From contig CACGWC010000002.1 in NCBI GenBank assembly GCA_902576785.1, positions 124,001 through 188,000 on the forward strand: 64,000 nucleotides of DNA, read 5' to 3'. The stretch's first letter is position 1. Every line of letters starts with the position of its first letter. A program made the position numbers and the translations under genes. The notes under the pieces are model-generated. The model was not told where the DNA came from, did no database searches, and saw nothing but the letters and a program-made list of their open reading frames with translations. The stretch is from an uncultured Pelagibacteraceae bacterium (GTDB lineage: Bacteria > Pseudomonadota > Alphaproteobacteria > Pelagibacterales > Pelagibacteraceae). Positions 1 through 64,000 of this stretch are shown here, piece by piece.

Positions 1-1079
1 ATGAACATTTTGGTAAGCCAATTCCATCTTTCCCACCTAGAGAAGTACTTTATGATTATATCACGAGTAGAGTAAGTAAAGGAAATTTAAGAAATAAAAT
101 TAAATTTAATACAAGAGTAGTTAACACAGTTTTTAAATCAGATAAATTTGAAGTTAGCTATCAAGATAAAGAAAATGATAAAATTTTAACTGATCATTTT
201 GATTACGTTGTAGTGTCCACTGGTCATTTTTCAGTTCCTTTTATACCCGAATATAAAGGTATGAGTTCATTTCCTGGAAGAATAATGCACTCACATGATT
301 TTAGAGATGCAGAAGAATTTAGAGGAAAAAATATTATAGTTTTAGGAAGCAGTTATTCCGCTGAGGATATTGCGCTTCAATGCAATAAATATGGAGCAAA
401 AAGTGTAACAATTGGCTACAGGCATAATCCTATGGGTTTTAAATGGCCTGAAGGAATGAAAGAAGTATTCTATTTAGATAGATTAGAGGGAAAAAAAGCA
501 ATTTTTAAAGATGGTACTGAGCAGGATGCAGATGTAATAATACTGTGTACTGGTTACCTACATCATTTTCCTTTCTTGGAAGAAAATTTAAAACTTAAAA
601 CAAGAAATAGACTCTATCCCCCAAAATTATACAAAGGTATTGTTTGGCAAGATAATCACAAACTTTTGTATCTAGGAATGCAAGACCAGTTTCACACATT
701 TAATATGTTTGATTGCCAAGCTTGGTACGCAAGAGACGTTATAATGGGTAAAATAAATATGCCAAGTGGTGAGGATATTGAAAAAGATATTAACAAATGG
801 GTTGCTTTAGAAGAAAAACTAGAAAATCCTGATCAGATGATTGATTTTCAAACTGAATACACAAAAGAATTACATGAGATGTCAGATTACCCAAAAATAG
901 ATTTTGAATTAATCAGAAAACATTTTAAAGAATGGGAGCATCATAAGGTTGAAGATATTTCAACTTATAGAAATAAATCTTTTTCATCTCCAGTGACTGG
1001 ATCTGTAGCTCCAGTTCATCATACAGCTTGGGCAAAAGCAATGGACGATTCATCTGAAACATTTCTAAATAAAAACTAA
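1..1079 (+). CDS. tmm: Trimethylamine monooxygenase-like flavin-containing monooxygenase, 5'-truncated by window edge
   Basis: The frame of ORF 213..1079 stays open upstream to the window start (…EHFGKPIPSFPPREVLYDYITSRV…DHFDYVVVSTGHFSVP), so ATG213 is internal. FMO features VVSTGHFSVP and VLGSSYSAEDIA; Tmm-like C-terminus. Context of TMAO/methylamine genes. Confidence 0.88.
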   Translation, partial: EHFGKPIPSFPPREVLYDYITSRVSKGNLRNKIKFNTRVVNTVFKSDKFEVSYQDKENDKILTDHFDYVVVSTGHFSVPFIPEYKGMSSFPGRIMHSHDFRDAEEFRGKNIIVLGSSYSAEDIALQCNKYGAKSVTIGYRHNPMGFKWPEGMKEVFYLDRLEGKKAIFKDGTEQDADVIILCTGYLHHFPFLEENLKLKTRNRLYPPKLYKGIVWQDNHKLLYLGMQDQFHTFNMFDCQAWYARDVIMGKINMPSGEDIEKDINKWVALEEKLENPDQMIDFQTEYTKELHEMSDYPKIDFELIRKHFKEWEHHKVEDISTYRNKSFSSPVTGSVAPVHHTAWAKAMDDSSETFLNKN

Positions 1080-1088
1080 AAATTTAAA

Positions 1089-2348
1089 CTAATTTTCTAA
1101 AACTAAGTCTAAATATAAAGCTGCGCTCCATGAGAAATTATTTGCGCCCATAACTGATCCATCTTTATAACTGTAATATTCATGGAAACCTTTTTCTTCA
1201 ATTAATTCTATAGTTTTTTTTTTGATTTCATTCGCATATTCTGGCTCTTTTTTGATAAGTCCTTGATAAATCAACCAATTACAATTTATCCATATTGGAC
1301 CTCTCCAATATCTTTTTTCTTCAAATGAAGGATGATTTGGTTTTATTGTTGAGAAATAGTAATTGTCATTAATGTTATGATTTTTTAAATTATTAATAAT
1401 TTTTTTATTTAATTCATCATCTTGTAAATTTGCGTAGAGAGTAAAATAATTTGTTATTGATGGAACAACGATATTCAAGTTAGTTTTTAAATCTTTTGAG
1501 ACAAAATCATTAATATTATCATCAAATAATTTTAATATTTCATTTTCAGTTTTGGATACAAAATTATTCAAATCATCAAAATTTAAATCAAAATTTTTAG
1601 CTAAGCTAAGTAGATCTTTATTTGCTCTCAAAAATAAAGCATTAAATCCAACATCTGCTATATTAAAATCAGAAATCTCATACAATTTATGTGGATCATA
1701 CTGAACATCCCTAAATTGATCTCTTAAAGTTACATATCTATCATAATCAGTTTTTAAAGGTCTCTCATCAGAGTTTGAAACTTCAAGGTCTCTTCTTTTA
1801 TAATTGAGGTCTTTATCTACTTTGATATTGCTCATTGGCTGATCCCAAATTGGTGAATTATCATACCCACTCTCCCAAGGATGTAATATTGATACAAGGC
1901 CAGTTTTATTAGGATCTCTGAATTTTATGAACCAATCATGATAATTTTTAATTTTTGTTATTATATTTACAATTCTTGAATGTTGTTCAGTACTAAGTTG
2001 ATTTTTTTCAACAATTTTCCTCAAAATACTGGCTAAAACTGGTGGCTGAGTAATACCAGATGAAGGAATATTTTTTCCACATTTCCAAGTTGTATGATTT
2101 GGAAAATAAGATGTATCTTTTTCATGAAAAAGAATGTGGGGTACCATACCATCGTCCCACTGACCATTAAGTAAAGTTTCAATTTCCGTAATTGAAAAGT
2201 CTAAATTAAAGTATGAATAACCAAGTGCAATAAAGGCTGAATCCCAATTCCATTGAGCAGGATATAATTTATTATTAGTGGGAAGTGTATAACCATTTTT
2301 TCTGTTGCCTAATAATATTTTTTTTGCCTCTTCTATTTTATTTTGCAT
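1089..2348 (-). CDS. GH63-like (alpha/alpha)6 glycoside hydrolase (glucosylglycerate/mannosylglycerate hydrolase-like)
   Basis: LYPAQWNWDSAFIALGY, YWRGPIWINCNWLIYQGL and FSWSAALYLDL motifs typical of GH63/trehalase-fold enzymes; adjacent to sugar ABC transporter. Confidence 0.65.
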   Translation of the reverse strand: MQNKIEEAKKILLGNRKNGYTLPTNNKLYPAQWNWDSAFIALGYSYFNLDFSITEIETLLNGQWDDGMVPHILFHEKDTSYFPNHTTWKCGKNIPSSGITQPPVLASILRKIVEKNQLSTEQHSRIVNIITKIKNYHDWFIKFRDPNKTGLVSILHPWESGYDNSPIWDQPMSNIKVDKDLNYKRRDLEVSNSDERPLKTDYDRYVTLRDQFRDVQYDPHKLYEISDFNIADVGFNALFLRANKDLLSLAKNFDLNFDDLNNFVSKTENEILKLFDDNINDFVSKDLKTNLNIVVPSITNYFTLYANLQDDELNKKIINNLKNHNINDNYYFSTIKPNHPSFEEKRYWRGPIWINCNWLIYQGLIKKEPEYANEIKKKTIELIEEKGFHEYYSYKDGSVMGANNFSWSAALYLDLVLEN

Positions 2349-3541
2349 TATCCTTTGACACTTCCTGCGGTAAGACCGCTTACTAAATACTTTTCAAAAT
2401 AAACAAAAATTATTAAAATAGGCAAAGTTACTACTACAGACCCTGCCATCAAATATTGTCTAGGTGTTTCAGCTCCAACATTCAAAAACTGAATAGCTCT
2501 TGATAATGTGAATGTATTTGGTCGGTCTAAAAACATTAATGAAAATAAAAATTCATTCCAAGCTATCATAAATACATACAAAGCTACTGATGATATTGCA
2601 GGTAAACTAAGTGGGAGTATAATTTTAAAAATTATACCAAGCCAATTTTGACCATCTATTATCCCTGCTTCTTCTAATTCTTTTGGTATACTTTTAAAGT
2701 AACCTTGCAGCATATAAATTGCTACAGGTAAGGTTGTAGCTGTATAAACTATTAACAAACCCTCAATAGAATTTCTTAAACCAAGTTGACTAAAAATTGT
2801 ATACAAAGGTATCACTAAAACTATCGCTGGAAACAAATAAATTATCAATATGGATGTTGATAAAAAATTTTTTCCAAAAAAATTAAGTCTTGCAACCGCG
2901 TAAGCAGCTGGTATTGCAAATATTAATGTTATTATGACTGTGCCTAAGGAGACTATTGTGCTCGTGAGCATATATCTTCCAAAATTATAATCTTTGAACA
3001 CTATAAAATAAGATTTGAACAACTCTGGCAATCCTTGTGCAAAGTTAATACTAAAGTCTAATGGGTTCAATAATAACAATGCTTGGGTTTTAAAGCTTGT
3101 AACTAACATCATATAAAAAGGGAAAAGAATTACAAAAGAGAACAGAGTAATTCCAAATAATGTTAAAAAATTAAAGAATAATTTTTGAGAAGAATGATTT
3201 TTTGACAAAAATTTTTTGTCATAATCTTTTATACTATTGAAAAAAAATAATGAAATTAAGAATATGCCAAAACTATACCAAATAGGTAAATTTATTGAGA
3301 TGAAATAATCAAAGATAGAAAATAAAAGTGCTAGTAAAATTATTTTGATATTTAAATTAAATTTTTTTCCAATTAAAAGATTTATTACACATAGAACTAT
3401 TCCAAAGGTAAATAATTTATTAAAATTAAAATTTGTTAATTCAATTCCTTGTAATGTGACTAATATTTTCCAAATAGAAATTAATGAAAACAAAAATAAT
3501 GATGAGATAAAGCAATAAGTTAATATATTTTTAATTTTCAT
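2348..3541 (-). CDS. Carbohydrate ABC transporter permease, MalG family, with additional N-terminal TM region
   Basis: C-terminal ~280 aa has the MalG-type core (EAGIIDGQNWLGIIFKIILPLSLPAI); ~110 aa extra hydrophobic N-terminus. Confidence 0.85.
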   Translation of the reverse strand: MKIKNILTYCFISSLFLFSLISIWKILVTLQGIELTNFNFNKLFTFGIVLCVINLLIGKKFNLNIKIILLALLFSIFDYFISINLPIWYSFGIFLISLFFFNSIKDYDKKFLSKNHSSQKLFFNFLTLFGITLFSFVILFPFYMMLVTSFKTQALLLLNPLDFSINFAQGLPELFKSYFIVFKDYNFGRYMLTSTIVSLGTVIITLIFAIPAAYAVARLNFFGKNFLSTSILIIYLFPAIVLVIPLYTIFSQLGLRNSIEGLLIVYTATTLPVAIYMLQGYFKSIPKELEEAGIIDGQNWLGIIFKIILPLSLPAISSVALYVFMIAWNEFLFSLMFLDRPNTFTLSRAIQFLNVGAETPRQYLMAGSVVVTLPILIIFVYFEKYLVSGLTAGSVKG

Positions 3542-4790
3542 CAGCTCTTTTTCCTAGAAGTTTAAAATAGATAAACATAAAAATTAAAAGAAACACTACA
3601 ATCACAATAGAGACTGCAGAACCCATACCAATATCCCCGATTGAAAAACCTTGTTGATATACATTTATTGGCAATGTTCTTGTACCTGATGCCCCGCCAG
3701 TGAGTAAGAAGATGTCTTCAAATTTATTAAAATTCCAAATAAATCTAATCATAAATAGAATTGAAATCACTGCTAATATCTGGGGCAAAGTAATATTAAG
3801 AAATTTTTGGATAGGATTTGCACCATCAACATCAGCTGCTTCATACAACTCTTTTGGAACTGCTTGAAGACGAGCAAGAATAAATAAAAATGCTAGAGGA
3901 AAATATCTCCAAATTTCAAAAATAATTACTGTTGTTAATGCTAGCCTCAACTTAAAATCAAAACCAAGTATGTTTAAATTTACATATTTTTGTCCTAGTA
4001 AATTTATTGGCCCATCAATAATTTGATAGTTAATTAATAAATTATTTAAAGTTCCACTTGTTGGATCAAGTAATAGTTCCCAGGTATAAGCAAGAGCAAC
4101 GACTGGCGCAACATAAGGAAATAACAAAACACTTCTCATAAATGTTCTTCCAAAAAACTTTTGATTTACCATTTGTGCAGCCAAAATTCCAAAAACTATT
4201 GCACCTATGGTTCCAAAAAAAGTATAATAAAAAGTTGTTAATAATAGATCTATAAACGCTTTATCTTTGATTACTTTTTTAAAATTATTTAAAGTAAATT
4301 CATAAGTTAGTAATATATTTTGTGATTTACCCGATAATTTAGGTTTATAGGATTTTATTCGCTTCTTAGAAATTTCATTATTATTAGTATTTTGAAAAAC
4401 TATTTCTAAATTTTCTCGGTATTTTTTTGGCCAATTACCTAATTCACATTTAAGTAAATTTGAATTAAATTGACATTTATTATTTAAACTTATTGGTTCA
4501 ATATTGTCAGGATATTTATCTCTAAATTTTACATTAGTAATTTCTTGTGTAAGTGAACTATTTCTTAATTTATAAATTACTTTTATTTGATTTGGATTAT
4601 CCTTAATTGATTTTACTATTTTTTTTGCTCTTGGTTCTGGAATTCTTAAATCTTTAAGTTCTACATTTTTAAAACTTATCCAAATATTAGAAAATATTGG
4701 AAATAAAATTATAGAGAATACTAAAAGAACTGATGGTAATATTAAAAGATAAGCTGTTCTTTTTTCAATTTTTGCAAGTTTTGTGCTCAT
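3531..4790 (-). CDS. Carbohydrate ABC transporter permease, MalF family, with large insertion after TM1
   Basis: EAADVDGANPIQKFLNITLPQILAV EAA loop; ~100 aa hydrophilic insertion between TM1 and TM2. Confidence 0.85.
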   Translation of the reverse strand: MSTKLAKIEKRTAYLLILPSVLLVFSIILFPIFSNIWISFKNVELKDLRIPEPRAKKIVKSIKDNPNQIKVIYKLRNSSLTQEITNVKFRDKYPDNIEPISLNNKCQFNSNLLKCELGNWPKKYRENLEIVFQNTNNNEISKKRIKSYKPKLSGKSQNILLTYEFTLNNFKKVIKDKAFIDLLLTTFYYTFFGTIGAIVFGILAAQMVNQKFFGRTFMRSVLLFPYVAPVVALAYTWELLLDPTSGTLNNLLINYQIIDGPINLLGQKYVNLNILGFDFKLRLALTTVIIFEIWRYFPLAFLFILARLQAVPKELYEAADVDGANPIQKFLNITLPQILAVISILFMIRFIWNFNKFEDIFLLTGGASGTRTLPINVYQQGFSIGDIGMGSAVSIVIVVFLLIFMFIYFKLLGKRADEN

Positions 4791-4827
4791 AAAAAAAAGC
4801 GGATAATTAATATTACCCGCTTTTTTT
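4791..4827. terminator. Hairpin with flanking A/T tracts between SBP and MalF-like gene (potentially bidirectional)
   Basis: aaaaaaaAGCGGATAATtaatATTACCCGCTttttttt; 10-bp stem with one mismatch. Confidence 0.7.
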
Positions 4828-4841
4828 AATTTTTAAAATTA

Positions 4842-6170
4842 CTAGAAACTAGCTAGCACAGTATTAATTTCATCTACTGCTTCATCTAGCGTCAATTGAT
4901 CGTCTATATATTGTCTAGTGATTCTATTTATGAATTTATTGTTAATTATTTTAGATGCTCTCGATAATTCACCTTCTTTAACACCCCATCTATTAGCAGT
5001 ATCTAAACCAGCAACAATATTATTTATAACATCTGCTGAATATAGATCTGTTAAAGGAGCTTTTCTATCAACTCCAACAGGCAGTTTACTCCAAGCTATT
5101 GTAAATGCATTTGGATCACTTGCATTACCTCTTCTGACAGGGAACTTACCTTCCGGCGCTATAGATAAAGTACTTGTGTATCCTTCATCCATTGAATAAA
5201 GAATAAACTGCTTAGCTTCATCAGTATCTGCGTCTGCAGTTACACCAAAGTATCTAACATCCGCCCAAGCTGCACCTTTTACATTATTTGGTCCACTAAA
5301 ATTAGTTATAAAACCAGTTTTAGATGCCAATTCTGGTGAAGTAGGGTCACTATTAATTGTTGGTGGAGCTGAGTCTCTTAAACCAGCTAATTCATCCATA
5401 ATAAATGGTGACCATATTATCATTGGTGTTTTACCAGCAAAATAAAGTTCTCTTGATTGTTTCCAATAAAGTTCTCCTGGAGGACTTGCCTTAGCTAATT
5501 TTTTATAAAACTGTAAAGAATTTTTTAAAGCTCTTCCTTGTTTTTTTGTTCCACCTTTTTTTACAATATTTACACCATTTGCAAGCATGACATGTTCTAA
5601 AACTTGACTCATAAAGTTTTCGTCAGTTTTAGTTGCCGCAACAAATCCAAACATATCGTTACTAGATAAAGCATCTATTGCTTTCTCGATGTTTGCATAT
5701 GTGGTTGGTGGTTCTAAACCAGCAGCTGCAAATAAATCTTTTCTGTAAACGACCATTTGAGTCCAGCCATCTACTGGGACAGCTGCAATTTTTCCACCTT
5801 TTTTAGCCATCTTTAAAGCACCTGGAGCAAAAGTTTTCTTTCCAAGTGAGTTAACGATATCATTATTTGCATCAACGTCTAAAATTCCCGCTTCTGCCCA
5901 TGGCAATACATATTGCAATGTATGATAAATTACATCAGGAAGATCTCCTGCTGCAGCTGCTGCAGTAGCTCTTGTTCCTAAATCTTTTTCATCAATCGGG
6001 ATAACTTCAACTCCAATTCCAGTTTTGGCTTCAAAAGCTTTTGCCATCTCTTCTTGTTTAGCCATCCTTGCTGGTTGAGTTTCTGTCGTCCAGAATTTGA
6101 TATCTGCAAATGCAATTGAATTAAAAACAAAAGCTATTGCAGAGATTATTATTAATATATTTTTAAACAT
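4842..6170 (-). CDS. Extracellular sugar-binding protein (family 1 solute-binding protein)
   Basis: Signal peptide; DIKFWTTETQPARMAKQEEMAKAFEAKTGIGVEVIP; operon with MalFGK-like genes. Confidence 0.88.
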   Translation of the reverse strand: MFKNILIIISAIAFVFNSIAFADIKFWTTETQPARMAKQEEMAKAFEAKTGIGVEVIPIDEKDLGTRATAAAAAGDLPDVIYHTLQYVLPWAEAGILDVDANNDIVNSLGKKTFAPGALKMAKKGGKIAAVPVDGWTQMVVYRKDLFAAAGLEPPTTYANIEKAIDALSSNDMFGFVAATKTDENFMSQVLEHVMLANGVNIVKKGGTKKQGRALKNSLQFYKKLAKASPPGELYWKQSRELYFAGKTPMIIWSPFIMDELAGLRDSAPPTINSDPTSPELASKTGFITNFSGPNNVKGAAWADVRYFGVTADADTDEAKQFILYSMDEGYTSTLSIAPEGKFPVRRGNASDPNAFTIAWSKLPVGVDRKAPLTDLYSADVINNIVAGLDTANRWGVKEGELSRASKIINNKFINRITRQYIDDQLTLDEAVDEINTVLASF

Positions 6171-6282
6171 ATATTCCCCTCTTTTTTCTTGTTTTCTAAA
6201 ATTATTTAAAAATTAACACATAATGAACATTTAAAAGAAGAATAACAAGTATGTAATTTAAATAATACTACCTGAGATTGAT

Positions 6283-7368
6283 TCAAGAATTTTTAAAAGA
6301 AATACCTTTATTATCAAATAAATGGCAACGAAATGGATCAAAACCTATTTTAACAGTGTCACCTACTTTAATATTTGTGTCTCCATCAGTTTGTACAACA
6401 AGAGGATCTCCCTCTTTCTCTAAATATAAATATGTTCCTGACCCTAATTTTTCTACAACGAAGACTTTACTTTCCCATAATGAATCTGTTTTTGCATTTA
6501 ATATCAAATGCTCTGGTCTTATTCCAATTTTTATACTATCCCCTTCTTGAGTATTATCAGAAATTTTTGGTACATTTAACTTTCCAGTCCCCATTATATC
6601 TACTTCAGAACTCTTTGAACTTTTACTTAAAATTTTACTATCTATAAAATTCATTTTTGGAGATCCGATAAAACCACCAACAAACAGATTATCTGGGTTA
6701 TTATATAAGTTCATGGGTGATCCCTTTTGTGAAACTATACCTTGATCCAATACAACAATATCATTTGCAAGTGTCATGGCTTCAGTTTGATCATGAGTTA
6801 CGTAAATCATTGTTGCATTAAGTTGATCATGTAATTTTGCCAATTCTACTCTCATTTGTACTCTTAATGCTGCATCTAGATTAGATAATGGTTCATCGAA
6901 TAAGAAAACTTTTGGTTTTCTTGTAATGGCTCTACCAATAGCTACTCTTTGACGTTGTCCTCCAGATAATTGTTTGGGTTTTCTCTCAAGATACTCTTCT
7001 ATCTGTAAGATTTTAGCAGCCTCCATCACTCTTTGCTCTATCTCTTCTTTTGATTTTTTTTCAATTTTTAAACCAAAAGCCATATTATCAAATACAGTCA
7101 TATGAGGATAAAGAGCATAAGATTGAAATACCATTGCAATATTTCTTTCTTTAGGTGGTAGATCATTTACAACTTTATCATCAATAGATATTGTACCTGA
7201 ATTAATTTCCTCTAAACCAGCAATCATTCTTAAGATTGTTGATTTACCACATCCGCTTGGGCCTACTAGAACTGTGAAAGACTCACTTTTTATATCAAGA
7301 GAAACATCTTTGATCACATGTGTGCTACCAAAAAACTTGTTTACTTTATCTATTTTAATACTTGCCAT
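6283..7368 (-). CDS. Sugar ABC transporter ATP-binding protein (UgpC/MalK-like)
   Basis: Walker A GPSGCGKST, LSGGQRQRVAIGRAI, Walker B VFLFDEP, C-terminal TOBE-like region. Confidence 0.93.
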   Translation of the reverse strand: MASIKIDKVNKFFGSTHVIKDVSLDIKSESFTVLVGPSGCGKSTILRMIAGLEEINSGTISIDDKVVNDLPPKERNIAMVFQSYALYPHMTVFDNMAFGLKIEKKSKEEIEQRVMEAAKILQIEEYLERKPKQLSGGQRQRVAIGRAITRKPKVFLFDEPLSNLDAALRVQMRVELAKLHDQLNATMIYVTHDQTEAMTLANDIVVLDQGIVSQKGSPMNLYNNPDNLFVGGFIGSPKMNFIDSKILSKSSKSSEVDIMGTGKLNVPKISDNTQEGDSIKIGIRPEHLILNAKTDSLWESKVFVVEKLGSGTYLYLEKEGDPLVVQTDGDTNIKVGDTVKIGFDPFRCHLFDNKGISFKNS

Positions 7369-7370
7369 TT

Positions 7371-8330
7371 TTAATTTAATATTAATTTTTTGTTATTAAT
7401 TATAGATTTAATTAATTTTGTCATCAAAGGGATTTTTTTTTGTTGAATTTTTTTTATTACAAATGGAGCAAATTCTCTTGCAAGTTGCTCTCCCTCTACG
7501 GTTTCATTAGGCATAAATTTTCTTTTAGCATTTTTGAATGTATAGCCTTGCCCTAAGTAACTTCCCATTTTACTATTTCTACCTCCAGCAGCACTGACGT
7601 ATAAATCTCCAACTCCAGCCAATCCAAGAGCAGTCTCAATTTTTCCTTTAAAAAATTTAGTAATATATATCATCTCATTTATAGATTTTTTGAATAAACT
7701 TGAAGACATATTTAAACTATCTCCAGCCCCAATAATCATTGAATAAATATTTTTAATTGAAGAACAGATCTCAACTCCAATAACATCTTTCGAAGTTTCG
7801 GTTAAATAGTATTTTGTAGTTATCATATTACAAATTTTTTTTGCGGTTTTGATATTTTTATTAGCAACAATTACACTTGTTTGTTTTTTATTTGAAAGTT
7901 CTTTTGCTAAGCAAGGTCCTTTTAAAACTGAAACGTTTATATTTTTATTAGTTTTCTTTATATCCTCTGAAATAGTAAAAATTTTCTGTTTTTTTTTCTC
8001 ATACTTCAAACCTTTGGTAAGAATAAGAATTGGACTTTTAATATTTGATTTTTTAAATTCTTCACTAATAAAATTTATTCCTGATAAACTTAACGCAACA
8101 ACTACCAAATCATATTTATTTTTTAATAGATCAGTTGAATATTTTTTGTATTTTAGTTTATTTGGTAAATTTATTTTTAAACTAGAATGATATTTCTTTT
8201 TTGATGACAAATTTTTAATAAAAGTTTTATTATAAGGCTCTGTGATAGTTACTTCATTTTTATTATCTATACATGGAAAAGTAAAAGCAGATCCCATTGC
8301 GCCACCGCCTATTATTAAAATTTTTTTCAT
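7371..8330 (-). CDS. gpsA: NAD(P)-dependent glycerol-3-phosphate dehydrogenase-like protein
   Basis: N-terminal GGGAMGSAF Rossmann motif, KGPCLAKEL, GLAGVGDLYVSAAGGRNSKMGSYLGQG. Confidence 0.85.
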   Translation of the reverse strand: MKKILIIGGGAMGSAFTFPCIDNKNEVTITEPYNKTFIKNLSSKKKYHSSLKINLPNKLKYKKYSTDLLKNKYDLVVVALSLSGINFISEEFKKSNIKSPILILTKGLKYEKKKQKIFTISEDIKKTNKNINVSVLKGPCLAKELSNKKQTSVIVANKNIKTAKKICNMITTKYYLTETSKDVIGVEICSSIKNIYSMIIGAGDSLNMSSSLFKKSINEMIYITKFFKGKIETALGLAGVGDLYVSAAGGRNSKMGSYLGQGYTFKNAKRKFMPNETVEGEQLAREFAPFVIKKIQQKKIPLMTKLIKSIINNKKLILN

Positions 8331-8336
8331 TTAAGA

Positions 8337-10490
8337 TTAAGCAATTCCTAGATGTTTTTTTCTTTTTTCTACCCAAGTTCTTATCAAATTATCAAAAATT
8401 AAACCTATAAAAGCTACACAAATACCCAAAGTTAATCCAATACCAGCACCATTTTTATCTGATAAAGCTTTTAAAATATATTGCCCTAGATCTTCAGTGC
8501 CGATAAATGCTCCTATAATCACCATAAATAATGCAAACACTATTGTTTGATTTATACCAAGCATCATATGAGGGAATGCTAAAGGAAATTCAATTTTTGT
8601 TAATCTTTGAAATTTATTTACCCCAGACATCGTCGCTGCATCATGTAAACCTGCTGGAACACTTCTAAGCCCTTCAATTGTGTATCTTGTTGCTGGTATA
8701 GTTGCATAAACAATGACAGCAATAAGAACAGAAGTGTCAGTTATTCCAAAAAGCATCATAACAGGAATAAGATAAACAAATGATGGAAATGTTTGAAATA
8801 TATCACATACCCCTAGCATAAATTTTGCAGAATGTTTATTTTGAAAACATAATGTGCCAACCGTAAAACCAATTATACAAGAGACAATTACCCCAAATGT
8901 TGCCATGTAAGCCGTTACTAAGGCTCTATCCCACCAAGGGCTTAGAGCTATGAATAATGTCAAACCACAAACTACTAATGCAGATCTAATTCCACCAATT
9001 AAATAGCCTGCACCAACAACTAGAACTAATGTAGCAACAGCTGGCATCCTTAAATACAAAGCCCTCATTGGTTGTAACACTTCTTGAATTAACCATGTAT
9101 TAAATGCTTTTATATAAACAAAGAAGGTATCAAAAATCCAATCGACACCTTTATTCCAAAAATCAGCAGTTGATATTCCTTTATTGTGTGGAACTTCAAA
9201 TAAATAATTGTAACCACCTTTAAAATAAACAGATCCAAAGTAAGCGAGTAAAATTCCAATTATGACCGTAATACTAAAAAATAATAAATTTTTATTTCTT
9301 TGAAAAAAATTCAAATTGCCAAAATAATCGACTTGCTTGTTTGCCCATGCTAATGACATTTTATCTAATAAAATTGCAATTAGACTTATACAAAGACCAG
9401 CTTCTAATGCTAATCCGATATTAAGCTGATTTAGTGCTAACAATAAATTAAAACCTAGACCTTTCGCTCCAATGAAGGCTGAAATAACAGCCATAGAAAA
9501 GCACACCATGATAACCTGGTTTACGCCAATTAAAATATCTCGTCTGGCCGTTGGAATTAGCACTTTAGACATTAGTTGCCAATTATTACAACCACTCATT
9601 CTTCCAGCTTCAATTACTTCTGGAGGAATAGCTCTCAATCCTAGTAAAGTAAGTAATATCATGGGTGGAACAGCAACAACCATAGTTATAATTACTGCAG
9701 CGTGGTCACCAACGCCAAAAAGAACAAGTGCAGGGACTAATACTGCATATTGTGGCATTGTTTGCATAACTAATAGAATTGGATATAGAGCTTTTTCTAC
9801 ACGTTTACTTTTATAAGCTGCAATACCTAAACTTAACCCAAATATAAAAGATAGAGGCGCAGCAACTAAAATAAAAGAGAGTGTTTGCATCGATGGTTTC
9901 CATTGTCCAAATATAGAAATATAAACCATTGTTAAACCGGCAAATAAAGCGAGTCCAATACCACTTAATTTATAAGCAAGTATTGCAAAGCCAGCTGCAA
10001 CTATTGTCCAAGGTAGACCTGGTAACTCTGCCCAAGGGTTCGCATCGATCCAATCCCAACTTGTAAAGGCAACAATTGTTTCAAGTCCACCTAATAGAAT
10101 TTCTCTAATTAATTCTATTAAAAAAGTCATAAAAGCTGTTAAATTTCTGCTAATTTGCAAAACTATTGGTCTGGTTTTAAATTCTTGAGTGTCCTCATTC
10201 CAAAACTCCATTGGCATCCACTCATTCATTAAGAAAAACAAGGAGTCATTTATCCATATTGGTAACCATCCAAGTAATGGAGGAAGACGCCAGAAAACAT
10301 CAAAGGCGTAATATCTTACTTCTTTGCCTAAAAATATATAACTACTTTGATTAGGATCTTTTACGAATTCAGCTTGGCCTCTAATGAATTTATATGTTTC
10401 TGGAACATCAATAGCAAAACAAAGAGCAAAGAAAACAATTAATAGAAATAACCACTGAAATATTTTTGTATATTTTTTTAGAAATTCCAT
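8337..10490 (-). CDS. tmoW: Glycine betaine/TMAO-type ABC transporter permease with two tandem permease domains (TmoW/ProW-like)
   Basis: 717 aa; two copies of a BPD permease core (EAGRMSGCNNWQLMSKVLIP and DAATMSGVNKFQRLTKIEFP); neighbours tmoV/tmoX-like genes and divergent tdm. Confidence 0.82.
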   Translation of the reverse strand: MEFLKKYTKIFQWLFLLIVFFALCFAIDVPETYKFIRGQAEFVKDPNQSSYIFLGKEVRYYAFDVFWRLPPLLGWLPIWINDSLFFLMNEWMPMEFWNEDTQEFKTRPIVLQISRNLTAFMTFLIELIREILLGGLETIVAFTSWDWIDANPWAELPGLPWTIVAAGFAILAYKLSGIGLALFAGLTMVYISIFGQWKPSMQTLSFILVAAPLSFIFGLSLGIAAYKSKRVEKALYPILLVMQTMPQYAVLVPALVLFGVGDHAAVIITMVVAVPPMILLTLLGLRAIPPEVIEAGRMSGCNNWQLMSKVLIPTARRDILIGVNQVIMVCFSMAVISAFIGAKGLGFNLLLALNQLNIGLALEAGLCISLIAILLDKMSLAWANKQVDYFGNLNFFQRNKNLLFFSITVIIGILLAYFGSVYFKGGYNYLFEVPHNKGISTADFWNKGVDWIFDTFFVYIKAFNTWLIQEVLQPMRALYLRMPAVATLVLVVGAGYLIGGIRSALVVCGLTLFIALSPWWDRALVTAYMATFGVIVSCIIGFTVGTLCFQNKHSAKFMLGVCDIFQTFPSFVYLIPVMMLFGITDTSVLIAVIVYATIPATRYTIEGLRSVPAGLHDAATMSGVNKFQRLTKIEFPLAFPHMMLGINQTIVFALFMVIIGAFIGTEDLGQYILKALSDKNGAGIGLTLGICVAFIGLIFDNLIRTWVEKRKKHLGIA

Positions 10491-10493
10491 AAT

Positions 10494-11525
10494 TTATTTT
10501 CCGTTCTTTCTTCCACCAAAGACAGTATTTATTATTTTTGTCGGGTTAATTGAGCCCACTATTTTGTTATTTTCATCTATAATTGCTACAGATTTTTCTT
10601 GCGTTAATATTTTTTCAGCTACATTCTCTATAATTTCATTTTTTGAAACTTTTACATCTCCTAAATTATTAGATATAGATTTATCCATTACATCTTCAAT
10701 TAATAAAACTTTTTCTCTAGGTACTTCTTCAGTAAATTTTCTTACATACTCTGTGGCTGGGTTTAAAACTATATTTGCAGGTGTATCTAGTTGTTCAATT
10801 ATACCATCTTTCATAATTGCTATTCGATCAGCAAGTTTTAATGCTTCATCAAAATCATGAGTAATAAACATAATTGTTTTTTGTAATTTTTCTTGAAGTC
10901 TTAAAAATTCATCTTGCATTTCTTTTCTAATTAAAGGATCTAAAGCAGAAAAAGGTTCATCTAAAAACCATATATCAGGTTCAACTGCAAGAGATCTTGC
11001 AATACCCACTCTTTGTTGTTGTCCACCTGAAAGTTCTCTTGGAAAATAATTTTCTCTTCCATCAAGTCCAACTAATTTAACCATCTCCATTGCTTTATTA
11101 ATGCTCTCCTCAGTTTTGATACCTTTAATTTGAAGAGGAAAAGCTATATTTTCAACAACGGTTTTATGTGGAAGAAGAGCAAAGCTTTGGAAAACCATTC
11201 CCATTTTGTTTCTTCTAAGCTCAATTAACTCTTTACTATTTAAATTTAATAAATCTTGACCTTCAATGAAAATTTTTCCACCTGTTGCATCTGTTAATCT
11301 TGATATACACCTTAGTAAAGTTGACTTACCAGATCCAGATAAGCCCATTACAACAAGCATCTCTCCTTTTGCCACCTCAAAAGAGGCATTGTTAACACCT
11401 ACTATACAACCATTTTCTTGAAATGTTTTAGCATCAACATTACCATTTGAATCTTGAAGCATCTTTTTGGCGTTTTCACCAAAAATTTTATAAACTGCTT
11501 CACATTTGATTACTGCTTCAGACAT
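10494..11525 (-). CDS. tmoV: Glycine betaine/TMAO-type ABC transporter ATP-binding protein (TmoV/ProV-like)
   Basis: GLSGSGKST, LSGGQQQRVGIARSLA, WFLDEPFSALDPL, C-terminal CBS-like region; ProV type. Confidence 0.85.
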   Translation of the reverse strand: MSEAVIKCEAVYKIFGENAKKMLQDSNGNVDAKTFQENGCIVGVNNASFEVAKGEMLVVMGLSGSGKSTLLRCISRLTDATGGKIFIEGQDLLNLNSKELIELRRNKMGMVFQSFALLPHKTVVENIAFPLQIKGIKTEESINKAMEMVKLVGLDGRENYFPRELSGGQQQRVGIARSLAVEPDIWFLDEPFSALDPLIRKEMQDEFLRLQEKLQKTIMFITHDFDEALKLADRIAIMKDGIIEQLDTPANIVLNPATEYVRKFTEEVPREKVLLIEDVMDKSISNNLGDVKVSKNEIIENVAEKILTQEKSVAIIDENNKIVGSINPTKIINTVFGGRKNGK

Positions 11526-11589
11526 AATACTTATAAAAATATACGAAAATTAATTAAATTAAAATCAATATAATTGAAGCTTATTTCCA

Positions 11590-12141
11590 TTAAAAATTTT
11601 TAATAAAATAAACCCTTGTATCAATTCCAGTGCTTAAAAAACTTAAGGCTTCACCGCTTACTTTAATTGTTTCGTCTACTCCTACGTTATTTCCACTAAC
11701 TGTAAAACCTGCAAAACATTTCTTTTTTTCAGCATCCCATTCAACAAATGTTTCATCAATCTTATTGCCGTTAATAGTATAAATTTCATGTGCTCTAAAA
11801 TTTAAGAAATTTGCACCCATTATTGCTCTTTGGGGTATAAGCTTTGTGGCATTACACACTCCCTCATATAAGTCATCTGATAATTTATAATGATCAGTAC
11901 CATCAAAAGTTACCAATATACCCGAAGGAAGTTTCGAAATTAAAGCACTTAATTTTCTCTCTTTTGCAATTCTCTCTTCTTCTAATTTCATTTTTCTAAC
12001 TAATTCATCACCCTCACTAAATATATTATTTAAAATAGCAAAAGAAGAAATTATGACTATTGTTAAAATTATTAGTCCTATAAATTGTTTTAGGTTTTCG
12101 GGTAATCCTTTTAATTTATTAAATGAAGTTTCGTTCGACAT
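11590..12141 (-). CDS. Hypothetical protein with a single N-terminal TM helix
   Basis: FIGLIILTIVIISSFAIL TM segment; stop/start overlap with the upstream MORN gene at 12141. Confidence 0.6.
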   Translation of the reverse strand: MSNETSFNKLKGLPENLKQFIGLIILTIVIISSFAILNNIFSEGDELVRKMKLEEERIAKERKLSALISKLPSGILVTFDGTDHYKLSDDLYEGVCNATKLIPQRAIMGANFLNFRAHEIYTINGNKIDETFVEWDAEKKKCFAGFTVSGNNVGVDETIKVSGEALSFLSTGIDTRVYFIKNF

Positions 12142-12518
12142 TAATCTTGTAATTTACCGTTTTTCCAAATTCCTACTTTTTGGTCTCCATTAGCCCAAGT
12201 AAATGTTCCTTTGCCATTCATAAAACCATTAGCCCACTCTCCTTCGTAAGTAGAGCCATCTGGGAAAGTTAAAGTTCCTATACCGCTCCAAACGCTATTT
12301 TTAAACTCACCTTTATAGATATATCCGTTTGGCCATGTTTCTACACCTTGACCATTTTTTTTTGTTCCTACCCACTCGCCTTCATAAGTGGTTTTATCTG
12401 TATAAACCCACTTTCCATATCCATTTTCACAGTTACCTTCTTTACATCCAGTGCTTCGAGCAAAAACTGATGAGCTAATTAATAAACTTAAACAAATATA
12501 AAAAAGATATTTTCTCAT
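12141..12518 (-). CDS. Secreted MORN-repeat protein
   Basis: Signal peptide; repeats YEGEWVGTKKNGQG / YKGEFKNSVWSGIG / YEGEWANGFMNGKG. Confidence 0.85.
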   Translation of the reverse strand: MRKYLFYICLSLLISSSVFARSTGCKEGNCENGYGKWVYTDKTTYEGEWVGTKKNGQGVETWPNGYIYKGEFKNSVWSGIGTLTFPDGSTYEGEWANGFMNGKGTFTWANGDQKVGIWKNGKLQD

Positions 12519-12542
12519 AAATATATTTTACACAAATCTTAA

Positions 12543-12578
12543 TAAAAAAAAATCCCCCCCAACAGGATTGGGGGAGAT
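12543..12578 (-). terminator. Rho-independent terminator downstream of the tmoX-like gene
   Basis: Minus strand reads ATCTCCCCCAAtcctgTTGGGGGGGATTTTTTTTT: 11-bp stem with one G-U, then T-run. Confidence 0.9.
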
Positions 12579-12599
12579 CTTAATTTTTAACTTTTATCC

Positions 12600-13544
12600 T
12601 TATTTAAGGAAAGCTTTCCAAGTTGACTCGTTATCAGCTAACCATTTTTTAGCTGCATCTTCATGAGTCATTTTGTCAACGTCTACTAAAGCTGCCATTG
12701 CACCAATTTGACTAGTTGAGAATGACAATTTTTTAAACGCTGCTGCTGCATCTGGATGAGTTTTTGGAAAATCTTCGTGTACTGCTTTTTTCAAATAACC
12801 ATCCGGAGAACCACATTTTCCATCACCACCATCTGCTGGTCTACAACCAGCTGTGTATGGAGGGAAGTCGATAAATGTAAAACCAGCACCATCAGTAAAG
12901 TTTGGTGTCCAGTTGAAAATTATAGTTCCTCTTCCTTCTTTTTCAGCAGCTGCTAACTCTGCCCAAAGTGCATCAGCACCTCCAGCAAACTTAACCCACC
13001 ATAAATCACCTAAGCCTAGAGCATCAATCCTTTGAGGGATTAAGTCACCATGCCAAGTCTGTGGTCCTTCCAACATTCTTCCTTTTCCATCTGGAGAGTC
13101 AGGCGTTGTAAAGTTTTTTGCACAATCTGGATTTTTTAGAGCTGTCCAATCTGGTAGACCTGGACATAGACCTTTTTCAACAACCCAGTTTGGATATCCC
13201 ATATCCTCAAGAGTTCTTGCTTCATGATCACCCCAATCTAACAAACCACCTTTGTCTAAAGCTGTTGTAAATGACTTACCAAAAGCAGATTCCCATACTT
13301 CATGAGATATAGTTACATCACCAATTCTAATTGACTCGTAAACCGCTTGAGAGTCTGCATTTACATATTTAACATTGTTTCCCATGCTTTCAAAGATTCC
13401 ACCAATAACATAGGCCATAACAATTTGACTTGACCAGTTATGAGTTGGGATCACTATGGGTTTTTTACTGTCAGCGTTAGATATTCCTGCAAAGCTTACT
13501 ACAGTAATTACTATAGCTGAGAGTAAAGATAGTATTTTCTTCAT
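12600..13544 (-). CDS. tmoX: TMAO/glycine betaine-type substrate-binding protein (TmoX/ProX-like)
   Basis: Signal peptide; KKPIVIPTHNWSSQIVMAYVIGGIFESMG; quaternary-amine SBP family; divergent from tdm. Confidence 0.82.
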   Translation of the reverse strand: MKKILSLLSAIVITVVSFAGISNADSKKPIVIPTHNWSSQIVMAYVIGGIFESMGNNVKYVNADSQAVYESIRIGDVTISHEVWESAFGKSFTTALDKGGLLDWGDHEARTLEDMGYPNWVVEKGLCPGLPDWTALKNPDCAKNFTTPDSPDGKGRMLEGPQTWHGDLIPQRIDALGLGDLWWVKFAGGADALWAELAAAEKEGRGTIIFNWTPNFTDGAGFTFIDFPPYTAGCRPADGGDGKCGSPDGYLKKAVHEDFPKTHPDAAAAFKKLSFSTSQIGAMAALVDVDKMTHEDAAKKWLADNESTWKAFLK

Positions 13545-13639
13545 TTATTTCTCCTCTCTTAATATATTAAGTATTTAAGTATCCTTAAATTTAATCTTAC
13601 AGTCAACAAAAGTTGGTACTAAAATTTATATATACAATT

Positions 13640-13653
13640 AATCAGTACTGATT
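13640..13653. promoter_or_regulatory. 14-bp perfect palindrome in the tmoX/tdm divergent intergenic region (candidate operator)
   Basis: AATCAGTACTGATT is self-reverse-complementary, ~33 bp upstream of the tdm start. Confidence 0.4.
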
Positions 13654-13685
13654 TATTCTTAAACATAAGTAATCATTGATTTAAA

Positions 13686-16025
13686 ATGTTAGACGAAAAT
13701 TTAAGGATAAATGAACCTGGTTTAAATGTTTTGCCACCTGGGGTTGAAAGATATGTAATTAATGGCGGTGGACTTACGGGGGTTCAGATTTTTCCAGATG
13801 ATGAAATTGAAATTATTAATAATGAAGGAAATCAAATTTGCGAAATAGTTGTTTTTAATTCTGATGGAAATTCAGATCCATCGATTTTAAATTTAAAATC
13901 TTCTAAATCAGAAAATGATATAATCAAAATTTTAAATAGAAATGAAGAAAGCTCAAAAATTGCATTGCGTCAATTAGAAAAAAGAAATCTTAAAATTGCA
14001 AAGTCTAAATCTTCAATCCTTTTTGATAAAGACACTCCACCAGGAGAAAAAATTAAAATAACTTCAAAAGATAAATGTTATTGTATTTTTTCTGCCCCTG
14101 GCGATGATATGTTGGTTCATGAACAAAATCCTCCAACAGAATTAACTTTATTTATTAAAAGAAATAATATTGTTGACCATAAAGAACATAGAATAATTCC
14201 AGATCCAATTTTTGATCCTCTAGACGAAAAAAATATTGCAAAACAATCAGCGATTTCTTTTGAAGTTAAAGAAGGAGACTATATTCAAATAATTTGTCCA
14301 ACTGGTAGACAATGTTCAGATTTTGTTGCTTTTGATACAGCTAAATTAGGTAAAGGTATAGAGAAAGGTTTAGATTGGCAAACAACCAGGACCTTTATGG
14401 GTAATACTTTTCCAGGACCGGGATTGTATTCAAAATTTTATGATACAGATCATGAACCTTTAGTAGAGGTAATAAGAGATACTGTTGGTAGGCATGACAC
14501 TTTTAATCTTGCTTGTACATCAAAGTATTACGAAGACGCTGGTTATTTTGGGCATCCAAATTGCTCAGATAACTTAAGTGGTGCTATGGAAAATTTTGGG
14601 GTTAATAGACAAAAAGGATGGCACGCTATAAATTTATTTTTTAATACTTCGGCAGGAGGTTTAAATACTGTGCTTTCTGATGAATCATTTGCTAGACCTG
14701 GAGATTATGTAATATTAAGAGCTTTAAAAGATTTAACCTGCGGAACATCAGCCTGTCCAAGTGATATAGATCCATGTAATTCATGGAACCCTACAGATAT
14801 TTTTGTTAGAACTTATGAAAAAAAAAGAGAATTTACAAAATCTTTTGCATTTAGAATGAAACCAGACTCAGAACTAAAACTAACAAAAAATACAGGATTT
14901 CATGAAAGAACTTCTAAGTTAACAAGAAACTTTGTTGATGCTAGAGGATATTGGCTACCCAATGATTACACTAAACATGGAGTAATAAATGAATATACAG
15001 CATGCAGAGAAAAAGCAGTTTTAATTGATTTATCTTCATTAAGAAAATTTGAAATATTAGGTCCGGATGCAGAAGAATTGATGGACTATACTTTAACTAG
15101 AAATGTTAAAAAATTGTCGGTTGGACAGATTGTTTATTCTTCTATGTGTTATGAAAATGGTTCTATGTTTGATGATGGAACATTGTTAAAAATGAGTGAT
15201 CATGGATTTAGATGGGTATGTGGTGATGAATACGCAGGTGAATGGTTAAAAGAACAAGCAAAAAAGAAAAAGTTTAATGTTTTAGTTAAAAACTCTACTG
15301 ATCAAATAAATAATATTTCTCTACAAGGACCAAATAGTAGAAAAATTTTAGAAAAGTTTATTTTTACTCCACCAACACAACCTTCTATTTCAGAATTACA
15401 ATGGTTTAGGTTTACAATCTGTAGAGTAAAAGAACTTAGTGGAATTCCATTAATGGTTTCTAGAACTGGATACACTGGCGAGTTAGGATACGAAATATGG
15501 TGTCACCCTTCTGATGCACCAGCAGTTTGGGATGTGCTTATGGAAGCTGGAAAAGATGAAGGATTAATACCTGCTGGTTTTGGAGCATTAGATTTATTAA
15601 GAATTGAAGCTGGACTAATATTATTTGGTAATGAATTTGACGGCCAAGTTGACCCTTTTGAAGCTGGTGTTGGATTTACGGTTCCTTTAAAAACAAAAAC
15701 AGCAGATTTCATTGGTAAAGAAGCATTAATAAAGAGAAAAGAAAATCCGCAAAAGAAATTAGTTGGATTAGAACTTGTAGGCAAAGAAAAAGCTAATCAC
15801 GGTGATTGCGTTCACATTGGAAGATCCCAAGTAGGCGTAGTTACAAGCGGATGTCTATCTCCTACTTTGAATAAAAATATTGCTTTATGCAGAATTGATG
15901 TAGGCCATTCAGAAATAGGTATGAACGTTGAAGTCGGTAAAATTGATGGACATCAAAAAAGAATACCTGCTAGAGTTGTTGGTTTCCCACATTACGATCC
16001 TCAAAAAACACGAGTAAAATCTTAA
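13686..16025 (+). CDS. tdm: TMAO demethylase: N-terminal DUF1989 Zn domain fused to C-terminal THF-binding GcvT-like domain
   Basis: Cys-rich DUF1989 signatures (CPTGRQCSDFVAFD, LACTSKYYEDAGYFGHPNCSDN, CGTSACPSDIDPCN) plus GcvT signatures (SRTGYTGELGYEIW, GALDLLRIEAGLILFGNEFD). Confidence 0.9.
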   Translation: MLDENLRINEPGLNVLPPGVERYVINGGGLTGVQIFPDDEIEIINNEGNQICEIVVFNSDGNSDPSILNLKSSKSENDIIKILNRNEESSKIALRQLEKRNLKIAKSKSSILFDKDTPPGEKIKITSKDKCYCIFSAPGDDMLVHEQNPPTELTLFIKRNNIVDHKEHRIIPDPIFDPLDEKNIAKQSAISFEVKEGDYIQIICPTGRQCSDFVAFDTAKLGKGIEKGLDWQTTRTFMGNTFPGPGLYSKFYDTDHEPLVEVIRDTVGRHDTFNLACTSKYYEDAGYFGHPNCSDNLSGAMENFGVNRQKGWHAINLFFNTSAGGLNTVLSDESFARPGDYVILRALKDLTCGTSACPSDIDPCNSWNPTDIFVRTYEKKREFTKSFAFRMKPDSELKLTKNTGFHERTSKLTRNFVDARGYWLPNDYTKHGVINEYTACREKAVLIDLSSLRKFEILGPDAEELMDYTLTRNVKKLSVGQIVYSSMCYENGSMFDDGTLLKMSDHGFRWVCGDEYAGEWLKEQAKKKKFNVLVKNSTDQINNISLQGPNSRKILEKFIFTPPTQPSISELQWFRFTICRVKELSGIPLMVSRTGYTGELGYEIWCHPSDAPAVWDVLMEAGKDEGLIPAGFGALDLLRIEAGLILFGNEFDGQVDPFEAGVGFTVPLKTKTADFIGKEALIKRKENPQKKLVGLELVGKEKANHGDCVHIGRSQVGVVTSGCLSPTLNKNIALCRIDVGHSEIGMNVEVGKIDGHQKRIPARVVGFPHYDPQKTRVKS

Positions 16026-16375
16026 TGTCAAAATCATCAAAGGATTTACTGGAATTTTGGGAAGATCAAATGAAACTGTCCCATACATCCAGTAATTACT
16101 TTTTCAGAAAGTCTCCTTCACATTATCACATGATGTTGATTGTGATGAATTCCTATAAATTAAATGAAAACTTATCTGTAGAAGAACTTAAGACTAGACT
16201 TTTCAAAACCTCTAGACCCAAATCTGCACTCATGATCAAAGAAGCTTGTGATAAAGAGTTTTTTTACCTCGAAAAAACCGGAAATGACCATAGAAAAAAG
16301 TACGTTTTACCCACACAGAATTTTGTTAATGAATTTAACGAATATTTGAAAACTCTCAAAAATTTGAGTTTTTAA
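16025..16375 (+). CDS. Small protein, possible winged-helix (MarR-like) DNA-binding domain
   Basis: TAATG overlap with tdm; pattern LSVEELKTRLFKTSRPKSALMIKEACDKEFFYLEKTGNDHRKKYVLPT resembles a wHTH recognition helix plus wing. Confidence 0.5.
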   Translation: MSKSSKDLLEFWEDQMKLSHTSSNYFFRKSPSHYHMMLIVMNSYKLNENLSVEELKTRLFKTSRPKSALMIKEACDKEFFYLEKTGNDHRKKYVLPTQNFVNEFNEYLKTLKNLSF

Positions 16376-16464
16376 ATAAAATTCTCACAAATATTTAGAA
16401 TTTATATAAATTATATATAAAAATTATTATATTCTTTCCTTTGCTAAAAAATTAAAGTTGGTCC

Positions 16465-17793
16465 ATGTCGTTACCGACAAAAGCAAAAGTTGTAATAATT
16501 GGTGGAGGAATTCACGGGTTAAGTACTGCTTGGAAACTTTCCGAAAAATATAAAAATCCAAACGATGTAGTTGTCCTAGAAAAAAAAGACACTGCTGCAG
16601 GTGCAAGTGGAATTGCATGTGGAGTTGTTAGAAATAATTATTTTCAACCAGCAATGAGAGAATTAATGGCTCATTCAGTTAGTGTTTGGGAAAGTGATCC
16701 AGAGGCATTTAAATATAATGCTGTTGGCTATATGCAAATTTCTCCAGAAGTAATGCATAAAGATGTTGCAAGTATTTATGAACAACAAAAAGCTATTGGA
16801 TATGAATCAGAATTTATAGAAGGTGAAAAAGATTGCATGAAATATATGCAAGGAATTTTTAGTGATTGGCAAGCAAAAGGTATTACATCAGTCTTGCATG
16901 AAAAAAAAGGTGGATATGCATTTAATAAGGACTCAATTAAAGCACTAGAGAAAAAAGCAAATTCAAACGGTGTAAACGTTCATAAAGGAGTAAAGGTTAC
17001 AGGTTTTAAAAGAGGGAGTAACAGCAATGCAATTACTGGCGTGGTTACAGATAAAGGTACAATTGATTGTGATCAGGTAGTTATTGGAGCAGGACCATGG
17101 GTAAGAGATTTTTGGAATATGTTGGAGTTACCAAAAACTACTAATATAAAAGATGCTAAAAATGGAAAAATGCATGAAGTTGAAATGTGGAAATACTGGT
17201 TTTTACAAGAAGGTGTATTGGGTGTAGATGCAGATTATTTAAAAACTAATGAAGGTAAACCGCCTCCAGTAATTCATGTTGATACAGACGCACCACTTTA
17301 TTCTGACAAAGATGGTAAAATAATTACAGAAGACTTATGGGGTATTTATTATAAACCTGATATTGAAGGATTGGGAGTTCAAGGTGGAACATCACCTTAC
17401 ATTGTTCAAAAACATTTTGACGAAGTTAATGTTGATCCGTATGGGATAGATTCTCCAGAATATCAAACCACTGATAAATTTTCTGATATGTGGACTTCAG
17501 CACTTGCACATATTCAGAAACGTTTTGTTGGTAAATCTCATTTGTATAGAAAGGGACCATCAGGAGGATTGGGTTGTTTGACGCCAGACTCATTCCCAAT
17601 ATTCGATAGATTTTTTGAAAATGTTTACATGATTGCAGATGCAAATCATGGTTACAAAATGATAGGTGTTGGGCACCTTGTTGCACAAGAAATTTTAGGT
17701 CATGAAAGTGAATTATTAAAACCGTTTAGGTTCGATAGATATGAAAAAGGAAAACTTCATCCCACATCGAACAGTCCGTTTCCTTGGAGCTAA
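16465..17793 (+). CDS. FAD-dependent oxidoreductase, sarcosine oxidase beta / N-methylglutamate dehydrogenase MgdA-like
   Basis: VVIIGGGIHGLSTAWKLSEKY; AAGASGIACGVVRNNYFQPAM; ADANHGYKMIGVGHLVAQEI; SoxB/DAO family. Confidence 0.82.
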   Translation: MSLPTKAKVVIIGGGIHGLSTAWKLSEKYKNPNDVVVLEKKDTAAGASGIACGVVRNNYFQPAMRELMAHSVSVWESDPEAFKYNAVGYMQISPEVMHKDVASIYEQQKAIGYESEFIEGEKDCMKYMQGIFSDWQAKGITSVLHEKKGGYAFNKDSIKALEKKANSNGVNVHKGVKVTGFKRGSNSNAITGVVTDKGTIDCDQVVIGAGPWVRDFWNMLELPKTTNIKDAKNGKMHEVEMWKYWFLQEGVLGVDADYLKTNEGKPPPVIHVDTDAPLYSDKDGKIITEDLWGIYYKPDIEGLGVQGGTSPYIVQKHFDEVNVDPYGIDSPEYQTTDKFSDMWTSALAHIQKRFVGKSHLYRKGPSGGLGCLTPDSFPIFDRFFENVYMIADANHGYKMIGVGHLVAQEILGHESELLKPFRFDRYEKGKLHPTSNSPFPWS

Positions 17794-17860
17794 TTTATCT
17801 AAGTAGACAAACGTTTTTTTTTCAGTTACCTTTTTGATCTGAAAATTCAAAGGGGGAAGA

Positions 17861-19330
17861 ATGACGGATCTTGAAAAACACGTAAACCAACCAGGTAGAG
17901 CTAAACTCGTCAAAAAGGTTAGAGAAAAAATAAACGAATTAGGAATTACTTATATCTATTATCAATTTATTTCAGTAACTGGAAGAGTTGTTGGAAAAGG
18001 AATACCAGCAGACCACTGGGAAAGAACTGCAGAAAAAGGTTTTCAATTGGTTTATGGAGCAACAGCAAACTTATTTTTAGATCGTCATAATAATTATATT
18101 GGTTATGGACCAGAAGCTATGGAATTGGTAGGAATACCTGATCCAGAAACTTTTGTTCAATTGCCTTGGGATAAAAGAGTTGGAAGAGTTTTTGTTACAT
18201 GTTTTAGAAATAGAGAAGAAAGAAAAAATCCAGGTGGTCATTTAACAAGTGACTGCAGAGGTAATCTTAGAATTTTCATGAATGAGTTCAAAAAGAAACA
18301 TGGATTAGAATTAAGAGTTGGAACAGAGCCTGAAATGATGTGGTTAACAAAAAATCCTGACGGAACTCCAACTGGACAAGGTTTCTCAAAACCTTTCTGT
18401 TATCATATTGATCAATTTGAATCATTAAGACCTGTGTTTATGAAGGTTATTGAATACGCAAAAGCGATGGGTCTTGATATGATCCAAGGTGACCATGAAG
18501 ATGCTCCTGGTCAATTAGAGCTTAACTGGACATTTGACAATGTTTTAAGAAATGCTGATAGATTATCTACGTATAGACAAATTTGTGCTCAAGTAGCAAG
18601 AGAACATAATCTTATAGCATGCTTTATGACTAAACCATTTATGGGAGTTTCAGCAAGTGGATGTCACACCAACATGTCTTTGTGGAAAGGTGGAAAAGTA
18701 TCAGTAAACAAATTGGGTAACAAAAAACTTCCAGGTGTAGAAGAAGTCTTTAGCTATGTATCCGGTGGAACTAATACTTTCATGCCAGATACTAAGGATA
18801 TGCAATTGCCTGGAAAGATTGGATTACAATCAATTGCAGGGATAATGAAACACTTACCAGCTTTAACAGCAATTGGTTCTTCGACAGTGAACTCATATAG
18901 AAGATTATGGGATCAAGGCTTTTGGGCACCAGTATATGCTGACTGGGGTTATCAAAATAGAACATGTGGTCTAAGAGTATCTGCTCCAGGTAGATTCGAG
19001 TACAGATCAGTTGACTCTATGCATAATCCATATTTATTAGGTGCAGCATTACTTAAAGCTTGTGATGAAGGAATATCTAAAAAAATGAAACCAGCTAAAC
19101 CAGAATCTAGAAATATATATGAAGCTCAAAAAGCTGGTAAAGATGTTAAAAAACTTCCACTAAGTTTAGGTGAAGCTTTAGACAGATTGGCAGAGGATGA
19201 AGTTATAAAATCATCAATGCCAGATGAAATGTATAAAGTATTTAATTGGTACAAACGAGATGAGTGGGAAAAATTCTTAGGTGCAACAACACAATGGGAT
19301 CTTGATACTTATCTGGATTGTTTGCCATAA
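17861..19330 (+). CDS. Glutamine synthetase family protein (paralog 1; GMAS/GlnT-related)
   Basis: GDHEDAPGQLELNWTFDN, GVSASGCHTNMSLW, RVSAPGRFEYRSVDSMHNPYLLGAALLKA. Confidence 0.88.
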   Translation: MTDLEKHVNQPGRAKLVKKVREKINELGITYIYYQFISVTGRVVGKGIPADHWERTAEKGFQLVYGATANLFLDRHNNYIGYGPEAMELVGIPDPETFVQLPWDKRVGRVFVTCFRNREERKNPGGHLTSDCRGNLRIFMNEFKKKHGLELRVGTEPEMMWLTKNPDGTPTGQGFSKPFCYHIDQFESLRPVFMKVIEYAKAMGLDMIQGDHEDAPGQLELNWTFDNVLRNADRLSTYRQICAQVAREHNLIACFMTKPFMGVSASGCHTNMSLWKGGKVSVNKLGNKKLPGVEEVFSYVSGGTNTFMPDTKDMQLPGKIGLQSIAGIMKHLPALTAIGSSTVNSYRRLWDQGFWAPVYADWGYQNRTCGLRVSAPGRFEYRSVDSMHNPYLLGAALLKACDEGISKKMKPAKPESRNIYEAQKAGKDVKKLPLSLGEALDRLAEDEVIKSSMPDEMYKVFNWYKRDEWEKFLGATTQWDLDTYLDCLP

Positions 19331-19347
19331 TTTAATAAGGAAATTAT

Positions 19348-20289
19348 ATGTGCGGAATAGCAGGATTAATTCATAGAGGAAATACATCAAATGTAGGTTT
19401 TGAACTCCAAGGAATGCTTCAAGCATTAAAGCATAGAGGTGAGGACTCAACTGGATATGCTTTGTATGGAAAAACTGATGGAGAAAATTTTATTATGCGA
19501 TTTAAGGTTGGTGAAAATGTTGCAGAGGGAAGCTCTTCAGTAAAAGAAGATGTATCAGTTTATGATGAAAGAAAAAAAATTGTTGATTCTTATCTTTCTG
19601 AGTTAGGCGCTAAAGTGATAAAAGAGGATAGAATTCTTCCTTATTCATTACGATATGAAATTCAGTATGACAAAGATTTAATGGAATTTTCTCAAAAAAT
19701 AGAAAGTGTTGAAGGTGTAGAAATATTATCTATGGGAAAATCTCTAGAAGTAATCAAAGATCTAGGAAATGCTGAAGTAGTTTGTAACAGATATAATTTA
19801 GATAAAGTTGTCGGGACACATGCAATTGGTCATGCTAGGATGGCAACAGAGTCGGGAGTGGATATTAAATCTGCTCACCCTTTTTGGGGCTATCCTTTTA
19901 GCGATGTATCAGTCGTTCATAATGGACAATTAACAAACTATTGGAATAATAGAAGAGTATTGGAAAACAAGGGTATGAGATTTATGTCAGAATGTGACTC
20001 GGAATTAATCGCTGTATATCTTGCAGAAAAAATGAGAAATGGAGCTACATTAGAAGAGGGAATGAAAGAGTCTCTCGTCGGTTTAGATGGGGTATTTACT
20101 TATTTTGTTGCTACAAAAGATAGCTTAGGAATGGCGAAAGATACAATGGCTGCAAAACCACTAGTATTGTATGAGTCAGATGATTTAGTTGCAATGGGGT
20201 CAGAGGAAATTGCAATAAGATCAATATTACCACAAGAAATTGAAACTTATGATCCTTTTGATGGAGAAGTTAAAGTATGGCAAATTTAA
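19348..20289 (+). CDS. mgsA: Class II glutamine amidotransferase (N-methylglutamate synthase subunit A / GlxB-like)
   Basis: N-terminal MCGIAGLIHRG with Cys2 nucleophile; GHARMATES; followed by mgsB/C-like genes. Confidence 0.87.
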   Translation: MCGIAGLIHRGNTSNVGFELQGMLQALKHRGEDSTGYALYGKTDGENFIMRFKVGENVAEGSSSVKEDVSVYDERKKIVDSYLSELGAKVIKEDRILPYSLRYEIQYDKDLMEFSQKIESVEGVEILSMGKSLEVIKDLGNAEVVCNRYNLDKVVGTHAIGHARMATESGVDIKSAHPFWGYPFSDVSVVHNGQLTNYWNNRRVLENKGMRFMSECDSELIAVYLAEKMRNGATLEEGMKESLVGLDGVFTYFVATKDSLGMAKDTMAAKPLVLYESDDLVAMGSEEIAIRSILPQEIETYDPFDGEVKVWQI

Positions 20290-21131
20290 AAACATCAGAA
20301 AAAAAAAGTAAAGCTCAATCAATGGGACTTCATACAGAAGTCTTAACTGGAAAAACACAACAAAAATTTTTTAATCCTGATGAAGCAGAGAATTTTTATT
20401 ACTTTGGGACATATGATGTAGATTTTAACAAAAGAACTGAAATTGACGTTAAGAACATGGATTGTCGTGAAGCAAATAAAAAAATTGATGAATTAATGAA
20501 AGATGGATACGGAACCATTGTAATAAAAAACCCTCAAGGGAAACATAGTTTGGGAGTTGGAATCCTCAATAAATTAAATTTAATATTTGAAGGTAGCTTA
20601 GGATACTTTGGATGTGGATCAATGGATGGTCCTATTGTTAGAATTAATGGAAGAGTGGGATGGTCATGTGCAGAAAATATGATGGCAGGAAAAGTAGTAA
20701 TTGAAAAAAATGCAGGTTCATGTTTTGGTGCGGCAATTAGAGGTGGAGATCTGATATGCAAAGGAAGCGTAGGTGCCAGAACAGGAATTGATCAAAAAGG
20801 TGGAACAATAATTATTGGCGGAGATGCTGGCGCTTTTACAGGTTTTATGATGCAGAGAGGGCGAATTATTATTCTTGGAGATGTTGGAATAAATTTAGGA
20901 GATTCTATGTATGATGGGACAATTTTTGTAGGTGGAAAAATTGGATCATTTGGTAGTGATGCTGTCGAAGCTGAATTAACTGATTCAGATCAAGACTGGC
21001 TTAAAAGAAAATTAAAGGTTGCAGAGATCGGAGAAAATTTCGATGTTTCTAAGATGACCAAAGTTGTAGCAGGAAAAAAACTTTGGAATTACGATGCTCT
21101 TGAACCTACAGAAAAAAAAGGAGCAATTTAA
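20277..21131 (+). CDS. mgsB: GXGXG (GltB C-terminal-like) protein, N-methylglutamate synthase subunit B
   Basis: Repeats GSLGYFGCGSMDG, GDLICKGSVGARTGIDQKGGTIIIGGDAGAFTGFMMQRGRIIILGDVG. Confidence 0.87.
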   Translation: MANLKTSEKKSKAQSMGLHTEVLTGKTQQKFFNPDEAENFYYFGTYDVDFNKRTEIDVKNMDCREANKKIDELMKDGYGTIVIKNPQGKHSLGVGILNKLNLIFEGSLGYFGCGSMDGPIVRINGRVGWSCAENMMAGKVVIEKNAGSCFGAAIRGGDLICKGSVGARTGIDQKGGTIIIGGDAGAFTGFMMQRGRIIILGDVGINLGDSMYDGTIFVGGKIGSFGSDAVEAELTDSDQDWLKRKLKVAEIGENFDVSKMTKVVAGKKLWNYDALEPTEKKGAI

Positions 21132-22523
21132 ATGGCAAAGAAAAAAAATGGTAATGGAAAGTCAAACGGACATTCTAATGGTAATGGAATAGCTTCAAGA
21201 AACAAAAGTTTGTTAGGACACAACGCTATTTTTACTCCAGAAGTTATGGACGACATACATATCAAAGCGGAATTAGGAAGATACAGAATGAGAGGAATGG
21301 CTTTGATGAAAAAGATACCTACTTTCGATGATCTAGTTTTCTTGCCAGGTACATTAACAAGATTTGTTATTGAAGGTTACAGAGAAAAATGTGAGACCAA
21401 AACTATTATTGGTCCTAGATGTGAAAATCCAATTGAACTTGATATTCCAGTTTACATTACGGGAATGAGTTTTGGAGCTTTATCTTATGAAGCAAAAACT
21501 GCATTAGCTAGAGGTGCTACAATGGCTGGTAGCGCAACATGTTCTGGTGAAGGTGGAATGATACCAGATGAGAGAAGATATTCAGAAAAATGGTTTTATC
21601 AGTGCATACAATCAAGATACGGTTTTAACCCACACCATGCACAACTAGCTGATGGAATTGAGGTATTTATTGGACAAGGACAAAAAGTTGGAATGGGTGG
21701 TCATTTGATGGGTCAAAAAGTTACTGACCAAGTTGCAGAAATGAGATCGCTACCTGCGGGTATTGATCAAAGATCTCCAGCAAGACATCCTGATTGGCTG
21801 GGTCCAGATGATTTAGCTTTAAAAGTTCAAGAGCTTAGAGAATTAACAAAAAACAAGGTACCAATTCAATTAAAACTTGGAGCAGCTAAAGTGTATGATG
21901 ATGTAAGGATGGCAGCAAAATGTGATCCAGATTCAATTTATCTTGATGGAATGGAAGGTTCAACAGGTGCTGGACCACACATTGCAGCTGCAAACACAGG
22001 TATCCCAGGAATAGCAGGAATTAGAGAAGCAAGAAGAGCTTTGGATGATGTAGGTAAAACTGGAAAGGTAACTTTAATTTATGCAGGTGGTGTTAGAGAT
22101 GGAGCAGATATGGCTAAAGCTTTAGCACTTGGTGCAGACGCAATTGCAATCGGAACAGGAGCAATGGTGGCATTAAATTGCAATAAAGAAATACCAGAAT
22201 CTAATTTTGAAAAAGAAATGGGTGTTCCCGCAGGTCATTGCTATCACTGTCATACCGGTAGATGTCCAGTAGGAGTTGCTACTCAAGATCCTAAATTAAG
22301 AAAAAGATTAAATCCTGATGATGCAGCATTAAGAGTTTATAATTACTTGCATGCGATGACATTGGAGGCTCAATTGTTGGCTAGAGCATGTGGAAAAACA
22401 AATATTCACTCGCTAGAACCAGAAGATATGGCTGCATTAACAATGGAGGCTTCTGCTTTAGCTAAAGTACCTCTTGCAGGAACAAATCATACAGTTGGAG
22501 TTAAAGATTTCCATAAAATCTAA
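21132..22523 (+). CDS. mgsC: FMN-binding glutamate synthase-like protein, N-methylglutamate synthase subunit C
   Basis: YITGMSFGALSYEAKTALARGA; CYHCHTGRCPVGVATQDP Fe-S cysteines. Confidence 0.9.
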   Translation: MAKKKNGNGKSNGHSNGNGIASRNKSLLGHNAIFTPEVMDDIHIKAELGRYRMRGMALMKKIPTFDDLVFLPGTLTRFVIEGYREKCETKTIIGPRCENPIELDIPVYITGMSFGALSYEAKTALARGATMAGSATCSGEGGMIPDERRYSEKWFYQCIQSRYGFNPHHAQLADGIEVFIGQGQKVGMGGHLMGQKVTDQVAEMRSLPAGIDQRSPARHPDWLGPDDLALKVQELRELTKNKVPIQLKLGAAKVYDDVRMAAKCDPDSIYLDGMEGSTGAGPHIAAANTGIPGIAGIREARRALDDVGKTGKVTLIYAGGVRDGADMAKALALGADAIAIGTGAMVALNCNKEIPESNFEKEMGVPAGHCYHCHTGRCPVGVATQDPKLRKRLNPDDAALRVYNYLHAMTLEAQLLARACGKTNIHSLEPEDMAALTMEASALAKVPLAGTNHTVGVKDFHKI

Positions 22524-22531
22524 TAGCAAAT

Positions 22532-22942
22532 ATGCCAAAGAAAAAAGGTAAGAAAAAAGCCAAATCAAAAGAGATCAAAGGTCAATTAGGAAAGAAAAAA
22601 GAAACTGCAAGAGAAAAAATGATTGGCCAAACAATTGGCTACCGATATGATGTTAATCTTTTGCCTGACTATAGTCGACTAACTCCATTTTTAAAAAAAT
22701 ATATAGAAGCTATGGGTTGGGATGATCTTAATTGGTTAGAAGATGTTCATATGGGTTATGAAGAAAATAGACCCGCTGTTTTTGATAGAAATGCTAACGG
22801 TTGGGTAACGATACCAAGTAAAATAAAATTACCTAATAATCAGCAGGATAGAGATATGATAGCTAGAGAATTATTGGTAAAGTTTCAAATGTCGCCGAAT
22901 CATCCTCTGGTTGACCTTAAAAAAGCATATTTAAAATTCTAA
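22532..22942 (+). CDS. Small protein of unknown function with Lys-rich N-terminus
   Basis: 136 aa, 9 bp downstream of mgsC on the same strand; no family recognised. Confidence 0.65.
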   Translation: MPKKKGKKKAKSKEIKGQLGKKKETAREKMIGQTIGYRYDVNLLPDYSRLTPFLKKYIEAMGWDDLNWLEDVHMGYEENRPAVFDRNANGWVTIPSKIKLPNNQQDRDMIARELLVKFQMSPNHPLVDLKKAYLKF

Positions 22943-23059
22943 TTTTCAATTTCAAGTTGATAAAATAATTATTAACTTCTACTTTTTATAAATAAAATAA
23001 AATTGTCAGCGTAAAAAAAATTTCATAGAGTCTATTAACTATTAATAGGAGAGAGAAAT

Positions 23060-24460
23060 ATGACTGATCAATTAGGTGCTCTCACAACCTTATTTACAGA
23101 ATTTTACTATTGGGTAACTGTGGTTCTTATGTTTTTGATCCACGTGGGTTTCTGTATGTATGAAGTTGGGGCATCTCGTTACAAACATCACCAACACACT
23201 CTTATGAAAAATACAATGCTGATACCACTGGTAACAGTCACATGGTTTTTCTTTGGTTGGTGGATATACTGGGCATTTCCAACAGGACCCGGATTAGCTC
23301 CGTCGATTATGACCGAAAGTACTGGTCTAGTTCTTGGAGGTGGATTTGGTGGAAATGATCTTGCTAACCCTACAAATGCATTGATGGCCGTAAATCTTAA
23401 TGATCATATAATGGGTGTCTTCTGGGCAGCCTTTTTATTATTTTCATGGACTGCAGCTTCAATTGTATCTGGAGCGGTTATTGAAAGGATAACTACTTTT
23501 GCATTTGGAATACTTGCAATTGCAATTGGATCTGTTTTCTGGACAATAGATGCTTCATGGGGATGGCATTTTGATGGATGGATGTTAAAAATATTAGGAT
23601 ATCACGATGCTTATGCTTCCGGAGTAATTCACGCAATTGCCGGAGGTTTTGCCTTAGGTGTTCTAGTTGTTTTAGGACCAAGAATTGGAAAATTTTCATC
23701 TAGCGGAGAACCAAGAAACATTGGACCAAGAAATCCTTGGTTAGTGACTGTTGGATTATTTTTAATCTATACAGGTTTTTGGGGCTTTTACGCAGCATGC
23801 AATGTTCCGATTTATGATCTTGGACCAGAATATGGTATGGAAGGTGTAACTTTCTTTACTGCAACGAACATCTACCTAACTCCAACCACACTTAGCGGAA
23901 TAACGATGAACTTTTTAATGTCGTTATCTGGGGGGTTGTTAGCAGGATATGTGATCTCGAAGGGAGATCCTTTCTGGACTTATTCATCAGGACTTGCGGG
24001 AATAATATGTGCATCTGCAGGTAATGATTTATATCATCCAATACAATCAATGATAATCGGTATGATCGGAGTAGTTATAGCTTACAAAATGCATTACTGG
24101 GTCGAGAAAAAATATAAAATCGACGATGCAGTTGGAGCAGTAGCTGTTCATGGTTATGCTGGATTTGTTGGTCTTGTGATATGTGGTTTCGTTTTAAATG
24201 GTTATCCTTCATCTGGATACAGTGTTGGAGCTATGTGGGATGGAACTAATTATGCAGCAATTAATCCTCTTGGAATGTTTATCGGTGCAATAATAATGTT
24301 TTTTGTACTAGGTATGCTTCCTGGATATATAATTGCAAAAGTTCTTCACGGAATGGGTAAATTAAGAATACCAAGAGAAGTAGAACTTGCAGGACTTGAC
24401 TATACAATTATGGAAGAGGCTAAAGAAGACGAAAAAGCTGTAGTCTCGGCCAGTAGATAA
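23060..24460 (+). CDS. amtB: Ammonium/methylammonium transporter (Amt family)
   Basis: Multi-TM; SWGWHFDGW, GVIHAIAGGFALGVLVVLGPRIGKF, AVHGYAGFVGLVICG. Confidence 0.85.
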   Translation: MTDQLGALTTLFTEFYYWVTVVLMFLIHVGFCMYEVGASRYKHHQHTLMKNTMLIPLVTVTWFFFGWWIYWAFPTGPGLAPSIMTESTGLVLGGGFGGNDLANPTNALMAVNLNDHIMGVFWAAFLLFSWTAASIVSGAVIERITTFAFGILAIAIGSVFWTIDASWGWHFDGWMLKILGYHDAYASGVIHAIAGGFALGVLVVLGPRIGKFSSSGEPRNIGPRNPWLVTVGLFLIYTGFWGFYAACNVPIYDLGPEYGMEGVTFFTATNIYLTPTTLSGITMNFLMSLSGGLLAGYVISKGDPFWTYSSGLAGIICASAGNDLYHPIQSMIIGMIGVVIAYKMHYWVEKKYKIDDAVGAVAVHGYAGFVGLVICGFVLNGYPSSGYSVGAMWDGTNYAAINPLGMFIGAIIMFFVLGMLPGYIIAKVLHGMGKLRIPREVELAGLDYTIMEEAKEDEKAVVSASR

Positions 24461-24473
24461 AGGAGGTATGTAA

Positions 24474-24695
24474 ATGGCAACAGTATCAAATTGGATAGAT
24501 CATTTAAGTGCCTCTGAGGTACAAGGATCTGTCTATCCAGGTGTTGGTTCGGAAGGAGTGCTAGTTATAATAGCAATTCTTATTTGGGTTGGCTGGCATG
24601 TTATTTCATCTAAACAAGAAGATGGTAAGATGAATGCAATTGTCAGAAAAAAACCAAGTGCTAACGACTGGAAAAGCAATATAACAGACGGTTAA
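24474..24695 (+). CDS. Small single-TM protein co-encoded with ammonium transporter
   Basis: 73 aa; RBS aaggagg; TM GVLVIIAILIWVGWHVI. Confidence 0.6.
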   Translation: MATVSNWIDHLSASEVQGSVYPGVGSEGVLVIIAILIWVGWHVISSKQEDGKMNAIVRKKPSANDWKSNITDG

Positions 24696-24704
24696 AACTT
24701 TTAA

Positions 24705-24739
24705 GAGGGCGCATGAAATACTGTGCCCTCTTTTTTTTT
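24705..24739 (+). terminator. Rho-independent terminator downstream of the amtB/small-protein unit
   Basis: GAGGGCGCAtgaaatacTGTGCCCTCttttttttt: 9-bp stem with one G-U, then T-run. Confidence 0.93.
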
Positions 24740-24740
24740 A

Positions 24741-24905
24741 ATGCAAAATTCTGAAGAAAATAATCAAAATGAAAATAAAACTCCTAGCAAAATGGCACGT
24801 CTTGCATGGCCAAAAGCAAAGTATGGAGTAATTATCGCGATATTAATTATTATTGGTGTAAATTTAATTTATTACAAAGATTTCTTTTTATCATTTTTTA
24901 AATAA
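24741..24905 (+). CDS. Small single-TM protein (likely start ATG24741 rather than 24723)
   Basis: MQNSEENNQNENKTPSKMARLAWPKAKYGVIIAILIIIGVNLIYY…; ATG24723 would lie inside the terminator T-tract/stem. Confidence 0.5.
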   Translation: MQNSEENNQNENKTPSKMARLAWPKAKYGVIIAILIIIGVNLIYYKDFFLSFFK

Positions 24906-24922
24906 TTGTGTTACGTTATTAG

Positions 24923-26248
24923 ATGGCAAAAAATTTATTTAAAATTTCAAAACAAAAAAAAATTAAATATTTTTTGATAAGTTTTGTAGATTTATTTGGT
25001 GTCTTAAGATCAAAATTGGTTCCTGCTCATGCAATAAAAGATATGCAAGTAAATGGTGCTGGATTTGCTGGATTTGCAGCCTGGCTAGATATGACACCAG
25101 CTGATTCTGATATGTTTGCAATACCTGATCCTGACAGTTTAATTCAACTACCATGGAATAAAGAAGTTGGTTGGCTAGCTTCAGATTTATGGATGAATGG
25201 TAAACCAGTCGATGCTTCACCAAGAGTGATGTTAAAAAAACAAATAAAAAAATTATCTGAATTGGGATATAGCATGAAGTCAGGTGTGGAGTGTGAGTAT
25301 TTTTTGATTTCTCCTGATGGGAACGCAATTGCAGATAATAGAGATACTCAATCTAAACCTTGTTATGACCAGTCTTCATTAATGAGAAGATATGAGCTTA
25401 TAAAAGAAATATGTGATTGTATGATTGAAATGGGATGGGGTCCTTATCAAAATGACCACGAAGATGCTAATGGGCAATTTGAAATGAATTGGGATTATTC
25501 AGATTGTCTAAAAACTGCTGATAGACATACTTTTTTTAAATTTATGGTTAAAACTATTGCAGAAAAGCATGATTTGAGAGCAACATTTATGCCAAAACCT
25601 TTTGAAAATTTAACTGGTAACGGATGTCATGCACATATTTCTTTATGGAAAGGAAAGAAAAATATCTTTCTTGATAAACATGATAAGCTTGGGCTAAGCA
25701 AGACAGCTTATAACTTTTTAGGAGGTATCATGAAACATGCTTCATCCTTATCTACTTTTTTTAATCCAACAATAAATAGTTACAGACGAATAAATGCTGC
25801 ACCAACGAAATCTGGGGCCACATGGTCTCCAAGCAGTATATCATATACAGGAAATAACCGTACACATATGATAAGGGTCCCTGATCCAGGAAGATTTGAA
25901 TTAAGACTTATGGATGGATCCGCAAATCCTTATTTACTTCAAGCTAGTGTATTAGCCGCAGGAATGGAGGGATTAAGTAAAAGAATTAATCCTGGCAAGC
26001 CTCTTTTTTGTAATATGTATGAGGATTATAAAAAATATCCAAACCTTTCTAAATTACCAAATGAACTAAAAGATTCTCTTGATAAAATTGAAAATAATAA
26101 AGAAATGAATAAAGCATTTGGAACAGAAGTAATTAAAAGTTACGTCAAGTTAAGGACTTCGGAATTAAAAGATTTTAATGATAACGAAAAATTTGATAAG
26201 TCCAAACCAATTACAAAATGGGAAAGACAGAATACTCTAGACTGTTAA
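24923..26248 (+). CDS. gmaS: Glutamine synthetase type III family / gamma-glutamylmethylamide synthetase (paralog 2)
   Basis: KIKYFLISFVDLFGVLRSKLVPAHAIKDMQVNGAGFAGFAAWLDMTPADSDMFAIPDPDSLIQLPW; NDHEDANGQFEMNWDY; C-terminal …NTLDC; resembles GmaS/GlnT proteins from memory. Confidence 0.75.
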   Translation: MAKNLFKISKQKKIKYFLISFVDLFGVLRSKLVPAHAIKDMQVNGAGFAGFAAWLDMTPADSDMFAIPDPDSLIQLPWNKEVGWLASDLWMNGKPVDASPRVMLKKQIKKLSELGYSMKSGVECEYFLISPDGNAIADNRDTQSKPCYDQSSLMRRYELIKEICDCMIEMGWGPYQNDHEDANGQFEMNWDYSDCLKTADRHTFFKFMVKTIAEKHDLRATFMPKPFENLTGNGCHAHISLWKGKKNIFLDKHDKLGLSKTAYNFLGGIMKHASSLSTFFNPTINSYRRINAAPTKSGATWSPSSISYTGNNRTHMIRVPDPGRFELRLMDGSANPYLLQASVLAAGMEGLSKRINPGKPLFCNMYEDYKKYPNLSKLPNELKDSLDKIENNKEMNKAFGTEVIKSYVKLRTSELKDFNDNEKFDKSKPITKWERQNTLDC

Positions 26249-26249
26249 A

Positions 26250-27383
26250 GTGAAAAGCTTTGATAGTTATAGAAAATGGAAATATACAAGATTTTTATCG
26301 AATAAAAACTATAGTTTTAATCGAAAATATATTTTAAATATTATTTCGTCAAAAATAATCACTGATGCGTTTAATTCTATATCTAAGTGGAAAAACTATA
26401 AAAAAACACCACTATTAAAATTAGAGAAACTAAACAAAAATTTAAAACTTAACAATATTTTTTATAAAGATGAGTCAAAAAGATTTCATTTAAAATCATT
26501 TAAAGCTTTAGGTGGAGCATATGCTGTAGAAAAAATATCTAAAAGAAAAAAAAACATAATAATATCATCTGCAACAGCTGGAAATCATGGTAGATCAGTT
26601 GCTTGGGGCGCTCAAAGATTGGGTTTGCAATGTAAAATTTTTGTTAGTCAATATGTAAGTGAAGCGAGAGTAAAAGAAATTGAAAAATTTGGAGCTGATG
26701 TAATTAGAGTTAAAGGTAATTACGAAAACTCATTAAACGAGTGTAAAAAACTATCAAAAAAGAATAATTGGAATATTGTTCAAGATGTATCTACGAAGAA
26801 TTATAGTTATGTTCCCTTGTTAACTATGGCTGGTTATTCAATTATGATTAAAGAAATTTCAAAACAAACTACGCATTATATTACACATATATTCCTTCAA
26901 GCTGGCGTCGGTGGCATGGCAGCAGGTGTAGTTGCAGGAGTTGCAAAATATTTCAAGAGAATTCCTAAAATAATAATAGTTGAACCTGATGGAGCTGATT
27001 GTGTACTTCAAAGTATAAAAAGCAAAAGATTAAAAAAAATTAAAATAAAAAAAGAAAGTATAATGGGTGGTATGTCATGCAATGAAATGTCTCTCATACC
27101 ATGGCATGTATTAAAAAAGGCTAGTGATTGTTGTATAACTGTAAATGACTCAAAAGTTCCTAAAACTGTTGCAATGCTAAAAGACAAGAAACTGAGTAAA
27201 AGATCAATAATAGGTGGTGAATGTGCTACACCAGGAATTATCAGTCTTATTAGTCTCTGTAATAATCCTAAAACAAAGAAATTAATAAATCTTAACGAAA
27301 AATCTAACGTTTTAGTTATTGGATGCGAAGGTAATGCAGATGTAAAACTTTATAAACAATTGCTATCTAAAGGCAGAAAGTAA
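26250..27383 (+). CDS. PLP-dependent fold-II lyase (diaminopropionate ammonia-lyase/threonine dehydratase-like)
   Basis: RFHLKSFKALGGAYAV PLP-Lys motif; SSATAGNHGRSVAWGAQRLG; GTG start. Confidence 0.75.
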   Translation: MKSFDSYRKWKYTRFLSNKNYSFNRKYILNIISSKIITDAFNSISKWKNYKKTPLLKLEKLNKNLKLNNIFYKDESKRFHLKSFKALGGAYAVEKISKRKKNIIISSATAGNHGRSVAWGAQRLGLQCKIFVSQYVSEARVKEIEKFGADVIRVKGNYENSLNECKKLSKKNNWNIVQDVSTKNYSYVPLLTMAGYSIMIKEISKQTTHYITHIFLQAGVGGMAAGVVAGVAKYFKRIPKIIIVEPDGADCVLQSIKSKRLKKIKIKKESIMGGMSCNEMSLIPWHVLKKASDCCITVNDSKVPKTVAMLKDKKLSKRSIIGGECATPGIISLISLCNNPKTKKLINLNEKSNVLVIGCEGNADVKLYKQLLSKGRK

Positions 27384-27388
27384 ATTAT

Positions 27389-28807
27389 ATGTCAAAAAAA
27401 GCTATTGTTTGGATAAGAGACGATTTTAGAATAAAAAATAATTCTGCATTATCTTATGCAACAAATAATTACGATACTGTCACAGCATTATATATTTATA
27501 ATAAAGAAAATTTTGATGATGTTAGAGAGGCTCAAAAATGGTGGGTAAGTAAATCTTTAATTAATTTTAAAGATGAATTAATTAAATATAATATTGAATT
27601 AGAATTAGTACTTTCTGATGAGATAACTTTTTTTAGTAAAATCAAAGACAAACAAGAAATTTCTGTATTTTGGAACAAAATATATGAGCCATCTCAATTA
27701 AAGTTAGATAATGATCTCATTAAAATTTTTGAAAAAAACAAAATACTTTCAAAATGCTTTAAAGGAAATGTTCTTAATGAATATAATAATGTTACAAAAG
27801 ATGATGGAAGCCCTTATAAAGTTTATAGTCCATTTTGGAGAGTTGGAGAGCAAATTTACTTGGATAGTATCCCAAACAAAACATTAAAAGTAAAAAAAGT
27901 TAAGAGCAAAATAAAATTATTCAAAAATAATAATGTTCCAGATCAAATTTTACCAAAGAAAAATTGGTATAAAAAATTTGAAAAATATTGGGACCCAACA
28001 GAAAAACAATCCGAAAAATATTTAAATGAGTTTGTTGAAAATAGAATGTTGAAATATGGAGTTGACAGAGATTATCCAGCTATAAATGGTTCATCAAAAC
28101 TTTCGCCATTCATTAGAAATGGACAAATACATGTAAGTTACATTTGGGACAAATGTTATAAATATAAATCAAAAAATATTAGTGTTAAAAAATATCTAAA
28201 TGAATTAGGCTGGAGAGAATTTTCACATAGTTTAATTAATTATTTCCCTGAAATGCTAAAAGGTAATTTAAGAAAAGAATTTGATAAATTTCCATGGGAT
28301 AAAAATGCAAAAAATTTGAAAGCTTGGAAAAATGGTATGACTGGATACCCAATTGTTGATGCTGGGATGAGACAACTTTATGAAACAGGTTGGATGCATA
28401 ATAGAATTAGAATGGTAGTTGGTTCTTTTCTTGTAAAACATTTAAGAATTAATTGGAAAGAGGGTGAAAAACATTTTAGAAATTGTTTGTTAGATTTTAA
28501 TGAAGCAAACAATGTTGCACAATGGCAATGGGTTGCTGGCTGTGGTGCAGATGCAGCCCCTTATTTTAGAATTTTTAATCCTATATTGCAGGGTGAAAAA
28601 TTTGATAAACAAGGTTTGTATGTAAAAAAATGGGTACCTGAACTTGAGAGAGTTCCAAGTAAATTTATTCATAAACCATGGGAAATGGAAACAAAATATC
28701 AAGAAGCTATAAAAACTAAAATTGGTTCTGATTACCCTTCTCCAATAGTTGTACATGAAGAAGCCAGAAATGCAGCTCTCAAAGCATTTCAAACTTTAAA
28801 AAATTAA
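27389..28807 (+). CDS. phrB: Deoxyribodipyrimidine photolyase
   Basis: IVWIRDDFRIKNNSAL; GMTGYPIVDAGMRQLYETGWMHNRIRMVVGSFLVKHL; WQWVAGCGADAAPYFRIFNP. Confidence 0.95.
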   Translation: MSKKAIVWIRDDFRIKNNSALSYATNNYDTVTALYIYNKENFDDVREAQKWWVSKSLINFKDELIKYNIELELVLSDEITFFSKIKDKQEISVFWNKIYEPSQLKLDNDLIKIFEKNKILSKCFKGNVLNEYNNVTKDDGSPYKVYSPFWRVGEQIYLDSIPNKTLKVKKVKSKIKLFKNNNVPDQILPKKNWYKKFEKYWDPTEKQSEKYLNEFVENRMLKYGVDRDYPAINGSSKLSPFIRNGQIHVSYIWDKCYKYKSKNISVKKYLNELGWREFSHSLINYFPEMLKGNLRKEFDKFPWDKNAKNLKAWKNGMTGYPIVDAGMRQLYETGWMHNRIRMVVGSFLVKHLRINWKEGEKHFRNCLLDFNEANNVAQWQWVAGCGADAAPYFRIFNPILQGEKFDKQGLYVKKWVPELERVPSKFIHKPWEMETKYQEAIKTKIGSDYPSPIVVHEEARNAALKAFQTLKN

Positions 28808-29223
28808 TCTCCAATAAAATGATGAATAATCAGCCTTTTTGTAGAAGCTAACCTATGTTCAAAAAGGTAAATTCCTTGCCAAGTTCCTAACAAAAGTTGT
28901 TTGTTTTTTATACTGAGGGATATTTGATTGTTAGTTAACGCTGACTTTATATGAGCTGGCATATCGTCCTTACCTTCTATTGTATGAATATATAATTTGT
29001 TATCCATTGGAGCAATTTTATCAAAATAATTAATTAAATCTGATTGAACATCAGGATCAGCATTTTCTTGAACAATTAAAGATGCACTAGTGTGCTGTAT
29101 GCTTAAATTTAAAATACCATTATTAAAATTATTTTTATTTATCCAGTCTATCGTTTGATCAGTAAATTCATATAATTTTTGACCATTTGTTTTAAGTTCA
29201 AGATTAAAAAATTCTTGTCTCAT
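28804..29223 (-). CDS. yjbQ: YjbQ/UPF0047 family protein
   Basis: GILNLSIQHTSASLIVQENADPDVQSDL; LGTWQGIYLFEHR. Confidence 0.9.
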   Translation of the reverse strand: MRQEFFNLELKTNGQKLYEFTDQTIDWINKNNFNNGILNLSIQHTSASLIVQENADPDVQSDLINYFDKIAPMDNKLYIHTIEGKDDMPAHIKSALTNNQISLSIKNKQLLLGTWQGIYLFEHRLASTKRLIIHHFIGD

Positions 29224-30275
29224 AAATTCTTTTTAGATGTTAGTTCATATAATCGGCTAATTGTACGCTTAAATGGTTTTTCCAATAACCTTGATGATGT
29301 GAGTTTATCAATATTTTGTTCTGCACTAATGGCCATAGGTATATTTTGATCATACACGATATCTAAAAAAGTAATAAATCTTTGTTGTTGATTTGAATTT
29401 AAATCATTAAACGCTGGTACATTTTCCATAACTATAAAAAAACAATTTTTTACTATTTTTATATAATCCTCTGATCCTAAATTTTTATCACATACTTCTT
29501 TAAAAGTTAATCGAACAATTCCATCATAAAAATTTTTTAAAATAAATTTTCTTCCTTTAATATTTAAAATCTTTTCTTTTAAAACCTTATCTTTAGTCAT
29601 CACTCTAAATAATTTGTTTATTTTAAAATTGTTTTCTTGATTTAAAGGTGAGTAATATCTTTGAGTTTTATTACCTTTGGACTTTCTATAATCATCATCT
29701 ATATTTAATTCATATTCAAATGATTGCTTTTGCATTATTTTTATAAAAGGTTTGAATTGATCTCTTTGCAACCCATCTTTGTACAAATTTTCTATTTTTA
29801 TATTAGAAGTTACAATAATTTTTAAATCTTCTTTAAATATTTCATCAAATAATTTTCCAAGTATCATTGCATCTACTATATTTGTAACTTGAAACTCGTC
29901 AAAATATATTAATTTTGCTTTCGATTTTAATTTTTTAACAAATTTACTTAATTTATTTTCATCATTTTTATCTTTGGATTGGTGTACAAAGTCGTGAAAG
30001 CTAAGCATAAACTCATTGAAGTGAAGTTTTAATTTTTTACCTTCAACTAAGTCGAAAAAAAAATCTAATATCATAGTTTTGCCGACACCAACGTCTCCAT
30101 AAAGATAAAAGCCTTTTCTATAATTTTTTTTTGATAAAATTTTTGAGATAAATGATTTGTAGTTTAATTTATAATATTCTTCTAATGTTTTTATGAGTTT
30201 TATCTGATGAGAATTAACATCTAAATTTTTCTTTTTGCAGTAGAGTTTAAACTCTTTAACAAAACTTTTTTGCAT
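29220..30275 (-). CDS. zapE: AFG1/ZapE family ATPase
   Basis: GFYLYGDVGVGKTMILDFFFD; AKLIYFDEFQVTNIVDAMILGKLF. Confidence 0.92.
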   Translation of the reverse strand: MQKSFVKEFKLYCKKKNLDVNSHQIKLIKTLEEYYKLNYKSFISKILSKKNYRKGFYLYGDVGVGKTMILDFFFDLVEGKKLKLHFNEFMLSFHDFVHQSKDKNDENKLSKFVKKLKSKAKLIYFDEFQVTNIVDAMILGKLFDEIFKEDLKIIVTSNIKIENLYKDGLQRDQFKPFIKIMQKQSFEYELNIDDDYRKSKGNKTQRYYSPLNQENNFKINKLFRVMTKDKVLKEKILNIKGRKFILKNFYDGIVRLTFKEVCDKNLGSEDYIKIVKNCFFIVMENVPAFNDLNSNQQQRFITFLDIVYDQNIPMAISAEQNIDKLTSSRLLEKPFKRTISRLYELTSKKNL

Positions 30276-30706
30276 TAATTCTTTTTTGAATTAAAATCGA
30301 TACCGTATTCTGATCTTGGTCCTTTTCTCAATCCAAAAGGTCCTGAGATAAAAATTGTCATTGGCCTTGTTCCTGGCTTAAGGTCTACTCTATGATATGC
30401 ATTGGCTGATCTAAATCCAATATATCCAGGTTTTCTCCAGAACTTGCCTTTTTTAGTAGTTTCCCAATAACCGCCTCTCAAAATTATTGTAATATAAGGG
30501 AATAGATGATTATGAACTCCATCCCCATGATCGTCATCCAACATTTCATGAATTAAAATATTAAATGGAAACCATTTTGGTCTATTCCTAAATAATAAAT
30601 AATATCTATTCATCCATGGTTTAGCTTCATTAAATTTTGGATGAGATGGACCCCTATCTAAAACTACTTTTTTTCTTCCAATTTTTTCTAAAAATTTTAA
30701 TAACAT
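30275..30706 (-). CDS. Cupin-like protein of unknown function
   Basis: HDDDHGDGVHNHLF-like His motif plus YHRVDLKPG and beta-rich pattern. Confidence 0.55.
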   Translation of the reverse strand: MLLKFLEKIGRKKVVLDRGPSHPKFNEAKPWMNRYYLLFRNRPKWFPFNILIHEMLDDDHGDGVHNHLFPYITIILRGGYWETTKKGKFWRKPGYIGFRSANAYHRVDLKPGTRPMTIFISGPFGLRKGPRSEYGIDFNSKKN

Positions 30707-31974
30707 TAATTTGATCTTATAATTCCATTATTTTTAATTAAAAAAATATTAGCATTATTAATAAATGGTCTCGATATTTTTTCGTTATTAAATTTAATTA
30801 CCTTTTCAGTTTCAGAATTAGTTAAATTGATAATCAAAATTCTTCCATTATCGGTAGACAAATAAATTTTATTCTTAGCAATAACAAAACCTACTGGTTT
30901 AACTTTTTCTCTTTTTTTAAAATTTGAGAAAACATCAGTTATCCTCATTATATTTCCAGTCTCTGTATCAATGACGAATAAATATCCTTCCTCAGAAATA
31001 TTAAAAATATAATTTTCAGATATCGTAGGCTTTAAACTGGAATTTAAAGTTTGTTTCCATTTTACTATCCCTGTTCTTGTGTCAATTGAAAATAACTCAT
31101 TTTTGTTATTCGAAAAATATATTGTTTCATTATTTAAAATCATTTCTGAATTTTTTAGACTAAATGCGTTTAAGAGTATTTCGTTACTTTGAGTGGGTGT
31201 TTGCCAGATTAAACTCCCATCATTAATATTTAATGCTGTAAGATCACCCAAATTGTTAAGCGAATAAACAGTGTCATCTTTAATAATTACAGATAATTTT
31301 TTTTGAGATTTAATGAATGTATTTTCTGTTTTAAAATTCCATAATTCATTTCCATCAACTATTGAGAAGCATCTAATAAAATTATCAAAATCAACAGTTA
31401 CAAATTTATCATTTTTTATAGCAATATTTGAATTAAATGGAGATAAACTGTCCTTCTTCCAGTAGAGTTCCCCATTATCTAAATTTAATGAAAAAATATT
31501 TGAAAGAGTATCTACGGCAAGAATTTTATTATCTACATAATTAAAATATAATATTGGATTAAGTTTTCTCTCTTTCTTTGAGTAATGATTTGCTTTCCAC
31601 AAAGTTTCAAAATTTTCATTAATTCTAAAAATTGTGCCCTTATTATCGAAATAAATTAGATCATTATTTTCAATAAATAAAATATCTGTGTCAATTGAGT
31701 TAAACTGCTTAATCTTTGAGAATTTAAATGTTTTCTTTTTTTCAAATGTTGGCTCAAAGTTAATATTTCCATTATTATTTGTAATATTATTTATAAAACT
31801 ATCATCTTTAACAAATTTAGATAGATTTATTTGTTTATTTGGATTTAATTGTTCTTGAATTGGTTTAATTTCTTCAAATAAAATTTTAGAATTAGTATTT
31901 TCTACAGATTTATCACTTTGACCACAACTAGATAATAAAAGTAAAAAGACGATATATAATACTATCCTACTCAC
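30706..31974 (-). CDS. PQQ-like beta-propeller lipoprotein, BamB-like
   Basis: Lipobox LLLSSCGQ; repeated (G)xLYWKKD/DGSLIWQTPT/TGIVKWKQTL blades. Confidence 0.75.
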   Translation of the reverse strand: MSRIVLYIVFLLLLSSCGQSDKSVENTNSKILFEEIKPIQEQLNPNKQINLSKFVKDDSFINNITNNNGNINFEPTFEKKKTFKFSKIKQFNSIDTDILFIENNDLIYFDNKGTIFRINENFETLWKANHYSKKERKLNPILYFNYVDNKILAVDTLSNIFSLNLDNGELYWKKDSLSPFNSNIAIKNDKFVTVDFDNFIRCFSIVDGNELWNFKTENTFIKSQKKLSVIIKDDTVYSLNNLGDLTALNINDGSLIWQTPTQSNEILLNAFSLKNSEMILNNETIYFSNNKNELFSIDTRTGIVKWKQTLNSSLKPTISENYIFNISEEGYLFVIDTETGNIMRITDVFSNFKKREKVKPVGFVIAKNKIYLSTDNGRILIINLTNSETEKVIKFNNEKISRPFINNANIFLIKNNGIIRSN

Positions 31975-32611
31975 TGAAACTAGATCTTAGCCTTTTTTGA
32001 GCTTTGGTTTTTATTTTAGAGTTATTATCTTCAAGACTAACTATTTGTTCAAAAAATTCTTTTGATTTTTGCATTTGATTTTTTGATAAATAATATTCCG
32101 CCATAATATAAAGACTATGTGGTTTCCATATACTATCTGTTTTAATTAAAGGATTAAAAATAGCTAACAATTCATTTTCATCTGAAAAATCTGAATTATA
32201 TAGGCCTTTTTTAAAGATTGTTAGCTCTTTAAACTTTTTATCCATACCAATATCATTAATTAAAATATCAAAATTATTGTTAATTTCATCTTTTGAATTT
32301 ATCAAATCGTTATCTAGCAAAAAATAAAAAGCTAGAGGAGAATATGTTTTGTCTTTAGCATTAATCACCTCTTTAAGATCTGAGATCACATTATATTTAT
32401 TATCAGCTTTATATCTTATTACAGCTAAGTCGTACTTATTGGCTAATTTTTCTCTTTTGCTAGATTGATATTCTCCAAAAGAAAAGTAACCAATTAAAGC
32501 CAAAATAATTATTACTAATATCGAAATTAGAGAATTTTTATTATTTATGAAAAAGTTTTTAATTTTTTCATTACGTGTTTGAGTATTTATTATATCAATA
32601 TCTTCATCCAT
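31967..32611 (-). CDS. Membrane-anchored TPR-like protein, YfgM-like
   Basis: N-terminal cytoplasmic segment, single TM, C-terminal helical region; immediately upstream of the BamB-like gene. Confidence 0.65.
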   Translation of the reverse strand: MDEDIDIINTQTRNEKIKNFFINNKNSLISILVIIILALIGYFSFGEYQSSKREKLANKYDLAVIRYKADNKYNVISDLKEVINAKDKTYSPLAFYFLLDNDLINSKDEINNNFDILINDIGMDKKFKELTIFKKGLYNSDFSDENELLAIFNPLIKTDSIWKPHSLYIMAEYYLSKNQMQKSKEFFEQIVSLEDNNSKIKTKAQKRLRSSFSE

Positions 32612-35280
32612 TAGATCATGTTCCTAAGTACATATTGTAAAATTCCACCATGTTTGTAATACTCTAATTCGTTCTTAGTATCTATTCTACTTAACATTTT
32701 AATTCTTTTGATATCTCCAGAGACATATTTGATTTCAACATCAACTTCATCTCTAGGATCTATACCTTTTTCTAAGTCAACAATAGAAAATAGTTCTGAG
32801 CCATCTAATTTTAGATTAGTTCTATTTATTCCATCTTTAAACTGTAATGGTAGTATACCCATTCCTATAAGATTTGATCTATGAATTCTCTCAAAACTTT
32901 CTGCAAAAACAGCTTTTATACCTAAAAGTTTAGTTCCTTTGGCCGCCCAATCTCTAGAGGAACCAGTTCCATACTCTTTGCCACCAATTACAACTAAATC
33001 GGTACCTCTTTTTTTGTATTCAACAACCGCATCATATACTGGCATTACTTTTTCCTCAGGGTACAACTTTGTAAAACCACCTTCAGTACCAGGTGCCATT
33101 TCATTTCTAATTCTTATATTAGCAAAAGTCCCTCTCATCATAACCTCATGATTGCCTCTTCTTGCTCCATAGGAATTATAGTCTTTAGGAAGTATTTGAT
33201 GTTTCATAAAATATTCTCCAGTTGGACTATCTTTTTGAATTGATCCAGCAGGTGAAATATGATCAGTGGTAATGCTATCACCTAATATTAATAATGGTCT
33301 TGCATCCTTAATTTCTTTAAATCCTTCTGGTTTATCAGGAAGATTATCAAAAAATGGAGGTTTTTTTACATATGTTGAATTATCTTCCCAATTATAAATA
33401 TTGGTTTCTTCTGTTTTAATTTTTTGCCATTGTTCTGGTCCTTGGGAAACATTTGAGTATCTTTTTATAAACATTTCTGCATTTAATGAATTTCTTAATG
33501 TATCTTCTATTTCTTTATTAGATGGCCATATATCTTTTAAAAAAACATCTTTACCATCTTTATCTTTACCTAACGGATCCTTATACAAATCAAATCTCAT
33601 AGTTCCTGCTATTGCATAAGCAACAACTAATGGCGGAGACGCTAAATAGTTTGCTTTTATTAGAGGTGAAATTCTTCCTTCAAAGTTTCTGTTTCCAGAT
33701 AAAACTGAAACAGCATAAATATTATTATTTTTTATGGAGACTGATATGTTATCAGCTAATGGACCTGAATTACCAATACAAGTAGTACATCCATAACCAA
33801 CTAAATTAAATCCTAACTTATCTAAATAAATATTTAACCCAGCTTTTTCTAGATAATCTGTAACTACTTGAGATCCAGGTGCTAAAGATGTTTTCACCCA
33901 GGGCTTAGTCTTTAAACCTTTTTCAATTGCATTTTTTGCAAGTAAACCTGCTCCTATTAGTACACTCGGATTAGAAGTATTAGTGCAAGAAGTGATTGCA
34001 GCAATTAAAACATCACCATCAGTTATTTTAAATTCTTCTTTTTCAACATTATAAATATTTGGTTCTTCTTTTTTTGTAACTTCTGAAAACACTTTTTTAA
34101 AATTTGATGATGCGTCAGTTAGCAAAACTTTATCTTGGGGACGTTTTGGTCCTGAAATAGTCGGTACTATAGTTGACATATCTAAAGATAGAGTGTCTGT
34201 AAATTCTACATCTAAACTTGCCCAAAGTCCTTGTTCTTGAGCATACAGTTTTACAATTTCAACATTTTGATCATCTCTTCCTGAGAATTTTAAATATTTT
34301 AAAGTCTCATCATCTATAGGGAAAAAACCACAAGTTGCACCATACTCAGGTGCCATATTTGCTATAGTAGCCCTATCTGCTAAAGTCAGATTCTTTAGTC
34401 CTTCACCATAGAATTCGACAAACTTTCCCACAACTCCTTTATCTCTCAACATTTTAACTACAGTTAAAACAAGATCAGTTGCTGTTGTACCTTCTGGCAT
34501 TTTCGATTTCATTTCAAACCCAATGACTTCAGGTATTAACATCGAAATAGGTTGCCCTAACATTCCAGCCTCAGCTTCAATTCCACCTACGCCCCAACCC
34601 AAAACCGATAGGCCGTTTACCATAGTTGTATGACTATCTGTTCCAACTAAAGTATCTGGAAATATGTATTCTTCACCTTTATATTTTTCATTCCAAACAA
34701 CTTTTGAAAGATATTCCAAATTCACTTGATGACATATTCCTGTTCCTGGTGGAACTATTCTAAAATTATTGAATGCCTGTTGCCCCCATTTAAGAAAAGA
34801 ATATCTTTCAGCATTCCGATTAAATTCAATATCAACATTTTCTTTTAATGAATTTTTATTTGCAAATTTATCTACTTGTACAGAGTGATCAATTACCAGA
34901 TCAACTGATGACAATGGATTAATAGTGCTTGGGTCTTTATTTTTTTCTTTTACAGCCTCTCTCATTGCAGCCAAATCTGCAACTGCAGGAATGCCAGTGT
35001 AATCTTGAAGTAAAACTCTCGCAGGTCTATATGCTATTTCTGTATTTGAGCTTTTAGATTTTAACCAATCTTTAATAGCTTCAATTTGTTTTTTATTAAC
35101 CGTAATATCGTCTTCGAATCTTAGTAAATTTTCAAGAAGGACTTTTAATGATTTTGGAAGTTTTGATATACCCGCTAAACCATTTTTCTCAGCCTCTTTT
35201 AGTGAATAAAAATTATAATTTTTGCCGTTAACTGAAATTTTAGTTAACGAATTGAAAGAATTTTTGTCTCCTGGTTTCAT
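32611..35280 (-). CDS. acnA: Aconitate hydratase
   Basis: DIEFNRNAERYSFLKWGQQAFNNF; SCTNTSNPSVLIGAGLLAKNA; GYGCTTCIGNSGPL; start adjusted to MKPGDKNSF. Confidence 0.95.
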   Translation of the reverse strand: MKPGDKNSFNSLTKISVNGKNYNFYSLKEAEKNGLAGISKLPKSLKVLLENLLRFEDDITVNKKQIEAIKDWLKSKSSNTEIAYRPARVLLQDYTGIPAVADLAAMREAVKEKNKDPSTINPLSSVDLVIDHSVQVDKFANKNSLKENVDIEFNRNAERYSFLKWGQQAFNNFRIVPPGTGICHQVNLEYLSKVVWNEKYKGEEYIFPDTLVGTDSHTTMVNGLSVLGWGVGGIEAEAGMLGQPISMLIPEVIGFEMKSKMPEGTTATDLVLTVVKMLRDKGVVGKFVEFYGEGLKNLTLADRATIANMAPEYGATCGFFPIDDETLKYLKFSGRDDQNVEIVKLYAQEQGLWASLDVEFTDTLSLDMSTIVPTISGPKRPQDKVLLTDASSNFKKVFSEVTKKEEPNIYNVEKEEFKITDGDVLIAAITSCTNTSNPSVLIGAGLLAKNAIEKGLKTKPWVKTSLAPGSQVVTDYLEKAGLNIYLDKLGFNLVGYGCTTCIGNSGPLADNISVSIKNNNIYAVSVLSGNRNFEGRISPLIKANYLASPPLVVAYAIAGTMRFDLYKDPLGKDKDGKDVFLKDIWPSNKEIEDTLRNSLNAEMFIKRYSNVSQGPEQWQKIKTEETNIYNWEDNSTYVKKPPFFDNLPDKPEGFKEIKDARPLLILGDSITTDHISPAGSIQKDSPTGEYFMKHQILPKDYNSYGARRGNHEVMMRGTFANIRIRNEMAPGTEGGFTKLYPEEKVMPVYDAVVEYKKRGTDLVVIGGKEYGTGSSRDWAAKGTKLLGIKAVFAESFERIHRSNLIGMGILPLQFKDGINRTNLKLDGSELFSIVDLEKGIDPRDEVDVEIKYVSGDIKRIKMLSRIDTKNELEYYKHGGILQYVLRNMI

Positions 35281-35282
35281 AT

Positions 35283-35873
35283 TTAATAATAAAATGTAGC
35301 TATGCAAACTAATAAAAGCGCTGACATAACATAATTGAACCATTTAATAAATTTCTCATTTGTCGCGAATTTTCTCATAAATTTACCAATTAAAGTCCAG
35401 AATAAAATGCTAAATATAGCAAAGAAAAAGGCAGAAGTTAGAAGCCAGAAGGAATAAATAAAATAGTTATCTCCAGATTCGATATAAGTTGATACTGCAA
35501 TAATTGCAACGATTACTCCTTTAGGATTTAAAAATTGGAAAAGAAATGTTTCTATAAATTTAACAGGCTCCAATTTATTATTTTGTTTTAATGATTTTGA
35601 AAATGAAATTCTATAAGCCAGATATATTAAAAAAGCAGTCCCAGTAAAAACTAAAATGTTTTGAATTATTGGATACAATTTAAAAACATTAATTAATCCA
35701 AAATTAATTAGAGAAACCATTGAGGTAAAGCCTAATATAACACCTAACATAAGTGGTATCGTTTTTTTTACTCCATGATTAAAACCTGAATGAGATGCAA
35801 TAATATTATTTGGACCAGGAGAACAACTGGTAACAAAAAAAAATAAACTTAATGATAATAGTTCTGGATGCAT
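35283..35873 (-). CDS. LysE/RhtB-family amino-acid exporter
   Basis: FFVTSCSPGPNNIIASHSGFNHGVKKTIPLMLGVILG; six TM-like segments. Confidence 0.88.
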   Translation of the reverse strand: MHPELLSLSLFFFVTSCSPGPNNIIASHSGFNHGVKKTIPLMLGVILGFTSMVSLINFGLINVFKLYPIIQNILVFTGTAFLIYLAYRISFSKSLKQNNKLEPVKFIETFLFQFLNPKGVIVAIIAVSTYIESGDNYFIYSFWLLTSAFFFAIFSILFWTLIGKFMRKFATNEKFIKWFNYVMSALLLVCIATFYY

Positions 35874-36215
35874 TTAAGCAATCGGTAATCCATTCTCTGC
35901 TTCTTGAGATGGATGAACTAAAGTTACTCTACCCTCTGCGTCTATAGATCCAAGAATTAAAACTTGCGAAACAACTCCAGCAATATTTTTTTCTGCAAAA
36001 TTACAAACACCAATTACTTGTTTTCCTTTAAGATTCTCTTCATTATAATAATGAGTAATTTGAGCAGAGGATTGTTTTATCCCTATCTTTTCTCCAAAAT
36101 CAACTTCTACAACTAATGAAGGTTTTCTTGCTTTTTCATTTTTTCTTACAGAAATAATTGTTCCCAATCTAATATCGACTTTATCAAAGTCTTCATACGT
36201 AATTTGTTCTTTCAT
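35874..36215 (-). CDS. tRNA-binding domain protein, CsaA-like
   Basis: DFDKVDIRLGTIISV; QVIGVCNFAEKNIAGVVSQVLILG. Confidence 0.9.
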   Translation of the reverse strand: MKEQITYEDFDKVDIRLGTIISVRKNEKARKPSLVVEVDFGEKIGIKQSSAQITHYYNEENLKGKQVIGVCNFAEKNIAGVVSQVLILGSIDAEGRVTLVHPSQEAENGLPIA

Positions 36216-36240
36216 AAATTTAATATATAATGATTTGTAA

Positions 36241-37428
36241 ATGAGTACAGAAAATAATCCTGATAAAATTTATAAAGATTCAATTAGAATATTGACAGAT
36301 TTGATCGCTTTCAAAACTATTTCTGGAAACGATAATAATAGTCTCATTAATTATTGTGATGAAATTTTAAAAAATATAGGAGCAACTTCATTTAGAATTT
36401 TTGATGGTGATAAAAAAAGAGTTAATCTTTTTGCTTCTTTAAAATCTAAAAATGGAAATGGTAAAAAACCTATTATTCTTTCAGGTCATACAGATGTAGT
36501 CCCAGTTTCAAAAGGCTGGTCTACTGATCCATTTGTTGCAACTATAAAAAATGAGAAATTATTTGGGAGAGGTTCTTGTGATATGAAAGGTTTTATTGCA
36601 TGTGCTCTAGCATATGCTCCTGTATTTAAAGAAAATAATTTAGATAGAGACATTCACTTTTCATTTACATTCGATGAAGAAACCGCATGCATCGGCGCAC
36701 CATTATTAATAAAAGAATTAAAAAAAAGAGATATTAAAGATGGAATTTGCATTATTGGTGAACCAACCAATATGAAAATCATTGATGCTCATAAAGGTAT
36801 GAATGAATATACAGTTCATTTTGGAGGTTTAGCAGGTCATAGTTCTAAACCAAGCCAAGGTGTTAATGCAGTTGAATATGCATCGAGGTATGTAAACAAA
36901 TTATTAGAAATTAGATCAAAACTAAAAGATAGAGCTCCTAAAGATTGTATATTTAATCCACCATATTCTACATTATCAGTTGGTGGAGTTTCGGGTGGTA
37001 TAGCTCATAATGTTATTGCTGATAAATGTAAAGTTGAATGGGAAACTAGACCAGTGGTCAGAGAAGATGGAGATTTTGTAAATCAAATAATAGACGATTA
37101 TGTTGATAAAGAATTATTGCCAGAAATGAAAAAAGTTTTTTCAGATGCTTATATTAAAAAAGAAATTATAGGTGAAGTAGTTGGATTTAATAGATTGAAC
37201 GACTCCGAGGCTTGTGAATTTGTTTCTAGTATAACTGGTGACAATTCAAGAGAAGCTGTTTCGTTTGGAACAGAAGCTGGACTCTTTCAAGAAGTTGGAA
37301 TTAGCACTGTAGTTTGTGGACCAGGTTCGATTGAACAGGCTCATAAAATTGATGAATATATAGAACTTAGTGAATTAAAGAAATGTCTAGACTTTTTAAA
37401 AGGTGTAAAAGATAAATCTATAAATTAA
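36241..37428 (+). CDS. argE: M20 family deacetylase, acetylornithine deacetylase-like
   Basis: LSGHTDVVPVSKGWSTDPF; GRGSCDMKGFIA; FGTEAGLFQEVGISTVVCGPGSIEQAHKIDEYIEL. Confidence 0.87.
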   Translation: MSTENNPDKIYKDSIRILTDLIAFKTISGNDNNSLINYCDEILKNIGATSFRIFDGDKKRVNLFASLKSKNGNGKKPIILSGHTDVVPVSKGWSTDPFVATIKNEKLFGRGSCDMKGFIACALAYAPVFKENNLDRDIHFSFTFDEETACIGAPLLIKELKKRDIKDGICIIGEPTNMKIIDAHKGMNEYTVHFGGLAGHSSKPSQGVNAVEYASRYVNKLLEIRSKLKDRAPKDCIFNPPYSTLSVGGVSGGIAHNVIADKCKVEWETRPVVREDGDFVNQIIDDYVDKELLPEMKKVFSDAYIKKEIIGEVVGFNRLNDSEACEFVSSITGDNSREAVSFGTEAGLFQEVGISTVVCGPGSIEQAHKIDEYIELSELKKCLDFLKGVKDKSIN

Positions 37429-38858
37429 TTCCAACCACCTACAGATTTAACTTCTAGAAATTCAAGCAATCCTTCTTTACCTGCTTCCCTTCCAATTCCA
37501 GAATGTTTAAAACCTCCAAAAGGTGCATCAACTGCAATACCAGCACCATTTACATCAACCATTCCAGATCTAAGTTTTCTGGCAACTCTTTGGACTTTTT
37601 CCTTATCTTGAGTTTGAATATAGTTTGTTAATCCATAATCAGTATCATTTGCAATTTTAATTGCCTCTTCTTCAGTTTCAAATGGAATAACAGATAAAAC
37701 AGGACCAAATATTTCTGTTCTTGCAATTTCCATTTCATTTTTTACATCAGCAAAAACTGTCGGTTTTACATAATAACCATCACTTAATCCGTTTGGTTTT
37801 CCAACTCCACCTGCAACTAATTTTGCTCCTTCATCTATTCCTTTTTGAATTAAACCTTGAATTTTATTGAATTGAGTTTCAGAAATTACAGGACCAATAT
37901 GCTCTCCATTTTTATTTGGATCATCTACCTTAAATTCATTTGCGTATTTTCTCAGTCTTTCTATCGCTTCATTATATATTGATTTTTCAACAAGCATTCT
38001 TGTAGGAGCATTACATGATTGTCCTGAATTTCTAAAACATCTAAATGCACCTCTTTCAATTGCTTCAGCATCAGCATCTTCAAATATAATATTTGCACCT
38101 TTTCCTCCTAGTTCCAAACTTACTCTTTTAAAGTCCTTTGCAGCATTTTGAGAAATTAAAGCCCCTGCTCTTGTAGAGCCGGTGAATGAAATCATATTTA
38201 CATCTGGATGACTTGTCAATGCATCTCCAGTTATTTCCCCATCTCCATTAACTAAATTAAAAACACCTTTTGGAAATTTTGCTTCATCTATTAATTCAGC
38301 TATGATCATTGCCGATAAAGGTGCTAGTTCTGAAGGTTTTAAAATCATAGTACAACCAGAAGCCAATGCAGGAATGACTTTTAAAGTAACTTGATTTATT
38401 GGCCAGTTCCACGGTGTTATTAATGCGCACACACCTTTAGGCTCATATATTATTCTTTGATTTTTTGCATGATCTCCCAAAGGTTTTTCGAATTCAAATT
38501 CTTTTAGATAACGAATAAATGATTTTGTATGACTCGCGCCAGTTCCTGTTTGTAGTTTTGACGCAAAATCTTTTGGCGCTCCCATCTCTTGAATAATTGC
38601 ATCTGTAATATCATTCCATCTTTTTTTATATAATGAATAAAATACTTCTAATAATGACAATCTTTCCTCTTTAGAGGTAAATCCCCAAGTTTTAAAAGCT
38701 TCTTTTGCTGCTAAAACTGCATCATTGATGTCCTCCTTACTGCCTAAGGAAATTACTGCACAATTTTTTTCTGTTGCTGGATTTATGACCTCAATATCTT
38801 TTGGGTTTTTTGGAGAAACCCATGAACCATTAATATAAAAATTTCTCTTTTCAATCAT
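37425..38858 (-). CDS. NAD(P)-dependent aldehyde dehydrogenase
   Basis: TPWNWPINQVTLKV; SFTGSTRAGALI; VSLELGGKGANIIFEDAD; NSGQSCNAPTR. Confidence 0.95.
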   Translation of the reverse strand: MIEKRNFYINGSWVSPKNPKDIEVINPATEKNCAVISLGSKEDINDAVLAAKEAFKTWGFTSKEERLSLLEVFYSLYKKRWNDITDAIIQEMGAPKDFASKLQTGTGASHTKSFIRYLKEFEFEKPLGDHAKNQRIIYEPKGVCALITPWNWPINQVTLKVIPALASGCTMILKPSELAPLSAMIIAELIDEAKFPKGVFNLVNGDGEITGDALTSHPDVNMISFTGSTRAGALISQNAAKDFKRVSLELGGKGANIIFEDADAEAIERGAFRCFRNSGQSCNAPTRMLVEKSIYNEAIERLRKYANEFKVDDPNKNGEHIGPVISETQFNKIQGLIQKGIDEGAKLVAGGVGKPNGLSDGYYVKPTVFADVKNEMEIARTEIFGPVLSVIPFETEEEAIKIANDTDYGLTNYIQTQDKEKVQRVARKLRSGMVDVNGAGIAVDAPFGGFKHSGIGREAGKEGLLEFLEVKSVGGWN

Positions 38859-38878
38859 GCGCGCAAATTATCCTTTCT

Positions 38879-39832
38879 TCATGATTTTGCAAATAAATTT
38901 GTTAATTCATAAACAATTGTTGCTGCAGCTAGAGAGGTTACTTCTGCATGGTCATAAGCAGGTGCAACTTCAACTACATCTGCAGAAATCAAATTTAAAC
39001 CTGATAAACCCCTGAGGACGTTTACCATTTCTCTTGTGGTCATTCCGGCAATTTCAGGTGTTCCTGTACCTGGTGCAAATGCTGGATCTAATACATCAAT
39101 ATCAATGGACAAATATAATGCATTATCACCTACTCTATTTTTTATTCTTTCAACAATTTTATCAATTCCTTCTGTTTGAAATTCATCACAATGAATAATT
39201 TTAAATCCAAAGCTTTCATCATTTTTTATATCATCTCTGCTATAAAGTGGACCTCTTATACCTACATGCATAGAGGCGTTATCTAAAAATAAATTTTCCT
39301 CACGAGCTCTTCTAAATGGAGTGCCATGAGTATATGGTGCTCCAAAGTAAGTATCCCAGGTATCTAAATGGGCATCAAAATGAACAAGTGATACGGGTCC
39401 ATTATTCTTTTTATTGGCTGCTCTAAGTAAAGGCACAGCAATTGTGTGATCTCCTCCAAGGCTTATTATTCCTCCAACTTTATTTAATAAATCGGTTGCT
39501 CCTACTTCAATTTGTTTGATGGCTTCATCAATATTAAATGGATTGCAAGTAATGTCTCCTGCATCTGCAACTTGTTGTACTTTGAATGGTTCTACATCAT
39601 AATTAGGATGATAATTAGTCCTTAAATGTCTAGATGCTTGTCTAATACTTTGTGGGCCAAATCTTGCACCTGGTCTATAACTTGTTCCTGAATCAAATGG
39701 AACTCCGACAATAGCAACATCACAACTTTCTACATCTCTTAGCTCAGGTAATCTTGCAAATGTTGAAGGGCCCGCATATCTTGGCACTTCTGTACCACTA
39801 ACAGGCTGAATAGGTTTTTTAGACTTTGTCAT
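38879..39832 (-). CDS. speB: Agmatinase / ureohydrolase family
   Basis: SLGGDHTIAVPLLRA; VHFDAHLDTWD; YLSIDIDVLDPAFAPGTGTPE. Confidence 0.9.
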   Translation of the reverse strand: MTKSKKPIQPVSGTEVPRYAGPSTFARLPELRDVESCDVAIVGVPFDSGTSYRPGARFGPQSIRQASRHLRTNYHPNYDVEPFKVQQVADAGDITCNPFNIDEAIKQIEVGATDLLNKVGGIISLGGDHTIAVPLLRAANKKNNGPVSLVHFDAHLDTWDTYFGAPYTHGTPFRRAREENLFLDNASMHVGIRGPLYSRDDIKNDESFGFKIIHCDEFQTEGIDKIVERIKNRVGDNALYLSIDIDVLDPAFAPGTGTPEIAGMTTREMVNVLRGLSGLNLISADVVEVAPAYDHAEVTSLAAATIVYELTNLFAKS

Positions 39833-39963
39833 TTTAGTAATAAGAATATTATTAGAATGATCCAGAAAAAGGGATAATAGAAATATATATATTTTTTTGC
39901 AAACATCTTAGGTACTGACTCATGATCTCTATTAAGATTTTTTTTTCTTTTTCTTTTTTTCAT
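39829..39963 (-). CDS. Small 44-aa basic/single-TM protein, translationally coupled to agmatinase (not in supplied ORF list)
   Basis: Minus strand: MKKRKRKKNLNRDHESVPKMFAKKYIYFYYPFFWIILIIFLLLK*; its TGA overlaps the agmatinase ATG (ATGA). Confidence 0.55.
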   Translation of the reverse strand: MKKRKRKKNLNRDHESVPKMFAKKYIYFYYPFFWIILIIFLLLK

Positions 39964-40016
39964 TAAATAAATCCTATCACATTCATATTATATCTAATAT
40001 CATCAAAATTATTAAA

Positions 40017-40748
40017 ATGAGATATATTATATTAATATTTATATTATTTTTTAACTTTTCTTATGTAAATGCAGATGCAATATACAATTTAATTAAAATC
40101 CCAAATTTAGAAGTTTATAAAGTTGATGATGTTAATGGTATCAAATATTTGGTATCGAAAAGAGGTTTTGTAATTGGTGATACAAATAATATTAAATGTA
40201 AGGGCATAAATAATAGTGATTTGGATCGTGAATTTAATACAATTCAAAATAATCTGAGAGATTATAACTCAAATTTCTTAAGGAAAATAAATTTGAAATT
40301 TGTGGTTCTTTGCAAAAACTTAGAAATTTCAGGCATTAATACAGGAGGTATACCAGATAATAAATTCAGGACTTTAATTTTAGACTTAACATTTAACCGA
40401 AATTATTTTGAAAGAATGATCCATCATGAAATATTTCATATGATTGATAACAGTTTTCCTGAGCATTTTAAAAAAAATAAATGGAGTGAACTTAATAATA
40501 AAGATTTTTCTTACGCATCATGTTCTACATGCACTGATTTATTAGGTTTAGATTTAGAAATTACGAAAGGCTTTTTAACAGAATATTCAATGAGCACTGC
40601 TGAAGAAGATATGGCTGAAATTTATTCATTATTAAAAACAAACTTTAAAGAAATAGATTTATTAATTAAAAAAGATAATATTTTAACTAAGAAGAAAAAT
40701 TTCCTAATTAAAGGTCTTAAAGAAATAGATGAAAAGTTTATTTTTTGA
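40017..40748 (+). CDS. Secreted protein with HExxH motif, putative zinc metallopeptidase
   Basis: Signal peptide; FERMIHHEIFHMIDNSFP; E-rich downstream segment. Confidence 0.6.
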   Translation: MRYIILIFILFFNFSYVNADAIYNLIKIPNLEVYKVDDVNGIKYLVSKRGFVIGDTNNIKCKGINNSDLDREFNTIQNNLRDYNSNFLRKINLKFVVLCKNLEISGINTGGIPDNKFRTLILDLTFNRNYFERMIHHEIFHMIDNSFPEHFKKNKWSELNNKDFSYASCSTCTDLLGLDLEITKGFLTEYSMSTAEEDMAEIYSLLKTNFKEIDLLIKKDNILTKKKNFLIKGLKEIDEKFIF

Positions 40749-41396
40749 ATGATAAAAAAAATTAAACCATCGCTATCTGAAAAAATATTATTTATTTTTC
40801 TAATTCTGCTTATTATTTTAACTTTAGGTTCATTTTATATATTAAATAATAAATGCCTTTTTGTAAAAAAAATTGATTTAAATAACTATAAATTTAAAGA
40901 TAAACAAAATATTGCAATTATGGAAGTTGAATGCGGTAAAGTTCTAATAGAGTTAGATCCAAATATTTCACCAAAAGCTGTAAATCGATTTAAGAAGTTA
41001 ATAAATAAAGGTTCCTATAATGGTTCAGCTTTTTATCGAGTAATAGAAAATACTTTAATACAAGCTGGAGATATTGAATATGGAAATATATCTAATATAA
41101 ATTATTCTAAAGTAGGAACTGGTAAGTCTGGTTTAGGAACAATTAAATCTGAGCTCAGTGATAATTTTTTATTTAATGCTGGTTCTGTGGCTTTTGCTAG
41201 GAAAGATCAATTCGACACAGAAGACAGCGAATTTTTTATTACTTTAATAGATATACCAATATATCAAGGTGAATATACTCCAATTGGAAGAGTAATTGCA
41301 GGAATGGACTCTTTAAAAAAAATTAAAGTAGGAAATAAATCAACTTATGTATTAAAACCTGATTATATTAAAAATATAAAGTTTTTAGTTAACTAG
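40749..41396 (+). CDS. Membrane-anchored cyclophilin-type peptidyl-prolyl isomerase
   Basis: N-terminal TM; VLIELDPNISPKAVNRFKKLINKGSYNGSAFYRVIENTLIQAGD; SVAFARKDQFDTEDSEFFITL. Confidence 0.85.
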   Translation: MIKKIKPSLSEKILFIFLILLIILTLGSFYILNNKCLFVKKIDLNNYKFKDKQNIAIMEVECGKVLIELDPNISPKAVNRFKKLINKGSYNGSAFYRVIENTLIQAGDIEYGNISNINYSKVGTGKSGLGTIKSELSDNFLFNAGSVAFARKDQFDTEDSEFFITLIDIPIYQGEYTPIGRVIAGMDSLKKIKVGNKSTYVLKPDYIKNIKFLVN

Positions 41397-43607
41397 TGGT
41401 TTTCCAGTAGATAATGTGTGTTTAATTCGATCTTGGGTTTTACTTGTCTCAATTAATTTCATGAAAGCATCTAACTCTAATTTAAACAACTGATCTTCTG
41501 TAAGAGTTTTATCTATAGTTGTATCACCGCCACTTAAAACATTTGCTAACTCTGTTCCAACTATCATTCCATGATCTAATATAATTTTATCATTATACAG
41601 TTTTTCTAACATACTAACCATTTTGTCTTTTAAAGATTTACCAGATAAATTAAATGTGCATTCTTCAGGAGGAGTAAATTCTTTATTTTGATCCAAAATT
41701 TTTCTTGCTTCATTCAATAGACTATTTCTGCTCATAATTTTTTTATTTTCAGGGATTAAGTACTTTAGAGGTTCAGCTTCAACTGGAGATGTTGCAGTTT
41801 TTGCATAACCAATGATATCAAAAACTTTTAAAGGCGCAAAATCTGGATCATTTTTTGCCTCTTCTGTTTGAGACCATCTCCATAACATTTCTTTACATCC
41901 TCCTCCGGCTGGAACTAAACCAACCAATGTTTCAACTAATCCAACAACAATATTTGTATGCGAAGCAACAAAGTTGCTTTGAACTAAAACTTCAAAACCC
42001 CCACCAAGAGTAAGACCTGATGGTGCTGAAACGACTGGAAATTTTGAGTATTTTAAGTGTTTGCATGTTTCTTGAAAATAACCGACAAATTTTTCTATTG
42101 ATTTAAAGTCACCTTTATCTGCAAAATTCATAGTATATGTTAAATTAACACCTGCAGAAAACTGCATACTTTCATTAATAATTATCAATGGTTTGTCTGT
42201 AGCGTTTTTTAAAGAGTCCATTGAGTCATAATCCAAAGCGTTTGCTTTAGTTGTAAATTCGACAATGTTAAATTCAGGAAATCTATAAATTTCAGCAGAA
42301 TTATTTTTATCAAGTTTAAGGGCTCTTGGTTTAATTTTTCCTAAAGTTTCAATTTCAGTATATTGTTGTCTCTCACCATAAAAATTTTCATCTTTGGATT
42401 TTGATAAATTTTCTAAAAATTTATTTCCCTCAAAATTATCAACTTTTTGAAAAAAATTATTTACTCCAATTTCTTTTAACATTTCAAAAGGCCCTCTAGA
42501 CCAATTGAAGCCAAGTCTCATTGCTTCATCAATGTCGTTAAACTTATCTGTAATACCTGGAACTAATGAAGAAGAATATTTTATTATTTTAGAAATTACT
42601 GACCAAGCATAATCTCCATATTTATCTCCACGATTAATTAATTTTTTTAAATCAACTTTTTCAGATTTAATATCTATTTTTTTTGAGGGAGAATATTCCC
42701 CAGTTTCAAGATTGATGGCCTCTAAAATTTTCTTACCACCCTCCTTATTCATTCTATAAAATCCACCTTTTCCTTTTCGACCAGTATATCCGGTCTCTAT
42801 TAATTTTTTTACAAGTGGCATTTCTTTTGCTACAGGTTGAAATGGATCGCTATCAGGTAATTCTTTAATAAAACTTTTTAATACATCTGCCATTAAATCA
42901 ATACCTATTAGGTCATACAATCCAAATACTCCAGTTTTAGGTATGCCCATTGGTCTGCCAAATACAGCGTCAGCCTCTTCAACACTAAGTTTCATATTAA
43001 ATGCTTCTGTCATTGCAATTTGCATTGCATAAACTCCAATTCTATTACCTAAAAATCCTGGAGTGTCATTACAGATAATTGCACCTTTACCTAAGTCTAT
43101 TTCACAAAAGTTTTTTAAAAGTTTAACTTTATCTAAATCGCTTTCATTACTTTTTACTATTTCCAGTAAATCCATGTATCTTACAGGATTAAAGAAGTGA
43201 GTTATGCAGAAATCCTTTTTGTCTTGATCAGATAATTTTTCTGATAGAACACTTATTGGAATAGATGAGGTATTAGATGAAACAACAGACTCTTTTTTTC
43301 TATGCTTAAATATTTTTTCGTAAATATTATGTTTTATATCTATTCTTTCTACAACAGCTTCTACAATCCAATCTGCATTCGAAACCACATCAAAGTTTTC
43401 CTCAATGTTTCCTACATGTATATTATCTAATTTTGATTTATCTATTAACAAAGGAGGTCTAGATTTTCCTATTCTCTCTTTAGCCTTTTGACTAATTTCT
43501 GTAGTTAAATCCAACAAAGTGACAGGAATATTTGCGTTACACAAATGTGCAGCTATACCGCTCCCCATTGTTCCAGAACCAATTACAACTACATTATTTA
43601 TTTTCAT
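41385..43607 (-). CDS. Fused 3-hydroxyacyl-CoA dehydrogenase / enoyl-CoA hydratase (HAD first, FadN-like order)
   Basis: N-terminal VIGSGTMGSGIAAHLCNANIPVTLLD; ITHFFNPVRYMDLLEIV; C-terminal crotonase region SGLTLGGGFEVLVQSNFVAS. Confidence 0.88.
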   Translation of the reverse strand: MKINNVVVIGSGTMGSGIAAHLCNANIPVTLLDLTTEISQKAKERIGKSRPPLLIDKSKLDNIHVGNIEENFDVVSNADWIVEAVVERIDIKHNIYEKIFKHRKKESVVSSNTSSIPISVLSEKLSDQDKKDFCITHFFNPVRYMDLLEIVKSNESDLDKVKLLKNFCEIDLGKGAIICNDTPGFLGNRIGVYAMQIAMTEAFNMKLSVEEADAVFGRPMGIPKTGVFGLYDLIGIDLMADVLKSFIKELPDSDPFQPVAKEMPLVKKLIETGYTGRKGKGGFYRMNKEGGKKILEAINLETGEYSPSKKIDIKSEKVDLKKLINRGDKYGDYAWSVISKIIKYSSSLVPGITDKFNDIDEAMRLGFNWSRGPFEMLKEIGVNNFFQKVDNFEGNKFLENLSKSKDENFYGERQQYTEIETLGKIKPRALKLDKNNSAEIYRFPEFNIVEFTTKANALDYDSMDSLKNATDKPLIIINESMQFSAGVNLTYTMNFADKGDFKSIEKFVGYFQETCKHLKYSKFPVVSAPSGLTLGGGFEVLVQSNFVASHTNIVVGLVETLVGLVPAGGGCKEMLWRWSQTEEAKNDPDFAPLKVFDIIGYAKTATSPVEAEPLKYLIPENKKIMSRNSLLNEARKILDQNKEFTPPEECTFNLSGKSLKDKMVSMLEKLYNDKIILDHGMIVGTELANVLSGGDTTIDKTLTEDQLFKLELDAFMKLIETSKTQDRIKHTLSTGKPLVN

Positions 43608-43664
43608 AAAGAAGGTTTCTTATATTAAATTGAGACTGAGTAGGAAATAAAATAAATGTCATAA

Positions 43665-45692
43665 CTACTGCTGCAAACTTGCTAATTCTTCAATATTAAT
43701 ATGACATCTAATAGCATTACCATTTTCACCTATTTGCCATGGTGGAATCTCTGAATTACAAATATCACCTATTTTCCTAGGGCATCTTCCTTGAAAAGAA
43801 CAGCCTTTCTCAGGGGGTTTTTCCTCTACTATATCCTCAGCTACTAATTTTGGTTTTATATCTGGATCTGGTTCTAAAACAGCACCTAATAATACTTCAG
43901 TATAAGGATGTGAAGGAAATTTGTAAACATTTTGAGAAGGACCAATTTCACATAACCTTCCTTGATATAAAACTGCAACTCTATCACTAATTGCTCTAAC
44001 AACAGCCAGATCATGAGAAACAAATACGTAGGTTGTTCCTAGATCTTCTTTTAATTGTTGTAATAAGTTTAAAACAGCTGCTTGAACCGAAACATCTAAA
44101 GCTGATGTAACCTCATCACACAAAATTATATCTGGCTTAGCTGCAAATGCTCTTGCAACCGCAACTCTTTGTTTCTCACCACCTGATAATTGTCTAGGAT
44201 ATCTTGACATATAAAATTCTCCTAACCTTACTTTTTTTAGTAGATCGATTATATTTTTTTTTAATTCTTCTCCTGATAAATTAAAATATAACTTTAGAGG
44301 TTGTGAAAGTATTTGCTCAACTGTGTGGTTTGGATTTAATGACTCATCTGGATTTTGAAATATAAGTTGTATTGCTCGCAGATCATTTGGATTTCTCATT
44401 TTTAAATCAGAAGATAAAATACGATCATTTTCAAATTTAATTTGACCATCTTTTGTTTTGAGTAAGCCAGCAATTGATTTTAAGATGGTAGACTTGCCAC
44501 TTCCAGACTCACCAACCAAGGCAATAGTCTCTCCTTTTTTTATATCTATATTTATATCTTTAACTGTTGGGTTTTGATCAGAAATTTTATTTAATAATTG
44601 ATCAAAAAATTTCTGCTTTGCATAACTAATTGAAACATCCTTTAATTTTAAAACTTCATTTGCTTCACTATTATTTGATTTTTTTGTTATTGAAGTTTGT
44701 AAATTATTATTTTGGTTTATTAATTCTTTATAATTAAAACATCTGACATTGGTATCTAATTCTTTAATATGTTCCAGATCTGGTGAATTTTTTTTACAAT
44801 TATCAGTTGCTAAGTTACATCTATCATAAAAACTACAACCTTCATTTATGCTTCCAGGCTGAGGTTGGCTTCCTGGCATAGAAGCTGGGAGTCCAGCTAG
44901 TGAAAGTTTAGGTATCGATTTTAACAATCCATAAGTATAAGGATGAATAGGTTCTTTTAATATTTTTCTTGCTGGTCCTTCTAAAACAATTTCTCCCGCA
45001 TACATTACAACTATTCTATCACTAACTTGTGCTATGGCTCCAAGGTCATGACTAACATAGATCATAGATGTTCCAGTATCTTTTGCTATAAATCTTAATA
45101 GTTCTAAGACATGCGCTTGTGTTGTAACGTCTAATCCAGTAGTTGGCTCATCTAATAAAAGTAAATCTGGTTTGCCAGCCAATGCCATTGCAACAGCCAC
45201 TCTTTGTTGCTGCCCTCCAGAAAGCTCGTGTGGATAACGAAAAGCCATAGTTTCTGGTGAAGGAAGTCTAACTTTATTTAGTAACTCTGAAATTTTTTTA
45301 TCTCTCTCTGTTTTGTTTAGATCTGTATGTAATTTTAATGCTTCATCAATTTGGTATCCAATTTTTAAATTCGGTGTTAATGCTTGTCCTGCATTTTGAG
45401 GTATCATGGCTATTTTTCTACCTCTAATTTTTTCTAGCTGTCTACTGCTCATCTTCAATAAATCCTTAGATTTAAAGAGACATTCACCCTTAAGAGGAAA
45501 TAAGCCTTGTTTTATATAGCCCATCATAGCAAGTGCTAGTGTGCTTTTTCCAGAACCCGACTCCCCTACGATCCCTACGGTCTCTCCTTTTTTTATATTA
45601 GTTGAAACATTTCTAAGTATTGAAATTTGTTTGCCCTTCTGACTGTTAAATCCAATTGATAAATTTTTAACACTTTCAATTATTTCATTCAT
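43665..45692 (-). CDS. Dipeptide/oligopeptide ABC transporter, fused dual ATP-binding protein (DppD-DppF)
   Basis: Two Walker A (GESGSGKST) and two LSGGxxQRVAVA motifs plus two oligopeptide-type C-terminal Cys clusters. Confidence 0.93.
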   Translation of the reverse strand: MNEIIESVKNLSIGFNSQKGKQISILRNVSTNIKKGETVGIVGESGSGKSTLALAMMGYIKQGLFPLKGECLFKSKDLLKMSSRQLEKIRGRKIAMIPQNAGQALTPNLKIGYQIDEALKLHTDLNKTERDKKISELLNKVRLPSPETMAFRYPHELSGGQQQRVAVAMALAGKPDLLLLDEPTTGLDVTTQAHVLELLRFIAKDTGTSMIYVSHDLGAIAQVSDRIVVMYAGEIVLEGPARKILKEPIHPYTYGLLKSIPKLSLAGLPASMPGSQPQPGSINEGCSFYDRCNLATDNCKKNSPDLEHIKELDTNVRCFNYKELINQNNNLQTSITKKSNNSEANEVLKLKDVSISYAKQKFFDQLLNKISDQNPTVKDINIDIKKGETIALVGESGSGKSTILKSIAGLLKTKDGQIKFENDRILSSDLKMRNPNDLRAIQLIFQNPDESLNPNHTVEQILSQPLKLYFNLSGEELKKNIIDLLKKVRLGEFYMSRYPRQLSGGEKQRVAVARAFAAKPDIILCDEVTSALDVSVQAAVLNLLQQLKEDLGTTYVFVSHDLAVVRAISDRVAVLYQGRLCEIGPSQNVYKFPSHPYTEVLLGAVLEPDPDIKPKLVAEDIVEEKPPEKGCSFQGRCPRKIGDICNSEIPPWQIGENGNAIRCHINIEELASLQQ

Positions 45693-46586
45693 TTAAACAG
45701 GTGCCTTGGTTGAACGATCAATTCCTAAAGCTTTTGCAAATGCATCTGCAGTTAAATTTATTCCAATAATTAACGAACTTAATCCTACTATCGGAGCAAT
45801 TACAGACCAGTATGCAAACGACATTAATCCTCTAGCATTGGATATCATCAAACCCCAATCAGGCGTTGGTGGACTTACACCAAAACCTAAGAATGACAAT
45901 GAGCTAAATCCTAATAACATCCAAGACCATCTCATTGCTCCCTCTACTAATATAGCATCTCTAACATTTGGAATAATTTCATTCCAAATAATAGACATAT
46001 TGCTATGACCTCTAGCTCTGGCTGAAACTATAAAGTCTTTAGCAATAACATCGTGAGTAGCAGCTCTAGCAACTCTTACTATTCCTTTACCATAAAAAAA
46101 ACCTAGTGCAGGAATTAAAACCTCTGTTGATGTTCCTAAAAGAGAAACAATTAATAACATTGCAAGTATCCAAGGGATAGAAAGAAACGCATCAACAACT
46201 CTCATTACAACATCGTCAATTTTACCTCCAACTAAACCACAAAAAATTCCAAGTAAACCTCCCCACAGAAGGGCTATAAGTGATCCAAAGAAAGTTACCG
46301 TAAGAGCTGTTCGACCTCCAAGTATTGTTCTTGTAAAAACATCTCTACCCAAGCTATCTGTTCCAAACCAATGTTCAGCTGAAGGTGCAAGTAACATGGT
46401 ATTTGGGCTAATTGCTTTATAATCGTATGGTGCAATGTAAGGGCTTAATAATGCTAAGACTACATGAAATAAAACGATTGATAAACCAATTAATCCAGAG
46501 GGCTTGGAGGCCATAGTCTTTAAAATCTCAAAAGCCTTTTCTAGCTTATTTTTTTGTTTATCTTCTGTAATTAAATTAGTCTCCAT
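45693..46586 (-). CDS. dppC: Peptide ABC transporter permease (DppC-like)
   Basis: HWFGTDSLGRDVFTRTILGGRTAL; SARARGHSNMSIIWNEIIPN. Confidence 0.92.
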   Translation of the reverse strand: METNLITEDKQKNKLEKAFEILKTMASKPSGLIGLSIVLFHVVLALLSPYIAPYDYKAISPNTMLLAPSAEHWFGTDSLGRDVFTRTILGGRTALTVTFFGSLIALLWGGLLGIFCGLVGGKIDDVVMRVVDAFLSIPWILAMLLIVSLLGTSTEVLIPALGFFYGKGIVRVARAATHDVIAKDFIVSARARGHSNMSIIWNEIIPNVRDAILVEGAMRWSWMLLGFSSLSFLGFGVSPPTPDWGLMISNARGLMSFAYWSVIAPIVGLSSLIIGINLTADAFAKALGIDRSTKAPV

Positions 46587-46587
46587 T

Positions 46588-47544
46588 TTATTTTCTTATC
46601 TGTAAACTTTTTAATCTTGGATTGAGCATGAGTGTCATTAAATCTGCTATTAAATTTATTCCCACATAGATTGATGCCAATATTATTGCTAATGCTTGTA
46701 CAACAGGTAAATCTCTATTTGATATAGACTCAATTACCAGTCTGCCTAAACCGGGATAATTAAAAACAACTTCTGTAACAACAACACCACCTAGTAACCA
46801 AGCAATTGTTAACGCCACTACATTTATTGCTGGTAATAATGCATTTGGTAATACATGTCTAAATACCATTTTCCAATATGGAACACCTTTTAAAATTGCC
46901 ATTTGCACATAATCACTAGCCATTACTTGAATTACACTTGAACGTACCATTCTTGCCATGTGTGCGGTCATAATCATTGAAATTGCAACAACAGGTAAAA
47001 TTATATTCGAAAGTAATTCATAAAAAGTTGCATCCGATGGTATAATCACGATGCCTGGTAGCCAACCAAGCCAAATTGCAACAATTAAAATAAGTAAAGT
47101 AGCACTAATAAACTCAGGAATAGTCATTGAAAAAATTGTGATAGTTGAGATCATAATATCTGGAAGCTTATCTCTCCAAAGAGCAGTTATTATTCCTAAT
47201 ATAATTGCTAAAGGAATTCCTATAAGTATTGAAACAGAGGCTAAAACTAATGAGTTTTTAACTCTTGGACCTAGTACTTCATTAATTGGCATTTCTCCAC
47301 TTAAAGAGTAACCAAAATCACCTCGTACAACATTTGATGCCCAGTCCAAATATCTTTCATAAGCAGGAACATCTAGACCAAGTCTTTTTATACAAGCATC
47401 AAGAGCTGCTCCATAAGCTTCTCTTTCTAAATATGTTGTGCATGCATCCCCAGGTAAAACTTCAACACCTACAAAAGTAATCAATGAAACTATAAATAAA
47501 GTGATAAGCCCTAGTCCAATTCTTTTTAAAATTAATAAAAGCAT
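46588..47544 (-). CDS. dppB: Peptide ABC transporter permease (DppB-like)
   Basis: RYLDWASNVVRGDFGYSLSGEMPINEVLGPR; VFNYPGLGRLVIESISNRDLPVVQA. Confidence 0.92.
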   Translation of the reverse strand: MLLLILKRIGLGLITLFIVSLITFVGVEVLPGDACTTYLEREAYGAALDACIKRLGLDVPAYERYLDWASNVVRGDFGYSLSGEMPINEVLGPRVKNSLVLASVSILIGIPLAIILGIITALWRDKLPDIMISTITIFSMTIPEFISATLLILIVAIWLGWLPGIVIIPSDATFYELLSNIILPVVAISMIMTAHMARMVRSSVIQVMASDYVQMAILKGVPYWKMVFRHVLPNALLPAINVVALTIAWLLGGVVVTEVVFNYPGLGRLVIESISNRDLPVVQALAIILASIYVGINLIADLMTLMLNPRLKSLQIRK

Positions 47545-47591
47545 AAGATTAACTAGAACTTTTTAACAAAAATAAATTAAATAGAAATAAA

Positions 47592-47619
47592 ATAAAGGCC
47601 GCTTATATGCGGCCTTTAT
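47592..47619 (-). terminator. Strong hairpin downstream of the DppA-like SBP gene
   Basis: ATAAAGGCCGCttatatGCGGCCTTTAT perfect 11-bp stem, T-rich in minus direction. Confidence 0.85.
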
Positions 47620-47629
47620 CTAAATACTT

Positions 47630-49117
47630 TTAGTCAACTTTAACTTTATGCCACTGTATAGAAAAATGATCTACGGCATCAAGGTTTTTCACCTTTGATG
47701 ATGTAACTACAAGTCTAGATACGTGGTATGGGATCATTGTTCCACTTTGTTCCCATAAAGTCATTTGAGCATTTTGATATGCTTTTTTTCTTTTATTGAA
47801 ATCCAACTCACTTCTAGCATCAGCTAAATTTTTATCAAAGTCAGCATTTTTGAAGTAAGACTCATTCCATTTAGCTCCACTATGATAAGCTTCGTGCAAG
47901 ATTGTGTCTGCTGGTCTTTGGTTCCAACGTGTCATTGAAACTGGTTTTTTCATCCATACTTCATTCCAGTAACCTTTAGATGGTACCATTTCAATGTTGA
48001 CTTTAATTCCAGCTTTTGCAACTTGCTGCTGAACGACTTCTGCAATCGTAGGCCAAGTTGGTTCTAAAGTTGCTGGATAAACAGTCAATTCAATTCCATT
48101 TGGAAATCCTGCTTCTCTTAGTAAATTTTTTGCTTTACTAATATTTTGAGGACAATCCATTTGTAAACGATATTGATCAGAAGGCATTACAGGTGTATCA
48201 CAAGATACAGTTGCCGCACCACCCATAACCAAATCTACAAGTTCTTGTCTATCAACCGCTAACCTAAAAGCTTTTCTCACTTTAGGATTATCAAATGGAG
48301 CAGTATCAGTTCTCATAACCACACCTCTCCAGTTTCCAGTTGGAATTACAGTTGTTTTAAATTTAGAATTACTGTCAAATATCTTTTTTTGATTGAAAGG
48401 AACATATCTGTTCATATCAATTTGGCCTGTTAAAAGAGCTTGAATTCTTGCTTGAGCATCTGGGATCGCAATAACATGAACTTCTGCAACTCCTGGTGCA
48501 CCTTCCCAGTAATCTGGGTTAGCTTTTAGAATTGTAGTTCCTTCTGGATCAAATTTATCAACTATAAATGGTCCAGTACCAACTCCTGTTTGTCCAATAG
48601 TGTCACCTGATCCTTCAGGTATCATTCTTAATCTGTAGTCAGTTAACAATAATGGAAAGTCAGCAAATGAAGTCGATAACTTCATTTTAACGGTATGCTG
48701 ATCGACTACTTCAATCTCTTCTACAACATTTAAACTTTTTCTAACCGGAGATCCAATATCAGGATCTTTAGCTCTCATCAAAGAATATTTAACATCTGGA
48801 GCATCAAAAGCTGACCCATCATGGAAATATATTCCTTTTCTTAAATTAAATGTCCATTCAGTTGCATCAGAATTAGCACTCCAATCTGTTGATAATGAGG
48901 GTGATGGTACACCGTTCATATCAGGCCTTACTAATCTATTTTGAGTTTTGATGACAACTTGAAATAAACGCCCTTTAGTTATGGCATCTAAGTTAGTATC
49001 TTTTCCAAATCCAAGATCATGTGATACTTTAAATACTCCACTTGATGCATTGGCAATAGAAAAAGATAATATCAGAGACATAAAAGTCACTGAAAAAACT
49101 TTAAGTATGTATTTCAT
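47630..49117 (-). CDS. Peptide-type extracellular substrate-binding protein (family 5)
   Basis: Signal peptide; LSTDWSANSDATEWTFNLRKGIYFHDGSAFDAPDVKYSLMRAKDP. Confidence 0.92.
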   Translation of the reverse strand: MKYILKVFSVTFMSLILSFSIANASSGVFKVSHDLGFGKDTNLDAITKGRLFQVVIKTQNRLVRPDMNGVPSPSLSTDWSANSDATEWTFNLRKGIYFHDGSAFDAPDVKYSLMRAKDPDIGSPVRKSLNVVEEIEVVDQHTVKMKLSTSFADFPLLLTDYRLRMIPEGSGDTIGQTGVGTGPFIVDKFDPEGTTILKANPDYWEGAPGVAEVHVIAIPDAQARIQALLTGQIDMNRYVPFNQKKIFDSNSKFKTTVIPTGNWRGVVMRTDTAPFDNPKVRKAFRLAVDRQELVDLVMGGAATVSCDTPVMPSDQYRLQMDCPQNISKAKNLLREAGFPNGIELTVYPATLEPTWPTIAEVVQQQVAKAGIKVNIEMVPSKGYWNEVWMKKPVSMTRWNQRPADTILHEAYHSGAKWNESYFKNADFDKNLADARSELDFNKRKKAYQNAQMTLWEQSGTMIPYHVSRLVVTSSKVKNLDAVDHFSIQWHKVKVD

Positions 49118-49258
49118 AAGTTCCCTCTTTTTCTTTAGTTGTTTAAATAACTAAAAAGATAACAATTCCAGAACTAGATAACAACATGCAAAATGTAGTG
49201 ATTCATCTACTGATTGAATAGATATTTTAATTAATATACACTTTTTCTAGATTTATAA

Positions 49259-50482
49259 ATGCAAAACGAATTAAACAAAGTCAGATTTTCAGTAAAACCT
49301 TTAAAATCCAATGATAATAAAGTTGTTGAACTTGCAAGAACTGTGGGAATACATCCTCTAGCGTATCAAGAACTTCCTTACGATCCAGAGTATTCTTTTT
49401 ATGCAGGAAGATTAAATCCAGAAGTACTTTCACATGCAACCGCTGATGAAATGTATTGGAAGGTAAGACAAGAGGTAATTTTTCGTCATACTGGTGAACA
49501 TCCATATGAAATATCTGGTCCTGATGCAGAAAAACTATTACAAAAAATATTTACAAGAGATATCTCAAAAGTAAAAGTAGGAAGGTGCTCTTACCAATTC
49601 GCTTGTTACAACGATGGAGGTATGCTTACAGATGGAGTTTTACTAAAACTTGAAGAAAATAAATTCTGGTTTGTTCAAGCTGATGGTGATCTTTTTTCAT
49701 GGTATAAGGCGCACACTGATAATCTTAATGTAAAAATATCTGACCCAGACGTTTGGGTAAGTCAAATTCAAGGACCTAAATCTATGGATCTTTTAAAAGT
49801 TTTAAGTAAAGAGACTTTTCCTGAGAATTGGAAATATTTTGATTGGAAAGAAATAACTATACTAAATGAAAAGGTAATCATAAGTAGATCGGGTTTCAGT
49901 AATGAACTTGGTTGGGAAATTTATTTTAGAAAAAATAATAATACTGAAAAAGTTGGGGATTACATTCTTGAGGAAGGAAAAAAAATGGGAATGATACTCA
50001 CGGGTACACCTGGTTTCAGATGTAAAAGAATAGAATCTGGATTATTATCAGCTGGGCAAGACTTTAATCATGAAACAAATCCATATGATGTTGGGTTAGG
50101 CAAGTATGTAGATTTAAAAAAAAATTATTTTATTGGAAAATCATCATTGATGACTGCTGATAAAGAAAAAAGATGTTGGGGAATACGAGTAGAAAATGGA
50201 ACAGGTTTAAAAGGAACTTATATAAAATTTAATAATGAAATAATTGGAAAAATTACATCAAGCACTTGGTCACCTTTTCAAAAATGTGGTGTTGGAATTG
50301 TTTTAATGAATTCTACAAAATATAAACCAGGGTTAATAGTGGATGTTAATTGCAATGATAATAAAATTCATAAAGGCGAAATATGCACCTTACCAATGTA
50401 TGACTTTAAAAATGAAATTGTAAGAGGTTTAAAAATTGATATTCCAACAGGTCCTTCTCCGTGGTCAGGAATAAAAAAATAA
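49259..50482 (+). CDS. GcvT/DmdA-like THF-dependent aminomethyl/methyltransferase family protein
   Basis: GEHPYEISGPDAEKLLQKIFTRDISKVKVGRCSYQFACYNDGGMLTDGVLLKL; SRSGFSNELGWEIYF; CKRIESGLLSAGQDFNHETNPYDVGL. Confidence 0.85.
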   Translation: MQNELNKVRFSVKPLKSNDNKVVELARTVGIHPLAYQELPYDPEYSFYAGRLNPEVLSHATADEMYWKVRQEVIFRHTGEHPYEISGPDAEKLLQKIFTRDISKVKVGRCSYQFACYNDGGMLTDGVLLKLEENKFWFVQADGDLFSWYKAHTDNLNVKISDPDVWVSQIQGPKSMDLLKVLSKETFPENWKYFDWKEITILNEKVIISRSGFSNELGWEIYFRKNNNTEKVGDYILEEGKKMGMILTGTPGFRCKRIESGLLSAGQDFNHETNPYDVGLGKYVDLKKNYFIGKSSLMTADKEKRCWGIRVENGTGLKGTYIKFNNEIIGKITSSTWSPFQKCGVGIVLMNSTKYKPGLIVDVNCNDNKIHKGEICTLPMYDFKNEIVRGLKIDIPTGPSPWSGIKK

Positions 50483-51156
50483 TAATAGCAATTGGTGGTG
50501 GTGGATTTACACATTCGTCTGACGAAGACTTGGATGAATATGTAATAAATCAAGTTAATAAATCAAAAATAAATATTGGTTTTTTACCTACCGCTAGCAA
50601 TGATAATCAAGAAAAGACCGATCTTTTTTATAAAAGATTTAAATCGCATAAATTTAAATTATCTCATTTTAATCTATGTTCAAGTGTGGAAGGTTTTAAT
50701 GAATGGCTGATGAACAAAGATATAATTTATGTAGGAGGTGGTAATACCTATAACATGATTAATATTTGGAAAAGACATAATCTTATCAAAGTATTTAAAG
50801 ATGCATATGAAAAGGGAATAATTCTGAGTGGAATAAGCGCAGGAGCCGTCTGTTGGTTTGATTGGATATTATCAGACTCGGTCGATAAAGAGCTAAGTCC
50901 ATTAAAAGGAATAAATTTTTTAGATGGAAGTTGCACACCTCATTCTTCAGATAATAATCGACTTCGACAATTTATTTCAGAAATTAAAGACGGAAATTTG
51001 CCAGATGGAATAGCCATTGATGATGGTGTAGCTGTGCTTTTTATTGACGGAGTTCCTTCAGAGGTTTATTCTTCAAGAATTAATCATGACGCTTATTATG
51101 TGACTAGACATGATAAGATAAGTTTAAAAACATATATAAAAAATTTAAATGGATAA
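50461..51156 (+). CDS. Peptidase E-like (S51) serine hydrolase
   Basis: IIYVGGGNTYNMINIWKRHNL; GIILSGISAGAVCWFD nucleophile Ser. Confidence 0.8.
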   Translation: MVRNKKIIIAIGGGGFTHSSDEDLDEYVINQVNKSKINIGFLPTASNDNQEKTDLFYKRFKSHKFKLSHFNLCSSVEGFNEWLMNKDIIYVGGGNTYNMINIWKRHNLIKVFKDAYEKGIILSGISAGAVCWFDWILSDSVDKELSPLKGINFLDGSCTPHSSDNNRLRQFISEIKDGNLPDGIAIDDGVAVLFIDGVPSEVYSSRINHDAYYVTRHDKISLKTYIKNLNG

Positions 51157-52309
51157 CATTAAAGCCAGTAATAAAATTTTTAGCATTGAAGACGCAAAAA
51201 AACTATCAAAGAAAAGATTGCCAAAGATAGTTTATGATTTTATTGATGGCGCATCTGGAGATGAAAAGTTATCAGAAATTAATAGTTTTGCTTTAGATCA
51301 AATACGTCTTGAGCCAAGAGTTCTAAGAAATGTAGAGGAAAGAAAACTAAAAAAAAATATTCTTGGATTTAACTATGACTATCCATTTGGTTTTGCCCCA
51401 ATGGGTATGACAAATCTTTCATGGCCGGGAGCAGACTCAATGCTGGCAAAAGAGAGTGCAAGAAATAATATACCAACTTGTGTATCGATGGCTTCCACAA
51501 CTACCTTAGAAAAAATGTATGAACTTTCAGAAGGTCATTCGTGGCTTCAACTTTATATTTTTCAGGATGAAGCTTTTGTCATGGAATTGCTCGATAGAGC
51601 AGAAAAAACTGGTTATGAAGTTGCTATACTTACTGTTGATGTTCCGGTTTTATCTAGGAGAACTAGGGATGATAAAAATGGATTCTCATATCCATTTAAA
51701 ATTGGACCTAAACAATTTTTTGATTTTGCAACTCATCCTGTTTGGTCAATATCTACATTGCTTAATGGAATACCAAAGCCAATGAATTACGAGACTTCAA
51801 AAAGTGGAAAAGGTATTTTTAAAAGAAAAGAAAGTAGAGGAAAAACAGATTGGGAAACTCTAAAAAGAGTAAGAAATAAATGGAAAGGCAAATTAATTGT
51901 AAAAGGTGTTATGTCATCAGATGATGCAGTTAAAATTAAAGAAATGGGCGCTGATGCTATCCAAGTTTCAAATCATGGAGGTAGACAATTAGATAGTGCC
52001 TCAGCAGCAATAAACATTTTACCTTTTATTAGAGAGGCAGTAGGAAATAATTTTCCGATTATTTTTGATAGTGGGATAAGAAGTGGTAGCGATATTGTTA
52101 GATCATTAGCTTTAGGAGCAGATTTTTCAATGATTGGAAGGCCTGTAATGTATGCCATGGGCGCTGATGGTGCTAGCGGGCTAAGAAGAATTGTAGACAT
52201 AATCAAAGAAGAAGCCAGCACAACACTAGGTTTGGTTGGATTAAATGATATTAATGAAGTTTCTTCTGATATAATCGAACAAAAACTTTTTATGAATACA
52301 ACTTACTAA
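51149..52309 (+). CDS. FMN-dependent alpha-hydroxy-acid dehydrogenase (LldD/glycolate oxidase family)
   Basis: PKIVYDFIDGASGDE; IQVSNHGGRQLDSASAAI; IIFDSGIRSGSDIVRSLALGADFSMIGRP. Confidence 0.9.
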   Translation: MDNIKASNKIFSIEDAKKLSKKRLPKIVYDFIDGASGDEKLSEINSFALDQIRLEPRVLRNVEERKLKKNILGFNYDYPFGFAPMGMTNLSWPGADSMLAKESARNNIPTCVSMASTTTLEKMYELSEGHSWLQLYIFQDEAFVMELLDRAEKTGYEVAILTVDVPVLSRRTRDDKNGFSYPFKIGPKQFFDFATHPVWSISTLLNGIPKPMNYETSKSGKGIFKRKESRGKTDWETLKRVRNKWKGKLIVKGVMSSDDAVKIKEMGADAIQVSNHGGRQLDSASAAINILPFIREAVGNNFPIIFDSGIRSGSDIVRSLALGADFSMIGRPVMYAMGADGASGLRRIVDIIKEEASTTLGLVGLNDINEVSSDIIEQKLFMNTTY

Positions 52310-52310
52310 T

Positions 52311-54050
52311 ATGGAAAAAAAAATAAGAGGCGGAGCATTAATTGCAAGAGCATTAAAAGATAAAGGTATTAATAAAGTTTTTACTCTATCTGGTGGGTTT
52401 TGTAATCCTGCTATTGAAGGTTTCATGGAATGTCAAATTGATGTGGTTAATTGTCCTCATGAACAAATAGCTGGACACTTAGCAGATGGACACACAAGAA
52501 TTACAAGAAAACCATCTGTATGTTTAGTTGGACCAGAAGGTTTTGCAAATGCAGTGCCATCCATGATGGAAGCATGGGGAGAAAGAACACCGATAATTTA
52601 TATAACTGGATCAAGTAGTTTAAAAAGACAAGGCTCAGGTGGTTTTAAAGAAATTGATGATGTTTCAATAGCTGCTCCTCTTACAAAATATAGCGCAAGC
52701 ATTACAGATGGAACAAGAATTAGAGAATTTGTTGATAAAGCTTACAGAATTGCGACGAATGGATATCCTGGAGCTGTTCATCTAAGTTTACCAGTGGATA
52801 TAATGTTTTCTTCATTTGAAGAAAATGCTGGACTTGAAGAAAGACCATTTTCACATAAAGCAAAGCCAGTTGCTAAAGCATGGCCAGATCCAAATGCTCT
52901 ATCAAAAATACTTGAGCTAGCATGTAATGCAAAAAAACCTGTCATAATTGGAGGACATGGTGTTTGGTGGTCAAACTCAGAAAAAAATTTAGAGACTGCG
53001 GGTGAAAGTTTAAATATTCCAGTTTTTAATGTGCCATACCATCAAAAACTTTTGGGGGAAGAGGCAAATGCATATATGGGTTTAGCAGATATTCACCAAT
53101 ATCCACCCTCAGAATTTGCATTGCATAATTCAGACTTAGTTTTAATGATTGGTGCAAGGTTAGATAACCAAATGAATTTTGGTAACCCTCCTTTCATTCC
53201 AAAAACAACAACGTTAGTTTGTATTAACGGTTCCCATGAAGAAATTGAGTTTAATAGAGCGGCTGATCATAACCTTTTATGTGATCCAGGAGTATTTTTG
53301 GATACTCTATGTAATTTAAAGAAAAATAATAAATGGAATTTAGAAAATAGTTGGTTTCAAGATAATAAAAATAAAAAAAAAGATTGGGTGGATAAATCTT
53401 TAAATGAATTAAAGATTGAAGCAGATAAAGCAAAAAAAAATGGAGGAAAAATTCATCCGCTACAATTAGCGTTAGACGTTCAAGACGCAATGGATGAGAA
53501 AGATTGGCTTGTAATTGATGGAGGAAATACTCATTTCTGGTCGGAGATCGCTATAAATTTAGCAGGAGCTCGAGGAAAAAAATTGGGTGGAATTTTACAT
53601 CCAGGCACATTTAGTATGCTGGGTGTTGGTGTATCATTTGCATTATCTGCAAAAAATAATAATCCTAAATCGAATGTAATTTTAATTAGTGGAGATGGTG
53701 CCTTTTTATCTGGTGGCATGTCTATAGAAACTGCATTTTTTGAAAAGAAACCAATAGTTGTTGTTATTGACAATAATGGTGGCTTAGCATCAATTGGTCA
53801 ACAACAAGAAAGACTATTTGAAAGCGGAAAAAGAGTTGCAACAGACTTTAGAGATATACCTTTCCACAGTATATTTGAAGGTTTTGGGGGTCATGGAGAA
53901 TTAGTAACGAAAAGAGAAGAATTGGGTCCAGCACTAAAAAGAGCTATTGCAAGCGGTAAAACTGCTTGTGTAAATGTAAAAGCTAAACCAGTATTAAGTC
54001 CAATTGTTGCTGCTGTGGCCAGCAAGAGAGAGAAATCTTCAATAGAGTAA
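52311..54050 (+). CDS. Thiamine diphosphate-dependent enzyme, acetolactate synthase-like
   Basis: NCPHEQIAGHLADGHTRIT; SGDGAFLSGGMSIETAFFEKKPIVVVIDNN ThDP motif. Confidence 0.88.
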   Translation: MEKKIRGGALIARALKDKGINKVFTLSGGFCNPAIEGFMECQIDVVNCPHEQIAGHLADGHTRITRKPSVCLVGPEGFANAVPSMMEAWGERTPIIYITGSSSLKRQGSGGFKEIDDVSIAAPLTKYSASITDGTRIREFVDKAYRIATNGYPGAVHLSLPVDIMFSSFEENAGLEERPFSHKAKPVAKAWPDPNALSKILELACNAKKPVIIGGHGVWWSNSEKNLETAGESLNIPVFNVPYHQKLLGEEANAYMGLADIHQYPPSEFALHNSDLVLMIGARLDNQMNFGNPPFIPKTTTLVCINGSHEEIEFNRAADHNLLCDPGVFLDTLCNLKKNNKWNLENSWFQDNKNKKKDWVDKSLNELKIEADKAKKNGGKIHPLQLALDVQDAMDEKDWLVIDGGNTHFWSEIAINLAGARGKKLGGILHPGTFSMLGVGVSFALSAKNNNPKSNVILISGDGAFLSGGMSIETAFFEKKPIVVVIDNNGGLASIGQQQERLFESGKRVATDFRDIPFHSIFEGFGGHGELVTKREELGPALKRAIASGKTACVNVKAKPVLSPIVAAVASKREKSSIE

Positions 54051-54051
54051 A

Positions 54052-54387
54052 ATGGCAAAATTTAGCTCACATTTATTGAATGGTTCTGATGGAACTCATG
54101 CAAGTAACGTCAAAGTAAAGATTTATCAAATACAATCCTCAAAATTAAAAAAGCTTTTTTTGAATACAAAGACTGATGGAAATGGTAGGATTAATCAGCA
54201 TTTCAATCTTAGCAAAAAAGATTGTAAATGCGATTATGAAATGATTTGTGATATTAAAAGATACTTTAAAAAGAAAAAAATTGTGGGTGAAATAGTCGTA
54301 AAATTTAAAATGACTGATAATAAAAAAAATTATCACTTGCCAATAATAATTTCTCCTAACAGCTATACAGTTTGGTGGTCAAAATAA
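54052..54387 (+). CDS. Transthyretin/5-hydroxyisourate hydrolase-like small protein, divergent
   Basis: FSSHLLNGSDGTHASNVKVKIYQI…TDGNGRINQHF…NYHLPIIISPNSYTVWWSK matches TTR/HIUase fold landmarks from memory; canonical C-terminal YRGS replaced by WWSK. Confidence 0.68.
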   Translation: MAKFSSHLLNGSDGTHASNVKVKIYQIQSSKLKKLFLNTKTDGNGRINQHFNLSKKDCKCDYEMICDIKRYFKKKKIVGEIVVKFKMTDNKKNYHLPIIISPNSYTVWWSK

Positions 54388-54390
54388 TAT

Positions 54391-55554
54391 ATGGCTTCGT
54401 TGATACAAAGCAAAATTAGCACAAAACTAAATATGTCTAGGAGAATAAGAAGAACTCCTTACACCAAGAGAGTTGAAGAATGTGGTGTAACTGATTTTAC
54501 TGTTGTAAATCATATGCTCTTACCAAAAAGATTTCAGAAATCTGTTGAGGATGATTATTGGCATTTAAATGAGCATGTTCAGCTATGGGATGTTTCTTGT
54601 CAAAGACAAGTTCAGATATCAGGTCCAGACGCTAGTTTATTAGTACAAAAAATGACACCAAGATCTTTAAAAAATATGGAGACTGGAAAATGTTTTTATA
54701 TTCCTATGATAGATGAAAATGCTGGAATGATAAATGATCCAGTGTTGTTAAAGTTAGATGATGATATGTTTTGGATTTCAATAGCAGATTCTGATGTATT
54801 GCTTTGGGCAAAAGGTATTGCAGTTGGTTTAAATCTAAATGTGAGCATAACAGAACCAGATGTATATCCTCTTGCAGTACAAGGTCCAAAGTCTGAAGAT
54901 TTGATGGCATCGATATTCGGAGAAGATATTAGAAAATTAAAATTTTTTAATTTTAGAATATTTGATTTTTTAGGAACTAAACAAGTTATTGCAAGATCAG
55001 GATACAGCAAACAAGATGGATTTGAGATTTATTTTAAATGCTTTGAAGATTACTTCGACAAAAATGAAATGGGAGAAAAAATTTGGGATATAATATGGAA
55101 AGCGGGGAAAGAATTTAACATTGCTCCAGGATGCCCAAATTTAATTGACAGAATAGAAGCAGGATTAATGTCATATGGAAATGATTTTACAAAAGAAAAT
55201 AATCCAATTGAATGTAACTTAGAAAAATATTGTAGTGACAAAAGTGATCATGATTTCATTGGAAAAAATGCTTTAGATAATATTAAGAAACAAGGTGTAA
55301 AACAAAAATTAAAAGGAGTATTATTTGATGGTGTAGATTGTCCTCCATGTTCAATTCCTTTTCCACTTTATTCAAAAGATAAGAAATTAATTGGTAAAAT
55401 TACTTCAGGGATTTATTCTCCAAAATTCAAAAAAAATATTGGTTTATCTATGATTTTAAATGAATTTTGCAAAACAGGATCAGAAGTTTTAGTTCACACT
55501 CCTGATAATAAATTAAGAAAAGGAATTGTGTCCTCTTTACCATTTTCAAAATAA
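54391..55554 (+). CDS. DmdA-like GcvT-family demethylase (dimethylsulfoniopropionate demethylase or close paralog)
   Basis: RRIRRTPYTKRVEECGVTDFTVVNHMLLP…LNEHVQLWDVSCQRQVQISGPDA…ISIADSDVLLWAKG…ARSGYSKQDGFEIYF…GCPNLIDRIEAGLMSYGND closely parallels SAR11 DmdA as remembered. Confidence 0.75.
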   Translation: MASLIQSKISTKLNMSRRIRRTPYTKRVEECGVTDFTVVNHMLLPKRFQKSVEDDYWHLNEHVQLWDVSCQRQVQISGPDASLLVQKMTPRSLKNMETGKCFYIPMIDENAGMINDPVLLKLDDDMFWISIADSDVLLWAKGIAVGLNLNVSITEPDVYPLAVQGPKSEDLMASIFGEDIRKLKFFNFRIFDFLGTKQVIARSGYSKQDGFEIYFKCFEDYFDKNEMGEKIWDIIWKAGKEFNIAPGCPNLIDRIEAGLMSYGNDFTKENNPIECNLEKYCSDKSDHDFIGKNALDNIKKQGVKQKLKGVLFDGVDCPPCSIPFPLYSKDKKLIGKITSGIYSPKFKKNIGLSMILNEFCKTGSEVLVHTPDNKLRKGIVSSLPFSK

Positions 55555-55577
55555 TAATTAGTAGGTATAATTCTTAT

Positions 55578-56702
55578 ATGAAAAGAGCAGTTATAGCAGG
55601 ATATTCAAGATCACCTTTTACAATGGCAAGAAAAGGTGAATTAATTGATGTTAAGCCTGTAAATATGTTTGCAGAAGTTGTTAAAAATCTTGTATCTAAA
55701 ACTAAAGTAAATCCTGCTGATATAGAAGATATTGTTGTTGGGTGTGCTTTCCAGGTTGGAGAGCAGAGTTTTAATATTGGGAAACTCACAACATTTTTAT
55801 CTGGAATGGAAATACATACGTCTGGAATGACTGTCGATAGATGGTGTGGTTCATCTATGGAAGCTATTCATGTTGCAGCAGGTAAAATAGCAATGGGCGC
55901 AGGAAAAGTTTTCGTATGTGGAGGTGTTGAAAGTATGACTAGGGTTACAACTGGCTTTGAACCAATACCTTATCCTTACACAGATAAAGAAAATCCAAAT
56001 GTCTATTTTTCAATGGGAATAACTGCTGAAAATGTTGCCAAGAGATATAAAATTTCAAGAACTGAACAACAAGAGTTTGCAATTCAAAGTCATCAAAAAG
56101 CCAATGAAGCTGAAGTTAATGGTAAATTTAAAAATGAAATCGTTGAAATCGCTGGTTGCACAAAAGATGGAAACATACGTCCAAAAAGTAATCAAGAAAC
56201 TTTAGATGGTTTAAAACTTGCATTTGATCAAGAAGGAACTGTTACTGCAGCAACATCCTCACCTCTTACCGATGGAGCAGCAGCAACATTGATATGTGAA
56301 GAAAGCTATGCAAAAGAAAATGGTTTAGAGATTTTAGCTAGAATTGTTTCAACTGGAGTTAAAGGATGTGAACCAGATGTAATGGGACTTGGACCTATAG
56401 GAGCAACCAAGAAAGCATTAGAGAGAGCAAATTTATCAATTAATGATATCGATATTGTAGAGATTAATGAAGCTTTTGCTTCTCAATCAATAGCATGCTT
56501 AAAAGATCTTGGTATCGATCAAAAAAAAGCTAATTTAGATGGTGGAGCTTTAGCACTGGGACACCCTCTAGGAGCAACAGGAGCGAGAATAACTGGCAAA
56601 GCTGCAGATTTACTTAGACGTGAAAATAAGAAATATGCTTTATCTACTCAATGCATCGGTTTAGGTATGGGTATTGCGACAGTAATCGAGTCGGTAAATT
56701 AA
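55578..56702 (+). CDS. Thiolase (acetyl-CoA acyltransferase family)
   Basis: DRWCGSSMEAIHVAAGKI; INEAFASQSIACLKDLG; GALALGHPLGATGARI; TQCIGLGMGIATV. Confidence 0.93.
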   Translation: MKRAVIAGYSRSPFTMARKGELIDVKPVNMFAEVVKNLVSKTKVNPADIEDIVVGCAFQVGEQSFNIGKLTTFLSGMEIHTSGMTVDRWCGSSMEAIHVAAGKIAMGAGKVFVCGGVESMTRVTTGFEPIPYPYTDKENPNVYFSMGITAENVAKRYKISRTEQQEFAIQSHQKANEAEVNGKFKNEIVEIAGCTKDGNIRPKSNQETLDGLKLAFDQEGTVTAATSSPLTDGAAATLICEESYAKENGLEILARIVSTGVKGCEPDVMGLGPIGATKKALERANLSINDIDIVEINEAFASQSIACLKDLGIDQKKANLDGGALALGHPLGATGARITGKAADLLRRENKKYALSTQCIGLGMGIATVIESVN

Positions 56703-57557
56703 TTATCTATTAATTCCTCTTAAACGTTCCGATCTTCTTCTTAACAATTCAGCACTAATCAATATTAAGGTCGATAAAACGATTAAACAAGTGGCTACTG
56801 CTAGAATTGTAGGGCTTAATTGTTCTCTTAGACCTGTCCACATTTGAATTGGAATAGTTGTATTTTCAAGACCAGCTAAAAATAAAACGACTACAACTTC
56901 ATCAAAAGAAGTTACAAAAGCAAACAAACCTCCTGAAATTACTCCAGGTAAAATCAACGGAAGTGTTACTTTCATAAATGTATTTACTGGGTTACTACCT
57001 AAACTAGCTGCCGCTCTTGTTACACTATGATCGAAACCTGATAATGTTGCAGTAACAGTAATTACAACAAAAGGTGTTCCCAAAATTATATGAGCTAAAA
57101 CTATTCCTGTATGAGTTGCCGCTAAACCTGCTTTTGCCATAAAAAAGAATATTGCAACACCTGATATAATAAGTGGAACTATCATTGGTGAAATCAAAGT
57201 TGCCATTATTATTCCTTTGAAGGGCATGTGTCTGCTGCTCAATCCTAATGCAGCAACCGTTCCTAAAATTACTGACCCTAAAGTTGCAAATATAGCAATA
57301 ATAAAACTATTCTTTGCAGCAAGACCCCATGGGTTCTTTGTGCCGTAAACCATATCTTTGTACCATCTTAATGAAAAAGCATCTGGGTCTAAATTCTTCA
57401 TCCCTTCTGAAAAAACAAGAAACTCTTCTGCATTAAATGATAATGGAAATATTACAAACAAAGGTGCTATTAAAAAAATAAAAACAAAAGTACATATGGC
57501 AATGTAAAAGTAGTGCCAAATTCTATATCTAGTTTCTGTATACTTTGGTAATGCCAT
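56703..57557 (-). CDS. potC: Spermidine/putrescine-type ABC transporter permease (PotC-like)
   Basis: RAAASLGSNPVNTFMKVTLPLILPGVISGGLFAFVTSFDEVVV. Confidence 0.9.
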   Translation of the reverse strand: MALPKYTETRYRIWHYFYIAICTFVFIFLIAPLFVIFPLSFNAEEFLVFSEGMKNLDPDAFSLRWYKDMVYGTKNPWGLAAKNSFIIAIFATLGSVILGTVAALGLSSRHMPFKGIIMATLISPMIVPLIISGVAIFFFMAKAGLAATHTGIVLAHIILGTPFVVITVTATLSGFDHSVTRAAASLGSNPVNTFMKVTLPLILPGVISGGLFAFVTSFDEVVVVLFLAGLENTTIPIQMWTGLREQLSPTILAVATCLIVLSTLILISAELLRRRSERLRGINR

Positions 57558-57558
57558 A

Positions 57559-58821
57559 CTAACCTAACTTAATATTATCAACTCCAACTAATTTATTATA
57601 AAGCCAATAGATAACCAAAACTCCTCCAAGCAACATAAGCCCCATCGCTGAAGCAAAACTCCAATCTAAAGTAGTTTTCATATGATATGCAATTTGGTTA
57701 CTAATTAAGGTTCCTGATGCTCCCCCAACTAATGCAGGTGTAATGTAATATCCAATTGCTAAAATAAAAACTAAAAGACACCCTGCCCCGATACCTGGTA
57801 TGGTTAATGGAAAATATACTTTCCAAAAAGCCACAAAAGGTGTTCCGCCAAGAGATTTACCTGCTCTCATTAAACTCGGCGAGATAGTTTTCATCACACT
57901 GTAGAGTGGTAAAACCATAAATGGTAAGAGAATTTGAGTCATCGCAACATAAGTTCCGACTTTGTTGTACATCATTTCTGGCCTATTATCGTCTGCCACG
58001 AGCCCAATCATTACAAAGAAATCGTTAACTACTCCTTGCTGTTGAAGTAAAATCATCCAGCTAGCTGTTCTAACTAATAATGATGTCCAAAATGGTAGAA
58101 GAACACAAATCATTAATAAATTACTATACTTCATTGGGAGTGTTGCTAATAAATGGGCTATTGGGTAACCCATTAAAAAACAAAAAACAGTAACAAAGAA
58201 AGCAACCTCTACAGTTCTCAACCATAAAATTCTATGTATTCTTCTATCTTCACTAACTTGAGTAATTTTGTTATCTTCATTCAAATACATATCCATAGCT
58301 TTTAAATATTTAGCTGAAGTGTAAGGAGGGGCAGTTCTTTTAATTGCTTGCCAATATTCTACATTTCTCCATCTCTTGTGCACTTTCATTATTTGTTCTT
58401 TAATACTTTGTGTCTCGTCGATTTTATTCCTTTTTACCTGTCTGAATAATTTTTTTGTAATAGTGTTGAACCCATTTTTTTCTTTATTAAGTCTTTGGGC
58501 TAATTTTCCATGTTCTTTTTTTTCTACAAGAATTTTAAAATCAGATAAAAATGAAGCAAATACGTCTTCGGATGGAAGCTCTTTACCGTCCCATGTTTCC
58601 ATAGACTTAAATGTTTTTGGAAGCATTTTTGTAATCATTTTATCATCAATGCTTCTTGTAAACATTTCTCCGATTGGAAAAATATAAGTGATAATCAAAA
58701 AAAGTAATAATGGAGCAACAAGTAAAAATGCTTTAATTTTGTTTTTTCTTTCAGCTTTTTTTAAACTTATCTCTAAAGGAATTCCGTCAGTTGTAAGTAT
58801 TTGTTTTGTTTCGCTGCTCAT
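57559..58821 (-). CDS. potB: Spermidine/putrescine-type ABC transporter permease (PotB-like) with large insertion after TM1
   Basis: RAGKSLGGTPFVAFWKVYFPLTIPGIGAG; ~135-aa hydrophilic segment between TM1 and TM2. Confidence 0.88.
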   Translation of the reverse strand: MSSETKQILTTDGIPLEISLKKAERKNKIKAFLLVAPLLLFLIITYIFPIGEMFTRSIDDKMITKMLPKTFKSMETWDGKELPSEDVFASFLSDFKILVEKKEHGKLAQRLNKEKNGFNTITKKLFRQVKRNKIDETQSIKEQIMKVHKRWRNVEYWQAIKRTAPPYTSAKYLKAMDMYLNEDNKITQVSEDRRIHRILWLRTVEVAFFVTVFCFLMGYPIAHLLATLPMKYSNLLMICVLLPFWTSLLVRTASWMILLQQQGVVNDFFVMIGLVADDNRPEMMYNKVGTYVAMTQILLPFMVLPLYSVMKTISPSLMRAGKSLGGTPFVAFWKVYFPLTIPGIGAGCLLVFILAIGYYITPALVGGASGTLISNQIAYHMKTTLDWSFASAMGLMLLGGVLVIYWLYNKLVGVDNIKLG

Positions 58822-58829
58822 AAATAAAA

Positions 58830-58853
58830 AGGGCGACTTAAAAAAGTCGCCCT
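58830..58853 (-). terminator. Strong hairpin between PotD-like and PotB-like genes
   Basis: AGGGCGACTTaaaaAAGTCGCCCT perfect 10-bp stem, short T tract on minus strand. Confidence 0.8.
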
Positions 58854-58888
58854 ATATATATTATATTATTCTAGTCTTTTATACTCTT

Positions 58889-60004
58889 TTATAGACCAGC
58901 TTTCATAGCTTCCCACTTCTCACCAAGTTCTGTACCGTTATCAGCCCAGAAAAATGGATCAACTAAAAAGTATTTTTTAGTGTTTGCAGGAGCAGTTGGC
59001 ATTTGTGGCATCATTTCAGTTTTACCATCTTTGTACCAAGGCTCATTTGCTTTGATAATTTCTAAAGATGACAATCTGTATGGAGCATATGCAATATATT
59101 TAGCACTTCCAGCTAACATTTCAGTGTTAGTCATCATTGCTAAAGCTTTTTTAGCATTTGCTTCATCTGGTCCACCTTTAACAAGTGCGAAATATTCATA
59201 GTCAAGACCTTGTCCATCCCATACTTGTTTAATTGGAGCACCTTCACCGATTTCAGCATTAAAGAATCTTCCATTCCAACCAGTTGCCATAACAACTTCA
59301 CCAGATACTAATAATTCTGGTGGTTGAGCACCTGCAGACCAGAATACACATCCACCATTTGGATCTGTACAAAGCTCTTTAATTTTGTTCATAGCTCTAT
59401 TAACACCAGCTTCAGTTTCTAGTAATTTGTAGATCTCTGATCCACCTTTACCCATGTAAACTCCGTCACCAGCTAAAGCGATTTCTAGGTTTGTTAGAGC
59501 TGATTTATAAATAGCTCTTTTTCCTGGAAATTTTTTAGTGTTAAAGAAATCTTTTATAGTCGATGGTGTGCCGTCAACATTGTTTACGTTGTAAGCATAG
59601 TTCCAAGAATATAAAATGTTTCCTACCGCACATTTACTTGGCATTGGAGCAAAGAAATCTTCACTTGCAGGAGTTCCATCTGGAGCTGCAGGGAAGTCTT
59701 TGTCAAAATCGAATTCAACGAAAATTCCTTCGTCACATCCGTTGATAGTATCAAATGCGAATACATCGATAATATCCCAAGTAATTGCACCTGCTTCTTT
59801 TTGAGCTTTAATCTCAGATAATCCACCTGAATAGTCTACCCAGTTGATATCAACACCAAGAGCTTTTGCAGTTGGATCACCATACCCTAGCTTTTGAGAC
59901 TCTGTATAAGCTCCACCCCAAGATGCTACTGTAACCGCAAATGCAGATGAAGTTATTGAAAGAGCAAAAGAAAGAGCAAGTAATAATTTACTTAATTTTT
60001 TCAT
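58889..60004 (-). CDS. potD: Spermidine/putrescine-type substrate-binding protein (PotD-like)
   Basis: Signal peptide; VTVASWGGAYTESQKLGYGDPTAKALGVDINWVDYSGGLSEIKAQ. Confidence 0.88.
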   Translation of the reverse strand: MKKLSKLLLALSFALSITSSAFAVTVASWGGAYTESQKLGYGDPTAKALGVDINWVDYSGGLSEIKAQKEAGAITWDIIDVFAFDTINGCDEGIFVEFDFDKDFPAAPDGTPASEDFFAPMPSKCAVGNILYSWNYAYNVNNVDGTPSTIKDFFNTKKFPGKRAIYKSALTNLEIALAGDGVYMGKGGSEIYKLLETEAGVNRAMNKIKELCTDPNGGCVFWSAGAQPPELLVSGEVVMATGWNGRFFNAEIGEGAPIKQVWDGQGLDYEYFALVKGGPDEANAKKALAMMTNTEMLAGSAKYIAYAPYRLSSLEIIKANEPWYKDGKTEMMPQMPTAPANTKKYFLVDPFFWADNGTELGEKWEAMKAGL

Positions 60005-60015
60005 TTATCCTCCGT

Positions 60016-60044
60016 TTAAACGTTTAATATAAATTAATTTATAT
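60016..60044. promoter_or_regulatory. Two adjoining palindromes upstream of potD-like RBS (candidate operator/5' UTR element)
   Basis: TTAAACGTTTAA (60016-60027) and ATATAAATTAATTTATAT (60027-60044), both perfect; RBS GGAGG lies directly downstream on minus strand. Confidence 0.35.
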
Positions 60045-60119
60045 AAGCGAAGTACAACAAAAACGATATTCAGAGTCAACAGGCCATTTTGTTATAGGAA
60101 TACTGGGATATTTAAGAAA

Positions 60120-61205
60120 TTATTTAGGATCTAGAGCTCTTGCGTCTTGACTGTTCCATCCTACTTTAATCTCATTACCTAATTTTAAATCTAACTCGTT
60201 TGAGCTATTTGGAACTTTTAAAATAAATTCTTTATTACCTAAAAGATCTAATCTTACTCTAGTGTGATCACCATGGTAAATAACTTCTTCGATTTTTCCC
60301 GTTTGATTATTATCCATTTTATCTTTTGGATTTATCAATGCCCTCTCAGGTCTTATTGAAACTGTTGTTTTATCACCTTTGGAAGTTACTGAAACTGGAT
60401 TAGCTAAAATTTCTCCATTTTGTAGTTTAACTTTACAAACATCTTTTGAAATGTCAGTTACTTCTCCTCCAAATGTATTATTTTCACCTATAAACTCTGC
60501 AACGAAAGAATTAACTGGTTCTTCGTACAATTTATCAGGACTTGATAATTGTTGAACTTTACCATCATTAAAAACTGCGATCCTATTTGACATTGTTAAT
60601 GCTTCTCCTTGATCGTGTGTAACGTAAACTACAGTAACACCAATATTTTCATGAATATGTTTAATTTCGTATTGCATACTTTCTCTTAAGTTTTTATCTA
60701 AAGCTCCAAGAGGTTCATCCATTAGAACTACTGCTGGATCAAATACTAGAGCTCTTGCAACAGCTACCCTTTGTTGCTGACCACCAGATAATTGTGCTGG
60801 CATTCTACTTTCAAATCCTGATAAAGAAACCATTGATAAAGCTTTATCTACTTTTTTATCAATCTCATCTTTTTGAACTTTTCTAACTCTTAAAGGAAAT
60901 GCTAAATTTTCATAAACTGTCATATGAGGAAACAATGCATAATTTTGAAAAACCATTCCAATTCCTCTTTTGTGCGGTGGAATATTAGAAATAGGATTAG
61001 AATCTAAATAGATTTCACCATTGGTTGGTGTTTCAAATCCAGCCAACATCATCAGACAAGTTGTTTTTCCTGAACCAGATGGACCAAGCATAGTAATGAA
61101 CTCGCCCTCTGAGATATTAAGATTTAAATCTTTTACTACTAAGACTTTACCATCGTAACTTTTGTCAACTTTATCGAACTTAACGAATTCTGTATTTTTA
61201 GACAT
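60120..61205 (-). CDS. potA: Spermidine/putrescine-type ABC transporter ATP-binding protein (PotA-like)
   Basis: GPSGSGKTTCLMMLAGFE; LSGGQQQRVAVARALV; VVLMDEPLGALDKNLRE; TOBE-like C-terminus. Confidence 0.93.
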   Translation of the reverse strand: MSKNTEFVKFDKVDKSYDGKVLVVKDLNLNISEGEFITMLGPSGSGKTTCLMMLAGFETPTNGEIYLDSNPISNIPPHKRGIGMVFQNYALFPHMTVYENLAFPLRVRKVQKDEIDKKVDKALSMVSLSGFESRMPAQLSGGQQQRVAVARALVFDPAVVLMDEPLGALDKNLRESMQYEIKHIHENIGVTVVYVTHDQGEALTMSNRIAVFNDGKVQQLSSPDKLYEEPVNSFVAEFIGENNTFGGEVTDISKDVCKVKLQNGEILANPVSVTSKGDKTTVSIRPERALINPKDKMDNNQTGKIEEVIYHGDHTRVRLDLLGNKEFILKVPNSSNELDLKLGNEIKVGWNSQDARALDPK

Positions 61206-61243
61206 CTAGTGTTTAAAACATTTAAGAAGTTAATTATCAATAG

Positions 61244-62416
61244 CTAATAGTTCTTAATATGTAGCTCTTTTGGAAATTTACAGAATAATTCACAACCTTT
61301 GTCGGTAACTCGGATTGCTTCAGATGCTTCTACTCCCCAATCACCAAACTGCATTACTGCAATCATATGAAAACAAACATTTGGTTCAAGTACTGTCATA
61401 TCGCCTTTATAAATATTTAAAGTATGCTCTCCCCAATCTGGCGGATATCCAATACCTATTGAGTAACCCGTTCTTGATTTCTTCTCGATACCATATTTAT
61501 CTAAAATTTTCCAAAAGGCTTGGGCAACATCATTTGCTGTGTTTCCGGGTTTTGTAGCATTAATTCCAGCTTGTAAAGCTTCTATAGTTTTATTCATTGT
61601 ATCTATTTTTAATTGATCAGGTTTACCTAATAAAATTGTTCGAGCCATAGGTGCGTGATATCTTTTATAAACACCTGAAAGTTCAATTATAGTTGCTTCA
61701 CCTTCAATAAATTTATCTTGGGTTGCTGTTAAATGTGAAGCAGATGTACCTTTTCCAGTTGGAAGAAGCGTTGCGATACTAGAATATTCACCTCCAAATT
61801 CTTCTGTACCATAAAATAAAGACTTTTGAATTTCTCCAACAGCATCGCATTGTCTTGTACCAGGTTTAATTACTTCCATTGCAGTTTGCATTCCTTTTTG
61901 AGAAATTAAAGCAGCAGACTTCATATAATTTATCTCTGCATTAGATTTAATTAATCTAGCCCAATTAACTAGTCGATCAGAATCGATAATGTTTGCATTT
62001 GGTAACCCCTGTTTAATCTTTTCATAACAAAAAGCTGTAAAATAATGAGCATCCATTTCAACTCCAATAGACAGTTTATCCCATTTTTTTTCTTTAATTA
62101 CTTTGGTCAAGTAATCATAGGGATGTTTTGGCCAAGTATGAATATAACTCTCATCATAAACAATAATATTGTCTTTATTTAAATAGGTCTTTATGTACGC
62201 CCCACCTGCATCCTGATCTCTAACAAAGCAAATTGGCTCTTTTGAATCAACGTGCACTAATACACATTGTGCATAATAAAAAGACCAAGCATCGTAGCCT
62301 GTAAGATAATTCATATTATTTGTGTCGTGAGAAATGATTAAATCAATTTTTTTCTCTCTCATCAGAGATTGAACTTTTAATAGTCTTTGTTTGTATTCTT
62401 CTTTTGAAAAGGACAT
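61244..62416 (-). CDS. M24/creatinase-family hydrolase, ectoine hydrolase (DoeA/EutD)-like
   Basis: GYSIGIGYPPDWGEHTLNIYKGDMTVLEPNVCFHMIAVMQFGDWGVEASEAIRVTDKGCELF. Confidence 0.72.
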   Translation of the reverse strand: MSFSKEEYKQRLLKVQSLMREKKIDLIISHDTNNMNYLTGYDAWSFYYAQCVLVHVDSKEPICFVRDQDAGGAYIKTYLNKDNIIVYDESYIHTWPKHPYDYLTKVIKEKKWDKLSIGVEMDAHYFTAFCYEKIKQGLPNANIIDSDRLVNWARLIKSNAEINYMKSAALISQKGMQTAMEVIKPGTRQCDAVGEIQKSLFYGTEEFGGEYSSIATLLPTGKGTSASHLTATQDKFIEGEATIIELSGVYKRYHAPMARTILLGKPDQLKIDTMNKTIEALQAGINATKPGNTANDVAQAFWKILDKYGIEKKSRTGYSIGIGYPPDWGEHTLNIYKGDMTVLEPNVCFHMIAVMQFGDWGVEASEAIRVTDKGCELFCKFPKELHIKNY

Positions 62417-62419
62417 AAA

Positions 62420-63160
62420 TTAATCAAACAGTCTTCCAAATCCTTTTACAGATTTATTTTCACCTATGTTTTCTAAAGATTCCCAGATTAAAGCCTGATT
62501 GCTTGAAAGAACTGGTATTTCAAGTTTATCTTCTAATTTTTGTATTAGAGGAAGAACTGGTAAAGCGGTGCAAGATACAAATAAAGCATCTGCCTCACTT
62601 ACATCTAAATTTATTAGCACATCAAACAGATAATTTTGATCTACTTTACCAATCTCCATGTCAGAATGAATATCAAAGTATGAATTTGAGGTGATTTCAA
62701 AACCAGATGAATTAAAATAATCAACAACATCATCGTTAACTTTTTTACTGTAAGGTGTGAATATAGAAAGTTTTTTAATATTTAATTTTTTCAATGCTTT
62801 CAAAGCTGCTGTACTTGGTGTTGAAAGTTTTGCCTCAGGTTTTGCTGCTTGTATTTTATTTTTAATATTATCGTACCCTGCTGCAATAGTTCCTGATGTA
62901 CAAGCATATACAACACAGTCTAATTTTTGCTCTGGCAAGATATCTCTTGTTACTTGAGTAATATTCTCTGACATTTTGATCAAATTCTCTTTGGTTAAGG
63001 GATTATAACATTCTATTCTATTTACAAAAAAATCTATTTTTTTATCTTTAATTACACTTATAAAATCTTTTTCAATCACTAGATCGGTTGCTAAAGCGAT
63101 AAGTCCAATACGTGGATTTTGGTTATTTTCAAACTTTGGTTCTATTTTTTGTGATTTCAT
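62420..63160 (-). CDS. Asp/Glu racemase-fold protein, EutA/maleate isomerase-like
   Basis: NPRIGLIALATDLVIEKDF; two Cys motifs VYACTSGTIAAG and FVSCTALPVLPLIQ; likely start MKSQKIEP (63160). Confidence 0.75.
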   Translation of the reverse strand: MKSQKIEPKFENNQNPRIGLIALATDLVIEKDFISVIKDKKIDFFVNRIECYNPLTKENLIKMSENITQVTRDILPEQKLDCVVYACTSGTIAAGYDNIKNKIQAAKPEAKLSTPSTAALKALKKLNIKKLSIFTPYSKKVNDDVVDYFNSSGFEITSNSYFDIHSDMEIGKVDQNYLFDVLINLDVSEADALFVSCTALPVLPLIQKLEDKLEIPVLSSNQALIWESLENIGENKSVKGFGRLFD

Positions 63161-63276
63161 AAATACAATATACCACCACATATTGATTAATCATTAAAAT
63201 TTAAAAACTGTATCTAATTTCTTGAATGGTTATAGTAAATAAACGTATAATAAGAAAAATTAATTTTGAAATATAA

Positions 63277-64000
63277 ATGCTCGATAAAAAAAAATTTTAT
63301 ATCAATGGCAAATGGGTTGAGCCAGTAAACAAGAATGAATGTGAAGTTATTAATCCATCAACAGAAGAAGTTTGTGCAATTATAAGTCTTGGAAGTTCTG
63401 ATGATACAAATGTTGCAGTCAAAGCAGCAAAATCTGCATTTGAGACTTGGAAAGAAACTTCAAAAGAAGAAAGGTTAAATTTATTAGAAAAATTATTAAA
63501 AATTTATAATTCTAGATGGGATGATATGACTGATGCTATTACTACAGAGCTTGGTTGTCCTAAAGATTGGTGTTCAGCTAATCAAACATCTTCTGGCGCA
63601 GGTCATATCGAAGACTTTATAAAAAGATTAAAAGAATTCGAATTCGAACCAGGTTTTGATAAAGGATCTACTAATCATATTGTATATGAACCAATTGGAG
63701 TTTGCGGATTAATTACACCTTGGAATTGGCCTATAAATCAAATTGCTTTAAAAGTAATTCCAGCTTTTGCTACTGGGTGTACAATGGTACTTAAACCATC
63801 TGAAATTGCACCATTGTCAGGAATGCTATTTGCAGAGATGATAGATGAGGCTGGATTTCCAGCTGGAGTATTTAATTTGGTAAATGGTGATGGGCCTGGT
63901 GTTGGAACTGACCTGTCAGGACATCCTGATGTTGATATGGTCTCATTTACAGGATCTACTAGAGCTGGAAAATTAATTACAAAGAATGCTGCTGAGACTA
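63277..64000 (+). CDS. NAD(P)-dependent aldehyde dehydrogenase, 3'-truncated by window edge (not in supplied ORF list)
   Basis: ATG63277 opens MLDKKKFYINGKWVEPVNKNECEVINPSTEEVCAIISLGS…TPWNWPINQIALKVIPAFATGCTMVLKPSE…SFTGSTRAGKLITKNAAET; paralog of 37425-38858. Confidence 0.92.
   Translation, partial: MLDKKKFYINGKWVEPVNKNECEVINPSTEEVCAIISLGSSDDTNVAVKAAKSAFETWKETSKEERLNLLEKLLKIYNSRWDDMTDAITTELGCPKDWCSANQTSSGAGHIEDFIKRLKEFEFEPGFDKGSTNHIVYEPIGVCGLITPWNWPINQIALKVIPAFATGCTMVLKPSEIAPLSGMLFAEMIDEAGFPAGVFNLVNGDGPGVGTDLSGHPDVDMVSFTGSTRAGKLITKNAAET

Follow-up and report, generated by a model that had tools for sequence, protein, structure and literature searches.

A conserved SAR11 gene cluster with a DmdA-like protein may encode catabolism of a methylated onium 2-hydroxyacid

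A seven-gene cluster of SAR11 bacteria, together with a divergent importer, may encode a pathway devoted to breaking down a methylated 2-hydroxyacid that bears an onium group (dimethylsulfonio or trimethylammonio); we give this reading an even chance. The cluster occupies positions 49259-56702 of the window, that is, the whole stretch of 64,000 nucleotides analysed, from an uncultured Pelagibacteraceae bacterium (Table 1). The original prediction described seven co-directional genes with overlapping or short junctions, divergent from a complete peptide-type ABC transporter, and this was borne out by ORFs and Pfam. All seven ORFs (T1, S51, FMN, ThDP, TTR, T2 and thiolase) were found where they had been placed. 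T1 and S51 overlap by 22 bp and S51 and FMN by 8 bp, and the gaps from FMN through ThDP, TTR and T2 to thiolase are 1, 1, 3 and 23 bp, in order. Pfam assigned every one of them (GCV_T twice, Peptidase_S51, FMN_dh, three TPP domains, Transthyretin and thiolase). The divergent Dpp-type importer (43665-49117, minus strand) consists of an SBP_bac_5 protein, two permeases and a fused double ATPase. A promoter scan of the locus gave no more matches than shuffled sequences did. No Rfam element was found within the window, and seven related loci yielded only a tRNA.

Table 1. Features of the cluster and its surroundings (positions within the window)
Feature	Position	Strand	Remarks
Dpp-type importer, fused double ATPase	43665..45692	-	SAR11-conserved; 59-60% identity in SAR116/Roseobacter loci L128, L161
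Dpp-type importer, permease	45693..46586	-	SAR11-conserved; 64-66% identity in L161/L128
Dpp-type importer, permease	46588..47544	-	SAR11-conserved; 62-63% identity in L128/L161
Substrate-binding protein, peptide family (SBP_bac_5)	47630..49117	-	56-58% identity in SAR116, Roseobacter clusters
T1, GcvT/DmdA-like, predicted quaternary-onium demethylase	49259..50482	+	DmdA model 206 bits
S51 hydrolase (peptidase E-like)	50461..51156	+	GxSAG nucleophile; also in SAR116, Roseobacter clusters
FMN-dependent 2-hydroxyacid dehydrogenase, mandelate/lactate dehydrogenase type (core)	51149..52309	+	SNHGGRQ active-site motif
ThDP enzyme, distant relative of 2-hydroxyacyl-CoA lyase/oxalyl-CoA decarboxylase (core)	52311..54050	+	Glu51 and GDGA...NN motif invariant
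TTR, transthyretin/HIUase-like hydrolase (core)	54052..54387	+	H7/R46/H95 kept; C-terminus WWSK, not YRGS
T2, predicted DmdA-like THF-dependent demethylase (core)	54391..55554	+	V39 (=Y32 of 3tfh) subfamily
T2 codon 39	54505..54507	+	Val; Tyr in all unlinked DmdA examined
Thiolase, acetyl-CoA C-acyltransferase family	55578..56702	+	SAR11 accessory
Pot-type ABC importer (potC, potB, potD, potA)	56703..61205	-	Convergent; also adjoins core in Rhodobacteraceae L169
M24 hydrolase, DoeA-like	61244..62416	-	447 bits on ectoine hydrolase DoeA model, below cut-off of 613; M24 protein also in L169
EutA/arylmalonate-decarboxylase-like protein	62420..63181	-	Homolog in L169

The seven-gene arrangement is far beyond chance, because its order is retained in 27 of 28 loci from other Pelagibacter genomes; the 28th is truncated by its contig end. 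Conservation of the neighbourhood across SAR11, which had been proposed as a check, was thus observed. TTR of these relatives is 51-100% identical to that of the window. In nearly all of them the conserved block runs beyond position 56702 into the convergent Pot transporter, the DoeA-like M24 hydrolase and the EutA-like protein. Apart from SAR11, T1 was found only in one further alphaproteobacterial group with small genomes. T1 can also be set apart from the run: in locus L045 an antisense SBP gene lies between it and S51. Such interruption by an antisense gene in some genomes, and the lineage-specific occurrence of T1 and thiolase, are what would be expected of chance neighbours without a common pathway, but this is extremely improbable given the order in SAR11 and a core that persists across classes at 50-70% identity. 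An IlvE aminotransferase following the thiolase in some SAR11 genomes exceeds the ordinary branched-chain cut-off, and it is therefore not read as pathway-specific.

The earlier view that the set fits no recognised pathway is also supported, as a conserved, undescribed catabolic unit with its own importer. No earlier description of the cluster was found in the open-access papers searched, a scope outside which most subscription papers and all preprints fall. SAR11 and SAR116 rank with the most numerous heterotrophs of the ocean, and many of the compounds they consume have yet to be identified. That a streamlined genome retains a conserved importer and catabolic unit suggests a substrate common enough to justify the genes.

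Beyond SAR11, fewer of the genes stay together: FMN-ThDP-TTR-T2 forms a core shared across phyla, which SAR116, SUP05, other Gammaproteobacteria, a Deltaproteobacterium and Rhodobacteraceae carry; Chloroflexi have FMN-ThDP alone. In SAR116 and a Roseobacter, the core is accompanied by an orthologous Dpp importer and S51. Further lineages have TRAP, Pot or Liv importers, which would take the place of Dpp, and CocE/GGT/CN-hydrolase proteins, which would take that of S51. In non-SAR11 loci no thiolase was found adjoining the core, apart from L170, which has a different thiolase of BktB-like type. The proposal that the demethylated backbone ends as CoA esters rested on the thiolase and is weakened by its absence from those clusters. 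No close ThDP homolog was found in plasmid records.

Judged by sequence, T2 is a separable subfamily within the matches to the DmdA model, marked by Val32 and by linkage. On the curated DmdA model NF009133 (cut-off 410 bits), T2 of the window scored 532 bits and T2 of Roseobacter, SAR116 and gammaproteobacterial clusters 551-561 bits, and all lineages tested exceeded the cut-off. Like DmdA of P. ubique (PDB 3tfh), T2 keeps the THF-contact residues S122, E204 and Y206 and has Asn for the catalytic Asp of GcvT. Residue 32 (3tfh numbering), in contrast, is Val in all 31 ThDP/TTR-linked homologs and Tyr in all 20 unlinked DmdA homologs, a feature found in this analysis rather than a published criterion. 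T2 is further unlike DmdA in its obligate linkage to FMN-ThDP-TTR and in occurring also in Gammaproteobacteria, SUP05 and a Deltaproteobacterium. The tree does not settle how T2 groups branch relative to each other and to DmdA, and therefore monophyly of T2 is not claimed. W197, which by our mapping corresponds to W171, a key residue for DMSP interaction (PMC7487153), was considered as a marker and rejected: it is Tyr in T2 but also in annotated Roseobacter DmdA, and so does not discriminate.

These features bear on whether T2 is simply a second DMSP demethylase of the ordinary kind, with FMN-ThDP-TTR as an unrelated or loosely coupled travelling module. In favour of this, T2 shares 47% identity with P. 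ubique DmdA and clears the curated cut-off by a wide margin; an R. pomeroyi dmdA mutant is complemented by SAR92 proteins that share only 35-40% identity with ratified DmdAs (PMC10746254), and in SAR116 a DmdA annotation has been taken as DMSP demethylation (PMC12262181). We nevertheless consider this unlikely, as residue 32 splits perfectly by linkage, the genome already carries a canonical DmdA (on contig C14), and the order FMN-ThDP-TTR-T2 is retained across classes. Moreover, in DMSP demethylation operons dmdA stands with dmdB/dmdC/acuH, as in SAR92 (PMC10746254). The SAR11 block resembles them in that a DmdA-type protein would begin methyl transfer, but it is without dmdB or dmdC and has 2-hydroxyacid, ThDP and TTR genes instead. 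It is about an even call that T2 is not a DMSP demethylase and that FMN-ThDP-TTR-T2 represents a pathway widespread in the sea and so far undescribed, demethylating another onium 2-hydroxyacid (e.g., 4-dimethylsulfonio-2-hydroxybutyrate, DMSHB, or a betaine analogue). If so, a share of the dmdA recorded in databases for SAR11, SAR116, SUP05, other Gammaproteobacteria and Roseobacters reflects a different carbon and sulfur or nitrogen flux. Since T2 lies above the curated cut-off, counts of DMSP demethylation in genomes and metagenomes may include other enzymes. A simple way to tell T2 from DmdA is to look at residue 32 and at linkage to ThDP/TTR genes.

T1 scored below the DmdA cut-off, and its relatives adjoin OpuAC glycine-betaine importers. 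In T1, Thr replaces the catalytic Asp of GcvT, which is kept by the genome's own GcvT-like protein, encoded elsewhere on contig C3. None of the block's ORFs was recognised as gcvH or gcvP. The original prediction of two THF-dependent demethylase-type proteins rather than a glycine-cleavage T-protein therefore stands, as both T1 and T2 are without the aspartate and no gcvH/gcvP is linked. DmdA is redox-neutral and GcvT is not (PMC5395565).

The FMN enzyme shares the family and the SNHGGRQ motif of (S)-mandelate and L-lactate dehydrogenases, but falls below every curated NCBIfam cut-off. The ThDP enzyme is 62-90% identical across lineages, with Glu51 and the GDGA...NN motif invariant. It resembles 2-hydroxyacyl-CoA lyase and oxalyl-CoA decarboxylase, its nearest matches, in ThDP domains, cofactor motifs and best PDB matches, but differs in scoring below all the curated cut-offs shown, theirs included (239 against 600 and 209 against 557 bits, respectively), and in having no adjoining CoA ligase or transferase in the window. 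LigM and DesA are O-demethylases of the GcvT family. T1 and T2 could be LigM-like enzymes of this kind, in a route of mandelate type that degrades a methoxylated aromatic or similarly bulky 2-hydroxyacid. Although the FMN enzyme matches mandelate dehydrogenase and the matches of ThDP include benzaldehyde lyase, such a route is quite improbable: T1 and T2 match LigM/DesA models weakly (47-66 bits), no aromatic-ring genes were recognised in any cluster, and MttB and OpuAC neighbours indicate onium compounds.

TTR has the fold and the His/Arg/His triad of 5-hydroxyisourate hydrolase (HIUase), its best PDB match (model pLDDT 95), and the triad H7, R46, H95 is invariant in 14/14 sequences. However, the C-terminal YRGS is replaced by W(W)S; it is absent from all 14 and present in 7/7 purine-operon SAR11 homologs. 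The score is also below the curated cut-off (72 against 87). These data speak to a degradation of N-methylated purines or ureides, in which TTR would open a methylated ring, FMN would oxidise a ureidoglycolate-like 2-hydroxyacid and ThDP would decarboxylate an oxalyl-type product. The HIUase-like fold and triad and the ThDP relationship agree with it, as do the Ldh_2 proteins, which score best on malate/lactate/ureidoglycolate dehydrogenase models, and the DMFA2 and RutB-like isochorismatase proteins of gammaproteobacterial clusters. Yet this is improbable: SAR11 genomes encode, next to xanthine-dehydrogenase-type genes, another HIUase, a true one with the YRGS end, no purine genes were found near the cluster TTR, and the N-methyl of a ureide is no onium donor. 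Compared with dipeptidase E/cyanophycinase, S51 exceeds the PF03575 cut-off (125 bits) and is below that of the PepE equivalog (33 against 156).

Returning to the onium 2-hydroxyacid pathway, we infer all its steps from the observed gene set. The Dpp-type importer would bring in the substrate, probably as a conjugate (small amide, ester or dipeptide-like), from which S51 (elsewhere CocE/GGT/CN-hydrolase) would free the acid. T1 (elsewhere MttB or PF02574 proteins) and T2 would then pass methyl groups to an acceptor (THF for T1 and T2), presumably without oxidation, because both lack the GcvT aspartate. The FMN enzyme would convert the L-2-hydroxyacid to a 2-oxoacid, a step that may be taken elsewhere by NAD-type D-2-hydroxyacid, Ldh_2 or ApbA dehydrogenases. 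C-C cleavage or decarboxylation by ThDP and hydrolysis of the resulting product by TTR would follow. Observations on the side of this pathway are the core and its order, the Dpp and S51 orthologs, T2 scores above the DmdA cut-off, the Val32 split, the separate DmdA, the demethylase-type residues of T1 and T2, the OpuAC and MttB neighbours, the TTR triad, and the accessory 2-hydroxyacid dehydrogenases and sulfur-related proteins described below. On the other side, the core has no aldehyde dehydrogenase for an ordinary 2-oxoacid decarboxylation product. The methylated amino-acid- or peptide-like osmolyte suggested before becomes one among several possible substrates. DMSHB, a Met-derived sulfonium, is the best single named candidate, though unlikely in itself, and the main alternative is an N-betaine analogue. 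The DMSHB version gives no role for TTR.

Accessory genes, each link resting on one to four loci, point in several directions. MttB-type methyltransferases, found in four clusters without T1, point to nitrogen, whereas DmdA-likeness and MtoX point to sulfur. Sulfur is hinted at by an MtoX-type protein (L135), a PF02574 protein (L079 group and L147) and a cystathionine/methionine-lyase-type enzyme (L169). The agmatinase family (L164/L169) and DMFA2 with isochorismatase (L141/L143) fit neither element cleanly. 2-Hydroxyacid chemistry is hinted at by an NAD-type D-2-hydroxyacid dehydrogenase adjoining FMN in L138/L150/L152, by Ldh_2 in L129/L163 and by ApbA in L163.

All seven genes predicted between 49259 and 56702 were found at their coordinates, and their junctions overlap or span 1-23 bp. 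The contig (C2) is part of a SAR11-type genome of 1.20 Mb. A family-domain search bore out the families assigned in the original prediction for all seven genes, and their divergence from a complete Dpp-type importer was also confirmed. The seven-gene arrangement is real; gene set, order, conservation and residue patterns were observed directly. The unit appears to be a pathway of its own, built from known families.

Coordinates of the seven-gene unit, its neighbours and related regions
Region	Feature	Position	Strand
Window	T1, GcvT/DmdA-like	49259-50482	+
Window	S51, peptidase E-like hydrolase	50461-51156	+
Window	FMN, 2-hydroxyacid dehydrogenase	51149-52309	+
Window	ThDP enzyme	52311-54050	+
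Window	TTR, transthyretin/HIUase-like	54052-54387	+
Window	T2, GcvT/DmdA-like	54391-55554	+
Window	Thiolase, last gene of the set	to 56702	+
Window	Dpp-type importer	43665-49117	-
Window	Pot importer	56703-61205	-
Window	M24 DoeA-like	61244-62416	-
Window	EutA-like	62420-63181	-
Window	Trimethylamine N-oxide demethylase	13686-16025	
Window	M20 peptidase, aldehyde dehydrogenase, agmatinase-family protein	36241-39832	
L156, Roseobacter plasmid	Lrp regulator, GcvT-like protein, OsmC, enoyl-CoA hydratase, acyl-CoA synthetase, in line	2339-7070	
L157, Roseobacter plasmid	Same genes as L156	819-4077	
L166	3-keto acid cleavage enzyme, 3-hydroxyacyl-CoA/carnitine-dehydrogenase-like gene	4963-7337	
L141, gammaproteobacterial	Core, then SAM methyltransferase and RutB-like isochorismatase	5442-8560	

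Of 297 genomes from the order, 47 encode a TTR homolog (identity 51% or higher), and all 47 belong to the same genus. We compared 28 of these loci, taken from genomes other than the source genome: 27 have the seven genes in the same order, and in the remaining one (L049) the contig ends after ThDP. The upstream Dpp importer, the downstream convergent Pot importer and the DoeA-like gene are kept in nearly all loci, as is the EutA-like gene in loci long enough to reach its position. Insertions are seen in some genomes: an antisense gene for a binding protein separates T1 from S51, IlvE is encoded 3' of the thiolase, or a TRAP transporter lies ahead of Pot.

With the ThDP protein as query, 56 loci were collected from GTDB genomes. 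Outside SAR11, the FMN-ThDP-TTR-T2 core recurs in SAR116, SUP05, other Gammaproteobacteria, one Deltaproteobacterium, Planktomarina and Rhodobacteraceae, and ThDP is present in 12 of 298 genomes of the family to which the Roseobacter relatives belong, so that its occurrence is patchy. The thiolase is absent outside SAR11, and T1 is confined there to one other small-genome alphaproteobacterial group. Two Chloroflexi MAGs have FMN-ThDP without the rest. An orthologous Dpp importer (56-67% identity) accompanies S51 in SAR116 (L128, L144) and Roseobacter (L161). In Gammaproteobacteria, L143 and L146 share the genes following the core in L141, and L141 and L143 also have a DMFA2-type protein 3' of it. 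The L166 genes lie directly 3' of T2, with C1-folate genes nearby.

T2 shares ~47% identity with P. ubique DmdA and scores 532 bits with the curated DmdA model (cut-off 410); the T2 proteins of Roseobacter, SAR116 and a gammaproteobacterium reach 551-561 bits. THF-contact residues are retained and the GcvT aspartate is absent. Every cluster-linked T2 examined has Val at position 32 of the DmdA structure 3tfh: among best-scoring homologs from Rhodobacteraceae-type and SAR11 genomes, which are kin sequences and not independent events, Val occurs in 31/31 linked to ThDP or TTR, whereas Tyr occurs in 20/20 unlinked ones. A separate canonical DmdA, ~50% identical to T2, is encoded in the same SAR11 genomes, including the source genome. 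The tree did not resolve T2 as a single clade apart from DmdA. Judged by sequence, T2 is DmdA-like but separable from DmdA. DMSP activity is known in proteins just 35-40% identical to ratified enzymes (PMC10746254), so sequence alone is no bar to such activity in T2. The gene order of the two Roseobacter plasmids is reminiscent of the SAR92 dmdA-acuH-dmdB-dmdC cluster, and OsmC and a hydratase also lie 3' of T2 in L079.

With 206 bits, T1 does not reach the DmdA cut-off, and it has Thr where GcvT has aspartate. OpuAC glycine-betaine importers adjoin T1 relatives (35-42% identity) in other Alphaproteobacteria (L083, L088), and an MttB-family protein replaces T1 in four clusters (L131, L163, L164, L170). 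Because of these neighbours and this replacement, T1 is likeliest a quaternary-onium demethylase.

The FMN enzyme contains the SNHGGRQ family motif; its matches are mandelate and lactate dehydrogenases. In the ThDP enzyme, Glu51 and the GDG...NN motif are invariant, and among solved structures this enzyme comes closest to 2-hydroxyacyl-CoA lyases and oxalyl-CoA decarboxylase. Genes for D-2-hydroxyacid dehydrogenase, Ldh_2 or ApbA are present in other clusters, consistent with an intermediate that is a 2-hydroxyacid or 2-oxoacid. All 14 of 14 cluster TTRs keep the His/Arg/His triad, and HIUases are the best match of the predicted structure (pLDDT 95); however, cluster TTRs end in W(W)S where HIUases have YRGS. 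Seven SAR11 TTR homologs (~30% identity) adjoining xanthine-dehydrogenase-type genes end in YRGS, providing a built-in control. In other SAR11 genomes (L059-L066), a true HIUase lies in a purine-type operon that also encodes xanthine-dehydrogenase-like subunits, and two genomes (G119, G171) carry both TTR types.

In the proposed pathway, the substrate would be imported, released hydrolytically, demethylated with THF, oxidised as a 2-hydroxyacid, cleaved by the ThDP enzyme and hydrolysed by TTR. 4-Dimethylsulfonio-2-hydroxybutyrate (DMSHB), which several DMSP-making algae contain (PMC5395565), would be compatible with T2 and with the FMN step, yet TTR would then have no role. Sulfur is hinted at by three kinds of protein: one of methanethiol-oxidase type in L135 (148 bits; cut-off 650, not reached), PF02574 proteins in L147 and the L079 group, and, in L169, one of cystathionine/methionine-lyase type. 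MttB and the OpuAC neighbours of T1 relatives hint at nitrogen.

The window has a second methylated-amine region, where the trimethylamine N-oxide demethylase (1107 bits, just over the curated cut-off of 1100) is followed 3' by genes of the sarcosine-oxidase type and others that are glutamine-synthetase/glutamate-synthase-like. The M20 peptidase, aldehyde dehydrogenase and agmatinase-family genes lie upstream of Dpp; the agmatinase-family protein is over its cut-off, and agmatinase-family genes are divergent from FMN in L164 and L169.
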